A stretch of 64,000 nt of DNA, from the NCBI GenBank assembly GCA_002049455.2, contig KV918790.1, forward strand, positions 62,001-126,000, in the 5' to 3' direction. This DNA comes from Porphyra umbilicalis (Eukaryota; Rhodophyta; Bangiophyceae; Bangiales; Bangiaceae). Every line of letters starts with the position of its first letter. The stretch's first letter is position 1. Below are positions 1-64,000 of this stretch, piece by piece. The translations under genes and the position numbers were made by a program. A model generated the notes under the pieces. It was not told the origin of the DNA, did no database searches, and worked only from the letters and a program-made list of their open reading frames with translations.

Positions 1-246
1 GCGACCCCGGACCCACAGTGGTTTAATACAAACAACGGCACTGGTCGATCGACCATCCGATCAATCGATCGTAATGAGTGCCGGCAAGCAGATAGACAGG
101 CAAGCAAACAAACAATAAAAAATGAACAATGCGGAAGTAACCCCCCAAAGAGCGTGCCACAAGCCGAGTCACACAAATCCGTGGATTCGGCCAGTCAAGG
201 GGGCTACTCGTGGCCAATTGCCAATTGGGAGCAGAGATATGCTACA
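1..246 (-). repeat. Left LTR (element 3' LTR), cut by window edge
   Basis: This matches 5910-6150 almost end to end with scattered substitutions and small indels, and both copies end GAGATATGCTACA on the plus strand. The first base of the window falls inside the repeat, so its outer end cannot be seen. Confidence 0.88.
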
Positions 247-1023
247 TACCTCCAACGCGAGATTCGAACCGTCCCGGTGAGATCCGAGGATGGTGAAACC
301 CGATTGGGCGATCGCGGCCTCTTACGGGGCCGCGCGGGCGCAACCGCCCAGGCGGCGGGAGCCGTGGGGGGCGCGCCGCCCAGTCCAGATTGGGGGGAGG
401 TGGCGGTTCGCCGTCGTCGGTCGCGACCGTCCGGCCACGCACGCGTGGGCGTGGGTGGCGGGCAGCTGACGCTGCGGGTCCGACCGGCGCTTGCGCGTAA
501 GCGCGCCCGCGCAGGCGAGTCGGCGTCGGCGTGGGCGTGGGGGCCAGGCGGCCGGTTGACAGGCGACGAGCGTCGGGGTTAAGACCCGTTGATGCGCAGG
601 TGCGTCGTGCAACACGTGTTGGGGCGACCGTCGTCGGCGCCGAGTGGCGCCTCCTTCGTCGGGGTTTTGACTACCCGACGACACGGCGAAAGCCGGGACG
701 CGGGCCCGTGGTACCGAGAGTGGGGGTGGGGTTCACACCTCAAGGCCGGTTACCACCGAGGCGTGCGCGCGGTGCAGCACTGGCTGGGTGGTCGTCGTCG
801 TGCCGGCAGGCGCCGCCCTCGTCGGGGTGCTGACTCCCTTGGCGACGGGGCGAAAGCCGGGGTGCGGGTCCGCGTTCTGTCGGCACGGGGCCAACCCGTG
901 TCTTCGTGCTCACGCACAGGTCGCGGCCAAACGGAAAGGTTGAGTAGGGGTGCGCCGCCGCGTGGTGGCACACCGCGAGGTGATGGACCCGGTGAGTGTG
1001 GGTTTGCGCTGGGTGGGGGGGGC
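247..1023. other. GC-rich element interior without recognisable coding
   Basis: In an intact Ty3 element this interval between the integrase zinc finger and the 3' LTR would carry the integrase catalytic core and C-terminal domain. No D,D35E pattern is visible in any frame. The DNA is very GC-rich, with several overlapping open frames that look like composition artefacts. The core appears to have been deleted or replaced by unrelated low-complexity sequence. Confidence 0.6.
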
Positions 1024-1163
1024 GGCGCGCACGGCGGCAAGCGCGGCAAGCCCGGCGGCGACGGCGGCAAGGGCGGCAAGCGCTGCGACGGCGGCAAGGG
1101 CGGCAAGCGCTGCGGCGACGGCAAGCGCGGCAAGCCCGGCGGCGACGGCGGCAAGGGCGTGGT
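1024..1163. repeat. 9-bp-based GGC-rich minisatellite
   Basis: Imperfect tandem units of the type GGCGACGGC, GGCAAGGGC and GGCAAGCGC run through this interval. They lie exactly where homology to the Ty3 integrase ends, suggesting that repeat expansion accompanied loss of the integrase core. Confidence 0.75.
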
Positions 1164-3881
1164 GTGTCGCCGCAAGGCGAGGCGATTTTGCGCACACGTT
1201 GTCCATTTGGTGATGGTCGAATGAATATCCGTCACCATTGAAGGCCAGTAGCATGCGGTACGCATTGTGTAATACACCCGGTTCATACCAGGATGGGCGG
1301 CCACGGTTGCGTGGTGCTCGAGGGTCAACACGCGTTCGCGTAGAGACTTTGGAATAACCAATTGATTTCCGTAAGGCGCACGGCGGTACAGAGCGTGATG
1401 CTCATCGCGAAAGAAGGCCTTGGCCGTTCCGCGCTCCACGCGAGTGGACATCTCGACGCAGAAGTCGTCTGTTTGTTGTGCTTCGACAGCATCGTCGAAC
1501 TCCACCGGTTCCGGTGTGTCGGTACCCGTGTACCTCCCCGTCATCAAGCCGTTGGCCGTCTCGGCCAATGCCAGGCACGGTATATCATCGTGGATATCGT
1601 CTGGCGGCGCCACCGTAGAGGCGCGCGACAGGAAGTCCGGCAAGTGGTGCTATGTTCCTGTTTTATAAACCATATCGAATGTGTATTCGGAAAGGCGAAG
1701 TCGCCACCGCATCAAGCGTCCGCTTGAGTCGGTCGTGCTGTAGATCGAGCTAAGTGCTTGGTGATCCGTTCGGATGAGGAACCGTTGACCGTCGAGGAAG
1801 TGCCTCAACTTGAGGACAGCCCACACAACGCCGAGGCATTCTCGCTCCGTGTTGGAGTAGTTTTGCTCTGCAGCAGTGAGTCCTCGGCTCCAATATCCGA
1901 AAGGATGAAGCAGTTCGCCCGGCTCCTCCTGGAGGAGGGTACAAAAAACTTGGTAGGCGCATGCGTCAACGTCAACGACGAGCTTCCGATTGGCTTTCGG
2001 CAAGGCAAGTACCGGTGGGCGCAACAGTGCGCTGCGAAGGTCCTCGAAGGCGGCGATAGCCACGTCCGTCGGTGGTGGTAAATCCGGTGGGATCTCGGCC
2101 CTAGTCAGGGCGTTCAGGGGCTTTGCTCGTTTGGCAAAGTCTTTGACAAACCGTCGATAGACGTTGCACATGCCCAAGAAGCTTTTCAGCTGGGTCTTTG
2201 TGGTTGGGAACTTGGCATGCTTCAGAGCATCCACGTTCTTGTTGTGCACGTGCAGTTGCCCGGGGCGGACAATGTTTCCTAGGTACTCGACCTCATCGGA
2301 GAATCACGTGCACTTTTCCAAGTTGAGGATAACCCCGGCTTCTCGGAGACGGTGAAGAACCGTGTCAACGTCTTTGACGTGTTTTTCCGCGTTTGCGGAG
2401 AAGATGATGACATCGTCTAAGTAGACAAGGCATATCTGCCACTTCAAGCCCGAGAGGATAATATCCAACGCGCGCTGAAAGGTAGCGGGCGCGTTCGTCA
2501 AGCCGAAAGGCATGGATAACCAGTGGTATATACCACAGTGCGTCGTGAACGCCGTCTTCTCTTGGTCGTCCTTGCGTAGGGGTACTTGCCAGAACCCCGC
2601 GGTGCAGTCGAGAGACGTGAACACCTGGGCATCTCCCAAGGAGTCGAGGCAGTCCTCCATCCGAGGCAAGGGATAAGCATCCTTCTTGGTGATGATGTTT
2701 AATCGACGATAGTCGACACAGAATCGGGCTTTGCCGTTCTTCTTTGGTACAATTACCACGGGGCTTGCCAAAGCACTATGGCTAGGGGCAATGACGTTGA
2801 GCTTCAACATCTTGTTGATCTGATCAGCGATGATCTGCCGTTTGAACGGCCCGGTGCGGTAGGGTTGGGCCCGTATGGGCAGAGCGTCGGGAGGAGTGAC
2901 GATGGCGTGCTCCGTAGCACGAATGACGCCAAGGGTTCCATCCCACATAGACGAGTGCGTCTTGAGCATGTCACGAATCTGCTTGTGCAGGTACTCGGGT
3001 GCCTCACTGCGGTCGAGGTCCTCGAGTGGGTCACGACTCGCGTCGTCCGATGAGTTGTCGGTTCCACCCTTTGGGGTGTGGTCATTCAAGACGGCGGAAA
3101 GCATCGGCCCTTGGTAGGGTTCTGCGAACCCCAAGGTTGAGTTCTTGCGAACAATGACTTGGTCCTTGCCGAAGTTGCATAACTTGACCAAGAATGGTTC
3201 GTCCGGTTTGACGATGGCGATGCCGCGGGCGACTGCCATGGACTTGTGTCGGCACAACCGAATGTTCGGTGTGATGGTAACCATACCAGGGGTGTCGCAC
3301 GTGGCCATGATCCACTCCTCCTTGTGTCCGTTGACACGCACCTGTTTGCAGGCTCGAACCCGAGCGGGTCTATCTTGCCAGTGGCGGTCCCACGCGCTGT
3401 CGTTAAGACAAGCCAAGATCGGCGTTGGCCGAGGTAGTCCCTCCGTGCAGCGCACATGCTCTTGCCAGACGATCTTGCGCAAGCGCGGCAAGATGCCCTC
3501 GATGTTTTGTTCAATGAACTCGGTGCCAAGAATGCGCGGGACTGACAAGTTGTCGGAAACGAGGAATCGGTCAAAGAGACGCACACCTCCGGTGTCTACA
3601 TACAGATGTTTGGCATACTTCGTCACGAGACGATTGTTGTTTGCATCTCGGTTGCGCGGAAGCGTGGTCAACTCTTCGGCGTAAGCCATCCAGTTCGAAG
3701 GGAGAACACTAGTTCGCACTATGTTCACCCCGGCGCCCGTGTCTAAGACAGGGCGGCAACTTCGCATTACGCGCAGGCATGGGCCTAAAGTGGCTGCGAT
3801 CTCGTAGTGCCGAAGGGCACGACTTAAGAGTCTTGTCACCGTACGCTTTCGCGTTCCGCCGGGCAACCCCAAGTCGGGCAC
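1164..3881 (-). pseudogene. pol: Ty3/gypsy pol: protease, RT, RNase H, integrase zinc region
   Basis: The first pol segment (3881-2304) contains a retropepsin motif (LDTGAG) and an RT with the YLDD active site and the motif MPFGLTNAPATFQ. It ends at an in-frame TGA (2306-2304) just after the conserved LNLEKC of the RT palm. The same frame resumes at once with the RT connection and RNase H (DVDACAYQ, NYSNTEREC, RTDHQAL) until an in-frame TAG (1652-1650). The third segment resembles an integrase H2C2 zinc-binding region, but a Trp codon (1205-1203) stands where the first of the two C-terminal cysteines belongs. Homology then stops in low-complexity sequence, so the catalytic core is absent. Pol has no ATG near its start; the first candidate is GTG at 3881, and the frame is open upstream into gag. 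Confidence 0.9.
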
Positions 3882-3886
3882 CCAGT

Positions 3887-3902
3887 CTAGACGTTTTTCG
3901 AG
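3887..3902 (-). promoter_or_regulatory. Possible -1 gag-pol frameshift site
   Basis: Pol lies in the -1 frame relative to gag. Just before the gag TAG (3889-3887) the gag codons read AAA AAC GTC, preceded by TCG. The pol frame is open across and upstream of this stretch (Glu-Lys-Arg-Leu-Asp-Trp) with no ATG. An A-rich slip site two codons before the gag stop is a classic arrangement, but GAAAAAC is not a perfect X-XXY-YYZ heptamer and I did not find a convincing downstream structure by eye. Confidence 0.4.
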
Positions 3903-5533
3903 TCGTCCACGGCGTCGGCCGGATGCTCGATCTCGTCTTCTTCGACGTTACCGTCGGCAAGGGCATGAACGCCGATAGGCGGTTGCCGACGCTCGCGAGG
4001 GCGATAAGGCTCGGCACACTGTGCGGCGAAGTGCCCCGGCTTGTTACAGTTGTAACGGATGTCAGCCCGATTGGCTTGAGGGACGGCGGCCCGAGGGGGC
4101 GGCGGGGTGCGAACCGGTGTGAACGGTCGTTCCATCGTCGTCCGCTGGTCTTGTGTCGCGTAAGCGACTTTGATCGCCGTTGGGCGGGTCATCTTGAGTT
4201 GCAAACGCAACTTGTTCGTACCGTCCCAGTACATCTGGGCGGTGGCGACCGTTTCGCACAGGGTTCGGTCGGGGAACCGGTCGTTCAGGACCCGGACGTG
4301 CGCTTGCACAAGGTCCGAAAGACTAGTGATGAAGACGTCCTTAACGTCTTGGATGTCGAACAAACCGTTCAGGAGGTCGCATTGCGTTTCCACGCGATGA
4401 CCAAAGGCCGTGGGCGCATCGTTGTCTTGTTGCTTCATCGTAATGATGTCTTGATAGGCGTTAGCCATAGTTGCGTGTGTCGCATTCTTCGAAAGAAGCC
4501 AGTTGACGGCATCTCTGTATGTACGGATGGCATAACGCTTACGTCCGAGGGTGCTGTTAAGCGCGCCGGAGAAGGCCATCTTGGCGTTGCCGGCTAGTCG
4601 AAAGACCATAAGCGGAAGAGCTTGACCGTGCGTCAGCCCAGCCGCGTCGCACGCGCGGCGAAAGGTCGTCAAGAACGTGAAGGTGCCCAAGGGCAGGGCT
4701 CTCGTGAATGGCTGTTGCCCATGGAACGCTCCGTCCAAACGTTTGTTGAGACGGTGCGACCGCTGTGCCTCTTTAGGCGTATACGTCAGTTGAAGGCGGA
4801 TCAGGAAGTACGTCCTGTAGTCCAGGAGTGTCTTGAAGCGGCTATTAGCCGGGCGGATCACCTTGATCCTATCGGCTTTTTCAAGTCGCTCCTTCCTTTG
4901 GTGCGGGGTTGCGGGGCGCTTGCGCGCGGCCGCGTCCGACTCGCTCGAGCTGTCGCTCGGCAAGGACCCACTTGGGGGCGGCGGCGGGCCTGGGGGCCCG
5001 TGGCCATCGTCCGAAGAGGACGTGTCCGTCGCGTTGGGGTTGTCGTCGTCTGACGACGTCGGGCTTGACCCAGAGGCGGAATCGTCGGAAGATGAGGAAA
5101 GCGCGGCGTTAGCCGGAGCGTCCTTGCGGACGGATTTGTCCTTAATCACCTTGCTCGTCTTCTTGACATCCTTGATCTTGTCGCCCGACTGGCGGCGAGA
5201 CTTAGCCACACGGCGTTTCTCCTCATGGGAGTCGACCTTGCGCAGGGCCTCGACGTCGTCGACAAACTTGTCATTGGCTCGCGCCAGAGACTCGTTAGTC
5301 TGTTCTTGGGCCGTTAGGCGTCGCTGAAGTGCTTCAACGGCCGCCTTCAGGCTCTCCACCACCTGCATCTGCCCAGAGGCGGCTTGATCCGCAGAGATGG
5401 GAGTAGTAGGAGCACCGTCTGTTGGTGCGTCGGAGGCGGCAGGAGTGCCTCGTCCCCCGCCCGGCGGCCGGTAGCCAGCTGGCAGCTTGCCGTCTCTGGC
5501 TCTCCGAGTGCCGCCGGTACCACCAGTAGACAT
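3887..5533 (-). CDS. gag: Ty3/gypsy Gag polyprotein
   Basis: A 548-residue open frame begins at ATG 5533. It has an N-terminal Gly/Pro-rich segment, a short probable coiled coil (about residues 60-100), a Ser/Asp-rich acidic stretch, a capsid-like helical middle, and one nucleocapsid zinc-knuckle-like motif near the C-terminus. In that motif Cys496, His501 and Cys506 are in place, but the first cysteine of the CX2CX4HX4C pattern is Arg493, one base from Cys (CGT for TGT). Gag would assemble the virus-like particle and package element RNA; loss of the first ligand should weaken RNA binding. The frame is uninterrupted, in contrast to pol. The coding assignment rests on position, length, the knuckle remnant and the adjacent pol. 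Confidence 0.85.
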   Translation of the reverse strand: MSTGGTGGTRRARDGKLPAGYRPPGGGRGTPAASDAPTDGAPTTPISADQAASGQMQVVESLKAAVEALQRRLTAQEQTNESLARANDKFVDDVEALRKVDSHEEKRRVAKSRRQSGDKIKDVKKTSKVIKDKSVRKDAPANAALSSSSDDSASGSSPTSSDDDNPNATDTSSSDDGHGPPGPPPPPSGSLPSDSSSESDAAARKRPATPHQRKERLEKADRIKVIRPANSRFKTLLDYRTYFLIRLQLTYTPKEAQRSHRLNKRLDGAFHGQQPFTRALPLGTFTFLTTFRRACDAAGLTHGQALPLMVFRLAGNAKMAFSGALNSTLGRKRYAIRTYRDAVNWLLSKNATHATMANAYQDIITMKQQDNDAPTAFGHRVETQCDLLNGLFDIQDVKDVFITSLSDLVQAHVRVLNDRFPDRTLCETVATAQMYWDGTNKLRLQLKMTRPTAIKVAYATQDQRTTMERPFTPVRTPPPPRAAVPQANRADIRYNCNKPGHFAAQCAEPYRPRERRQPPIGVHALADGNVEEDEIEHPADAVDDSKNV

Positions 5534-5763
5534 ACTGGGACCTGAGAAAAGTGTTCCGACTTGGCTATCGCCCTGCGCGCCAAGGTCGAAGATCTCAACC
5601 GTGATGCCCCCGGCACCACGCGCACAAGTCGATGGCTTACGCCCCGCGCGCCAAGCGACCGTATCGACACCGTCACAATGCCACGAGGCAGCGAGAAAGT
5701 TCTCGGGAACACCGTGCCGCGAGGCACGATGAAGGCGAGGGTATCCCCTGCTGCTCTACCAAA

Positions 5764-6150
5764 TGTGGTATTAATAACGTTAGTTCAATTACCAGTGTAC
5801 TGAGACCGACCGTAGCCAAGCAATAAAGCGAGATCTATCGCCGTCGCGGCTAGAAAGAAGACCATTTGTTGAAGGGCATCCGATGGGGAGCCGGGTGGTG
5901 CGCACGACGGCGACCCCGGACCCTTGCTGGTTTAACACAAACAACGGCACTGGTCGATCGACCATCCGATCAATCGATCGTAATGAGTGCCGGCAAACAG
6001 ATAGGACAGGCAAGCAAACAAGAAAATTAACAATGCGGAAGTAACCCCCCAAAGGGGGTGCCGCAGGCCAATTCCCACAATACATGGGCTTTGGCCAGTC
6101 AAGGGGGCCACTTGTGGTCAATTGCCAATTGGGAGCAGAGATATGCTACA
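5764..6150 (-). repeat. Right LTR (element 5' LTR)
   Basis: Positions 5910-6150 are demonstrably repeated at 1-246. The inner end is estimated because the partner copy is cut off. A TG at 5764 preceded by CCA at 5759-5761, or a TG at 5796 preceded by CCA at 5792-5794, could each mark the LTR edge with a primer-binding site beside it. Neither resembles the common initiator-Met primer site, so the edge is unresolved between 5764 and 5909. The outer end at 6150 (ATGCTACA) is firm because the left copy ends identically. Confidence 0.75.
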
Positions 6151-6611
6151 GTGGCCCCAACCTGCGCTCAGAGCTGTTCGGGGAGGGGTTCCGCGCAGCG
6201 CAACATTGTGTGGCGGGCATGTGACTGTCCGCGCGCAGCCGCATCCGCAGATATGGGCCGTGCACGAGGATTAGCAGGCAGCGCGGCGCAGCACCAAATT
6301 TTGGGCGCGCGGCCGCCACCGAATATGAGAGCACGATCTCGAGACCTGCCAAATGCGCTTTCTGTGGGCGGGGGGGCGTGGAACGACGCGGTGTGCCCGG
6401 CACCAGCGGCATATCGATCGCAACGTCGTCGTAGGGGGGACCGCCATTGTGGCACCGTCGTCGTCGACGTCGTCCGTCCTGCTTCCCCGTCCTCTCCGTC
6501 TCCTTCGGCGGCGCAGCGATCGTGAGCGGGCGTGAGCCGCCGCGTTGACGGCCACGTTTGCTGCCACTTCTGCGGCCGCTCTAGCTCTCCTGTCATCGGT
6601 TGCATTCGTGG
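6151..6611. other. Short unassigned segment between two transposons
   Basis: GC-rich DNA between the Ty3 LTR and the Harbinger fragment. It is open in several frames but matches nothing I recognise. The part next to 6612 may be the untranslated leader of the truncated Harbinger gene. Confidence 0.4.
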
Positions 6612-7237
6612 ATGGAGATGGACGCGTCTACTGACGGTGAGTCTCGGTCGTCGAGCGATGACGGCCGCGAGCAGTCGGAGGGCTTCATGGACAAGCTGGT
6701 TGCGGCCGTCATTGGAGCGCGATCTCTGTTCATGATGCGCCGTCATCGCAAAAATGCGGCGCAGCGAGCACGCAGACGGCGTTTTGTCGGGTCCGCAGCC
6801 GGGCGGCGTGCCAACCGGCCACAAGATTTCGACAAGGGTATGCGCGGCATCATGCGGGATTATTTAGGAGTGGACGGGTGGCCGCATGTGTATGGAGAGA
6901 AGAGACGTTTGAGCGTCGCTTCCGTGTGCCACGGTCTCTTTTTATGCGCGTTTACGAGGCCATTTGCGACAGGCCGTTTGAGCGGCAGAGCATCAATGCG
7001 ACGAGGCGGCCACGAGCTCATGTTTTGCAGAAGGTGGTGGCCGCTGTCTGTTTGGTCGCGTACGGGTGGTCTTATAATCGCGCGGATGAGTATGTTTGGC
7101 TGTCCAATTTCACAACCGACGTGGCGACAAAGAAGCTGATTGAGGTTATCGCTGAGGAGTGGGAACATGTATACCGACGGTCTCCTATCGAGGAGGAGAT
7201 CTCTCCGCGAAGACCTGGCAGCCCATATTTCCGCTGA
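6612..7237 (+). pseudogene. Truncated PIF/Harbinger transposase (N-terminal part)
   Basis: This is a 5' fragment related to the transposase at 24508-26112. The first ATG (6612) starts MEMDASTDGESR, followed by an Arg-rich stretch and RDYLGV, matching RDYFGV in the longer copy. Near 6890 the homology changes frame and continues as RRFRVPRSLF, SINATRRPRAH, LQKVVAAV and ADEYVWLS, each with a near-identical counterpart at 24508-26112. Homology is lost around 7195, before the catalytic domain. The fragment therefore has one frameshift and lacks all catalytic residues. It may also be a solo relic of an element whose remainder was deleted. Confidence 0.8.
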
Positions 7238-10200
7238 CCGCGGGTCCCTTCCGGAGCAGTATGTCTAGTCTTCAACGGTTCTGTTTTTTGCCGTCATGGT
7301 TTTTTTTTCCTCACATTTTTGCGCGACGGCCGCGGCCGCCACGTCGACCTAGGATAGTTGAGACTCATGGGCGGCTTCCACTTCTCTGGAAAGACAGGCG
7401 AGGCCACCGCTCTGTCTAGCGTGGGCGGATGTCCGCGAGCATCGTATACCATCATGCTGCAATGTAACTGGTGCATAAGTGAAGGAATCGTGCCGTGCTC
7501 GCTTCTACGACAGAGTCGGTGAGTCGAACAGAGTGTAGGAAGAAAGATGACCGGTAAAGGGAAAAAAAAAACGGTGTATTATTGTGGTGCACTAGCCGAA
7601 TACTCTCAACGCGCAGAGAGGACTCCGTCTCGAAAATTAAAAGAGTCAGAACTCAAGGCAAGTCACCACCCGCGACATCGCTGCCACAAGTGCCACAGGA
7701 AGTGCCCACTCGTCGTCGACCGAAACGCCAGCGGCCGCATTCGGCGGCCGCGGCGTCATGAAGCGACTTGGACCCGGGACGGAGTCCCCGCCCGCCGTAC
7801 AGGGGCCTTCTTAGTCTGCAGCGAGCTCGCAGCTTCTTCCGCTTGACAGAGTGAACACCAGCCGAGGCCGCAGCGCGGCGGGCAAAGTCCGCGCTGACGA
7901 CCGCGGCTGCTGATGCGCTGGCGCACGGCGGATGTGGCGGCACGATTCTGCCGCTCCGCGACGGGCGCTATCGTACGTGGCCCCTGCCGGGTCCCGGCAG
8001 ACTCGCAAGCCCGGCCACCTGACCGCCACAGGCGGCCGCGTGGGAGCCCGCCCTGCGTCGCGGTGACTGGCGGACACCACGCGGCCGCCTCACAGGCGCT
8101 TCAGAACAGAATGCTCCAGTGTCGATCGAGGCGAAAGCGCCACCAGATTGCACGCGCGCTGGACGTCTGCCGGCTGAACGGACCAATGAGAGACCTACAA
8201 ATTACTGCTTTCGGTCGCGAGATGCGACAGCGCCGCGAGACGATGCGAGATACTGCCAACGTGTCTCCGAAATTTGTGCGTTTGACCTCGTCGTGTCTAC
8301 TCGATCGCAAAAATTTGCAGCCATTTGAGGCCTATCGCACTGCGTGTCTCGCTTGACCGTCCAGTTTTCTGATGATTGGGTCCAGATCAGCGTGATCGCG
8401 GGGTCGATCGATGGCCTGTTTGCTTGAAATCCAGCACTGGACTGTCGAAATGTGGACATCTCACGGAAAGTTGCGCGCAGGCTCCAATTCGCATGTCGAC
8501 AACCCAGCAACCTCACCTTCTCCGTTTCCCATACACTGCGATCTGCCGACAGAAGAAAACAAGTACTCTCGATCCGAGCGCAGCGGGTTCGCAGAGCCTG
8601 CGCATATCGCTGCCGAAACGCTTTTGGCCACTCATAATCGCACACGTTGTGCTCTTATACGGTTCGCAGATCGTTCGCAACCGACGTTGTTGGGTATGCT
8701 CTAACTGACCACGCCGACTCGACGAATGTCGAGTCTCTCATCTGCCAATGGCGGGGCTTTACCAGATCAATTCAATTCAGGGTTAGAAACGACGCTGTCC
8801 AGGTGGGGAGAGGACGTTCATCATAGCGAGAGTCTCACCAACATTTTTTATCTCCTTTTTGGATACTGCTTCAAAGCCTTGTACATGAGACACGACGGTG
8901 TACTGTGTACCCGATTTCAACCTGCCCCCTTCTCTATCGTCCCCTCCTCCGACTACGTTTCTTTCTTGTCTGTTGTATGCTCCCTCCCCGTCCCACTTTC
9001 GTCCCTATTCTTGGCCACAGCCACACCCACCACCCCAATCACCCTGCAGATCGCCGCCACCCCCACCTCAAAAGTACAGTTGCGACGTCACATCACCCTC
9101 CCCAACCCCCCCCCTCGCCCACCATCAAAATCTGCAACAGCAAACAGCGGGGGATTATCCAAGGGTCTGAGAAACAAACCATGATGGGTGGTGGCGGGTG
9201 GGAGCAGGACAGCATACAGGAACGTACAGTACAGTACGCGAGAGCGGTGAGGCGGCCACGGCGGCGAGTGCCACGAACAGGTGGTGGCCGACGCCCGACT
9301 CAGTCGGCCTGAGGGCAAATCGCGCGCACTGTTGCCGCTCGGTGATCGGATTGCAAATGCTGCCGTCGCTGTCTATGACGCTCTCATTGACTGAATCTCT
9401 CGATGTGTCGGTGGTTGGCAACCGACTGGCCAATCAGTATTTTGCGCGCCCAAAGAGGCGGGCCACGGCAATCAGCTTCTGGTCACGACGAGGGCCAGCC
9501 CCCGTCCGCTCAGAGCCGGCTCTGTGGCGGCAGCCGTGCGCTTCCGTCCCCCTCGTCTCGACCCATCCTTCCCTTTTCTTCTTGCCCCTGTCCAGCATCC
9601 TCCGCCGTTACCCCCACCTCTTCCCTCCACCTCGTACCCTCTCCCCATCTTTATTGGCCCCTCAACCCCTCCACAAGCCCCCGAACGTACCCCCCTGTTC
9701 GGTCTCCTCCCCCCACGGCGTACCGCTCGGTCAGCTACGCGACATCCCGCACAGCCAGCTTCGCCACCGCGACACGACCACCCCCTCGCACGGACCACAC
9801 GCACGGCGCCGGCCTCTCCTCGTCACAGGCCCACGCACAGCACCACGCGGGCAGATGAGTCACGCCACTCGCGACTGTTCGCCTCAGTCACTGCGCGTCA
9901 CTGTCACACCACATTCCACGCGTCTCGGCTGTCCCCGATCTTGGCCCTCTCCTGCGGATTCAAAATTTTTAAGCATAAAAACACTGTCTGGAGAATCTCA
10001 GAGCAGGTTCCACCAATTACGCCCTCTACTCCTCACCCGACGCGGTCATATGCAGCACGCATCCTTGTTTCCAGCTCGTCTGACGCACAGACCCCCCGTT
10101 TCAAGCCACCTGAACGAGAAAAACACCCTTCCTTCACATGGTTGGATCTCACAAACGCCATACCTACGGCCATGCTGTCAAGACACATGCAGAGGTACGT

Positions 10201-11547
10201 TACAGAGTGACGCTTCGAACCATGTCTGACTCAACATACGGCGACCCCCGCCTGAACCGTACGAGTTCTCTCTGCGGCCATCCATCTTTTTCGCAAGTAC
10301 TTCCGCAACGTGCACGAGCTCGGAATAAATCGTAGAATGTGGGCCCCTATGCGCGTGGGGGATAGTACCCTGTCCTAAAGACCGGGGGATTTGACACGCC
10401 CAAAGGAAATACAGAGCGCCCACGTGGACCTGCCACATGGTCGAGGTCACCAGACAGATGAGCCATCCGGCCGCTACTCCCGCAGTTTATCAGTCTCCCA
10501 CCATCCTCGGCGCCCCACGCATCGCTCCCAGAGGCGCGGTCTCACCCGTCCCGTCGCGCGCCTCGCGACGTCCTGCTTTCAAGCGTTCGACTGCAAATAA
10601 ACGCCCTCAGAGACATTCGAGACCGCCGCTCTCACAGTACCTTCGACATTACTCTGTGCCACACCACCGGAGGGCCCCGTAGACCGTGCACCCCGCCTCA
10701 CGGCCCTTTCCATCCAGCTTTGTGCACTGTGAACACTTTCTCGAACCGTACGCGCGAACTAGACCTCCCCATGGCGTCCAACTGGGTACGAGGCACCCTA
10801 CCACGTGTACCAATGCTCCCAGTGCAAAGAAGCGGTGACGAAACTTTCAGGGGCTGCAAAGGGAGCGAAAAGGATGTGTTATCCGGTCTCAACAAGTACT
10901 CCCGCAACGTGCCCTAGCTCTCAAAGAAATTAAAAACGGCATTTACCATGTTGGTCATGTAGTACCTCATCCAGAAGGGCACGCCGTCGATTGTGTACGG
11001 AAAAATCGTCGTGTGGGCCGTTTGCAGCGCCACAGAGCACTGTAGTTCAAGCAAATCACAAGCAAGTCGCCTCAGTACGCTTGACTGGAGGGGTTCTCTT
11101 ACAGCAGTGGTCGGCCCACCCCGGATGGAATGTGGCCGGGATTCAAATGCAAGGCTGGGTGGAAAGTCCAACAATGGGGAATGACAACCAGAGGCTGGAG
11201 AATAGATCGTTACAGCGTTCTCGATGCTTATTAACAGTAAGTTGTGACGGTAGCATCGACATGTGACGATCGATAATTTTGTTCCAATTGATCGCAATGA
11301 TCATTGGGCGTTGCCGAGAGCTGGGCATCATCATATCATTCACAGGGCTGGAACCACATTTCCGCGTCACATGTCCCACCCGCCAGGCATACAGTCACTG
11401 CGCATTCATATGTGTCCCGCTCATAAGGTACCCTGCTTTACAAGTGAGCATAACTCGATCGCAGTCCGATGCGATATACCCCGATGAGGTCTCTCGATCG
11501 CCTCGGATTGGTTAATTTTTGTAGTAGACACGATCTGAATATTCTTA
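7238..11547. other. 4.3-kb stretch without a supportable gene
   Basis: The stretch is GC-moderate, with many short overlapping frames and none showing a domain I recognise. The longest (9198-10229, plus) reads as Pro/Ser/Arg-rich and begins at a non-ATG codon, so I do not call it. A copy of a dispersed CCCTGTCCTAAAG motif lies at 10366-10392. Pyrimidine-rich tracts occur around 9540-9720. Confidence 0.5.
10366..10392. repeat. Dispersed CCCTGTCCTAAAGGCCAGGG-type motif, copy 1
   Basis: TACCCTGTCCTAAAGACCGG is one of at least five related, partly palindromic motifs in the window (others near 46389, 46487, 48538 and 49201). Upstream, GGGCCCCTATGCGCGTG matches the loop and right arm of the 46440 hairpin, so this is probably half of the same element. 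Confidence 0.5.
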
Positions 11548-14500
11548 ATGAGCGGTCCGCCGTCGTCGCCTGGTCACAGCGGCCACCGCAGTGTGCCGTC
11601 CTCGTCCTCGCATCCCCTACGGTCACTGCCACAGGACCTCGCGTCGACTGCTCGCGTCCTTCTCCCCGGGCGCTATGGTGTCCCGAGGTCCTGCCCCCCC
11701 GTCGCCACGCACACCGCCACCCCCGACTCCCCCCCTACCACCCCCAAGCGCCATCAGAGCCCTGCATGCCTCCCCAACGGCGGATCAAACTGGCGTAAGC
11801 CACCAGCGTGTAAGAACTGTAAGCGTCACGGCCAAGGCGGCAGCTCAAGCGGCGGTGCAGGAGGTCTACCCGTCCCCGTCTCGTGAGACGCGGTGCGCGA
11901 CCGGAATTTCCGCATCCGCGGCATCCGTGGCAGCCGTGGCTTCAAACAAGATCATCGGGCCTACCGCGACTCGCCCTCCGCCTCGATCCACAAGGGGCGG
12001 CGCTGGTACGATGCGGAAGCCGCGTCAATCGTTAACGATCTACGAAAGGTCAAGATGATTGAGATGAAGGAGTCGGGCGCGTATAGGATGTGGGCAGATA
12101 TCACAGAAGCATTTCCCAAGTCCGTCTCGGAGTCGGCCATTCAAGATGCGTGGCGTCGACGTGAGACCCTCCGCAAGCCGTCTAGGGAGGAGCCCGGAAC
12201 CACAAGGCGGCTACGGCGATCTACTTTCTCGGACGTCGACCTTGCGTTGCGGCAGTGGTTAAACATTTGTGCCGGACTGGAAGCAAAATCCGTGCCCATA
12301 ACGATGGCGGTGTTTCGCCAGCGAGCAGAGGAGTTTGCGGCCAGCCTCGGAGTCACAGGATTCTCCGCGTCGGCGGGCTTTGTGCTCAGGTCGGCGAAGC
12401 GGCACAACCTCGTGAATATCTCCGTCTGGGGTACCGGCGGGTCGGCAGCGGCTGACGTGGAGGCCTCGCGGCAGCGGATGGAAGAGATCCGTGCTGAACT
12501 CGAGGCGTTCGACCCGGAGCAGATTTATAATATAGACGAGACCGGTCTTTACTTTCGGTGTCTCCCAAACCGTGCGTATGTTATGGCGGGCAGCAGACGA
12601 CGGGCTAGGGGCAGCAAGGCCATGAAGAACAAGGATCGCGTGACCCTGGTGCTTGCAGTCAACGCTACAGGGTCTCACAAGATCCCAGTGGCAATCATTG
12701 GCAAGGCGGCGGTTCCCTTGTGCTTTAAGTCCCCACGAGCCCCATACCCTCTTCCCTAGTTCTCTCAACCGTCGGCCTGGATGGATGGCGACGTGTACGA
12801 GAATTGGTTCAACACTGTCTTTGTACCGGCCGTCCAGGAAAGAACGAGGCTACCCTGTGTCCTCGACGTCGACAATTGCGGAGCACACAACAAGTTAGAG
12901 CACCCACAAGTCGCTATTTGCCCTCTTCCACCGAACGGCACGTCCGTGCATCAGCCTCTCGATGCTGGTATTATTGCTGCACTGAAGAAGTGCTACAAAG
13001 AACGTCTTTTGAGTTTGGTTATCGGGGCTTTTGAGCGGTCGAGGCTGGCGCCGAGCGCTGTGGCTCGGGTGAGTGAGCCGCCCCTGGACTCAGGTGAGCA
13101 TGGGTGCCCCGTGTCAGTGGCTGGTAGCCCTGGATCCATCCAGACGGGTGAAACGGCCAGCGGTGTTGACACGGCGGGCAACGAGGCAGTTACACCCTCT
13201 CCTGGGCCCACTGGAAGCCGGAATAGCTCTCGAGCCAGTGCAGACAGCGCTGCCTCGTGCCACTCGAGGAGCAGTGGCGGCCAGGTACCGGCAAGAGGAG
13301 CAGCGTGCGCCCCTGTTGGCCGTGTCGGCTGTGGTGATAGCCCATCCACCATTGGCGGCGATGGCGCCGCCAGTGAGGCTGGCGCAGCCCCACGCGGGTG
13401 GACAGGTGGCAGCGGTACTGCGACAAATTCAGCCGCAGCCGCGACCGCCTGCCAAGGGATTGGGGTTGGGGGCGCTGATTTTGGAGGCGCCAACCGCTCG
13501 ACCCTAAGTATCGATCCTGGTGGCTCCACAAGCGTGCCGCTTTACCGTTCCACAGAGGGGGTGGCACAGGTTGCGTCATTTACGCGTTTGGGGGCGCCCT
13601 GGGTGAGGCAGGTGCCTGGATGGAAGCAGGGTGTGCCACGCTGGCTGCGGAATTTCTCCCGAGTTCGGCGCGGACAACGCCGCGCTTCTCCGGGAGGAAC
13701 ACCTTTCGGCTGGGGGAAGCGCCAGTACTCCATTTGGGTGATATGGCTGAATCTAGCCCCAGTATGTCATCTGGGGCGGGACCGGTCGGTCCCGGATCTT
13801 TGTCGGCGGGGGGTACTCAAGGCGTTGTGGAGCGGGGAGTTCAGTGGGGTGTCTCCATTGCACCCCCCGAGGGTGCCCCGGCGAGCGAGCCGGTGAGCGC
13901 TTTGGTGAGCGCGCGAGCGGCTGCCCCAACGACCATCCCGCACGAGACACGCATCTCGGGTGCAACTCGCGTGGCCGGTGGGCTCGGTGGATCCAGTGTC
14001 GGCCACGTCTTGGCCGACGCCTCAATCTACAAGCCTCCCACTATGACCGGGCTGCCGGCTGACCCGGCTCCCCCGGTGCCCAACGTGTGGACCGCCGCCG
14101 CCGAGACGCCCACCACTCTTCACCCCGCTAGTAGGCGGAGGTCGCGTCCCGCGCGGAGGCGGGCCGCCCCGCCGCGACTTGTGCGCGGCGTGCGCGACGG
14201 TTCGCAAGCCAACCTCCAGGACATGTCCGAGATTGTCCAAGCGAAATGGGAGGCGATGGACCCTGCAACAATTTCGCACTGCTGGGTAAGAGCGCAAATT
14301 TTGCCAACGGTCATGGAGGCGTCGGTGACGGCAATGCACGGGTCGTATCGACACTCCTCTCGGTCTGTCGAAGAGGACGCGGAACGAGTGTTGACGAGCA
14401 TGCAGGGCTGCTCGCTAGGTGCACGGTGTTTTGGTGACGCTGGGGGGGTGCAGCGTGCGCGTGTGGTGGAGACGTGGCTCGGTTTAGAGAGTGATGCAGA

Positions 14501-14606
14501 GGCCATCCTAGACACTGCCGACGCCGAGCTGTGTGCAGTGTCTTCGGCGGGCGAGACGGGCGCTGAGGCTGAGGATGAGCCAGAGGAAGATGAAGAGGAC
14601 GAATGA
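11548..14606 (+). pseudogene. pogo/Tigger-like (CENP-B/DDE_1 type) transposase, broken
   Basis: One frame runs from ATG 11548 through an in-frame TGA (11884-11886) and TAG (12757-12759) to about 13060. After the TGA there is a psq/CENP-B-type helix-turn-helix (ending SVSESAIQDAWRRR), then a second HTH of the Tc5/CENP-B type, then the DDE_1 catalytic domain. All three acidic residues are in place: Asp in NIDETG (12535-12537), Asp in VDNCGAH (12871-12873) and Asp in PLDAGII (12961-12963). After about 13060 the frame drifts through low-complexity sequence in which pieces of the protein appear to lie in different frames. The last part (13620-14606) recovers IVQAKWEAMDPATISHCW, which resembles the conserved C-terminal helical region of Tigger-type transposases, then an acidic tail. 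Stops and indels make it inactive as it stands, although the catalytic triad is intact. Confidence 0.85.
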
Positions 14607-14739
14607 GTAAAAGACAAAGACATTTACGTGCAAAGGGGTGCTGTGGCTGACATGTAAGCGCAGGCTCGGACAACCTAGCGCAGGAGCATAAAATATTTTA
14701 CGAGCCGGCCCCCAGTCTTAGTCTATGAACGAAGTCAAC

Positions 14740-15190
14740 AGCAGTCGTCGCCCGCGAAGTCACGCACAACCATTCGTCCCTGACAAAGTCAGACGCCAGC
14801 AGTCTTAGTTGAGGATCTAAAGCACAAGCGGGCATCCCCTGTAAACCCAGGCACCCGCAGTCATTGCCTATGACCTATGGCGCAAGCAGTCGTCCCCCAC
14901 AAACTCAGACACAAACCGTCATCGCTCACAAAACGAAGGCACAAGCAGTCATCGCTCGCGAAACCAAAGCACAAGCAGTCATTGCTCACAAAACCAAGGC
15001 ACGAGCTGGCGCCCCCTAAAACCTCTGGCATAAGCAGTCGTCACCGGCGAACTAAAGCACACGCAAAATCTGCAGTGCACCATCTGATCAACCGAAAGTC
15101 GTCGTCCGCGAACGAAGGCACCGGCAGTCGTCCCCCACAAACTCAGGCACGAGCATTCGTTCCTCAAGAACTGAGGCACAAGAAAAATAT
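14740..15190. repeat. Imperfect 30-bp tandem repeat
   Basis: About 14 degenerate units of the type GCACAAGCAGTCATCGCTCA plus about ten more bases follow one another without spacers. The clearest are at 14940-15000, where adjacent units differ at only a few bases. It encodes a 10-residue pattern in one frame, but nothing suggests translation. Confidence 0.75.
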
Positions 15191-16398
15191 GCAGTGGGAC
15201 CATCTCATGCATCGATTAGGAAGCAAGAGGTATGGATCGGGTGTGGTGACCGTCGCTGCAAGTCGGTGGCAAGTTCTTGGAGAAGTGGGTCTCGTCCATG
15301 CGCAATGGCGGCGAACAGAAAACTCGCGTGTGCGAAGGACACGGTGATGAGGCGGTGAACGCACATCCAAGCAGCACCGACAGGCAATTTTTTGGATTTC
15401 GCACTATATGTGGAAAAGAAGAGAACACAAACGCTGCGCATCACATCGGGCGGATCGTGATGACCGCCGACCCGACCCGTCCCCCCTCCCCACCCCCCCC
15501 GACACCCAATCAAACAAACCATCGGCAGTCTAGTGGATAGACCGGTGCAAGCATCGACCCATCCCACCCTTCCCACCCCCTCTTGATCCACCTGACAGAA
15601 ACTTTCGGCAGCGGTTACCCTCGGAAAATGGAAAAAAGGTCAAAACTCAAACGTTGGGGAAGGACCCTGTCAAGTGACAAAGGTGGGAAAGTGGAGGGTA
15701 GAGCTCCAACGGGGCAAGTCGTCACCTCGACGGGGGCGGGAGGCGTGGGGATTGCGCAAGGTGCGTCTTCCAGACGCACTGGCATCGAGAAAACATACAG
15801 CAGAATGAACAGCACAACAGGCACACCACAGCACAAGCACGGCATAAGCAGCAAGAAAAAGACGATCAAGACCGGTCAGCGTCCAACATGTGCACGGTTT
15901 GATGAACAAGCTCAATGTACTAGCGTCTTGTGTGCTCCTCGTCTGGCTCATGCGCCATGCACACCCTTCTCGCAGATATGCACCATGCCTGTAGGTTGCA
16001 GGCCAATGCAGGAACCAGACTCCATTGCGCAATCGAGGGGGAGCGGTACAACGCAGTGGATACGACGGATCGGTGGAGCGTGCGGTGGTGCTCCATACCT
16101 TACGGTGAAAAGTGTTGACACTCGCAGGCAGGGGCTGTACGCGTACAGTACGTAGTGCGTGTAGCATGGCGTGCACCCATGGGTGCGTTCGCAACGCGAG
16201 CGCGCCGCGGTAGGTCAACACCACAGTAGACGCCGACACTCGTCGACAGCTGGTGCACATGCGTGGTGGGCACGCACCCTGGCGTGCATGCATGCGTGTG
16301 GGCCAGTCATTCAGAGAGTGCGCGCGACTCGGGCGGCGGGTGGGTGCCCTGCACCCCAATTCGGACCTCGCTGGCCCGTCCTCTATTCCGATTGCGTC
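15191..16398. other. Unassigned 1.2-kb stretch
   Basis: No domain, repeat family or RNA gene recognised. Several minus- and plus-strand frames of 130-270 residues overlap here and none is favoured over the others. A polypyrimidine tract lies at 15480-15510. Confidence 0.45.
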
Positions 16399-16401
16399 TA
16401 A

Positions 16402-17139
16402 GAGCATTGTTAACAATGAGATGCTATCCCCATATTCAAGCCACGTTGCACAACGTGTGCCATTAAGCACCTGAAGTCCGATGCAACACCACTTTTTAGA
16501 CGAAGAAGCCCTTTTTTTGTTCGGGCCATGGAAATCGAAGTACCTACCTGATTCTGGCTTCCGCTGACCAAGAATAGCTGTGCGGCTATAGCTTTTCTAT
16601 TTCGAGTCGGAATAGCTTTTAGGATAGCCGAGGCTATCTCACGGGGGCCTCTGATTGGCCCATGTGATGGATCAACGACCCGTTTCACAGCAAATAGTAG
16701 CACGTGGCTGCAACGTGTGCGCCACGTCTGCAAGATTGACTGCCAGTTTCTTCTGGGCAGGGGTGGTGGGAGCGTCCGCAAGAGCTGTCGTGCATGGCAA
16801 TGGTCCTACAGTGAAGTCCTTCTAGGCGTGGTCGTCATCAAGTGCTGCACATTTTGACCTGTTTCTTTGTCCGTCTGCCGACGAGCGCTCTCTGCGCCTT
16901 CGTTATGGTTGATACGGCTGCTCACCACAGTTGTCATCTGCAGCTGCAGTGAATCAAGTCCTGGCAGAAAATATCGTCTATCGGGCCCAGACAAGGCATG
17001 GTGTAAGGAAACCTGCGGGTACTTAGGCTCATGACAGCACAGCAGCCAACCGCTGACGTACATGTGGCTGTCTAAGGACGTGGACTTGGTTCTAGAATGG
17101 AATAGCCGATAGCGATAGCCTGAGTTGTTGGCAATGCTC
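16402..17139. mobile_element. Non-autonomous Harbinger-type element (MITE-like), TAA target duplication
   Basis: The left end reads GAGCATTGTTAACAATGAG and the right end, reverse-complemented, reads GAGCATTGCCAACAACTCAG. Both are followed within a few bases by GCTATC. The element is flanked by TAA at 16399-16401 and TAA at 17140-17142, the 3-bp TWA target duplication typical of PIF/Harbinger elements. The 738-bp interior carries no transposase but has several subterminal copies of AATAGC/GATAGCC in both orientations, as expected for transposase-binding sites. Mobilisation would need a transposase in trans; no copy of these ends was found around the Harbinger genes at 20.6-26.9 kb. Confidence 0.72.
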
Positions 17140-17319
17140 TAATCGACTGCGATCGTTGCCTAGTAAGCAGGCTAATCTGGCGATTGAAGGAGCCTCGCTG
17201 TCCTTCCTTGGTCGGACTTGGGCTCGATCGTCCCAAAATGTCTGCATATTTCTAGGGGCTACTGTTTTCACAGGGGTGGGCTACAAAGTGCGTCACCCTG
17301 CTTTACAAGCGCACAATGA

Positions 17320-18830
17320 CTGTAACGCTGGCCGCCCCCGCTGTTCGGGAGCTACCCGTGGCGCGTGTGCGCCTGCCGCCGCCCCCGCAGCGGCTGCCGC
17401 TGCACCCCGCTGCCCCCCCCGCAGCGGTCGCCGCCGTCCCTCGCTGCCGCCGTCCCCCGCTTCCAGTTCCCTTGGCTGCCGCCGCCCCCGCGGCGCGGCC
17501 GCTCCAGGCTGCCGCCGCCGCCGCCCCCGGCAGCCACCGCCGCCCCCGGCTGCCACCGCCGCCCCAGGCTGCCACCGCCGCCCCCGGATGCCACCGCCGC
17601 CCCCGGCTGCCACCGCCGCCCCCGGCTGCCACCGCCGCCCACGGCTACCACCGCCGCCCACGGCTGCCACCGCCGCCCACGGCTGCCACCGCCGCCCACG
17701 GCTGCCGCCGCCGCCCCCCCCAGCCACCGCCGCCCCCACCAGCCACCGCCGCCCCCGGCTCTCGGCAACGCCGGGTGCCGCCGCCGCCCCCTCTGGCTAC
17801 CCTCGTCACCTCTCCTGGCCGCCGCCGCCCCCAGCTGCTGCCTCCAATGGCTGCCGCCCCCGGCCGACTCCGGGCCTGGCGGCCGCCGCAGCCCCCGGCT
17901 GCTGCCGCCGCCTCGGCCGCTGCCTCCATCGCGGCTACCCCCTGCCGTCTCCGCCACCGGTCGCCGCCGCCGCCGCCCCTGGCCACCGCAGCCGCCGCTC
18001 CCGGCCGCCGCCGCTGTCGTTACCGGCCGCTCCCGTAGCCGCCCCGGGCTGTCGCCACCGCCAGCCTCGGGGGCGGCCGACGCCGCCCTCTGCAGGTGCC
18101 GCCCTTGAATGCCGCCGCCGCCGCCCCCATCCGCCACCGCCGCTGCCCCAGGCCACCGCCGCTCCCGAATGCCGCCGCCGTCTCTCCCGGCCCCAGCCGC
18201 CACCAGCAGCTGCCGCCAATGCCGCCGCCCCTTGCCTCCACCACCACCGGCAGCCGGCGCGTCCGCCCCCGGCCGCTGCAGCCGCCGCCCCCGGCAGCTG
18301 CCGCCGGCACCCCCGGCCGCTAGCGCAGCCGCTTTCGGCTTCTGCCGCGACAGCCGCCGCTCCCTGCCGTCGCCACCACGACCCTGCGCCGCCGCCACCC
18401 CCGGCAAATGCCGCCGCCGTCCCCAGCGGCGGCCGCCGCCGCCGCCCGTGGCGGCTGCCGCACCGCCCCCAGCTGCTGGCCGTGGCGGCGGCCGCCGCAA
18501 CCTCCTGTCGTCACCGCCCCTGCATGCCGCCGCTGGCGCTCGCTGCCGCCGGTGCCCCCAGCCACTGCCGCCACTACCACCGCCCGCTGCCGTCGCTGGT
18601 ATCGTTCGTCGCCGCCGGCACCCCCGGCCGCCGCTGCCGCCGCCCCCGGCGGCCGCCGCCGCCGCTTCCTACCACGGCCGCCCTTGGATGCCGCCGCCGC
18701 CGCTCACCGCGGCCGCCGTCGCCGCCTGCTACCACCGCCGCGCTTTTCTGCCACCGCAGCCACCCCCAGCCGCCATCGCCGGCGCCCCCTGCCGCCTCCG
18801 CGCCTGCATGCCGCCGCTGCTGCCTGGTGA
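17320..18830. repeat. 18-bp CCG-rich minisatellite
   Basis: Imperfect units of GGCTGCCACCGCCGCCCC occupy the interval, nearly perfect between 17540 and 17710 and more degenerate on both sides. The array is open in several frames on both strands and yields Pro/Ala/Arg-rich nonsense in each, so the long frames across it should not be read as genes. Strong C/G strand asymmetry makes non-B structures likely. Confidence 0.85.
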
Positions 18831-20764
18831 CTGTTTTTTCTTTAGAGGCAGGAACGGTATAAAAGAAGCATTTTTGCAGAAAAAGACCGACATGGCCGTG
18901 ATCAGCGCCCTTCAGGGCAATCCCAGCAACGTCGGCCCCATCTTCCATTTAACCCCATCTGGAGGTGCAACGTGTGGGTCCCTGAATGGAAAGACCATCC
19001 TGGGGGCCCCATATCCCAAACGTCGCGATGGACTTTGCTACATGGACCATCGAATGCCCTCTGGCCGATTGAACGATAGGGTCTACGTTGGTGGGTCCGA
19101 CGAGGCCCCAATCTGACCTCGCCTCGTATTGCAGGGGACTAGCTAAACGACGATGGCTGATGTGTCCGAAACCGATTGTAGATCGTGCAGAGACAGTCAT
19201 TAGATTCATTCGAAAATGGATTCGGGCATGCCACGCGACAAGGGATTGAAGCACAGCTTGCGAATGAGGCCCAATACGACCAGAATCGGGCTCAACACGC
19301 AATAACATGGGGTGAATGCGACGACACCTGGCAGTGCCACGGCTCCACGAGCAAGAATTTTCGATATCAACGCCTGACACAGGCGACGACCCGAGTTGCA
19401 CGAGGCGCGACACCCGCGATCTGGGCTAGTCTGGTGGACAATCACCTGCGCGAGCGGATCAAGGCACTCTCCGCACCGCAGAGTGGTCCTGCCAAACAGC
19501 GTGCATCGCCGGTGTACCATCTCTCGGGAGTGCAAGCTTGTAGAATCGAATGCCCTGAGCCGCTCTCTGGTCAGACTCTCCGGTCAGCGGACGGAAGAGG
19601 CGCTCTTTGATTGGCTGTAAATGCAAAAATTCCAGGCCGTGCGCCTGCCTCAAAATGTCTTTCGCTCAGTCCAGGTATTTTGAAAATGTTATTTCGCGAT
19701 CTGGACGTGATCTGGGCGGGACTGGCTCCGCCATCAGTTTTGCAGTGAACGTGATTGGACGCCGCTCATCTCAAACGGATGGTGTGGCGGGCAGGTGTGA
19801 CACTGGGTGAGAGATGAGTGAGCGTTGTGCAGCGATGAGTGGCTTCGCTTGACCGTCGCGTGATCGTGATTTGGGCCTCACACACACGTCTCTCGGCTGA
19901 TTGCATTGCGTGGGCGGACATCGATGATGGCTGCCATGGCCCTGGCGTCCGTCCCCTCATCGTGGGCGGTCCAATGAACAGGCATTGTGAGCTCGGGCGC
20001 GCCAGCGAGGGTGTACCCCGCCTCGCCAGGCGACGCATGGGAGGACCCCCACCAGGTTCCCTGCACGTGTCCGGCGGGCGCAGCCTTTTTTTGTGGCTAG
20101 GGCGGGCCCGGGCGGGCCTGGTCACGCGCGTGCGCCACGCACCCGTTCGTCAGGCGCGCGCAGTGCCGACACGTGGGTCCTCCGATAAGCGCCTCCCAGC
20201 GTGAACAGTCCGAGGGGGCCGACAGGCGGTCGCGTGCCGTGCGGGGCGACGTGTTGGGGGACCTGTCACGCTGTCCCCGCGCGCGGGCCCTACGCTCGAC
20301 GCCTTTTGGCCTCGTGCCGGCGAGGACGGGCGGGGCCCACGCCGTCGCCCTCCCACCCAGGCACGCAGAGGGGGCATGCTGTGGGGTGCCGCGCGTGGCC
20401 CCCACCCGACTCGTTTTCGCGCTGCGTGGACGGGCGCAGGCCTGCCTCCAACAGTCGCCCGCCGTCGCAGGCGCCCCCTTTGGGGGCGCTGTGGTGGCTC
20501 CCGCGCGCGGGTCCGCCGCGTGCCGTGTGTGTGCGCACCATCCACCGCCGACGCCGCGGCGCCCGCCTCCGTACCCCACTCGCGCGGCTTCTTTAGCCCG
20601 CGCTGACCATCTTGCCCGCCTTTGCGACGCCCGCGCTCCTGAGCGTGACGCGCGGGAAGGGCGCCAACGACTCCCTGCGGCGGCGCACGCAGCGGAAGCG
20701 TAACAATACCTGGTGCCCGCCTCCCCCTCCAAGTCCCTGCGAGGACGCTTGTGAGCACCCGCAC
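18831..20764. other. Unassigned 1.9-kb stretch
   Basis: No recognisable coding or RNA gene. Composition rises sharply in GC beyond about 20090. This part may already be the 5' flank or leader of the Harbinger-type element that follows, but I could not identify a terminal inverted repeat. Confidence 0.4.
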
Positions 20765-21775
20765 ATGCCCCCGCCCCCCCCTCCCCCCCCTCCTCGGCCC
20801 ATGCGGCACGGGGCGCCGGGTGGGCATCGCCCGCCCCCCGGCTTTGGTGGTGCCCCAGAGGGCGGGCGACCCCGGCCTTTTAAGCGGCATCACTCCCCTC
20901 TCGGTCGCGGCGGCCGACATGGCGAGTGCGACGATTGTGAGCAGCAACGGCGGAACGTGCGCTACCGCGGCGATTGGGACGACCGCGGTGCTGGCGGCGG
21001 CCCTCCTGGCCCTGTGCGTGCGGGTCCGCGTGGCGGTGGCGACAACGACGGCTGGCGACGACCGAGCCTCCCTCGGCCGCCCTTGGGCGCCCCTCCCCGG
21101 CCGACAAGGGGCCCGCCATTCTCCCCCAACCACTTTGGTGGGAGCGCACGGCGCCCGCCGGCTGGTGGTCCTCCCGGCCCGCCGCGGCCTCCGACGCCGG
21201 GTCCTCCCCTAAGCCCGCCAAGAGGTCCGCCCCATTTCAGGGGCGGCCGGGACAACTACCGCCCGCGCAGCCCGCCGCGCCAGCTGTGGGGCCCACCGCC
21301 TGGCCCGCCACAGGGCGACTGGCGTTCGCCAAGGGGCGACGGCTGGGACCGCCCGTGCACCCTGCCCCGTCGTCCGGCGGGCCCCCCTCCGAGTTGGAGG
21401 TGGGCTCCCTCCTGCGAGGCGTGGGGCGACGACCAAGTCCCAACCTGGGAGGCTTCACGACCGGCGCCTCTTTGGCGCGTGCCTGATACCCCCTCGCCCT
21501 GGCGGGTCGACCAGTACGGAGATCTGGGCGACACGCAAGAGCTGCAGTGGGTGCTGACCCAGACGCCGACACGGAGCACCTCCTCGCCGTGGACCTGGTG
21601 GCCCGCTCCGTCGCAGCCGTTGCGGTAGCCGACGTCGGCCGAGCCCCTGAGCCGTCCGGTGTACGTCTTGCATGGGAACCATCCCTCTGTCGACCCGACC
21701 TACCAGCTCGTCCCTGTACCTCGGCGGCCGCCCCAGCTGTTTCCTGCCCACCCGCCGCCTCCCTACCGGCTGTGA
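20765..21775 (+). pseudogene. Pro/Arg/Gly-rich N-terminal region of the Harbinger Myb-like gene (uncertain)
   Basis: From ATG 20765 one frame encodes a protein extremely rich in Pro, Arg and Gly, with RGG- and GPP-like runs, until TAG at 21626-21628. The same frame stays open with a similar composition (tyrosines and prolines) up to TGA at 21773-21775, only 21 bases before the ATG of the Myb-like domain in the next frame. It could be the natural N-terminus of that protein, separated by a stop and a frameshift or by an unrecognised intron. It could also be an unrelated low-complexity frame. No catalytic domain is present. Confidence 0.4.
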
Positions 21776-21795
21776 CGTATTCGCTGCCCAAGAGG

Positions 21796-22997
21796 ATGGG
21801 GTCTGCTCTGGGGTGGACGGACGCCGACCGTGTGCCCCTCTGTGAGGCGTACCTGGAGGTGACGAGCGACGCGGTGAAGGGGACTGCCCGGACCAAGGAC
21901 AACCTATGGGCGACGGTGCACAAGGTGTGGGGTGAGAAAGTGCGGAGGAAGGGGCCGATGAGAGTGGAGCGCCTTCCAAGTGCGCTGGAGAAGCAGTCTA
22001 AGCGCATTCGGGCGGGTGTGAGCGCCTTCACGTCGCACTACCTGGCTGTTAAGGCCATGCCGACCACTGGCAACCCGTTGAAGGAGGACATTATCAGCGG
22101 CGCTGTGGCGCGCTATTGCTCGCTGGACGTTTACGACGCGATTGGAGCGGACCGCAACCAGGACGAGGTCGACGACAAGACGCGCAAGCGCAAGGCCAAA
22201 GTCGCGCACTGCAAGTGGGTCGCGTGTTGGCGCGTCCTGCGGCAGAGCGACAAGTTTAGCGGCGCCGCCCACGGCGGCGACGCCTCGGGCATGGACATTA
22301 TGTGCGACACGTCGTCTGACGAGGAGGAGAGTGGCAGCGGCAGCGGTAGCGGCCGCAGCCGACGCAACGGCGGCTTTCAGGGTCGCCCTGTCGGCATCAA
22401 GGCGGCCAAGATGCAGCGCCAAGAGGACGTGCAGATGGACGCTCAGGTCAAGGCCAGCACTGAAGCTCTCCACAAGCTCACCGACGCGCAGCACGAGCGC
22501 ACTGCCCTTTGCTTTTTTGATTCGCCGCTGATGCGGCACACCCCTGAGGCGGCTCGTTACCGTTTAGCCATTACGCAGAAGATGCTGGAGCGTGCAGGTG
22601 TGGCGAGCTCGTCTGCTATTGACGTGGGAGGGAGTGAGGGGACTGACGACTCTATCGGCGGTGTGGGCGACGGCGTCGCCGGTCTGGGTGTTGATAACTC
22701 GACGGGGACGTGCGGGCGGCTGCCGGCCCTGCCGCCGGAGCGCGGGCGCCGCCGGGGCGAGGAGCGCTGGCGGCGCCTTTGGGTGCTGATGGTACATCAG
22801 CCTCTGCTCTGGCGGCGGCGGCGGCGGCCAAGGCTGCGCCGGCCCACGCGCGTCAACACGCCAAGACTGGCGCTGGCCGTCGGTCGCTGGAGACCAAGCG
22901 GCAGGCAGCCGCGGCTCAGCTTGCGCGCAGCCCGAACACGACTCACAACCTGGACGAGGACAGCGAGTCGCTGGACGACAGCGATGATTCCGAGTAG
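21796..22997 (+). CDS. Myb/SANT-like (trihelix type) accessory protein of Harbinger element
   Basis: Starting at ATG 21796 (MGSALGW), the protein opens with a trihelix-like DNA-binding domain: GWTDADRVPLCEAYLEV, later NLWATVHKVW, and a Trp pair in CKWVACWRVL. This layout is characteristic of the plant and algal proteins encoded beside PIF/Harbinger transposases. An acidic/Ser-rich linker and RPVGIKAAK follow, the latter matching the RPxGxKxAK signature of the NAM-associated C-terminal domain. After about 22690 the plausible continuation shifts frame to one ending in an acidic tail (DEDSESLDDSDDSE) at TAG 22995-22997. An indel or short intron is therefore needed near 22690-22710. In known Harbinger systems this protein binds the element ends and helps the transposase enter the nucleus. 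It is convergent with the transposase gene downstream. Confidence 0.75.
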
Positions 22998-23055
22998 AGG
23001 GACCTGTAGTTTGTTGCCTTTGTGTGCGACGTGTTGCGTGTGTATGTTGAGTATG

Positions 23056-23097
23056 ACAAAGGTTTTTTTTTCCCCGTTGGGCAGGGTTTTTTTTTCC
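23056..23097. repeat. 42-bp inverted repeat, left arm
   Basis: The arm is ACAAAGG, nine T, CCCCGTTGGGCAGGG, nine T, CCT. Its exact reverse complement lies at 24519-24560. It begins about 60 bases after the stop of the Myb-like gene. Confidence 0.9.
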
Positions 23098-24518
23098 TAC
23101 ACAAGTATCATTGCTTGCCCACGTGCGGCATGAAAAGGACCTAGCGCGAAGCGTTTGCCTATGACCCCCCGCACCCCCCGCACTCTTTTCCGGCCAGAGT
23201 CGCATCCTCCACACCAGCTGAACACGCGGCCCCCCCCCACGCGCGCGCGACATGCGCGCACATCTCCGTCGCAGCGACCGACCAGGGCACGGCGCGTGGG
23301 GTAACGCGCGGTGTGGACCTGCGCTGCCCCCAGGCGGCGCGCGATGCGCCCCGCCCCTCTGGAGCGCGATGCGCTGCCGCCGCGCCGTGTGCCGCTCCTC
23401 GGCTCCGCGCCGACGCACGACGCCGAGGGAGTGGCGGCTACACGCGCGCCCCGCCCCTTGCCGCTCGACACCAATGTGATGCAGGCGGCGCGTCAGGGCA
23501 GGGCGCCGTAGGCGCAGCAGGCGCGGCAGCTCCTCAGTGAGGCGGCGGCCACCGCCGCGACCGCCGACACCTCTGCCGCCGCCGACGGCGCCCCTGCCGC
23601 TGACGCCACCCCCGCTGTCGCCCACCCTCGCCTGCGGAGAGGGGCGGCGGCCGCGGCTGGCGGCAGGGACGGCGGCGCTGTGGCGCAGCAGGAGGGCGGC
23701 CGCGGCGGCTGTGGCCGTAGCGGCCTTCTCAGTGCAGGGCCTCCGGGGGCCGTTTCCAGCGTTGCGAAGCCACCGCGAAGCCACCGCGGTGGACGGCCCC
23801 ACCGACGACAGCGAAGGTGTTTCATCGAGAGTACTGCTGAAAAGCAAATATAGTATTCAGCTGTTTTGTGCTCATTGGTCGAACGCCGGCACTTCCGGCG
23901 TTTTGGATTATGATTTCGTCTATACTAGGACAGATCCGACTGTAATTCCAAGCTTCGACAAAATGTTTATTCACACTAGTGTCGTGCAGCCAATGAACAC
24001 CCGTTCTCTTTGTAAAATCCCAAAGCGTCAGTGGCCTGCCGCCGAAGGTTTCCGTGTCTTTGTCGAAGACCACGCTGCTGTTGGCCCGTCGTTGCCAAGG
24101 CCAGCAGCTCGTCAGAGCAGAGCCCGCCGCCGCCCGCGAGCGGCTGCGTGTCGTCGTGCGCGCTGCCCCTGGCCGCGAGCGCCGGCGCGTCCTCCCAGGA
24201 GCCGGTGGCCCCAGCTGCCATCGGTGCGTCGTTGGCTCCCCGGGCACCGCCGACGGGGGCGCGGCGCTCTGCGCCTCCCCTCACGGTCGCAGCCGGCCCT
24301 TCGCTGGCGACTGGCGGCGGCACGTGCGGGTCGGCCGGCCCCACCAGCGCCGCCTGTTGGCGCCCCTCCGCGCGGCCGACCGCTCCCGCGTGCGACCATC
24401 GCATCTCTGTGCACGCCGCCCGCGGGCGACTGCTTGTCCTGTTCCGTTTTTCCGGATCCGTGCTCGTGCGTTGCAACTGGCTCAGACCTACCGGGACACA
24501 CAATGGACTACCATGTCA
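23098..24518. other. Spacer between 42-bp inverted repeats
   Basis: This 1.4-kb interior separates the convergent Myb-like and transposase genes. It is GC-rich on both sides with a distinctly less GC-rich core (about 23820-24050). No recognisable protein domain was found on either strand, although frames on both strands are open. It could be the inside of a nested non-autonomous element bounded by the 42-bp repeats. Confidence 0.45.
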
Positions 24519-26112
24519 AGGAAAAAAAAACCCTGCCCAACGGGGAAAAAAAAACCTTTGTGTAACCATACAGCTGCTCTAGAAAACATAGGGGGCCAGC
24601 AGCTTGCCGCGGTCGCTCCACACGTGCGCCGTCAGGTCGGCACGGAGTTACGCGTGTTCGGTGGGGTTGCGAGTCTCCCCCCCCAGCATCAAAGACAGCA
24701 ACCATGCCGCCCGCGGGCGGCTGCCCCACAGCGTTCAATGCGGGGGGCGGGTTAGCAGCATCGACAGCGTCGGCCGGGCCGGCGGCGCCGCCGCCGCCAG
24801 GCGCAGGTCCCCCGGCGGCAGCAGCGCCACCATCCTCCGCCCCACCGTCGTTCCCATCATGACCCCCCGCGGCGGCAGCAGCCGCGCCTGCAGGACCCTC
24901 ACCCTCACCACCCGCACCCTCTCCCTCGTTAGTCCCCCCTGCCCCTCTGCGGCGGCTCAAAAAGCCGTCTCGACGGCTCTCCACGCACATGTTGTGCAAA
25001 ATACAGACCGCCTTGCACGTGGTGATCAGCTGCTTCACGGAGCGGTACCGTCCTGTGTGCAAGGCGATGTGAAACCGCTTTGTCAGAACGCCAAACAGCC
25101 GCTCAACGTCCTTGCGAATGGCCTCCTGCAGCCGGTTGAACGTCTTGTACTCGTCGGTCATAGACATGGGGTGGGGGGACACTAGGAACCCGTAGCGAGG
25201 GTAGATGCCGTCGACAAGGTAGTAAGGTAGCGTGCGGGTGGTCCTATTCACGGTAAACGTCACGCCCCGCGGCGGCCACCGGCCTGCCGTGACGTCTAGG
25301 TAGAGAGGCGACTTGTTCAAAATGTTGATATCGTTCAAACTGCCGGGAGCACCGACAAACAGGTGCCTAATCCACAGGTCCTCGTCGCATACGGCCTCAA
25401 CGACAACGCCGCGCGAGCCCTTCCGGCTCTGGTACGCGCCCACCATGCCCGTCGGGCACTGATGCCACTCCCAGTGCGTACAGTACAGCGAGCCCATACA
25501 GCCGGGAAAGCCGCGCTCTGCGTTGCGCTCCAGCATAGTCTTGAGCTCCGACTGGTTGGGACGGCGTAGGTAGGTCGATGCCCACCGCCGCACGATGAAC
25601 TTTAGGAGAAGCTTGGTCGCCTGCGCCACGGTCGAGCGAGAAAGGCGCACGTACTCGTCCGACCGGTCGGCCGCCTCGCCGTACGCGATGACGCGGAAGG
25701 CGGCCACGACCTTTTGCAACGGGTGCGCCTGCAGGCGACCCGTCGCGTTGATGCGCTGCTGGAAGAACGGCTCGTCCTTGACGGCCAGGTATATGCGCCG
25801 AAACACACTGCGCGGCACACGGAAGCGCGTCTCGATATCACGGTCGTCGTAGATCGGCGGCACCGCGTTGACCCCGAAGTAATCACGCTGGATGATGAAC
25901 AGGCCAGCGGCAAAGTTACGCCGCTTGTTGGGCCGACGCCCAGAAACAGAACCGCGGTAGTGGCGACGGCGGTGTCCGCGGGCGGCGCGCGACCGTCGTC
26001 GAATCAGCAACAGCAGGCCCATGTGGGATTGCACCGCAGCGCAAACGACGGCGCCATCGTCCTCGGCCAGGAGAGAGGCAGCGCTGGACAGCCCCGTCTC
26101 GGCAGCTTCCAT
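24508..26112 (-). CDS. PIF/Harbinger transposase with Asp-to-Tyr change in catalytic triad
   Basis: From ATG 26112 (MEAAETGLSS) the protein is 534 residues; the start is supported by the related fragment at 6612. It has an Arg-rich N-terminal helical region, RFRVPRS, an HTH-like segment and a DDE_4/Plant_tran-type catalytic domain. In that domain GCMGSLYCTHWEW corresponds to the first catalytic block, but residue 210 is Tyr (TAC) where the family has Asp. The second Asp (Asp261 in SLNDINIL) and the Glu (Glu337 in KDVERLFGVL) are in place. The domain ends with ILHNMCVESRR, as in the family, then a Gly/Ala-rich tail that runs into the 42-bp inverted repeat. The frame is otherwise intact, so it is either a recently inactivated copy, a binding-only protein or an assembly error at one base. 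It is convergent with the Myb-like gene. Confidence 0.88.
   Translation of the reverse strand: MEAAETGLSSAASLLAEDDGAVVCAAVQSHMGLLLLIRRRSRAARGHRRRHYRGSVSGRRPNKRRNFAAGLFIIQRDYFGVNAVPPIYDDRDIETRFRVPRSVFRRIYLAVKDEPFFQQRINATGRLQAHPLQKVVAAFRVIAYGEAADRSDEYVRLSRSTVAQATKLLLKFIVRRWASTYLRRPNQSELKTMLERNAERGFPGCMGSLYCTHWEWHQCPTGMVGAYQSRKGSRGVVVEAVCDEDLWIRHLFVGAPGSLNDINILNKSPLYLDVTAGRWPPRGVTFTVNRTTRTLPYYLVDGIYPRYGFLVSPHPMSMTDEYKTFNRLQEAIRKDVERLFGVLTKRFHIALHTGRYRSVKQLITTCKAVCILHNMCVESRRDGFLSRRRGAGGTNEGEGAGGEGEGPAGAAAAAAGGHDGNDGGAEDGGAAAAGGPAPGGGGAAGPADAVDAANPPPALNAVGQPPAGGMVAVFDAGGGDSQPHRTRVTPCRPDGARVERPRQAAGPLCFLEQLYGYTKVFFSPLGRVFFSLTW
24519..24560. repeat. 42-bp inverted repeat, right arm
   Basis: This is the reverse complement of 23056-23097 with no mismatch by eye. 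It lies inside the last codons of the transposase frame, which reads through it and stops at 24508. Confidence 0.9.
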
Positions 26113-26445
26113 GCCAGCAGCGGAGGGGAGGGTCGCGGGCGAGCGCGGGCAGATTGTGGTGGAGCACGGGACACAAGGATAGGGGTCGTAAAAGTGGTGG
26201 GGTAGCAATGAAAGTGAGGCGGGTGCGCGGATCGTGCGTCTCAAGCCGACGACAGGGAACGTGCGGGCGAAGCGGGCACGTCGTGGACGAGGAACAGGGC
26301 AACAGAGTAGCGGGGGGCCGACGATGCAGGTAATGGCCGGACGCGTCACAACGATGGGCGCGACGTCGATGGGCCGGGTGCGTGCACGGTGCGGCAGCGC
26401 GGACTGAGGAGCGACGGACCGAGCCCCCCCCTCTCAAAAGGCACT

Positions 26446-26890
26446 GTGCGCAGTGGTGGACCACCCCCACCCCCGAAAAGGCTGCGCGGGAGCCAACGAG
26501 GCACCGCGTGGTCCAGGATCGACCGCCGCACCCCCACTGAAAGGTACTGTGGGTGGTGGCGGACCACCAACCTCCCCGATTGGGCCGCGCACGAGCCAGG
26601 AGGCGACCCGCGGCCGCCGGCCACCCCCCCCCCCCCTCTCAAATAGCTCTGGTTGCGGTTGCGCACCGCCTGCCACATGCAAATCTGTGTGCGGGTGCCC
26701 GCCCAGGGGCCACGCGCGATCCCCTCCGACCCCCCCCCCCCTCCAGAGGCTCTGACGCAGTGTGGGGCGGCCTGCCACCTCAAAACATCTGTGTGGGTGT
26801 GGGACCAGGCCGCCCGCGCGATCTCGTTCAACCGCCGCCCCCCCCCTCAGTGGCGCTGTATCAGTGGTGGGCGGCCCGCCACAACCTAAC
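26446..26890. repeat. Degenerate ~103-bp tandem repeat upstream of the transposase
   Basis: A recurring block (roughly GTGGTGGGCGG, CCNGCCAC, then a C-rich run and CTCAAA/CTGAAAGG) recurs near 26446, 26542, 26646, 26749 and 26853, about 96 to 104 bases apart. Each unit contains a long C tract. Its position upstream of the transposase start is where subterminal binding repeats of a transposon would be expected. Confidence 0.65.
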
Positions 26891-27299
26891 GACCGCATGG
26901 TCGTGATGGCGCCACGCGAACCATCCATCGTCCCCACGCCAACAGGCCCTCAAGAGCCCAGATCGGGGGTCACGAGGCGAGAGAGAGTCCCACTCCACGC
27001 CTGCCTGAGCCACATGTCCGATCCCGTCCCACGCGGCCCACAATGACGGCCTGCGTCGGAATCGAATCACGAGACGTTAACCACCTGCGCTATCAGCCTG
27101 GTTCAATGCACGAAAGCTTTTGGACCGCTCTCGAATGCTGACGTCGGGCCTCATCGCCAAAGAGTGCAGGTCCGCGCCATTATCATTCAAAACTTATCAA
27201 GATCATCCCAACACACGTTGCGCGCTCAACCAATATATAGTAATACATGTTTGGTTACACTCCACCAATGAGAGCACAGAACGCATTGGGGCCGACGCC

Positions 27300-27337
27300 G
27301 GACCTGCCCCATTTTGCTTCACGAATGGGGCAGGTCC
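27300..27337. repeat. 14-bp perfect hairpin
   Basis: GGACCTGCCCCATT (27300-27313) and its exact complement AATGGGGCAGGTCC (27324-27337) are separated by a 10-base loop. GGGGCCGACG occurs just upstream (27289) and again at 27513. No run of T follows, and in a eukaryote it is not expected to act as a simple terminator. Confidence 0.8.
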
Positions 27338-27827
27338 AACGCCCGCCCCATTTTTGCGCTTCGGAGTTGTCTCGTACTTCCAGGATTCCATCATGACCAT
27401 TGAAGGCCAGAATGGGGTCGATCACGTTGACAGAAAAGCCCAGTGGCCCCATTTCCTTAATAAAGAAACACGTTTCTGCTTCGTGGCACAACGTGTAACG
27501 AATATGAGATGGGGCCGACGTTGTTAGGATTGCCCTCAGAGACCCAAAAGTCATCCTCTCGAAGAAAGTTGTGTTTTACTCATGTTTGGCCCAGAAGTGC
27601 TCGACGCATCTTTAATGTGGGCAAGACTGCACGAGTGAGGAAACACGTGAGGCAAGTGTACCCGGCAGCACCTTTTCTTTTCGCAGCTGGTCAGGACGCA
27701 CACAAAACAACGAGAGTGATGTGCAATGTTGTTTTTTCTTTGAAAAAGCAATGAGAGCCGCTATATGCAGGTAGGGAAGCGCAATCAACGATTCGAAAGG
27801 ATTGTGCAGTGTCATCGCACAGATGTG

Positions 27828-27950
27828 TGATCCACTGGACTAAGCAGTGTCAGCGATCTACTGAATACAGTGGTCAGGATGCGGCATGTGATCCACTGGA
27901 CTAAGGACTGTCAGCGATCCTACTGAATACAGTGGTCAAGATGTGGCGAC
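27828..27950. repeat. Two-copy ~62-bp tandem repeat with internal dyad
   Basis: GTGATCCACTGGACTAAG followed by TGTCAGCGATC, TACTGAATACAGTGGTCA and GATG occurs twice in succession with few differences. CCACTG and CAGTGG within each unit are complementary, so each copy could form a hairpin. Confidence 0.75.
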
Positions 27951-28710
27951 AGAAAGGGTCTGTCGCCAGATGCTATTCTTGAGCACATGCCATCTTCACC
28001 CCCCGCGGCCGCTCGGTTCCCACGCCCCGGTCGCCAGTAAGGCGCCCAGTCAGTACCCCGACTCCACCCCCACCCAGTGTTCCATCTCGCCCCCTTCCCA
28101 CACCGCGCTGCCCCCCCACTCAGTACCATGCTCCACCTGCACCTCAGTATGAATCCTCCCCACTCACCTCGTAAACCACCTCGTTCACCACCTACGGCGA
28201 CACTTCTTTCACCGGCCCAATCCCCATGCCGCTTCTATTGAGCCTCCGCAATCATTGTCACGTACTATTAGATAGTGGCCGCCGTTCTCTTCCCCACTCA
28301 GCACCGACCGGCACGTGGCATGTACGCCTTCGCAACACCCACGACCCAACGCTGAGAATCACCCCCCCCAAGACACCTACCACCCTGCAGCGCCCATCCC
28401 CACGCTACGCCCAGCACCTTCCCACTACATCCGTGACGTCCTGATGCTTCTGGCCCCAATCACCTGGGTACATTAGAAGTCGACGGCCTTGGTCCTATCC
28501 CATCCTACCTAGAACACACTCTCTTGCGGCGCCTGCAGGCAGCAGCCTGCGCAGTGGGTCTTAAAGCGTGGGCGCACACAAACCGCGATTCTGGCAAAAT
28601 TGCCTAACAAGAACTTGTTCGCACCCCGTGCACAGCATCCTGTGGCCCGATTTTTATTACAAGTGGTTTGCATCACGGTTGTGCAGAATTGGGGGCTGTA
28701 ATGTTCATAT

Positions 28711-29048
28711 CACTGACAACCGCTGATAGCGAGTGACACAGGAATCTTGTAACGAGGGTGTTGTGTGGCCGGGCCACCGGTCATCACAGACGGTGCACGC
28801 GCTCTGGGTAAAAAATCTCCCCACAGTAAGCGGGCAGAAACCTTCTCCATGATCGGCCGAGACGCAGCAGAACGGGATACGCTGTCCGCGGTGAGCCCGC
28901 CACGACAGCAAACATAAAACAACTCTGCCAGCGTCACTCCCCCTGTCCGCCCCCCCCCACCACCATCGAGATCAGCAAGCGCACAAGTGACAGAGTGGCG
29001 CAGACACAACGCGGTACGCGCCATTTCCGAGACCAAAACACCGTCACG
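28711..29048. repeat. Duplicated 3' end of the large gene, distal copy
   Basis: A 63-bp block (28711-28773) and a block of about 110 bp (28939-29048) both recur in the same order at 29297-29359 and 29392-29499. The proximal copy is the 3' end of the large gene. This distal copy has an extra 165 bp between the two blocks and still encodes the VSxMARxALCLRH segment of the C-terminus in its own short frame. Confidence 0.75.
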
Positions 29049-29049
29049 C

Positions 29050-29290
29050 CCGGTGGTGGAGATGCCGGTGACAGGGGCGCCGGTGGCGGTGGCGCCCGTC
29101 GTAGTCGGGGGGCGCCAGTGGGGCGTCGGTCAATAAGGGGGGGCGGGGGCGCCGGGGGCGGAGGCGCCGATAGTGGGGTCGCCAGTGGCGGGGGCGCCGG
29201 TGGCGGGGGCGCTGGGGCCGGGGGCGCCGGGGGCGGTGGTGCCGGTGAAGGGGGCGGGCGTCCCGGTAGTCGGGGCGCCAGTGGCGCTTC
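29050..29290. repeat. GGGGGCGCCGGTGGC-type minisatellite
   Basis: Short G-rich units with the core GGCGCCGGTGGCGG repeat through the interval between the two copies of the duplicated gene end. It is probably a product of the duplication or slippage. Confidence 0.7.
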
Positions 29291-29296
29291 ACAAAG

Positions 29297-29499
29297 CACT
29301 AACAACCGCTGATAGCAAGTGACACAGGAATCTTGTAACGAGAGTGTTGTGTGGCCGGGATATACATGCAGCACCTATGTCAGCATCCCCTCCCCTGTCC
29401 CCCCCCCCCACCACCATCAAGATCAGCAAGCGCACAAGTGATACAGTGGCGCAGACACAGCGCGGCACGCGCCATATCTGACACAAGAACACCGTCACG
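29297..29499. repeat. Duplicated 3' end of the large gene, proximal copy
   Basis: Partner of 28711-29048. The block from 29392 includes the last codons and stop of the large gene (stop at 29380-29382 lies just beyond it), so the coding end itself was duplicated. Confidence 0.7.
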
Positions 29500-32400
29500 T
29501 CCTGCCCACAGGAGAAACCCGGGCGTGCGCATCCGTTCGAGGAAAAGGTGAATCATCATCAAGTCCTCATCGAGCTTATCCCTCAACGGCGCGATGGCGG
29601 CGGGTGTTCTGGGTGCGTTGGTGCTGCTCCCCATCACGACGTCGACCACGTCATGCGACGGTAGCATTGGCGCGACGTTCTCGTCGTCGGCCGCCACCTG
29701 CAATAAAAATGCGGCGCGGCCAACGCCAACCGCGCTCTGCCGCTGACGCCGGAAGGTCGGACCGCGGTGGTCGACTTCGCCCTCGTCCTCATCTTCCGAG
29801 TCGATGGCCGCCAGGTCCTTGTCCGACAAGGTAAAGAAGCGATCGCCCGCCACCGGCGCAGACTCGTCGGGGATAACAGCCGAGCCAATGTCCTCCCCAT
29901 TGTCGCCTTCGTGCACCGCCAGCTCGGCCAAGTCGACGGTCACGTCGTCGGCCCCCCCGCCTGTGGCCACTGCCGCCTCAGCGGCGAGGCCCGCATCGTC
30001 GGTGGCGACGACGGGGACGCCGTCTCCCGCGCCCGGGGCTTGCGCCGTATCAGCGGCCGAGTCCTCCTCCTCCACCGCGGCGGTGGCGGCGGCGGCGGCG
30101 GTGGCGGCGGCGGCGGTGCCGTCGGCGGCTGTGTCCTCCACCGCGGCTGCGGCTGCGGCGGTGGCGGTGGCACCGTCGGCGGCCGATTCTGCGGCTGCTG
30201 CTGCAGAAGCGGCGGCGCCGTCAACAGCTTCGCGTGCCACCTCGCTCTCCTTCCGCCCCGTCATACAACCACACCAGCAGATGACCAGGCGGCGCTGCAC
30301 TTGCTGCAGCCGCTTCTGGAGCTCCACCTCCATACTGTCCGCCTCGTCCGACTTGCTGGCTCGGATCGTGTCGACGGACAGATGGAGCTTGAGGCGCAGC
30401 CGGGCGACGCCGACCAGCGCCTCCACCGCCGTTCGCTCGTCCGCGGCCGCCTGGTTGGTCGCAACAGCGTACTGTGCCGCCAACTCCGTCGGTGTCAAAC
30501 GGGGGTCACCCGTCCCGCCACCCAGCTCCGCGCCGTCAGACGACACGCGCCCACCGTTGTTCGGCGCTGCCCCGTCAGCCGTCACGGCCGCTGCTGCCAC
30601 CAATGTGGCGTCCACCGACGACGCGGCGACAGTCGCTGCGCGCGCCCTGTCAAAAAGATCAGCAGCGGGCACTGCAAGGACGTCAGCAGAGGAGGTGTCG
30701 GCGGACGCTGACACAGCGGCCTCCCGGAAGGCGAAGCGCACGACGGCCTTCAAACCGTCACTCGCTGACGACCCCAACCGCGCGACACACGGGCGCAAGA
30801 CGAGCTCGTTGGTGAACAGCAGCTGCTCGGCCGGTTGCCGCCCGTCGGGTTCGTGGAAACCCATGAGAGCCAAGGCCTCCTTGTTGATGAGGGACTGGGT
30901 TCTGCAGACGTTGTTGGTGCGCGAGTTGAAGTACCGGTTCAATGCCGCAATTGTGCCCTCGATGTTGTCGTCGCAGATGCGCTTGAGGGTGGGGAACGAC
31001 TTTCCAATGGTGGAGCGCACGTGCGCCAGCGCCGTGTGCAGGTACAAGTTAAAAACCCCGGCCTTCTTGGTGATGGGGTCAAAGGGCTTCAGCGCTGCGT
31101 AGATGGGCGACAGTACGCCCGCTAGCAGCTGCACGGCGACCGCGGCGCATTCTCTCTCGTCCTCCGTCCTCGTGCTGATGGCCCGCCGCCATGCTGCCGT
31201 CAGGGCTTGGCTCAGCTGCAGCATCACGACGGCGGCACCGTCGACAGTCACATCCTTGCCCAGGATCCCGGGCAGCGCCACCACCATCGCCCCTAGCCGG
31301 CCAAACTCGCGCAGGTACATTCCACCAAGGTTTGATCTCCCCATGACCGAGTAGATGTTGGCCCGCGCCACGTCCCGCATCGGCTCGGACATGCGCGCTA
31401 GCAGGAAAAACATCAATCCCTTGCTGATCTTGCCCGTGCAATGAAGCACGGGAGCCTGGATGCAAAAGGGGATGTCTCCAAGGAGGGTGTAGCCACGCAG
31501 CCCACCAATGCGGCGACGGAGTAGACGGTAGTAGTCGGAGAGTGGGGTGTAGGCGTGCGACGGCAGCAGCGGCGCCTGCGGCTCGTCAAAGAGGTTGCAG
31601 TTCTTGTCCGGACAGGACATGACAGATGGAGACGCTGACAACGCAACCATGTCCCGGTGGCACCCGCCGCACGCCCACCGCAAGAATCCGCCCACTGCCC
31701 TCCACTTGCCGCTGCGCAGGGTGCACCAGCGCGCCAAACTCCACACCATCAACTCCCAGTGTTGCGAGAGCTGCTTAACGTCGCGCTTGTCATCGTGATC
31801 CGAGGCGTCGCCGTCGAGAAGCAACGCGGACAGGTACTCCGCCGGCATACACGGCCACCGGTACGGGCAGCGGTTGACGTCGCCGCACCCCGTGAGCGTA
31901 AGGAGATGACAGACCATTGCAAAGTCGCCGCACACATGCAAGAAGTACGGGAGGGTGACGACAGCGGTTGACCGGAACACGGCTCCCGGCGCGTCGCGCG
32001 GTGCGACCCGCACGACATAGTCTGCGCGCAGAGCGCGTGTGAGCTCCTCGCGGAGCCGCACGCCCACCGCAGAGTGAATGGCTTGCTCGCCGCCCAGGAG
32101 AAGCAGAATGGGGAGGAGAGGCGTGCGGCCGCCGTCGAGGAGCTCCGAAGAGACAGTGAGAGTGAAGACAGTCATCGCACTGCGGCGCACGGGGCCGCCG
32201 TCGCCGGCCAGAGTCACGGCGATGTAGGCATTCTCGATTGCCTCCTCCGTCGCAGGTGGGCAGCCAACGTCAAACGCAAGGCGCAGGGACGCGACCGGGT
32301 CGAACTCGAGGGCGATCACGAGCTCACGACCTCCAGCGGTGCTCGCCGCCGTGCCGGTTCCCGGGTCGGGGATGTCCTCCAAGTAGGACTTCCGGGTGAT

Positions 32401-33888
32401 TTGGAAGGTCTCGCAGAGCTCAGCCTCGAGCGCCGAGGCCTCCTCTACATCAAAGCCTGCACCCCCAGCCGCCGACGCACCCGCCGACGCGCCCGCCGAC
32501 GCGCCCGCCGACGCGCCCGCCGACACGCCCGCCGACGCTCCGACCGACGCGCCCGCCGACGCGCCCGCCGACGCGCCCACCGACGCTCCCGCCGACGCTC
32601 CCGTCGACGCTCCCGCCGACGTTCCCGCCGACGCTCCCTCCGACGCTCCCGCCGACGCTCCCGCCGACACTCCCGCCGACGCTCCTGACGACGCGCCCGC
32701 CACCTCCACCGCCGCCGCCACCTCCACCGCCGCCGCTGACACCCCCGCCGCCGCCGAAGGACCGTCCGCGCTCTCGTCTCCCGTGGTTGGCTGGCGCGGC
32801 CTTTTGTGGTAAGGAGCGGCGAGCCGCTTCTGCGTCCCGTTCTCCATCTCGTACAGCCGCACGCCGTTTGTTGCGGACCCAACCACGTACCGCCACACCC
32901 GCACAGATCCATCAGTTAGCAATGTGATGAGGGAGTGGGGGGGGCGGCCATCGCGGTTTACCGCCTGCCTCACCGTGTCGCGCATTTGTCTTGCAGTTGG
33001 CAACATCTTCGGCACCGACTTGTTGTACGCGGCTTTGCGACGGCGCTTGCGTGGGCGCCTCGCGCCGCTCTCCAGCGCCTTAGCAGCGGCAGCAGCCGAA
33101 ACCCTCTCGTACTCCGAGGCAAAGCGGAGCTGCCCAGCTGTGCCCGCCGACATCACTCTCACAATCTCAATGCGCCGCTCGAGCGACAGAGATGTGAAGG
33201 CGGAAGAGGCCCGCATAACTCTTGCGACCTTGTTGGAGAGGCGCCGGTTGGACAGCCGCCCCTTGTACTTGACCCAAGGGTGGCGGGATGCCGCTGTCGT
33301 GCTTTCTATGGCCACGTAGCCAAACGGCACCTGCCGCGTCGTCGCTTTGTTAAGCTCGATGCGCGCGCGGAAAAGCACCTTGGCGCACTCCGAGCGCGAC
33401 AGAAGCTGGGAGGAAAGCGAAGGAAGAAAGCCCCTCCACGACGGCTCATCTTTCCCATCGTCGTCGGCGAGCGGTGGTGTGGCATATGCCAAGCGCAGGG
33501 AGTCGTGCGCCGACACGGCCGAGTGGTAGATGCCGCGGTCCACGAGGCGGCAGATGGCCCGCGCCAGCACCTCCCGCCCAGAAAGGTCTGAGCGCGCCTT
33601 GACGCGCGCGGTGAAGGTGAACTCGTCGATGTCCACATCGTCGGCCGATATTGGCGACGGGGACGAGGTGCCATCGTCCGCATCGTCTGCGTCCGAATCA
33701 ACAGCGTCTACTATCTGCCGCACAGGCCCGATGATGAGCCACGTCCTCTCATCGTCATTGCCGCTCACAGGAGCACAAACTCGACGATCTCGCTTGTCAC
33801 GCAAGTTGACAATCGCCGCCGCCTCAGCGTCAACTGCCGGTAAAGAGGCAGGGGACGGGTCGTCTGGAGGCAGTGCCTCAGACGACAT
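29380..33888 (-). CDS. Large transposase-like protein (1502 aa), family unclassified
   Basis: The frame is uninterrupted for 4.5 kb. An Arg/Pro-rich extension to 34350 is open, but the start I prefer is ATG 33888 (MSSEALPPDDPSP), since the extension runs into a tandem repeat. Order of parts: acidic/Ser-rich N-terminus; basic helical region around residues 180-330; Ala/Gly/Ser array (about 395-475); a middle domain with VTLAGDGG (Asp563), then HVCGDFAMVCHLLTLTG (Asp655) followed by two cysteines (CPYRWPC); GDIPFCIQAPVLHC; and DDNIEGTIAALNRYF (Glu977). The GDG, then GD with Cys pair, then NxE-xxx-N order resembles uncharacterised transposase-like proteins common in marine eukaryotes and suggests an RNase H-like DDE fold. 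The C-terminus is Ala-rich and acidic. The catalytic role is inferred, not shown. Neighbouring genes may belong to the same element. Confidence 0.6.
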   Translation of the reverse strand: MSSEALPPDDPSPASLPAVDAEAAAIVNLRDKRDRRVCAPVSGNDDERTWLIIGPVRQIVDAVDSDADDADDGTSSPSPISADDVDIDEFTFTARVKARSDLSGREVLARAICRLVDRGIYHSAVSAHDSLRLAYATPPLADDDGKDEPSWRGFLPSLSSQLLSRSECAKVLFRARIELNKATTRQVPFGYVAIESTTAASRHPWVKYKGRLSNRRLSNKVARVMRASSAFTSLSLERRIEIVRVMSAGTAGQLRFASEYERVSAAAAAKALESGARRPRKRRRKAAYNKSVPKMLPTARQMRDTVRQAVNRDGRPPHSLITLLTDGSVRVWRYVVGSATNGVRLYEMENGTQKRLAAPYHKRPRQPTTGDESADGPSAAAGVSAAAVEVAAAVEVAGASSGASAGVSAGASAGASEGASAGTSAGASTGASAGASVGASAGASAGASVGASAGVSAGASAGASAGASAGASAAGGAGFDVEEASALEAELCETFQITRKSYLEDIPDPGTGTAASTAGGRELVIALEFDPVASLRLAFDVGCPPATEEAIENAYIAVTLAGDGGPVRRSAMTVFTLTVSSELLDGGRTPLLPILLLLGGEQAIHSAVGVRLREELTRALRADYVVRVAPRDAPGAVFRSTAVVTLPYFLHVCGDFAMVCHLLTLTGCGDVNRCPYRWPCMPAEYLSALLLDGDASDHDDKRDVKQLSQHWELMVWSLARWCTLRSGKWRAVGGFLRWACGGCHRDMVALSASPSVMSCPDKNCNLFDEPQAPLLPSHAYTPLSDYYRLLRRRIGGLRGYTLLGDIPFCIQAPVLHCTGKISKGLMFFLLARMSEPMRDVARANIYSVMGRSNLGGMYLREFGRLGAMVVALPGILGKDVTVDGAAVVMLQLSQALTAAWRRAISTRTEDERECAAVAVQLLAGVLSPIYAALKPFDPITKKAGVFNLYLHTALAHVRSTIGKSFPTLKRICDDNIEGTIAALNRYFNSRTNNVCRTQSLINKEALALMGFHEPDGRQPAEQLLFTNELVLRPCVARLGSSASDGLKAVVRFAFREAAVSASADTSSADVLAVPAADLFDRARAATVAASSVDATLVAAAAVTADGAAPNNGGRVSSDGAELGGGTGDPRLTPTELAAQYAVATNQAAADERTAVEALVGVARLRLKLHLSVDTIRASKSDEADSMEVELQKRLQQVQRRLVICWCGCMTGRKESEVAREAVDGAAASAAAAAESAADGATATAAAAAAVEDTAADGTAAAATAAAAATAAVEEEDSAADTAQAPGAGDGVPVVATDDAGLAAEAAVATGGGADDVTVDLAELAVHEGDNGEDIGSAVIPDESAPVAGDRFFTLSDKDLAAIDSEDEDEGEVDHRGPTFRRQRQSAVGVGRAAFLLQVAADDENVAPMLPSHDVVDVVMGSSTNAPRTPAAIAPLRDKLDEDLMMIHLFLERMRTPGFLLWAGRDGVLVSDMARAALCLRHCITCALADLDGGGGGGQGRGC
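32465..32705 (-). repeat. In-frame 12-bp array (Gly-Ala-Ser-Ala)
   Basis: About 20 units, on the minus strand GCGTCGGCGGGC, encode GASA repeats within the large transposase-like protein. The core TCGGCGGG is shared with the array at 40114-40572. Because the unit is a multiple of three, changes in copy number keep the frame. Confidence 0.85.
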
Positions 33889-34272
33889 CGTTGACCTCCT
33901 GCTCCCGCGTGGGAGGAGGGCAACCGTTCTCTCAATGGCAGAGGGCGGGAGCGGACGGGCAGCGTTCCGCCAACCGACCGCCACAGACGCCGCACGGGTG
34001 TGGCTCAGCGGGGTGGCGCGTGCTCGGGGTGGTGCCAACCGCCGCAGACGTAGACGCCGACTCCCAGCGGTTCCGGTACGGCCTTGCCCTTCGCTCCCAC
34101 CACGGCGCCCCTGCCGCGGCGGTGGAGGGGGCCGCGGCGGTGGGAGTGGCCGCCTCCGGCGGGGGTGACGGCTCCCTTGCTGGTTGACAGCTCTCCGATC
34201 GTGGATGGGCGTGTCGGGCGCGTCTAGAAGAAGGGGGGGGCGGTGGATAGGGAAGCGGAGCCGCCGGTCGGC

Positions 34273-34404
34273 GGCCACGAAACAAGCGCACCTCTCACCT
34301 CTTTCGCCGGCGCCCTCGCGCACATTGTCAATGCAGACGCCCCGAAACAAGCACCCCTCTCATCTCTATCGCCGGCGCCCTCGCGCCCATTGTGAATGCA
34401 GACA
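34273..34404. repeat. 66-bp tandem duplication at the 5' side of the large gene
   Basis: ACGAAACAAGC, then CTCTCA, CGCCGGCGCCCTCGCG, CATTGTNAATGCAGAC, occurs twice in a row with about 88 percent identity. The open N-terminal extension of the large frame falls inside it, which argues for the downstream ATG. Confidence 0.75.
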
Positions 34405-35749
34405 CCAGGCGGCTGCGAGAGGTGACGGACCCTGCGGCGACCATGGTCACCAGCTGGTCGCCGCTTCTCTTCTCTGTGCTTATGAAACGAGGCCGACAAC
34501 ACACAAGCGGCAACCGCAGAGTTGATGATTGACTCCCACAGTCGTGGTCAGGATAGCCGCTTCCTGACAAGTGGCGGTTGACAGCTGAGACAATACAATC
34601 CTGGCGAAGAGCCGCCCAGCCTAACTCAGAAAGTTCTTGTTTAAGAGCACTTCGTCTCATGAGTATTTGTGCCGTGAGCTCATTCAAGTTTTATTAACGT
34701 CTTCGACAAAGAACCAAAAATATTGCCAATATTCGAACCTCTGGCTGAGTGCGGGAACAAAATGTATGAAAACCACACTGATATGGCGGGTGCTACTGTT
34801 TGCTTTCGAATAGACACTAGTCACTTTGACGTGCAACGTGGACTGCAGCGTTGTTCTTTGCCTGCTGAGCGGCACGTCACCGAGACGTCCTCTCACCGCG
34901 CCATGGACGGCTGTTCCGGTGGCACGGCCGTGGGGGAGGCGAGCGGCTGGGGGCGGTGGCTGTGGCGGTCCGGGCGGCGGCAGTGGCAGTCTTCCTGGTG
35001 GCAGCGGGGGGCAGCGGGGGGCAGCGGGGGGGAGGTGGACGGGCGCGGGGCCGGCGGCGATGGCGGTCCGGGCGACCGCGGTGGTGGTGGCGTTCGAGCC
35101 GCCGCGCGTCTGCACGCCGGTTTCTGCGGCGGCTGGGGGAAGCGTCGGCGAGGGGGCCGTTGTGTGTCTCTCAGGTGGCCGGCGCACACCCGCCCCTGCG
35201 CTATGCCTAGGGCGGGCGGGTAGCCCGGCGCCCTGGTAGCCCGATCCCCGCTCGGTCCGGACCGCGCGGCACTCTTTGGCATGGCCGCGCCCTGAGCGGG
35301 GCGTCGGTAGTTGAAGCACCTCAAAGTGTTGTCGTGTATCCGATCATATTTTTGAGGGAAAAGTTGGGTCTGTTGTGTCTGTGGGCGAGCGCGGGGGGCT
35401 ACGAGGACACATGAGGCGCACCCTTTGATTGACGTCGTCAAACACTTCTTGTTTGTCATCGAGATGCGCACCCTTTGATTGACGTCGTCAAACACTTCTT
35501 GTTTGTCATCGAGATGCGCTGGCTCACTCTTCTCACACGTAGCGCGGTTCGTACACCATCCCACCATGTCATTTTTCCTGGCTTAGTCCATCGACTGGCT
35601 GGTTTCGTGTCTGCTTTTGTACCCAGATTTCGACGCGAATGCTTCAATCCAACAGAACCTTACAACCCCCTGAGACTGTATGGCTCTCTACTGCTACGAA
35701 GCTCCCATGCACAACGCTGAGCTGCTCCCACACCGCCGGATGGTCAACC
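34405..35749. other. Intergenic region between two minus-strand genes
   Basis: No gene is supported. It contains AATAAA on the minus strand at about 34690-34696, a candidate poly(A) signal for the gene at 35750-37789. It also has GGGGGGCAGC repeats at 35015-35036 (quadruplex-prone) and a perfect 50-bp tandem duplication. GTTGACAGCTGAG near 34575 weakly resembles the complement of the 28711 block. Confidence 0.5.
35416..35515. repeat. Perfect 50-bp tandem duplication
   Basis: The sequence beginning GCGCACCCTTTGATTGACGT at 35416 is repeated base for base from 35466. The lack of any difference implies a recent event, or an assembly artefact. Confidence 0.9.
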
Positions 35750-37789
35750 TTAGAGTTGAGTTCCGGGTGCTTGCCCCTCCCCCCCCCCCCCCTCCTCACC
35801 GCCATCCTCTCCCCCTTCGTTCCCCTCCTTGTCCCCCCCGGCGTCGGTCCCACCTTCGCCTTCGTCGCTCTCTCGCTGCGGCGCAGCAACGTTGCCCATT
35901 GCCACAGCTGTGGCCAAGGCCGCCGCCGCCGCCGCAGCAAATGCTGTCGCAGCCGTCGACGCCGCCGCCGCCGCCGTCGCCGCCGCCGCCGCCGCCTCCA
36001 CCATGTCGTTGGGAAGAGGCGTCGCCGCCGACGCCGCGGCATGGAGGGTCAGGGCGGAAAGACTCCTGCCATCGCGATGGCGCTTGCGTGAGGCGGCCGC
36101 GGCGCCAGGCAGGGCGCCGCCGGTGGCGGTGGTGGCGTTCGCAATGGTCTCGTCGGAAACAGCCTCGACGGCGACAGTGTCGACGGCGGCCGCGTCACTG
36201 ACGGTCTCGTCACCGACGGTGTCGGAAGCGGGGACCTCCTCGTCTCCGACGGTGCTGATTGCGGCGGTCGTGTCGTCGACGACTTCGTCGCCCACGGTGT
36301 TGTCAGTGGCCGCGTCGCCGACCACGTCGCCTACCACGTCGTCGACAGCGTCGAGGGCGACATCACCGGCTGCATTTCCGGCGACATGGCCGGTGGCGTC
36401 GCCCACACGCGTTTTCCCGGTGGAAGTCTCGGGCGAGGTGATGGCGGCCACTTCAATGTCGCCGTCGCAGACCTCGTCGGCACTCGCAGGCGGTGTCGAG
36501 GCCGCCAACTCGGACGCCTCCTTCTCGTTGGTTGACTCGGACGCCTCCTCCTCGTCGGCGTCGCCGGTGGCCTCGTCGGCCTCCTCCTCTTCGGCGTCGC
36601 CGGTGACCTCGTCGGCCTCCTCCTCTTCGGCGTCGCCGGCGGCCTCGTCGGCGGCTGCCGACGACTCCCCAGTCTCCTCGCTCTCCGAATAGGACGACGA
36701 CGTCCCAGGTGGAGTTGGGTACGGCGCCGCCACGATGCGTGGAACCACTCGGGGCGCCTGTGCGGCGTGCCCGACGATCTTTCTCGGCTGGCGTCGAGTG
36801 AGTTTTGAGTAACGCCACCCCCGCCGCAGGGGCACGGTTGGAGCACTCCCCGCGGCCGCATCCGCGCTGTCAGCGGCAGCCTGTGCCGGCCCGCCGGCCG
36901 CGTCGGGTGCCGGCCCGCCGGCCGCGGAGAGTTGTTCTTCGCGTCCACCCGTTGTGGCGAGTCGCTCTACGACGCCGCATGCAGGTGCAAGTCGCTCAGC
37001 GTCACCCGGCCCGCCCGCGCCAGCCCGCCCGTCTTGCGCAGCGGCTGGCCCACCAGTCGTCGTGGGCTGATCTACCTGTCCGCCCACCGCGGCAGGTCGG
37101 TCGACCAGATCGCCCAACTGAGCGAGCGGCTCCTGGCTGCCCACCGTAGCAGGACGCTGCTGGTCACCGCCCCCACAGGACGCAGCCTGGGCGCCGGATG
37201 CCCCCGGCATATGCATGGCGGGCGCGTGCAGCGCTGCCGTCTGTCGGCCGGTAGCTGCAGCGACACCTACTTCGGCGGCTGCCCGCTCGGCCACAGCTGC
37301 CTGCCTGTCGTTGGCGGCAGCCTGACGGTCGTCAGCGGCCGCGCGTCGGTCATTGGCTGCAGCCTGCCGGTCGACCGCGGCGGCTTGCCTGTCGTCGGCG
37401 GCCGCCTGACGATCGTTGGCGGTGGCTTGCCTCTCGGCAGTGTGGAACAAGAGGGCGGCTTCGCGGTCGTCGGCAATCTCTTGCTGGGTTTCAGCCACTG
37501 TTTGGCGGTCGTCAGCTGCAGCTTGCCGTTCAAGGGCGGCGATCCGCCAGGCGTCCTGGTGGGCGTCAGCGGCCGCTTGGCGGGCTTGAGCGGCCTCTTG
37601 GCGGTCGTCAGCTGCGGCTTGGCGGTCGTTAGCTGCGGCTTGGCGGTCGACAGCTGCGGCTTGGCGGTCGTCAGCGGTGGACTGGCGGTCGCGGGCGGCG
37701 ATTAGCCCGGCGTCGTCGTTGGAGGAGTCGGTTTCGGAGTTGGTCGCAGCGTCCTGGGACGTGCGCATGCGGTAGCTGCGTCTCGGCAT
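35750..37789 (-). CDS. Coiled-coil heptad-repeat protein with acidic region
   Basis: A 679-residue frame starts at ATG 37789 (MPRRSYRMRTSQ). Residues about 33-175 consist of seven-residue repeats of the RQAAADD type (21-bp DNA units), which should form a long charged helix or coiled coil. A Gly/Ala/Pro-rich section follows, then RRGWRYSKLTRRQPRK, then acidic repeats (GDAEEEEADE, about 45 bp) and a Thr/Val/Asp-rich stretch with many VGDE motifs. An Ala-rich segment and a Glu/Gly tail close the protein. I recognise no catalytic domain. The regular in-frame heptads across 450 bases with conserved R and Q positions favour real coding over chance. It is divergent from the gene at 39097 across a 1.3-kb region. 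Confidence 0.55.
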   Translation of the reverse strand: MPRRSYRMRTSQDAATNSETDSSNDDAGLIAARDRQSTADDRQAAAVDRQAAANDRQAAADDRQEAAQARQAAADAHQDAWRIAALERQAAADDRQTVAETQQEIADDREAALLFHTAERQATANDRQAAADDRQAAAVDRQAAANDRRAAADDRQAAANDRQAAVAERAAAEVGVAAATGRQTAALHAPAMHMPGASGAQAASCGGGDQQRPATVGSQEPLAQLGDLVDRPAAVGGQVDQPTTTGGPAAAQDGRAGAGGPGDAERLAPACGVVERLATTGGREEQLSAAGGPAPDAAGGPAQAAADSADAAAGSAPTVPLRRGWRYSKLTRRQPRKIVGHAAQAPRVVPRIVAAPYPTPPGTSSSYSESEETGESSAAADEAAGDAEEEEADEVTGDAEEEEADEATGDADEEEASESTNEKEASELAASTPPASADEVCDGDIEVAAITSPETSTGKTRVGDATGHVAGNAAGDVALDAVDDVVGDVVGDAATDNTVGDEVVDDTTAAISTVGDEEVPASDTVGDETVSDAAAVDTVAVEAVSDETIANATTATGGALPGAAAASRKRHRDGRSLSALTLHAAASAATPLPNDMVEAAAAAATAAAAASTAATAFAAAAAAALATAVAMGNVAAPQRESDEGEGGTDAGGDKEGNEGGEDGGEEGGGGEGQAPGTQL

Positions 37790-39096
37790 CTTGCGGATGT
37801 CGGGGCGTCGCCCCTTGCCTTGGTATGCTGTATTGAGAGAGGGCAGTGGATCGGCGCCAACGGTCCCCGGCCCGTTTTATTACCGATTGGCACACTGCCG
37901 CTGGCGCGTCTCGCCCGCCCGTGACGGTCGGCACCGCGCCTGCACCCTCCTGCCGCTGGCGCGTCTCGCCGGCCCATGACGGTCGGCACCGCGCCTGTAC
38001 CCGGACCCAGGAGCATGTAGTCGTGCCGGCGCGACCACGGGTGGCGGCTGCTGCCGGGCGGCCGGCGGGTCCCGCGTGGCGTGGCTGGGCTACGGTCACG
38101 TTCATGCGGCGACGGTCGTGGTCGTGGCACCGTATCCTGTAGCCAGCCACGACCGTGGCAGCCGGCCGCGGGGGGTTCGGCGCTGCAGCCAGCCACGACC
38201 GTGGCAGCCGGCCGCCGGGGGGTCTGCGCCCGCACCCGCCGTGGCTGATGCAGGAACCCTCAGCCCGCCGGCGGCCGGGGTGGCCTGCAGCCGCAGCAGA
38301 CGACCAGCTGCAGCTGGCAACCGACGAGCGGGTCGGCGCCTGCGCCCGCCGTGGCACCGTCGGCAACGTAGACACTGAGGTGCCAACTTCTGCCGCTGCC
38401 AGCTGGCGTCAGCAACGACGGCCCTGCCGGGGCGACGTCGTCCCGCGGAGCAGCATTCCCACCCCCCATGCAGCTGCAGCCGCGCCCCCCCCCGCGTCAT
38501 CCATCGGCGAGCTGCTGCAGAAGGGATCCGTAGACGGGCGACCACGGAGGCCGCCGACGCCTCCGCGGAGACGCCGGAGGATGGGGGACCGCGGAGGGAG
38601 CCTCTGCGGGAATGCTGCAGCGCGCGGCGACGGATGACTCCGATCGGGGTGTCCGCGGGAATGCCGGCGATTGAGACGCAGAGAGGGGTCATACGTCTGC
38701 GAGCCACCACTGTCTGGATGGGCGGGGCGCGCAGCACGCCACGTTCTTCCTGCACCCCCATACCAACCCCTACCTCCCTACCAACCCCTCATGCCACACC
38801 CCATGCAGAGGGAGCGTGGTCACCCCCCACCACACTGCCGGGACCGTGAATGTGGGGACCTGTAGCTGCCACGAGCGCCCCTCCTCTGCCTGCAGGCAGC
38901 TGCAGCCCGTTTTTACGTGCGCCGCGGTCGCGGCCGCGGCCGGTCCGGTTCCGCTCCCCGTCTCCATAAAGGGGCTGGCACGGATTGTTTGTTGCCTTTC
39001 TCATCTCCATACGCTCACACGGTCCACCACGCGCTGCCCTAACCATCGCCCCCATCCCCCATCGCCACCCCTCTTCCGTGTCCCCTCGCGACCGCC
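37790..39096. promoter_or_regulatory. Divergent intergenic region, candidate bidirectional promoter
   Basis: The region separates two divergently transcribed frames. It contains two direct copies of a 55-bp unit (37896-37950 and 37951-38005, starting TGCCGCTGGCGCGTCTCGCC) and two copies of CAGCCACGACCGTGGCAGCC (about 38146 and 38188), each holding the dyad CCACGACCGTGG. CCATAAAGGGG near 38964 is a TATA-like sequence about 130 bases before the plus-strand ATG. Open frames across it look like composition artefacts. Confidence 0.4.
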
Positions 39097-40113
39097 ATGA
39101 CGATGACTCCCGCCAAGACAACTGTGGGCTCCTCAAACAAACGATTCAAGAACAAACCCAACCGGCGCTTCAACAAGGTGGCCAAAGTCGTGGCCGGCAT
39201 GACTATCGACGGCTTCCGCCTGCGTAGCGGATACATCATTGTCGACCCCCCGGCATCACCTATTATGGGCGGCCCATATGACATCGACCTCGTCAGCGAC
39301 GACGACATAGGTGCCGACATGACGGCCGGGGGTGGCTCGGCGGCCGTCGGCGTGACGGCCGCGGCGGGCGCCGCGGCGACGGCGAGGAGCACCTCGGCAG
39401 CCGCCGACATGACGGCCGGGGGTGGCTCGGCGGCCGTCGGCGTGACGGCCGCGGCGGGCGCCGCGGTGACGGCGAGGAGCCCCTCGGCAGCCGCCAGAAT
39501 GACGGCCGGGGGAGGCTCGGCGGCCGCCGACATGACGGCCGGGGGTGGCTCGGAGGCCGTCAACGTGAAGGACGCGTCGGCAGCCGCTGTGACCGAGGGG
39601 GGCGCCTCGGCAGCCGCCGGCATGATGGTCCGGGGTGGCTCGGCAGCAGCCGCCGATATGACGGCAGGGGGGGACTCGGCGGCCGTCGGCATGACGGCGG
39701 GGTGGGGTACCGCTGTGACGACGCGCCGCAGTTGCTCGACGGACGCCGTGACACCGCGCGGGGGTGGCTCTACTCCCGGATTCTCTGCGATGGTTCTTCC
39801 ACCGACGGGCACTGCTCCCTCGTTGTCGGCTCCTCTTTATCGCCTGCGCTGGGCGGCCGAGCTTTCGGCTGATGGGGCGGCGGCAGCTAGCAGCCGTGGA
39901 GCTGAAAGGACTATTCCATCCGCTGCTGCGGCTAGGTTCGGTGGCCGCGCGTGCGAGACGACCTTGGACGTTGTTCCCCTCGTCGTGCCTCCCCTGGTTT
40001 CCCTGCGCGCGGCTGGCGACAAGCGACGCGCGAAGGCAATCGCCCGTCGGTCGACAGGTGGGCTTTTGCCGGAGGCGCGTCCAGTGCACCCAGGGCACGG
40101 GCCCGGATGTTAA
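39097..40113 (+). CDS. Ala/Gly-rich repeat protein, function unknown
   Basis: A 338-residue frame begins at ATG 39097, in the good context ACCGCCATGA. The first 60 residues are lysine/arginine-rich (SSNKRFKNKPNRRFNKVAK) and then hydrophobic-mixed (MTIDGFRLRSGYIIVDPP), the only non-repetitive part. From about residue 74 a 30-residue unit (DMTAGGGSAAVGVTAAAG and so on; 90 bp) occurs twice, followed by degenerate shorter versions. The C-terminal third is less biased (PLYRLRWAAELSADGAAA). The stop TAA at 40111-40113 abuts a 12-bp array. No known domain. It may be a structural or disordered accessory protein of the cluster. Confidence 0.45.
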   Translation: MTMTPAKTTVGSSNKRFKNKPNRRFNKVAKVVAGMTIDGFRLRSGYIIVDPPASPIMGGPYDIDLVSDDDIGADMTAGGGSAAVGVTAAAGAAATARSTSAAADMTAGGGSAAVGVTAAAGAAVTARSPSAAARMTAGGGSAAADMTAGGGSEAVNVKDASAAAVTEGGASAAAGMMVRGGSAAAADMTAGGDSAAVGMTAGWGTAVTTRRSCSTDAVTPRGGGSTPGFSAMVLPPTGTAPSLSAPLYRLRWAAELSADGAAAASSRGAERTIPSAAAARFGGRACETTLDVVPLVVPPLVSLRAAGDKRRAKAIARRSTGGLLPEARPVHPGHGPGC

Positions 40114-40572
40114 AGGCTCGGCGGGGGGCTCGGCGGGGGACTCGGCGGGGGGCTCGGCGGGTGGCTCGGCGGGTGGCTCGGCGGGAGGCTCGGCGGGGGA
40201 CTCGGCGGGGGGCTCGGCGGGTGGCTCGGCGGGTGGCTCGGCGGGAGGCTCGGCGGGGGACTCGGCGGGGAGCTCGGCGGGGGGCTCGGCGGGTGCCTCG
40301 GCGGGGGGCTCGGCGGGTGGCTCGGCGGGTGGCTCGGCGGGAGGCTCGGCGGGGGACTCGGCGGGGAGCTCGGCGGGGGGCTCGGCGGGTGCCTCGGCGG
40401 GGGGCTCGGCGGGGGACTCGGCGGGGAGCTCGGCGGGGGGCTCGGCGGGTGCCTCGGCGGGGGGCTCGGCGGGGGACTCGGCGGGGAGCTCGGCGGGGGG
40501 CTCGGCGAGTGCCTCGGCGGGGGGCTCGGCGGGGGGCTCGGCGGGTGGCTCGGCGGGGGGCTCGGCGCGGGG
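40114..40572. repeat. 12-bp GGCTCGGCGGGG array
   Basis: About 38 units of GGCTCGGCGGGG with variants (GACTCGGCGGGG, AGCTCGGCGGGG, GGCTCGGCGGGT, GCCTCGGCGGGG) follow the stop of the Ala/Gly-rich gene. The variants recur in longer composite blocks of about 60-120 bp, so the array grew by multi-unit duplications. It is open on both strands. Confidence 0.9.
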
Positions 40573-41818
40573 TGCAACGGCTCATCGACCGTTTTGGCGA
40601 CGGCGCTTGGGGCCGCCGGGGTTAGCGGGGAGAATTGCGAGGGGAAATGGGGTTGCTTCGAGGAGCGCGTGTGTATCATACATTCTTGTCCTGTTCTTTC
40701 TGTCTTGACTCCTGAGTCAGCAGAAGCGCGTGAGAACCCCGTGACATGAGAATCATGTGAGAAGCGTCTAGTCGAGTCGAGTACCTCCACCCGCTGCTCT
40801 TTTAAAAAGATGGAAGAGAAAGAACCCATCTTGTCAGCATCTGATTCTACCCGAGGCACAAGTCTCCTATGGAGGCGGAAGGGCAGCAAGTCATGGTAAT
40901 CGCGGAAGCATATGCTGACAGTTCGCCCGTAGACCCGTAGACAACGTCCGCCTCTCTTCTCTGTGCTGCCTCGCGTGGCTTCTTTTCTCTGTGCTGCCTC
41001 GCTTGGCGTGGTGCAGGTCGTTCTTCTCTTGTCGCACTTTCTTGCAGAGTTACTGAGTTCCCATTGTATTCTTGCTTTGGTGCCCGTTAAGTTGTCAAGA
41101 TCCAGCCACACTTACGAGATCTTGTGGTTCAGAATGGCGCTGCGCCACGGCAAAAATGTAATCATAGATCAATTTGTGTATTGGTGAATACGTTCGTCGA
41201 TTTCGTGAGGCGTCGCGCCGCTTGTCCCGGTGGTCTAGTAGCTCTACAACCGTCTGATATCATCCACCAACCGCCCACCATCACTTGTCCGTCTAGTTCT
41301 CTTTTGTCTTGCTCTCTTGCGGCGCCGTCTCTGTGTCGTCGGTCGGTCCGCTGCAGTAGCCGTGGCACTCGGTGGTCCGTGGTGGTGCCACCATACAGGT
41401 GGTACATGGTGGCGCACGCTATGTCGGCTACCGCGGTACCATGGCGGTCGCTTACGGTTGTTGGCTGTGGGCTTCTCTGTCGCATGGCTCTGGCGTCGCT
41501 GGCGTCGCTGGTCTCGCCCTCGTGTGGCGTGGCCGTGCCATGGCCTGTGTGGTACGTGGTGGCACGCACGCGGTGCGGTACGCGGTGGCGCACGCTGACT
41601 GACGCGGGCCCCACGCATGGCTCCCTCGCCGCGGCCGCCCGCCGCAGTCTTCTTTAATGCAACCGATGCGATAAACGTGCTGGAAGACCTTTCATTCTCA
41701 CTCCTATTCTGCTAACATCAGCACGCTGCACGGTTTACCACTGTTGTTTCGGTCTGCCTCCCCGCCCCACTCCCTCCCCACTCCCTTCCACCGGTCCCCG
41801 CTATACTGTCGCGTGCAG
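40573..41818. other. Intergenic region upstream of the Pro-rich gene
   Basis: No gene is supported. It has less GC-rich character than its surroundings at 40640-41200. CGCTATACTGTCG near 41800 lies about 20 bases before the ATG at 41819. GGTGGTNCCAC/ACATGGTGGC-type short repeats occur around 41380-41590. Confidence 0.45.
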
Positions 41819-44002
41819 ATGGCTACAAGTGCTGAGGCGGCGGCGCCTTCGGTTCCGCCGTCGGGAGTTGCCGACGCCAACCCGCCACCGCCGGCGCAGC
41901 CGATGAGCGGCGCCGCAAGCGGCAACCCGTCCCAGTCGGTGCCGCTGACAGGCGCCGCCGCCAACACCAACCCGCCCCCACCGGTGCTGCCGACGGGCGG
42001 CGCCGCCAACGCTAACCCGCCACCGTCGCTGCCGCTGACGGGCGGTGCCGCCAACGCCAACCCGCCGCCGTCGCAGCCGCCGACGGGCTGCGCCGCCAAC
42101 GCCAACACGCCGCCGACGCAGCCTCCGACGGGCGGCGCCGTCAACGCCAACCCGCCGCCGTCGCAGCCGCCGACGGGCGGCGCCGTCAACGCCAACTCGT
42201 TGCCGTCGCAGCCGTCGACGGGCTGCGCCGCCAACGCCAACCCGCCGCCGTCGCAGCCTTTAACGGGCGGCGCCGCCAACGACAACCCGCCGCCATCGCA
42301 GCCGCCGACGGGCTGCGCCGTCAACGCAAGCGCCAACCCGCCGCCGTTGCTGCCGCCGACGGGCGGCGCCGTCAACGCCGACGCTCCTACGAGGCTAACG
42401 GAGGAAATGGTATTCCTGTCCCTCGTCTTGCGCATCATTCTCGTTGTGTCTCCCGGCGTTGTCACTACTTCAATCTGCACGCCGCTTTTGGCCATTATCT
42501 ACTACGCGTCGAAGATGTCATTTTTGGCGGGCGACTTTCGCGGGGGGTCGCAGGCATGTGTGGGCCGCTGCTTGCGTTCAATGTTCTCCAAGCCGCCTTC
42601 TGCCAATTCCAGTGACGCCTCGTCATTGAGGGAGGGTTGGATTCAGTTGTGCCGGCTGTTCAACCTTTGCAGTCGTGGCCTTTATTTGTGCGGCCGCCGT
42701 AAGCGCTGCCACTTCGTCGGTCAGCCTGACTCGGTGCCGGCGGCGATGGAGAAGCGCTTCAACGAGAAGGCGCCCGAGCAGCCGCAGTACCTGACGCGAC
42801 GCGCGTACTTGCGGACCAAGTTGGACCTGTGGGTGGTCGAGTCCAGCCCGGGCTCCCTGACGGCTGTCGAGCTCGCCACCCTGCGCCGCCTCCTACTCTC
42901 TGACGAGGGAAAGAAGTTGGCGACGGCGGCGAAGTGTCGGGTCATAGGAGGTCTAGACCCGAACGGGGCGGCAACGGACGCGGCCTGGCTTCTTTTCAAC
43001 TGGGGCTTGCCGTGGCTGCCTACCGGTGAGTCCGAAATGCTGGTCACATCCTTAAAGTCGCGGCTGCACAAGGCGCCCAACAACTTCATGACGAAGGTGT
43101 CGGACTGGCCGCGGGATCCGGTGGCTGCTCCCGTTGCTGATACCGCCGCCGTCTCTGCGGCTGCGTCCAAGAAGAGGCGGGTGACCGGCGCGGCTGCCAT
43201 GGGGGGGTCTGCCCGTCGGTCAAAGCACATCAAGCATGCGGCAGAAGCGTTTGCACCTGCGGCTTTGCCGGCGGCACTGGCTTCTGTCGACGGGCATTTT
43301 GTGTCCGACGTGCATGTGTCGGCGGCGTGGCCGCTAGGCGGCTGGGGGGTCATGCTGCCCCTGACCTCCTTCTTGGACGCGTCGGTCGAAGGCAAGGTCG
43401 ACCTAAACGTCCAGTTGCGCGAGCGAGCGAGGACGGACGGCGACCTGGGCCCGTTTTGCTATACCTTGCGGGTCATGCAGGTAAGTGTGAGCAAGGTCCC
43501 CGTGGACGACCCGGTTGCCGCGCGCGTTTTGGCTGGCGGTGGCATTTCCTCTCGAGCCTGCAACGTCGACTTCATGAAGGCGGTTGATGAGATGTCAGCA
43601 GCCGTGTTGCGGGACCCGATGCGGAGAAAGAGTGCGCGCACGGTGCTCGCCAACGCTGCCCCGGCCGCCTCGAGCCCCGGCGCTGCCGACCATGGGGACC
43701 TCGTCGACGAGGATGCCACGGACAAAGACGATGGCGGGGAATACGTGGGTGTGGACGAGCCGGGCTCCGAGCCTGTGGGTGGCGGCTTGGACAACGCGAA
43801 GAGCGCGTCGCGTGAGTCGCTGAATGCGCTCCCTTCGATGACAATGACCTGGGCGCCGCCTGTGCCCGCGACGCCCTTCTCGTGGTCGTGGACATTCTCC
43901 TCGTCCCTGCAGTTGAGCTTGTCCGTTGCTGACAAGTGGAGGCGCCCAGGGCGCTTGCACATCGTTGTGCCTGTCGCTGTCCCTGTGATGGATCTCATAT
44001 AG
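41819..44002 (+). CDS. Pro/Ala/Asn repeat protein with hydrophobic segment, unknown
   Basis: From ATG 41819 (MATSAEAAAPSVPPS) the frame is 727 residues. Residues about 20-190 are a 15-residue repeat of the type GGAVNANPPPSQPPT, encoded by about 11 units of 45 bp. A strongly hydrophobic stretch follows (about 197-230, MVFLSLVLRIILVV and onward), which could span a membrane or be a buried helix. The rest is non-repetitive and well balanced: a Cys/Arg-rich segment (LYLCGRRKRCHF), a helical section (LTRRAYLRTKLDLWVVE), a KKRR nuclear-signal-like motif near residue 450, and an acidic tail. The non-repetitive 500 residues without a stop support coding. A strong 5' splice-like CAG/GTAAGTGTGAG lies at 43478-43488, so the true C-terminus may differ. 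I recognise no family. Confidence 0.5.
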   Translation: MATSAEAAAPSVPPSGVADANPPPPAQPMSGAASGNPSQSVPLTGAAANTNPPPPVLPTGGAANANPPPSLPLTGGAANANPPPSQPPTGCAANANTPPTQPPTGGAVNANPPPSQPPTGGAVNANSLPSQPSTGCAANANPPPSQPLTGGAANDNPPPSQPPTGCAVNASANPPPLLPPTGGAVNADAPTRLTEEMVFLSLVLRIILVVSPGVVTTSICTPLLAIIYYASKMSFLAGDFRGGSQACVGRCLRSMFSKPPSANSSDASSLREGWIQLCRLFNLCSRGLYLCGRRKRCHFVGQPDSVPAAMEKRFNEKAPEQPQYLTRRAYLRTKLDLWVVESSPGSLTAVELATLRRLLLSDEGKKLATAAKCRVIGGLDPNGAATDAAWLLFNWGLPWLPTGESEMLVTSLKSRLHKAPNNFMTKVSDWPRDPVAAPVADTAAVSAAASKKRRVTGAAAMGGSARRSKHIKHAAEAFAPAALPAALASVDGHFVSDVHVSAAWPLGGWGVMLPLTSFLDASVEGKVDLNVQLRERARTDGDLGPFCYTLRVMQVSVSKVPVDDPVAARVLAGGGISSRACNVDFMKAVDEMSAAVLRDPMRRKSARTVLANAAPAASSPGAADHGDLVDEDATDKDDGGEYVGVDEPGSEPVGGGLDNAKSASRESLNALPSMTMTWAPPVPATPFSWSWTFSSSLQLSLSVADKWRRPGRLHIVVPVAVPVMDLI

Positions 44003-44517
44003 TAAACGCTTGGTGTTCTGCTTTCATTCTACCTACCCGTGACCCCGTGACCTCTCCTACCCATGAAAAAGGCCCATACACGCCCTTATTTGTCGCTATC
44101 CCGCCGCAACGGGACGGCGGGGGGGGGGTGGGAGCTGTAGTCATAGTACGCCCAACAATAGGGGCAGGCGGCGCTGTGCACCATGCGGCAGAGGAGGCGA
44201 GGCGGCGGGCGGTCGACACGCCGCCGTCGGTTGGCGGCCGACGGTGGCGCTGTAGCTGGCGGGAAGGAAGTCGACGTCCCACAGGATGGCTGGTGCATCC
44301 ACGTAGGCCGGCGCGCCGGCGCCGCCTGCCTCCGAGCCGGCCGCCGCCATCTATCCGCCAACGCGCCGACGCTCGCCCGCGCCGTGTCACGGTATTGCGG
44401 GGCCTGTCGGGCGTGCGCCGGTCGGCTCGCACGCTCCGGTCGCGCCGGTCGGCCCGCACGCTCTGGTCGCGCCGGTCGGCCCGCATGGCGACGGCGGAGG
44501 CGGCGGCGGCGGTGGCG

Positions 44518-44581
44518 GCGGCAGGAACGGCGGCGGCAGGAACGGCGGCGGCAGGAACGGTGGCGGCAGGAACGGCGGCCG
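44518..44581. repeat. 15-bp tandem repeat, about 4 units
   Basis: GGCAGGAACGGCGGC repeats four times with one substitution (GGTGGC). Confidence 0.85.
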
Positions 44582-46161
44582 CCAAGGCGGCTTGCGCCGG
44601 CGGCCTGCATGTCGACTGCGGCGACATTCCCGAAGCTGCTCCGTCACCGTCCAGTCGAGGGCGGGGGGCGGGGGCGGCGCCATCGTCGCCCGCTCGCGGC
44701 GGAGGTAGGGCGAAGGGGGTGGGGGAGTTGTGATCCCCCCCCCCACCACAATCACAGAACGTACAACCACATAACGTGCACAGTTACTAGTTACCTGGCC
44801 ATAGATTTCCATCGCCGCCAGTCGCGCGACTTTGTGGACGGCGACGCGACACCCCCCCCCCCCCAGCCGACTCAAAGACAGTGTCGGCGGCAGCTGGAGG
44901 GACAGCCGGCCGGCCCGGCACGTTGGGCGCCCACCGGTGCGCCAGCCCGGCACGTTGGGCGCCGGCGCCCGCCCGTGATGCGTCAGTCCGGCCCTGGGAG
45001 GCGGGGCCGGCCACGGCCGACCATCGGCAGTCGCTGCAAGTGAGGGAGCAGGTGGTGCACCGCAGGGTGTGTTCCCCCCCGAATGCTTCTTCTTCCTCTC
45101 CAAAGAGCAGCGACGAGCAGCGATGAGCGGAGTGAAGAGCGGGTCTGCAACGCGCAGCGCACACAGGTGTGATCCAATCTTCTTATTTCTATCATATAGC
45201 CCCCTTCTCATCCGTATTATCGGATACGAAACTGGGAAACTTGCAGACCGTTGCGGGAGGCTACCACCTGCCACCTCTTGATCACATGTTGAAAACACAA
45301 CCAAACACGACCATGGCAACATAATGCTCCAACGATACGAAGCCACGTTTAGCTGAATCCATTATTTTATCTCAAAGCGTGGCATGGCTGAATGACGAAG
45401 GAACTGTTTCGATGTCCTTTGTTCGTAATTGCTTCGCAGAGAGCAGAGAACTCTTTTATTTGAGACCGTTTAAGCTGCAGGAAGGCGCCTGGAGTGTTTG
45501 TAAGCGTGGAATCGGCTGCTAGCGTGGTGTGTTAGATGCTGATGCATGAGCATCAGTCACGAGCATCAGTCACACCTCCGGGATTTGTGCATGAGCTTCG
45601 CATCCGTGAAGCGTCGGAGGACGTGGAAAGGAGACAGCTTCGAAGCCTCCAAGCATGCATCAGTGGTCGTCGATTTCATCTGTCCTCGCTTCTCATTGGG
45701 GAGGTCCAACGCAGATGCACTACGCTTATTGGCTGTGGATAACTGTCAGCTCGCCTGGCCATCGGAGATATTCTCAGCTCACATGCCATGACCCGACCCA
45801 GCATTCATGACTTCGCAAGAACCTGTCGCTGAACAAGGTCGTGTGACAACTTCTTGTGCGACGGGAGGTCTTCTGACAAGAAAATCGTGCGAAAAACGGC
45901 ATGTGTGCGCCCACGCTTTAAGGCCCACTGCGCTGCCTCACCGCTGCCCCGCGCCGTGTTCGTGCCGCGTCAGAAAATGCTGGGGCCCGCTGTCTTACTC
46001 GATCTTGTGACCCTCACATCTGTCCAACAGCCACCGTCACGTTACGTCAAGCGATGTCCAGAAATATTACCAGGGCACGCGTCATTGTAGTAAAGTCAAC
46101 CATGCCCGATTCCACAATCGGTATAATTTTTATCGTTGCAATGTGCCCTGCCGGCACACCC

Positions 46162-46318
46162 CGCCAGGCCCCCCCCCCAGAGCCGCCCCCCAAGAGCCCC
46201 CCCCCAGGCCCCCCCCCCCAGGCCCCCCCAGCAGCCCCACCCCGCCCCCCCCGTCCCAAACCCCCCGCACGCCCCCCCTCCCCCCCCCCCCACACCCCCC
46301 CTGAGAGCCCCCCCCGTC
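46162..46318. repeat. C-rich tract (runs of 5-10 C)
   Basis: Nearly every purine in this tract is isolated between C runs on the plus strand. The complementary strand carries many G runs suited to quadruplex formation, and the C strand to i-motifs. Confidence 0.85.
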
Positions 46319-46388
46319 GATTGTAGCCCACCTACACGTCGAATCGACGGGGTGCGTTTTTTTTTAGATACACCCTCATGTTGGTAGA

Positions 46389-46513
46389 TACCCTGACCTG
46401 AAGGCCAGGGAAATGGGGGCCCCTAAATTTTTGGGGCCAGGGTACTGTCCAACATGCGCCTGGGGCCCTATGCGCATGTTGGACAGTACCCTTTCCTAAA
46501 GGCCAGGGGATTA
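46389..46513. repeat. Hairpin element with flanking CCCTG..CCAGGG motifs
   Basis: A perfect 21-bp stem pairs 46439-46459 with 46472-46492 around a 12-base loop (CTGGGGCCCTAT). It is flanked by ACCCTGACCTGAAGGCCAGG (46390-46409) and ACCCTTTCCTAAAGGCCAGG (46488-46507), which are direct relatives of each other and of the motifs at 10366, 48538 and 49201. The arrangement suggests a small mobile or regulatory foldback element. Confidence 0.75.
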
Positions 46514-47158
46514 CCAGTGAGTCACATGTAGTATTGGGTCGGGCCAGGCATTTCAGCAGTTTCACAAAAAGGCGCTGACGATGCTGTAGCAGGTGTCTGG
46601 CAGTGACGCTTCCCCTGCAAGCAACACGGCCCAAATATATGGGTCGGATACATTCATATTCAGCGCCTTGGAGGTGTGCGGCTGAGTCCATGGCGGTCCC
46701 CACCGGCGCCTGCATGCCTGACATGCCGACGGTCACCTCGCGCCCCGCGCAGGTGCCGGCCGCGGCCGCGGCGGCGGCCGATGGCAGCGATGACGGCGTG
46801 CCAACGCGCGAGCGGCGCGCCGTGGTGTCAAACTCATTGCCCCTCAGTGGCACTCGACAGTCTTGGAGCGTCGGTTTTGGAAGTGTCGAGGTCGTCGTGG
46901 CAGGAGACCGGGGTCGGACGGCTAGCCTGGACGGTTCAAGGAGGCGGCTGCGACCGGGACGTACCGTCATCAAGAATTGACACAAGTCAGGGCATGCGGT
47001 ACGCTTGTTGTTGTGCTCAACCTGAGGCGAGGTAACGGCGGTGGCGTCAGCGTAGTCCATGGCCTTCATCCAACTGTCCCAGCCGGCACCTATGACCCCC
47101 AAGCCTCGACCCATCTACGTCTCATCCACTCTAAATGTGGCTGTGCTCACGACGGGTC

Positions 47159-48085
47159 CTAAAACAGCCCGGCGAGCGCCTCGACCCACTTCTTGACCGG
47201 TGCCAAGTTGCCACCTTGCGCCTCGTCCACCTTCTTGCCGTCCTGGTACACTTGGACTGCGGGCGGGTTTTGCACTTGGCTCGTCGTGACCACGTCAGAG
47301 GCCAGGGGCAAGTCGACCTGGAAGAAAACAATGCCGGCGTCCATGACCTTTTGGTTGGTGGATAGCTCGTCGAGCTCAGGGTCCACCTTCAGTCGACATG
47401 CGCCGAGCGAGATGTAGGACCAGAGGGCAGTCAAAAGGTATCAGCGGGAACGAAACCGACCAAGAAGGCAAGGCGCTCGTCAGAGTTGTAAGTCAAGTGA
47501 CAAACACGGCAGTGTAGCAAATACGGCCCCCTCCATGGTCCTTGCGAGCCACACGCAATGTGTACAAGCGACATGGCTTTGTCGCTTGAACACGTCGCTT
47601 GCAACGCTCATGCAGCAGCATGTCCGAAGGATTACGTCAAGGTGAGGTGCCTCCCTCAAACAGATGCGCTGCTCTTCTGTACCTTCTCGCATGTCGAGTG
47701 AGTTGGGGAGCAGAAGTGAATGACCGCCTGAGAAGGGAGACACGTGGTCAGAAAAAAATGACGCGGCACAGACAGGAGCAGAGGCAGACGCTCCGGAAAT
47801 TGTCAGGTATCGGGCATAGCGAACGACACACTGCGGCGACGCAGCACAGAGCCCTTAGTCGGCCAGCACTGGCAGTCGCGCCACGGTTTGAAGTACGCAT
47901 CAGTGCATCATCCACCCTCACTCCTCGCCTAATTCTCGCTCGCCTCCCACCATTTGCAGTTGGCATCTCTACGGCCACGCTCCACTCGCTCACTGCGGGC
48001 TCCATAGAGTCGGCAAACCTACCATCTTGGAGTTTTTGATGGCATCGTTAAACCCGTCCACGGTGGTGATGTCAGTGAAACCCAT
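47159..48085 (-). CDS. Thioredoxin-like protein, two exons, no CGPC seen
   Basis: Exon 1 runs from ATG 48085 to 48023 and encodes MGFTDITTVDGFNDAIKNSK plus Met, the typical N-terminal strand and helix of thioredoxins, followed at once by the donor GTAGGT (48022-48017). The second part (about 47420-47159, stop TAG) encodes CRLKVDPELDELS, VFFQVDLPLA, the cis-Pro-like NPPAVQVYQDGKKVDEAQGG and a closing amphipathic helix. This order matches the thioredoxin fold. Total length fits a thioredoxin of about 105 residues. The expected WCGPC is not visible: the sequence around it reads ALWSYISLGACR, with one cysteine. I found no AG acceptor in frame before that point; AG at the Lys codon of CRLK is a possible acceptor, which would require a further exon. 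It may be a diverged thioredoxin, a missing small exon, or a pseudogene. Confidence 0.6.
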
Positions 48086-49489
48086 GGCAATGGTAAGCTT
48101 CTGGGCGAATATGGCAGAGTGTATGACACCGAGATGGGAGACGGCTCGCAACCACAAGCGAGCGAAGACAGCAAGGATGACTCAGGTACGGTGGCGGGTG
48201 CGAGGCGATGGGAGCGGGGCTTGGGAGTGGCGACGGTAGTCTTTCAGCTGGCTGCGGAGGGCGTGGCGGCGACCCAAAAGGGTGTGCGTCCGACCAACTC
48301 GCGTGCAAAGTTGAGTTGCAGCTCCTGTGGCCACCTGCACGAAGCGTAGGTTACACGCAGGATCAATTCCAAGTGCACTGATAAGTAGCGTCCCTTGCAG
48401 TGAGCAGCAGTCGGCCACACAACGATCGATGGGATGCCAGGCTCGATGGTCTGGCGCAAGCAGGGTTGCGTTGGTTTGGTGAACCATCGGATGGTTCAAT
48501 GAATCAGGTATAATTCAATTCCAGGCACGTGCGTGCAATACCCTGGCCTTCAGGGCTGTGGCGCGCTCGGCGACGTATCGATACCGGGCACGCCGGCCGG
48601 CTCCATGGCCGCGAGCACGCACGGGGGCACGTGCAGCCACGTGGCCGTAGCGGGGGGGGCATGGGGCGGGGAAAGGGGTGGCGCCGCCGCCACCGCAGCG
48701 GCGGCGCCCCGCTGGCGTGGCGCAACGCCCACGGGCGAGGCCGTCACCCCGCCACGCAGCGCACCTGTGCGCGGCGGGCAGGGCGGCCGAATCGGCTGGC
48801 GGGCGGGCGGGTGGGATCGACCGCCGCGCGACGGGGCGCCTGTAACCGCACCGGTAGATGGCGTCAGCAACCGCCGACCCGCCGCGGCAACAGAAGCCGG
48901 CGCGCAGGCACGATCACCCGCGGGGCATCTGGGCGCTTCGATCCCCGGAAGTCACTGCGCGCGGTCGCCGCGCGCAACTCCGGGCGGTGGGGGGGGGCAG
49001 GGGGGCAGGCGCCGTCCGGGCTCCGTGACCCCTGTGGCAGGACAGTCCTTCTCAGCCACGTAACTCCATTCGCTTTTAGCGTCATCGCGACCCTTCCAAC
49101 GTCCCTCAGATCCCTGAGGACTCGAATGCAGACTGCCACCTCTGAAACGGAGAGCAAGTCCCGTGATCTAAGTATATGTGTGCATCACTACACTTTGAGA
49201 GCACCCTGTCCTAAAGGCCAGGGAATCCTTCTCGATGGGGATTCCTGCCCGGCCGACGATCCCAGTTCGTCTTGGCCAGATACGAGAAGTGTGGCGCTTT
49301 ATTTTAGAATTCTCATCTTATGAGGCTTGACGAGTTTGCAAGATGAGACAAACACCATATGCTCTTTGACGTGCTCTTTCTGATGGTGCTCCCTGGAGGC
49401 CTCGACCTTTGAATGCCTCTAGCTCCATTCGGCATTGCACAAAAAAACTGAGAATTCTAACGTAAAGTGCCACAAGTGCCTCTTGAGGC
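48086..49489. other. 1.4-kb region without a supportable gene
   Basis: Two dispersed CCCTGGCCTTCAGGG/CCCTGTCCTAAAGG motifs lie at 48538-48555 and 49201-49226. They bracket a very GC-rich block (48580-49060) with open frames on both strands but no domain. Together they may mark an inserted element of about 690 bp. Confidence 0.4.
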
Positions 49490-50085
49490 CCCATTTTCCG
49501 GTCCAGTGTGGGCGGGGTGCTCGGGGGTCACGCTCGTGGAGTTGCCGTGCGGGGAGGGGGGGTCGTACGTGGCGGACTTTGTGTTGCCCGACGCGGAGGT
49601 CGATGGGGGGGGGGGGATGGCCGCTGTGGCTGTAGCAATGCCCGCTGCCTAGAACTCGAGGGTTGACGCCCAAACGCCGGCGACGGGCGACGGCGACGGC
49701 GATGGTGGTGGCGGCCGGGGCGCCCTCTATTTTGGCGGCCACGCGGACCTCTCGCACCCCCGCTTTCGCCTCATCGACGGCGCGATGGATGTGATGCCCG
49801 CTCTGCGGGTCGTCGGCTTGACGGCCGTCTTTACCGGTGCCCCCGGCGGCGCCTTTCGCCGGATAACCCCGGACCCGTCCGCCCACGTGTCGCTTTTTCT
49901 GTACAAGGCCGCGTTGGAGGTGACGGAAGCCGGCACGATGGCGGCAGCGGCAGCGGCAGCGGTCATCTCGCTGTGCGTTCCGCCCCCGCGGCGAGCCGTC
50001 GTCTTTGATCGGCCGTTTGGGGTGGTGCTCCGGCACCGGCCGACGGGGGTGCTCCTGTTTGTAGGGGTGGTGGCGGACCCAGAGC
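49490..50085 (+). pseudogene. Serpin C-terminal fragment with in-frame stop
   Basis: One frame encodes the last third of a serpin. Recognisable parts are VELPCGEGGSYVADFVLPD (strand pattern before the Pro in LP), then HPRFRLIDGAMDVMPALRVVG with LTAVF, then KAALEVTEAGTMAAAAAAAV, which is the hinge of the reactive-centre loop. RPFGVVLRHRPTGVLLFVG, the conserved serpin C-terminal strand, follows. Serpins trap target proteases when the loop is cleaved; the hinge here has the small residues an inhibitory serpin needs. The frame has a TAG at 49650-49652 and no upstream ATG or N-terminal half, so it is truncated, unless introns and further exons lie upstream. After the conserved end (about 50085) the frame continues for about 70 residues without serpin similarity. 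Confidence 0.68.
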
Positions 50086-50299
50086 TGGCCTGTCGAGGGC
50101 TGGCCCGTCCCACCCGGCGTCTGTGGTGCTGCGGACCGACCAGGGGTGGTGGGGGGGCGGGTGGGATCCGCGTCGGTGACGCGGCCACGACCTGGACTCG
50201 AACGACGGAGCACGCCTGCGGGAGGACCTTTGTCGCAGGTCTCCCCGTTGGGTCATCGCATTGCGCCGCGGCTGCTGTGGTGACGGCCGCCCGTGCCTG

Positions 50300-50494
50300 C
50301 CGCTGACGTGGGCGCGAGCGTCGGCCACGGCCGCCGCGGTGGCAGCGACGATCCCCACCACGGGGCGGGCCAAGCGTCGGCGTCTGGCAGCATCATCCTC
50401 CCCCCCCCCCCAGTTTCGTTTCCGCTCCCCCTTTGCCAGGAGATACGTCTTTCTGCGCTCCTTTGCTCCCCCGTCGGGTGTGCCCCTATTTTGA
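50300..50494 (+). pseudogene. Possible second serpin remnant (loop to C-terminus)
   Basis: About 215 bases further on, another frame reads ASATAAAVAATIPTTGRAKRR, then FRFRSPFA and PSGVPLF before a stop at 50494. The order (small-residue hinge, basic loop, F-x-PF, G-x-LF) mimics the loop and last strand of a serpin. Identity is low and the region is GC-rich, so chance or frame-shifted decay is possible. If real, it is a tandem duplicate of the fragment upstream. Confidence 0.32.
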
Positions 50495-50715
50495 ACGTGC
50501 GGGCACACCAAAGATTCCATGGCATTCCCAATGGGCGTAGCCGGCTGAGACGGGGGTGCAGGGCACCGCCCAACGGCATCCAGCGGGTGTCGCCGGCAGT
50601 GTGTCGTCAACCACAGCGGGAAGGTGCGGTGTTTACCGACCGCCACGCCCTTGGCTGCGCGGGGGGTGCCAACAGCCGTACGGGCCCCCCCCCACCCCCC
50701 CCCCCCCGCGCCCGC

Positions 50716-52008
50716 TCAAAGGCGGTCGTGGAGCAACCCCCCCAGCCACTTCGAGTCGGGTAGAGAGCTCCCCGCCTTGAGCGGCGGCAGCCCCCCCCCC
50801 TCCCACCGCTTCAACCAACACTCCCGGTGGCGACCCCCGAGCGCCGCAAATCCCCACACCCACACATTGCACTTGGGGCGTCTGCGGCACGCGGCCTCAC
50901 ATGCAATGCAGCTCCTCCGTCGGTGAGTGTCCCCCGCCACCAGCACCCGCCCGCCCCAGTCGGCCGCCCACACGCCCGGGCACGCCGTCCTCTCATTGGC
51001 GGGGACGGTGCCCGACACCCACGGCGACGGGCCGTCGGTCGGCGGCGTCGTGCGCGGAAAGAAGGGGCCCGTACGGGCCTTTAGCCAACACTGGCGGTGA
51101 CGGGCGACCACGGTCACGTCGGCGCCCCACACCCACGTCGTGCAGCCCGGCATGCGCACGCAGTTGGCGCGGCACCTGGCGCAGGTGGAGGTGGTGAAAT
51201 GGCTCCCGTTGGAGAGCACCCACCCCCCCGCGTCGGCAGCGGTGGACTTGACAAACGGGGGGCAAGCTGCGGTCAGCGGCGGCGGCCCCGCTGCGGTGAC
51301 GGGCGCCGACTGGATCGTGTCAGAGGAGCCCCCGCCGGGTCCCCCGCAAAAGAGCTGGGCCAACGCCACCACGCGTGCGCCGGGCGGGAAGGACGACACC
51401 GGAAACATCTCGCCACCCTGCTTGGAGGTCAACGACTTGCCGTTGCCCGCTATGAACGAGGGTTCGGAGCGGAGCGACTCCCCAGGCGGGCCATTGAGGT
51501 CTTTGATGGTCCAGTTAAAGTAGCCGTCGTTTGTCGGCACCGATGCCACCCACCGCGCCATGGCGAACCCCGGCAGCACGGGCGGGGGCGTCTCCACCCA
51601 CACGGGCACCGGCCAGGTCACCTTGTCCCACCGCGACACCGCCGACACAACACACCCGTCGGCGTTGCACGCGCGGAGGCGGTAGCGAAAGGTATCGCCA
51701 CCGTAGGGGCACCTGATGCTAATCGTGAGGGAAGTGCCGGCGCCATTATACAGATCCACCCAATAGTCGGGGTGATCGGTCGACGAGCGTTGCCACTGGA
51801 AATCCGCCGCGCCACTCGCGGCGGCGCTGATGGTCACGGCCGAGCCAAACACCCCGGCAACGAACGGGGGGGGTTGCCGCGTAATGACGGGGGGGGCGCC
51901 CGCCACGGCGGTGGCGACCGCCGCCGCGGCAGCGGCGGCGGCGGCGGCGAGGAGGGACGGAGTGACGCGCGCCTGGCGGCGGGGGGGAGGGCCGCGACGG
52001 CGGCTCAT
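50716..52008 (-). CDS. Secreted Ig-like plus double PAN/Apple-domain protein
   Basis: A 430-residue protein starts at ATG 52008 (MSRRRGPPPRRQ); the open frame extends upstream but that part is low-complexity. Residues 15-38 are a basic start followed by an Ala-rich hydrophobic core, a signal peptide or anchor. Residues 39-128 resemble an Ig-like beta-sandwich (ITRQPPPFVAGVFGSAVTIS, FQWQR, TLTIS-like strand, CNADGCVVSAVS). Two tandem PAN/Apple-like modules follow, each with six cysteines in matching spacing: Cys249, 276, 279, 283, 289, 307 and Cys343, 367, 370, 374, 380, 397. Both share CxxCxxxCxxxxxC, WVWG and RHRxCWLK. PAN modules bind carbohydrate or protein, so a cell-wall or extracellular-matrix adhesion role is likely. 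The frame is intact. The frame opposite is only a shadow. Confidence 0.78.
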   Translation of the reverse strand: MSRRRGPPPRRQARVTPSLLAAAAAAAAAAVATAVAGAPPVITRQPPPFVAGVFGSAVTISAAASGAADFQWQRSSTDHPDYWVDLYNGAGTSLTISIRCPYGGDTFRYRLRACNADGCVVSAVSRWDKVTWPVPVWVETPPPVLPGFAMARWVASVPTNDGYFNWTIKDLNGPPGESLRSEPSFIAGNGKSLTSKQGGEMFPVSSFPPGARVVALAQLFCGGPGGGSSDTIQSAPVTAAGPPPLTAACPPFVKSTAADAGGWVLSNGSHFTTSTCARCRANCVRMPGCTTWVWGADVTVVARHRQCWLKARTGPFFPRTTPPTDGPSPWVSGTVPANERTACPGVWAADWGGRVLVAGDTHRRRSCIACEAACRRRPKCNVWVWGFAALGGRHRECWLKRWEGGGLPPLKAGSSLPDSKWLGGLLHDRL

Positions 52009-54120
52009 GGTCACGTTCGGGGCGGTGGGAACGACCAACGCCGTGGCGAGGGGGTAAACCCCAGAGCACCCGTAGAGGGGATGGGGTGGGGGGGGGAGGG
52101 GGGGGGGAAAGCTCCGAGAGGCCAACGGCGAGCGACCGGAAGGGGACGGGGACCACACTGGGGCGGGCAAGGACGGGGACCACACTGGGCGGGCAAGGAC
52201 AGGGACAGGCGTCCCCCTCCATCGGCGCTGGGGTCGCCGAGCGCGGCGAAAGCACACGCCACCGGGCGGCGATTCAAATAGTCGCCACCGTCGCGGCGCC
52301 CCCCCCGCCCCTCCGCGTGTCGTGCCGCGGCGCCGCCGCCATGGCAGGCGGGCGGCGCGTCAGGCCGGGGGGGACCAATGTTGACCTGCCTCCCGGGCGG
52401 AGGCGCCAACAAGGCGCGCCGCCCCGGGCGGGGGGGCGCCCGTTTGCCCGCTGCCACGCGCGAGGCGCGCCAACGGCCCCACACGCGGGTGGGGGATCGT
52501 CAGAACAGTGGACACTTGAATATCGCTGATCTCACAATTCTGAGAGGACGACAACTGCTCTTCAGTTTCCCGTTTACAACATGTTACCGAGCAGTTCATC
52601 CGAGTATCGAGAACTGCACATCGCGTTCCAGCAGTGTTCGACACTTCTGAGGAACCGAGGCACTAATGAGCTTTGCCATCAATCATGAGCTCGTTGAATT
52701 CTTAACAAGGAGTGCAAGGCTCTGCTCGCCAGTGCACAAAGCAGGCCGGCGCCCCGACCACCATCGCCGGCGCCCCCCACCGTTCTTGTCCCCCCGCCCG
52801 CCCCCACCGTCGTCCCCCCCCGCATCGTCACGCCCCCGCCGGCCCATCGTCGTCGTCCCCCGCCACGCCGTTGTCGCGCCGTCCCCCTCCCATCGCCGCC
52901 CCCCCCTCGCCCCCCGCGGCGTCGCTACCGCTCCGCTCTCAAGCTTTAGGCGTCGTTGCGGCTGGCCCCCCGGCGGAATTGCCGCCCCGCTCTCGGCGTC
53001 GTTACCGCCCCGCCCCCTGCGTCGTTGCCTCCACGACCTCGTCGTCGTTTCCGCCCCCCCCCCCAGCGTTGTTGCTGCCTCCCTGTTTTTTCGCCGCCAT
53101 CGTTGTGATTGTGAGTAGAGACAAGATTAAAAACAAAAATAGGAAAACCTCATTTGCATTGCTCAGACAGAGCTGTTGTGTTTTTTCCCTGTCGAGCTCA
53201 TCGACTAGCTTTCTCCAGCCATGACATGGTGCTCGTGAACAACTTTGCCACCAGCCACCTCTGTCGACCACGCCAGTCACAGCGTTTTCCGCCCAAGTCG
53301 GGGTCGAGACTATGCCATGGGCCGCTCCGGGGGACCAAATAAAAACAGTCCGAAGGCCGTGTTCCGTCATGGGCACACCTCTGGTGACCACCGGAGGCAG
53401 TCCGAGTTGCGTGGCTTGACACAGGCTCGGAGTGAACAGGCGCTTCTATTTAAGATGGGCACGCTGTGCAAGGCCCTATCTCGTGCACAGAAGGCGCATC
53501 GTGTCGAGCAGTCAGCAGATCCGAGGCTGGACCAGACTGAATAGGCTTACAGCTACGTGTGCATTCCATCGTCATTCTTTCGCATCAGCCACTCGTGCCA
53601 GAAGGTGCAGCACTTGTGGTCCTGTTTCTTGGCATCACACGAAGACTGCTCCGCTGTCATTCATGGATCACGCGCTGTGATTGGCCCAGTTGATGACAAG
53701 TTCACTCAGACCACTGTGCAGTTGATGTCAGAAGGCAGTTCTGGGTAGGGTTGTGCATCACGCCCCTATTGGGGTGGCGGGGTGGGCGATGCACGCCTAA
53801 GAGCAAACCTAGCAATGATGGACTCACAAAACGTGTCTCTTTTATTCGTGCAACGTGTCTATATTCGCTTATTGGTCCACGAACCACGCTCTCGTCAATG
53901 TAATGGTGCCCTAAGGAGCAAGATTCACCACAATGAATTTAGATAACTACATCTCGGTCCGATAGTCGGGGTGACATAATAGAGGGCGCATGTTCTATTC
54001 GAAGGCAAAATACGGCACGCCCTCCCTATTCTGGACAAGGACTATCCTGGACGTCCGCTGGATGTCGAAATGACATAGGTCGAACACGTGTCCCACGACG
54101 ACCCGTGCAACCAGACGGCG
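52009..54120. other. 2.1-kb region without a supportable gene
   Basis: Upstream flank of the PAN-protein gene, then a C-rich stretch (52750-53070) and a moderately GC stretch (53100-54120). The frames seen are Pro/Arg/Ser-rich or short, with no domain recognised. Confidence 0.45.
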
Positions 54121-54217
54121 CCGTGTGGCTCTGTGGCTCTGTGTGGCTCGGTGTGGCTCGGTGTGGCTCTGTGTGGCTCTGTGTGGCTCTGTGTGGCGCT
54201 GTGTGGCGCTGTGTGGG
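54121..54217. repeat. 10-bp TGTGTGGCTC array
   Basis: About ten units of TGTGTGGCTC with variants (GGTGTGGCTC, TGTGTGGCGC) run without interruption. Confidence 0.88.
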
Positions 54218-54775
54218 TGCACACAATCCCGTCCGTGATTCGTTGATCAACGACCGCGAACCGATCGCGGGCCACTCCGACGAGGCCCGACACAGATCGC
54301 CGATTCCATCCTGTCTGAGGAGGGGGCCGATGCAACTGCATCCACGACGTCTCTGAGAGCCCTATGGTGGTTTTCTGTATTTTGGCCACACTGCGGGAGG
54401 CATGGTTTGCCCAAACTATTGTGGACCACTTAGTCACGATCCTGGTCCGAATTGATCTCGATTGTCTCCGCAGCCAACAGTAATTGAGGTCCGCGGGATC
54501 ATGACATCAGCAGTCGATTTCTGATGAGCGCTTCCCGATCCGAGACGTCGCCTTCAAGCCTGCTTCCGTCGCAGCCAACTCAGCCCCGCTCCTGTTCCAG
54601 GCTGGCCGCCACGCGAGGCGGCATACCTCAGAAGCGACCCTTCCAGCGCCGACTCACGTGAGAGCCAGTGCGCATTGCTCAAACCCGCCGCCAGTTTCTC
54701 GACCGGGATGCTGGGGTGCCCGGTCGGGGTACGGGGATCGTCAACACAGCGCGGAACGTGACAGGGGGACGGCGG

Positions 54776-54935
54776 CCACGGTGACGATCACTGCGGCGGC
54801 CACGGCGACGATCACGGCGGCGGCCACGGCGACGATCACCGCGGCGGCCACGGCGACGATCACCGCGGCGGCCACGGCGACGATCACCGCGGCGGCCACG
54901 GCGACGATCACCACGGCGGACACCGCGGCGACGGG
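54776..54935. repeat. 24-bp GCGGCCACGGCGACGATCAC array
   Basis: Six to seven near-identical 24-bp units lie just upstream of the Cys-rich gene. They are open in frame (ATITAAAT), but that frame ends at 54993 and has no continuity with the gene. Confidence 0.88.
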
Positions 54936-54982
54936 GACGGGCTGCAACGGTCGGTGCACAAGGCGCCGCGGCAGCGTGCAAC

Positions 54983-56758
54983 ATGAAGTTTAGCCTGTGT
55001 CATTACGTCAGCCACCCTGACGGGCCGACTCACAATGCGCGGTCGTGCCCTCTGAGGCAGACGCAGTGCCGCCGGTCGCTACCGGAAGGCCACCCTTTTA
55101 AGGAGCTCGGCCAGTGCGTCATCGCGCTGTGCGTGCACAAGGAGAAGTGCAACACGTGCGGGGTGACAGGCCACCTGTACGGGACGCAGGCCCTACACCC
55201 CGGACGGTGGAAGTTAAACAATAAGGGGCGTCTGGTGAGGAAGCCCAATAAGCAGTCGCTCACCAAGGAAGATTTTGTCTGCACCCTCATGACGGACCTC
55301 TCCATCCAGAGTATGGTGGAAATCTCGGTGAGCGTCTCCACCACGGCCGCGGAAGAAGCGCACACGCGTCGAGTGGCCACGTCGCGGCTCCACGCCAACA
55401 CCAATGCCGAGCGTCTTCACATTAATGAGACCGTGCGGGTTATGGAAGGGCTCGGCAGCAACGCGGAGCTGCTGCAAGACGAGAACAAGGCGACGTTCCA
55501 GACGCTCTACTCAAATGTGCACCTCGGTGCGGTCGCTGCCAACCGGCTGGCCGCGTCGGCCGCTGAGAGCAGTTTGGATGAGACGACGCCACCCTCCTCC
55601 GACGTGGAGGCGCATAGCACGTCCGAGGAGGAGGCAGCCGCCGCGGCTGCGGGTGCCAGAGGCGGTAGAGGGAGGGGGCGCAAACGAGGGGTTGGTGGTG
55701 GCAGCGGGAAAGGACGGCGACGAGGCGGCGGCGACGACGGCGGCCATGGCGCCCGCCATGCCGCCCGCAGTGGCAAGAAGGCTCGGCGCGGCGGAGCCAG
55801 CGGGCAGGCAAATAAGGATAAGCAAGCGGTCAAGGCAGAGCGCGTACACCATGCCGGGCGGCGAAGCAGGACGGACCGCTACGCCGCCGCCATCGCCAAG
55901 AGCCAGCGGCCGTCCTCGGCTTCTTTGGGGTTGAGACAGGGCACTGCCGGAAAAGGAAAGGCCCGCAGGGGCAGCAAAGGCGGCACATCGGCGGCCCTCA
56001 TCGATGTGGACGACCTCGAAGACACCCACATGCCGGTTGGTCAAGACAACGGGTGGCCGGAGGCGACACGCGCCCACTTTGAGCGCAACCTGCCCGTCTT
56101 CGTGTCTCCTACGTTCGGGGGCAAACCTCCCGTCCGCATTGCGCATGCCGTCGTTGCGGAGCTGTACCAGTGCCCTATCGAGGACGTGGACGCGATAATG
56201 GCGCGACTCGTCGTCAATGGCGCGTGTGACTCGCAAGTGCGGGAGTTCATGTTGACATCCGGATCGCTCAGCTCTGCGCAGGTCTCGGAGTGGCTTTGCT
56301 CTGTAATGTCTGCCGCTCTACGCCGAGCGACGCTGCCGAGCATGGCTTATGCCGTGCAGCGCGTGGTTGACAACGTGGTGGCGGAAGCGGCGGCACTGTC
56401 GGGGGTGAGTGTCGCCACCGCAGCAGCGCCCAAGGCCGCCGCCGAACGAAGCGCCTCTTTTCCTGCACCGCACGGAGCCGCTGCACGAGCGTCTATCGCT
56501 AGCGGTAGGATGGCTGCCGCTGCCGCGCCTACATCCGCTGCCACTACCACGCCCGGTCCCGCGCGCACTGTTTCTGCCGCCGCCGCGCGCGAAGCTCCGC
56601 GCACTGAGGCTGCTGCCGCAGCGCCTGCTGTCGCGGCAGCTGCGGCCGCCGCGGTCGCTTCCATGGCCGCCGCTGCTACCGCTGCCGCGGGCAGCGCCGC
56701 GCTGGCTGCCGCGCCCGCTCCCGTTACCGGTCTCGGGCCCCGCGCCGCGGTTGCTTTG
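54983..56758 (+). CDS. Cys-rich, basic protein; 3' end fused to satellite
   Basis: From ATG 54983 about 592 residues precede the satellite; the frame then continues through repeats to 58444 (1153 residues in all). The N-terminus holds Cys6, 22, 29, 45, 50, 56 and 59 and several His, including CNTCGVTGH (residues 56-64), which resembles the start of a CCHC zinc knuckle but lacks its last Cys. A helical segment follows (ISVSVSTTAAEEAHTRRVAT and onward), then an acidic patch, a long RG/K-rich basic region (about 225-330), a compact region near 370-470 (FVSPTFGGKPPVRIAHAVVAELYQ), and an Ala-rich tail. I recognise no family; nucleic-acid binding is suggested by the Cys/His and RG content. The natural C-terminus was probably lost where the array begins. 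Confidence 0.5.
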
Positions 56759-59700
56759 GCAACTATCGCAAACTATCGCAAAATATCGCACCTATTTGCA
56801 GCTCCAGTGGCTTCCCCAGGGCTCTGCACGCCGCGCCATCGCGCGGGAATGTCTCTTGGGGATGCAGCGATACGTTTGCAGCCGTCGTGCGCCGCGCGGG
56901 AGCAAGTTGGTGCTGTCCCTTATCGCACTGGCACGCCATGCATGGCACGCCATGCATGGCACGCCCCACCGGCGGCAGAATGTCATACGTACATCCAGGG
57001 CGTCAGAGGTGTCAATGCCGGCTCTGCCGCGTGTAGGGCAGCCGCGCGGGTGCTCGCGCATGGCACAGGCGGGCGGGGAAGGTGGCCCGCCTCGGGGCAC
57101 TGCCATCCCAATTATTACCAACTATCGCAAAGTATCGCAAACTATCGCACCTGTTTGCGGCTCCAGTGGCTTCCCCGGGGCTCTGCACGCCGCGCCGTCG
57201 CGCGGGAATGTCTCTTGGGGATGCAGCGATACGTTTGCAGCCGTCGTGCGCCGCGCGGGAGCAAGTTGGTGCTGTCCCTTATCGCACTGGCACGCCATGC
57301 ATGGCACGCCCCACCGGCGGCAGAATGTCATACGTACATCCAGGGCGTCAGAGGTGTCAATGCCGGCTCTGCCGCGTGTAGGGCAGCCGCGCGGGTGCTC
57401 GCGCATGGCACAGGCGGGCGGGGAAGGTGGCCCGCCTCGGGGCACTGCCATCCCAATTATTACCAACTATCGCAAAGTATCGCAAACTATCGCACCTGTT
57501 TGCGGCTCCAGTGGCTTCCCCGGGGCTCTGCACGCCGCGCCATCGCGCGGGAATGTCTCTTGGGGATGCAGCGATACGTTTGCAGCCGTCGTGCGCCGCG
57601 CGGGAGCAAGTTGGTGCTGTCCCTTATCGCACTGGCACGCCATGCATGGCACGCCATGCATGGCACGCCCCACCGGCGGCAGAATGTCATACGTACATCC
57701 AGGGCGTCAGAGGTGTCAATGCCGGCTCTGCCGCGTGTAGGGCAGCCGCGCGGGTGCTCGCGCATGGCACAGGCGGGCGGGGAAGGTGGCCCGCCTCGGG
57801 GCACTGCCATCCCAATTATTACAAACTATCGCAAAGTATCGCAAACTATCGCACCTGTTTGCGGCTCCAGTGGCTTCCCCGGGGCTCTGCACGCCGCGCC
57901 ATCGCGCGGGAATGTCTCTTGGGGATGCAGCGATACGTTTGCAGCCGTCGTGCGCCGCGCGGGAGCAAGTTGGTGCTGTCCCTTATCGCACTGGCACGCC
58001 ATGCATGGCACGCCCCACCGGCGGCAGAATGTCATACGTACATCCAGGGCGTCAGAGGTGTCAATGCCGGCTCTGCCGCGTGTAGGGCAGCCGCGCGGGT
58101 GCTCGCGCATGGCACAGGCGGGCGGGGAAGGTGGCCCGCCTCGGGGCACTGCCATCCCAATTATTACCAACTATCGCAAAGTATCGCAAACTATCGCACC
58201 TGTTTGCGGCTCCAGTGGCTTCCCCGGGGCTCTGCACGCCGCGCCATCGCGCGGAAATGTCTCTTGGGGATGCAGCGAGACGTTTGCAGCCGTCGTGCGC
58301 CGCGCGAGAGCAAGTTGGTGCTGTCCCTCATCGCACTGGCACGCCATGCATGGCACGCCATGCACGGCACGCCCCACCGGCGGCAGAATGTCATACGTAC
58401 ATCCAGGGCGTCAGAGGTGTCAATGCCGGCTCTGCCGCGTGTAGGGCAGCCGCGCGGTTGCTCGCGCATGGCACAGGCGGGCGGGGAAGGTGGCCCGCCT
58501 CGGGGCACTGCCATCCCAATTATTACCAACTATCGCAAAGTATCGCAAACTATCGCACCTGTTTGCGCCTCCAGTGGCTTCCCCGGGGCTCTGCACGCCG
58601 CGCCATCGCGCGGGAATGTCTCTTGGGGATGCAGCGAGACGTTTGCAGACGTCGTGCTCCGCGCGGGAGCAAGTTGGTGCTGTCCCTTATCGCACTGGCA
58701 CGCCATGCATGGCACGCCCCACCGGCGGCAGAATGTCATACGTACATCCAGGGCGTCAGAGGTGTCAATGGCGGCTCTGCGGCGTGTAGGGCAGCCGCGC
58801 GGGTGCTCGCGCATGGCACAGGCGGGCGGGGAAGGTGGCCCGCCTCGGGGCACTGCCATCCCAATTATTACCAACTATCGCAAAGTATCGCAAACTATCG
58901 CACCTGTTTGCGGCTCCAATGGCTTCCACGGGGCTCTGCACGCCGCGCCATCGCGCGGGAATGTCTCTTGGGGATGCAGCGATACGTTTGCAGCCGTCGT
59001 GCGCCGCGCGGGAGCAAGTTGGTGCTGTCCCTTATCGCACTGGCACGCCATGCATGGCACGCCCCACCGGCGGCAGAATGTCATACGTACATCCAGGGCG
59101 TCAGAGGTGTCAATGCCGGCTCTGCCGCGTGTAGGGCAGCCGCGCGGTTGCTCGCGCATGGCACAGGCGGGCGGGGAAGGTGGCCCGCCTCGGGGCACTG
59201 CCATCCCAATTATTACCAACTATCGCAAACTATAGCAAACTATCGCACCTGTTTGCGGCTCCAGTGGCTTCCCCGGGGCTCTGCACGCCGCGCCATCGCG
59301 CGGAAATGTCTCTTGGGGATGCAGCGAGACGTTTGCAGCCGTCGTGCACCGCGCGGGAGCAAGTTGGTGCTGTCCCTTATCGCACTGGCACGCCATGCAT
59401 GGCACGCCATGCATGGCACGCCCCACCGGCGGCAGAATGTCATACGTACATCCAGGGCGTCAGAGGTGTCAATGCCGGCTCTGCCGCGTGTAGGGCAGCC
59501 GCGCGGGTGCTCGCGCATGGCACAGGTGGGCGGGGAAGGTGGCCCGCCTCGGGGCACTGCCATCCCAATTATTACCAACTATCGCAAAGTATCGCAAACT
59601 ATCGCACCTGTTTGCGGCTCCAGTCGCTTCCGCGGGGCTCTGCACGCCGCGCCATCGCGCGGGAATGTCTCCTGGGGATGCAGCGAGACGTTTGCAGCCG

Positions 59701-62700
59701 TCGTGCGCCGCGCGAGAGCAAGTTGGTGCTGTCCCTTATCGCACTGGCACGCCATGCATGGCACGCCCCTCCGGCGGCAGAATGTCATACGTACATCCAG
59801 GGCGTCAGAGGTGTCAATGCCGGCTCTGCCGCGTGTAGGGCAGCCGCGCGGGTGCTCGCGCATGGCACAGGCGGGCGGGGAAGGTGGCCCGCCTCGGGGC
59901 ACTGCCATCCCAATTATTACCAACTATCGCAAAGTATCGCAAACTATCGCACCTGTTTGCGGCTCCAGTGGCTTCCCCGGGGCTCTGCACGCCGCGCCAT
60001 CGCGCGGGAATGTCTCTTGGGGATGCAGCGAGACGTTTGCAGCCGTCGTGCGCCGCGCGAGAGCAAGTTGGTGCTGTCCCTTATCGCACTGGCACGCCAT
60101 GCAGGGCACGCCATGCATCGCACGCCCCACCTGCGGCAGAATGTCATACGTTTATCCAGGGCGTCAGAGGTGTCAATGCCGGCTCTGCCGCGTGTAGGGC
60201 AGCCGCGCGGGTGCTCGCGCATGGCACAGGCGGGCGGGGAAGGTGGCCCGCCTCGGGGCACTGCCATCCCAATTATTACCAACTATCGCAAAGTATCGCA
60301 AACTATCGCACCTGTTTGCGGCTCCAGTGGCTTCCCCGGGGCTCTGCACGCCGCGCCATCGCGCGGGAATGTCTCTTGGGGATGCAGCGAGACGTTTGCA
60401 GCCGTCGTGCGCCGCGCGAGAGCAAGTTGGTGCTGTCCCTTATCGCACTGGCACGCCATGCAGGGCACGCCATGCATGGCACGCCCCACCTGCGGCAGAA
60501 TGTCTTACGTACATCCAGGGCGTCAGAGGTGTCAATGCCGGCTCTGCCGCGTGTAGGGCAGCCGCGCGGGTGCTCGCGCATGGCACAGGCGGGCGGGGAA
60601 GGTGGCCCGCCTCGGGGCACTGCCATCCCAATTATTACCAACTATCGCAAACTATCGCAAACTATCGCACCTGTTTGCGGCTCCAGTGGCTTCCCCGGGG
60701 CTCTGCACGCCGCGCCATCGCGCGGGAATGTCTCTTGAGGATGCAGCGAGACGTTTGCAGCCGTCGTGTGCCGCGCGAGAGCAAGTTGGTGCTGTCCCTT
60801 ATCGCATTGGCACGCCATGCATGGCACGCCATGCATGGCACGCCCCACCGGCGGCAGAATGTCATACGTACATCCAGGGCGTCAGAGGTGTCAATGCCGG
60901 CTCTGCCGCGTGTAGGGCAGCCGCGCGGGTGCTCGCGCATGGCACAGGCGGGCGGGGAAGGTGGCCCGCCTCGGGGCACTGCCATCCCAATTATTACCAA
61001 CTATCGCAAAGTATCGCAAACTATCGCACCTGTTTGCGGCTCCAGTGGCTTCCCCGGGGCTCTGCACGCCGCGCCATCGCGCGGGAATGTCTCTTGGGGA
61101 TGCAGCGAGACGTTTGCAGCCGTTGTGCGCCGCGCGAGAGCAAGTTGGTGCTGTCCCTTATCGCACTGGCACGCCATGCATGGCACGCCCCACCGGCGGC
61201 AGAATGTCATACGTACATCCAGGGCGTCAGAGGTGTCAATGCCGGCTCTGCCGCGTGTAGGGCAGCCGCGCGGGTGCTCGCGCATGGCACAGGCGGGCGG
61301 GGAAGGTGGCCCGCCTCGGGGCACTGCCATCCCAATTATTACCAACTATCGCAAAGTATCGCAAACTATCGCACCTGTTTGCGGCTCCAGTGGCTTCCCC
61401 GGGGCTCTGCACGCCGCGCCATCGCGCGGAATGTCTCTTGGGGATGCAGCGAGACGTTTGCAGCCGTCGTGCGACGCGCGAGAGCAAGTTGGTGCTGTCC
61501 CTTATCGCACTGGCACGCCATGCATGGCACGCCATGCATGGCACGCCCCACCGGCGGCAGAATGTCATACGTACATCCAGGGCGTCAGAGGTGTCAATGC
61601 CGGCTCGGCCGCGTGTAGGGCAGCCGCGCGGGTGCTCGCGCATGGCACAGGCGGGCGGGGAAGGTGGCCCGCCTCGGGGCACTGCCATCCCAATTCTTAC
61701 CAACTATCGCAAAGTATCGCAAACTATCGCACCTGTTTGCGCCTCCAGTGGCTTCCCCGGGGCTCTGCACGCCGCGCCATCGCGCGGGAATGTCTCTTGG
61801 GGATGCAGCGAGACGTTTGCAGCCGTCGTGCGCCGCGCGAGAGCAAGTTGGTGCTGTCCCTTATCGCACTGGCACGCCATGCATGGCACGCCATGCATGG
61901 CACGCCCCACCGGCGGCAGAATGTCATACGTACATCCAGGGCGTCAGAGGTGTCAATGCCGGCTCTGCCGCGTGTAGGGCAGCCGCGCGGGTGCTCGCGC
62001 ATGGCACAGGCGGGCGGGGAAGGTGGCCCGCCTCGGGGCACTGCCATCCCAATTATTACCAACTATCGCAAAGTATCGCAAACTATCGCACCTGTTTGCG
62101 GCTCCAGTGGCTTCCCCGGGGCTCTGGACGCCGCGCCATCGCGCGGGAATGTCTCTTGGGGATGCAGCGAGACGTTTGCAGCCGTCGTGCGCCGCGCGGA
62201 GCAAGTTGGTGCTGTCCCTTATCGCACTGGCACGCCATGCATGGCACGCCATGCATGGCACGCCCCACCGGCGGCAGAATGTCATACGTACATCCAGGGC
62301 GTCAGAGGTGTCAATGCCGGCTCTGCCGCGTGTAGGGCAGCCGCGCGGGTGCTCGCGCATGGCACAGGCGGGCGGGGAAGGTGGCCCGCCTCGGGGCACT
62401 GCCATCCCAATTATTACCAACTATCGCAAACTATCGCAAACTATCGCACCTGTTTGCGGCTCCAGTCGCTTCCCCGGGGCTCTGCACGCCGCGCCATCGC
62501 GCGGGAATGTCTCTGGGGATGCACGAGACGTTTGCAGCCGTCGTGCGCCGCGCGAGAGCAAGTTGGTGCTGTCCCTTATCGCACTGGCACGCCATGCATG
62601 GCACGCCCCACCGGCGGCAGAATGTCATACGTACATCCAGGGCGTCAGAGGTGTCAATGCCGGCTCTGCCGCGTGTAGGGCAGCCGCGCGGGTGCTCGCG

Positions 62701-64000
62701 CATGGCACAGGCGGGCGGGGAAGGTGGCCCGCCTCGGGGCACTGCCATCCCAATTATTACCAACTATCGCAAACTATCGCAAACTATCGCACCTGTTTGC
62801 GGCTCCAGTGGCTTCCCCGGGGCTCTGCACGCCGCGCCATCGCGCGGGAATGTCTCTTGGGGATGCAGCGAGACGTTTGCAGCCGTCGTGCGCCGCGCGA
62901 GAGCAAGTTGGTGCTGTCCCTTATCGCACTGGCACGCCATGCAGGCACGCCATGCATGGCACGCCCCACCTGCGGCAGAATGTCATACGTTATCCAGGGC
63001 GTCAGAGGTGTCAATGCCGGCTCTGCCGCGTGTAGGGCAGCCGCGCGGGTGCTCGCGCATGGCACAGGCGGGCGGGGAAGGTGGCCCGCCTCGGGGCACT
63101 GCCATCCCAATTATTACCAACTATCGCAAACTATCGCAAACTATCGCACCTGTTTGCGGCTCCAGTGGCTTCCCCGGGGCTCTGCACGCCGCGCCATCGC
63201 GCGGGAATGTCTCTTGGGGATGCAGCGAGACGTTTGCAGCCGTCGTGCGCCGCGCGAGAGCAAGTTGGTGCTGTCCCTTATCGCACTGGAACGCCATGCA
63301 GGGCACGCCATGCATGGCACGCCCCACCTGCGGCAGAATGTCATACGTTTATCCAGGGCGTCAGAGGTGTCAATGCCGGCTCTGCCGCGTGTAGGGCAGC
63401 CGCGCGGGTGCTCGCGCATGGCACAGGCGGGCGGGGAAGGTGGCCCGCCTCGGGGCACTGCCATCCCAATTATTACCAACTATCGCAAACTATCGCAAAC
63501 TATCGCACCTGTTTGCGGCTCCAGTGGCTTCCCCGGGGCTCTGCACGCCGCGCCATCGCGCGGGAATGTCTCTTGGGGATGCAGCGAGACGTTTGCAGCC
63601 GTCGTGCGCCGCGCGAGAGCAAGTTGGTGCTGTCCCTTATCGCACTGGCACGCCATGCATGGCACGCCATGCATGGCACGCCCCACCGGCGGCAGAATGT
63701 CATACGTACATCCAGGGCGTCAGAGGTGTCAATGCCGGCTCTGCCGCGTGTAGGGCAGCCGCGCGGGTGCTCGCGCATGGCACAGGCGGGCGGGGAAGGT
63801 GGCCCGCCTCGGGGCACTGCCATCCCAATTATTACCAACTATCGCAAAGTATCGCAAACTATCGCACCTGTTTGCGGCTCCAGTGGCTTCCCCGGGGCTC
63901 TGGACGCCGCGCCATCGCGCGGGAATGTCTCTTGGGGATGCAGCGAGACGTTTGCAGCCGTCGTGCGCCGCGCGAGAGCAAGTTGGTGCTGTCCCTTATC
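56759..64000. repeat. 345/359-bp satellite array, about 20 monomers
   Basis: Monomers repeat head to tail from 56759 to the window end and clearly continue. Using the base at 57082 as phase, successive lengths are 345, 359, 345, 359, 345, 345, 359, 345, 359, 359, 359, 345, 358, 359, 358, 343, 357, 359, 359. The two classes differ by one extra 14-bp unit CACGCCATGCATGG. Each monomer begins with two or three ACTATCGCAA units. Identity between neighbours is about 97-99 percent by eye. The first monomer is the most diverged (AAAATATCGCACCTATTTGCA). One plus frame is closed by a single TAG per monomer; the other frames are largely open, which produces long spurious proteins. Confidence 0.95.

Follow-up and report, generated by a model that had tools for sequence, protein, structure and literature searches.

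Introduction

CACTA elements carry two genes, and Transib elements duplicate 5 bp of their target. In RAG1, the spacings from the second D to the Cys and from the His to the Glu are about 20 residues each, and the RSS heptamer resembles CACAGTG. The KDZ transposases are large DDE enzymes.

According to a 2025 paper (PMC12730594), the CMCT clade comprises EnSpm/CACTA, Mirage, Chapaev, Transib, Plavaka, ESTA and Lanisha, together with RAG1; its transposases have the acidic residues D, D and E; the interval from the second D to the E holds C(2)C and H(3-4)H, and the conserved residues of these kinds number five (2C + 3H) in all. The paper gives the elements 5'-CA..TG-3' ends in most cases and duplications of 2-5 bp; EnSpm has CAC..GTG ends and a 3-bp duplication, Plavaka has 2-3 bp duplications and TGT..ACA or CATCA..TGATG ends, ESTA duplicates 2 bp, TA, and Zisupton, of the KDZ group, is listed with 8-bp duplications (PMC12730594). 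Harbinger elements can likewise have 3-bp duplications and a two-protein layout (PMC2213677; PMC12730594 on Nuwa).

Here we describe a locus in a 64,000-nucleotide stretch of the Porphyra umbilicalis genome (the window), for which the original prediction was a transposase-like protein, ORF1, of an unclassified DDE-like family.

Results

A 17-kb insertion in a dispersed repeat

The genome searched comprises 83.8 Mb in 665 contigs, numbered C, where the window is C30:62001-126000; regions fetched from it for comparison are numbered L, 20 of them lying around matches to the ORF1 core. The phycobilisome-linker profile PF00427 matches this genome 12 times, on 8 contigs, and four of the matches are on C665, which is possibly the plastid; in 14 control genomes the profile hit only a cyanobacterium. 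A red alga is thus the likeliest source, and a glaucophyte, since phycobilisomes are present in that group too, a less likely one. In the window ORF1 lies within a mobile element, recognized by inverted termini, a 3-bp duplication and the interruption of a dispersed repeat:

28550..45932, no strand: whole mobile element, 17,383 bp
28547..28549, no strand: left target-site duplication CTG, read at the element junction
45933..45935, no strand: right target-site duplication CTG, read at the element junction
28550..28580, plus strand: left terminal inverted repeat, 31 nt, one mismatch against the right
45902..45932, minus strand: right terminal inverted repeat, 31 nt
27533..28549, no strand: left part of the interrupted dispersed repeat, joined to 45933-46378 in copies L010-L013
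45933..46378, no strand: right part of the dispersed repeat; in the copies elsewhere the match starts at 45933 or 45942, and that of the left part runs to 28550

At empty sites on other contigs (L011-L013) both halves of the dispersed repeat are adjacent and uninterrupted, and the L010 copy holds about 400 extra bases inside the right part. Since the halves adjoin in copies elsewhere, the sequence between them (28550-45932) is an insertion accompanied by a CTG duplication. For a 22-nt part of the left terminal inverted repeat, shuffling the window gives an expectation of 0.00 occurrences. A target duplication of 4 or 5 bp was our first guess, dropped when the element junctions were read as 3-bp CNG.

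The window, with a high GC content (56-73% in 2-kb steps) in keeping with Bangiales such as Porphyra, holds further repetitive DNA. Positions 27000-27537 are one copy of a roughly 540-bp sequence; about two dozen more, from elsewhere in the genome, are among the matches listed, many of them 96-98% identical. A retroelement at 2304-5533 (minus strand) has reverse transcriptase (E 1e-33) and zinc knuckle frames, and a DDE_1 transposase fragment, which we take to be pogo-like, lies at 12781-13896 (plus strand, E 8e-10). A Harbinger-type pair consists of a NAM-associated-like protein just below the cut-off (21547-23133, plus strand) and a Plant_tran transposase (24508-26349, minus strand, E 1e-57). 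From 56760 to 64000 a tandem satellite of about 20 copies of 345/359-bp units, most of them 97-100% alike, runs to the end of the window, and long mechanical ORFs pass through it.

ORF1 and its conserved residues

The features of ORF1 at the level of the frame are as follows:

29380..33888, minus strand: ORF1, putative DDE transposase of 1502 aa; 830 bp separate its 3' end from the left terminus
32761..33825, minus strand: residues 22-376, a conserved N-terminal region with a basic stretch, matched at least partly in divergent copies
32469..32701, minus strand: in-frame 12-bp tandem array of 19.4 copies, between the N-terminal region and the catalytic core
29416..29925, minus strand: residues 1322-1491, a C-terminal region conserved in the closer copies

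The intact 4.5-kb frame of the original prediction, which gave no strand, was confirmed on the minus strand as 1502 codons and a stop without a break, and the in-frame repeats noticed there are the 12-bp array. The open frame extends upstream to 34350, or 1656 codons if counted from a TTG. In the comparison of 20 genome regions the conserved blocks are residues ~22-376 and 495-1047, with 1322-1491 added in closer copies; the first of them is probably the DNA-binding part.

The residues of the core discussed below are encoded at these positions:

32200..32202, minus strand: codon of D563, putative first catalytic Asp, 18/18 rows
31924..31926, minus strand: codon of D655, putative second catalytic Asp, 17/17 rows
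31849..31869, minus strand: C674-x5-C680, Cys pair 19 residues after D655, 17/17 rows each
31597..31671, minus strand: extra Cys cluster, C740-x2-C743 and C759-x4-C764, in 17, 16, 17 and 17 of 17 rows
31021..31038, minus strand: H951-x4-H956, 19/20 rows each
30958..30960, minus strand: codon of E977, putative catalytic Glu, 19/19 rows

These counts come from two overlapping alignments of 18 rows (core1) and 20 rows (core2), several of them partial, which represent the 20 fetched regions and the window out of all matched places of the genome, and their rows are not independent, since some are near-identical copies (L036/L037/L038). Of the 88 column entries of D, E, C or H that have 12 rows or more, 14 show no variation (D530, D563, E601, D655, C674, C680, C740, C759, C764, H816, C817, D937, D974 and E977); nearly invariant are C743 (16/17), H951 and H956 (both 19/20) and a further six columns. 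The motifs GDG (D563), CGDF (D655) and NIEGTIAALN (E977) lie exactly where they had been placed in the original prediction, and the Cys pair noticed after D655 is C674/C680. Conservation does not single out the triad, because other acidic residues (D530, E601, D937 and D974) are invariant too. Along the protein the order is D563, D655, H816, H951-x4-H956 and E977, and by eye the stretches before D563 and D655 appear strand-like, as would be RNase H strands 1 and 4. AlphaFold models from single-sequence input (pLDDT 37.8 for residues 495-1047 and 37.4 for residues 515-690) carry no evidential weight.

A transposon family with CNG target sites

Searching the genome with the ORF1 core (residues 480-1110) gave 64 matching stretches, several per copy. 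Those other than the window's own are 28-67% identical; many belong to long open frames, and some contain internal stops. Ten elements, the window's included, were delimited as those flanking ORF1 for which both ends could be located, among the terminal-motif matches listed or by pairwise alignments, and the presence of ORF1 in them is no test, because they were picked for flanking it. They measure 11.5-22.5 kb and have opposed termini, and all 10 are flanked by identical 3-bp CNG sequences (CTG in five, CGG in three, CAG and CCG in one each). A genome search for multi-copy homologues with sharp ends had been proposed as a check of the original prediction, and its outcome supports that prediction. 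The ends are CAC..GTG in 6/10 elements and CGC..GCG in 4/10, the window's among the latter. In 9/9 elements measured, the ORF1 open frame points to one terminus and ends 0.64-1.49 kb from it; in the tenth, on C89, match positions agree with this orientation toward the near terminus. The near-end terminal motif was also seen at L019, L023 and L025, where the other end was not located, and at none of the remaining copies.

The terminal motif in its general form, GCRCAGTGGNSCTTAAACC, has 244 genome hits at <=2 mismatches, versus 13 for the reversed pattern; the ends of the family can also be written C[GA]CAGTGGNSCTTAAACC. Among the terminal-motif matches listed, many are paired in opposed orientation at distances of about 0.7 or 1.1 kb, which makes them miniature elements, and a related terminal set (65 matches versus 5) forms others, with pairs about 0.35-0.49 kb apart. 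An exact CNG duplication flanks 7 of 12 miniature elements, the other five having degenerate ends or differing flanks. In one miniature element compared beyond the terminal inverted repeat, each end matches the same-side end of the window element above all 200 shuffles.

Several partial or rearranged copies were observed as well. Frames at L023:4542-5720 and L025:4968-5735 start at about residue 780, so that the first two catalytic Asp are missing from them. The same part of ORF1 (query 301-512) is spanned by six more frames, of 243-285 aa, on C8, C48, C113, C100, C21 and C84. This piece may travel in another repeat, since L023 and L025 are about 95% alike even beyond the terminal motif. At C190:19669-37904 two perfect terminal motifs face outward, either because they belong to adjacent elements or because the copy is rearranged.

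Comparison with known transposon groups

ORF1 and 14 family members matched no transposase family and no solved structure in Pfam, PDB and PHROG, and no relatives were detected among viral contigs, phages, plasmids and prokaryote genomes; the Rfam search (gathering threshold) and the tRNA search were also negative. PF02992 (Transposase_21) was matched by 0/14 members at E<=5, HMMER filters dropping most matches above ~0.1, and the 136 PF02992 matches listed for the genome all lie away from the ORF1-family matches. As for these CACTA frames themselves, a good number are ~930-1050 aa long, and the identical scores of several suggest recent CACTA families. A literature search returned no paper recognisable as describing the ORF1 family; Repbase was outside that search, and prior deposition there is possible.

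Although no library profile matches, the residue order, the ends and the duplication length point to CMCT. The label "unclassified" was therefore too strong, while the prediction of a DDE-type lineage stood, the family being multi-copy with sharp ends and D563, D655 and E977 invariant. On the same three grounds ORF1 is probably the DDE transposase of a giant CACTA-like (CMCT-like) element, in a divergent lineage of the clade. By conservation, D563, D655 and E977 (18/18, 17/17 and 19/19) would be its D, D and E, and H951-x4-H956, with each histidine present in 19/20 rows, agrees with the H(3-4)H of the clade. A literal C(2)C is present as C740-x2-C743 (17/17 and 16/17), but within the extra four-Cys cluster, whereas the pair at RAG1-like spacing, C674-x5-C680, is C(5)C. 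The 3-bp duplication of 10/10 elements lies within the 2-5 bp of the clade; the termini are CA..TG in 6/10 elements and CG..CG in 4/10, including the window's.

The family resembles EnSpm/CACTA in its 3-bp duplication, its large size and its two genes, in the D-D-[C,C]-H-H-E order and, for several subfamilies, in having CAC..GTG ends; the string DF..L[TS]G......CP close to the second D is likewise reminiscent of CACTA. The family differs from this group in lacking a PF02992 match, in C(5)C and the extra four-Cys cluster, and in the CNG form of its duplications. With Transib/RAG1 it shares the CMCT residue order, ORF1 spacings (19 and 21) close to those of RAG1, and in several subfamilies a CACAGTG end that resembles the RSS heptamer; however, its duplication is 3 bp, not 5 bp, and the PDB set gave no sequence match. 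Plavaka, ESTA and Lanisha are likewise divergent CMCT lineages, the first two with short duplications, but Plavaka is described with other ends, and ESTA duplicates TA (PMC12730594). The KDZ transposases (PF18758), with 28 matches in the same genome, are similarly large; their genome places do not coincide with those of ORF1, and the 3-bp duplication contrasts with the 8 bp given for Zisupton (PMC12730594). A KDZ identity was considered and dropped, there being no PF18758 match and an hhalign probability of 0.4% against three KDZ proteins of this genome.

It is also conceivable, if unlikely, that ORF1 is a DDE transposase of an independent superfamily outside CMCT, in which the D-D-H-H-E order and the CA..TG-like ends arose by convergence. 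Such an origin would agree with the lack of similarity of the 14 members to Pfam transposases and to the three KDZ proteins, with three Cys pairs instead of one, and with the CGC..GCG ends of the window subfamily in place of CAC..GTG; yet the acidic/Cys/His order, the 3-bp duplication and the CAC..GTG ends of other subfamilies fit EnSpm/CMCT.

ORF2 and the element interior

A second conserved gene lies toward the other end of the element:

41819..44002, plus strand: ORF2, from its first ATG at 41819; the frame is open from 41675

ORF2 has no Pfam match. Its core (42392-43174) has 10 non-self matches in the genome, three of them weak (C55, C477 and C20, E 2e-4 to 8e-4). Seven of the ten (C41, C272, C293, C295, C238, C55 and C477) share a contig with an ORF1 match and lie 4 to 9.5 kb from it on the opposite strand, head-to-head as in the window; the one on C41 falls inside a delimited element. 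An eighth, on C20, is 27 kb from the ORF1 match of its contig, and those on C357 and C18 have no listed ORF1 match alongside. Elsewhere in the interior, the low-complexity frame 35750-37876 (minus strand) matched no family, and the other frames found no match among the fetched loci, a weak comparison in that these loci reach only part of the elements' far side.

The recurrence of ORF2 beside ORF1, the much of the interior that is unexplained, and the choice of the delimited elements for flanking ORF1 are what one would expect if ORF1 were a passenger or accessory protein and the transposase were ORF2 or another gene of the 17-kb element. We consider this very unlikely, since the place and orientation of ORF1 are fixed at the element end and it is ORF1 that carries the DDE pattern, whereas ORF2 matches no family and has just 10 non-self matches, compared with the 64 stretches of ORF1. 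Two genes and a 3-bp duplication occur in Harbinger as well (PMC2213677; PMC12730594). Nevertheless, a PIF/Harbinger-type element is highly improbable: DDE_Tnp_4 and Plant_tran matched neither ORF1 (E<=1) nor the 14 members, while the true Harbinger transposase of the window (24508-26349) matches Plant_tran at 1e-57.

Selection and recent movement

Nine dN/dS values were computed by the Nei-Gojobori method on the catalytic core and all are given here: 0.17 (window-L020), 0.20 (window-L022), 0.13 (L027-L028), 0.11 (L027-L026), 0.11 (L032-L034), 0.17 (L030-L032) and 0.15 (L033-L036), and, for near-identical pairs, 0.89 (L026-L028) and 0.93 (L036-L037), all of them rough because the wide pairs have a high dS (0.69-2.28) and the near-identical pairs, with few changes, a very small one. 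The subfamilies are thus under purifying selection (0.11-0.20 in the seven cross-lineage pairs). Near-identical copies (L033/L035, 98.7% over 7,180 bp; L036/L037/L038, 98.4-98.7%) sit at different sites, so movement has been recent. An apparent GT-AG intron just before the second catalytic Asp in L030 and L032 is absent from the window copy.

Long open frames are common in GC-rich DNA, and the length of ORF1 alone is therefore little proof; what takes it beyond chance is the set of 64 matching stretches, the dN/dS of 0.11-0.20 between subfamilies and the invariant D/D/E columns. Constraint between lineages with drift after insertion is what a transposase lineage, not a host gene, would be expected to show. 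The long intact frame and the purifying selection on the family would also suit a single-copy or domesticated host gene, but the many copies (which exclude the single-copy host family against which the original prediction was to be checked), the termini, duplications and empty site that mark the window copy as an insertion, and the near-identical copies with dN/dS near 0.9 leave that explanation a negligible probability.

Discussion

ORF1 is very probably the cut-and-paste enzyme of a large, many-copy transposon family, and this family appears to be a deep, possibly undescribed branch of the group that holds the plant CACTA elements. Tentatively, and with rather more doubt than conviction, we would go further and see in it an undescribed red-algal lineage of superfamily rank on the CACTA-Transib-RAG1 branch: giant (11.5-22.5 kb), recently mobile cut-and-paste transposons that insert at CNG, conserve a second gene and have an additional zinc cluster within their catalytic core.

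As a CMCT-like transposase, ORF1 might act as follows. Its N-terminal region, perhaps with the help of ORF2, would bind subterminal palindromes as well as the 5'-C[GA]CAGT ends themselves. Catalysis would fall to D563, D655 and E977, set in an RNase H-like fold whose insertion is presumably held by Cys/His zinc sites; this centre would cut the ends and join them, staggered by 3 nt, to a CNG trinucleotide, and repair of the stagger would leave the CNG duplication.

Few transposons have been curated in the genomes of red algae. Starting from one unannotated protein, the analysis arrived at a transposon family with exact ends, a CNG target rule (10/10 elements with both ends located) and near-identical copies at different sites. 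This family would provide a fresh outgroup for the CACTA-Transib-RAG1 branch. CNG is the symmetric trinucleotide context of DNA methylation in plants, and the CNG duplications thus raise a question of target-site choice that can be tested.
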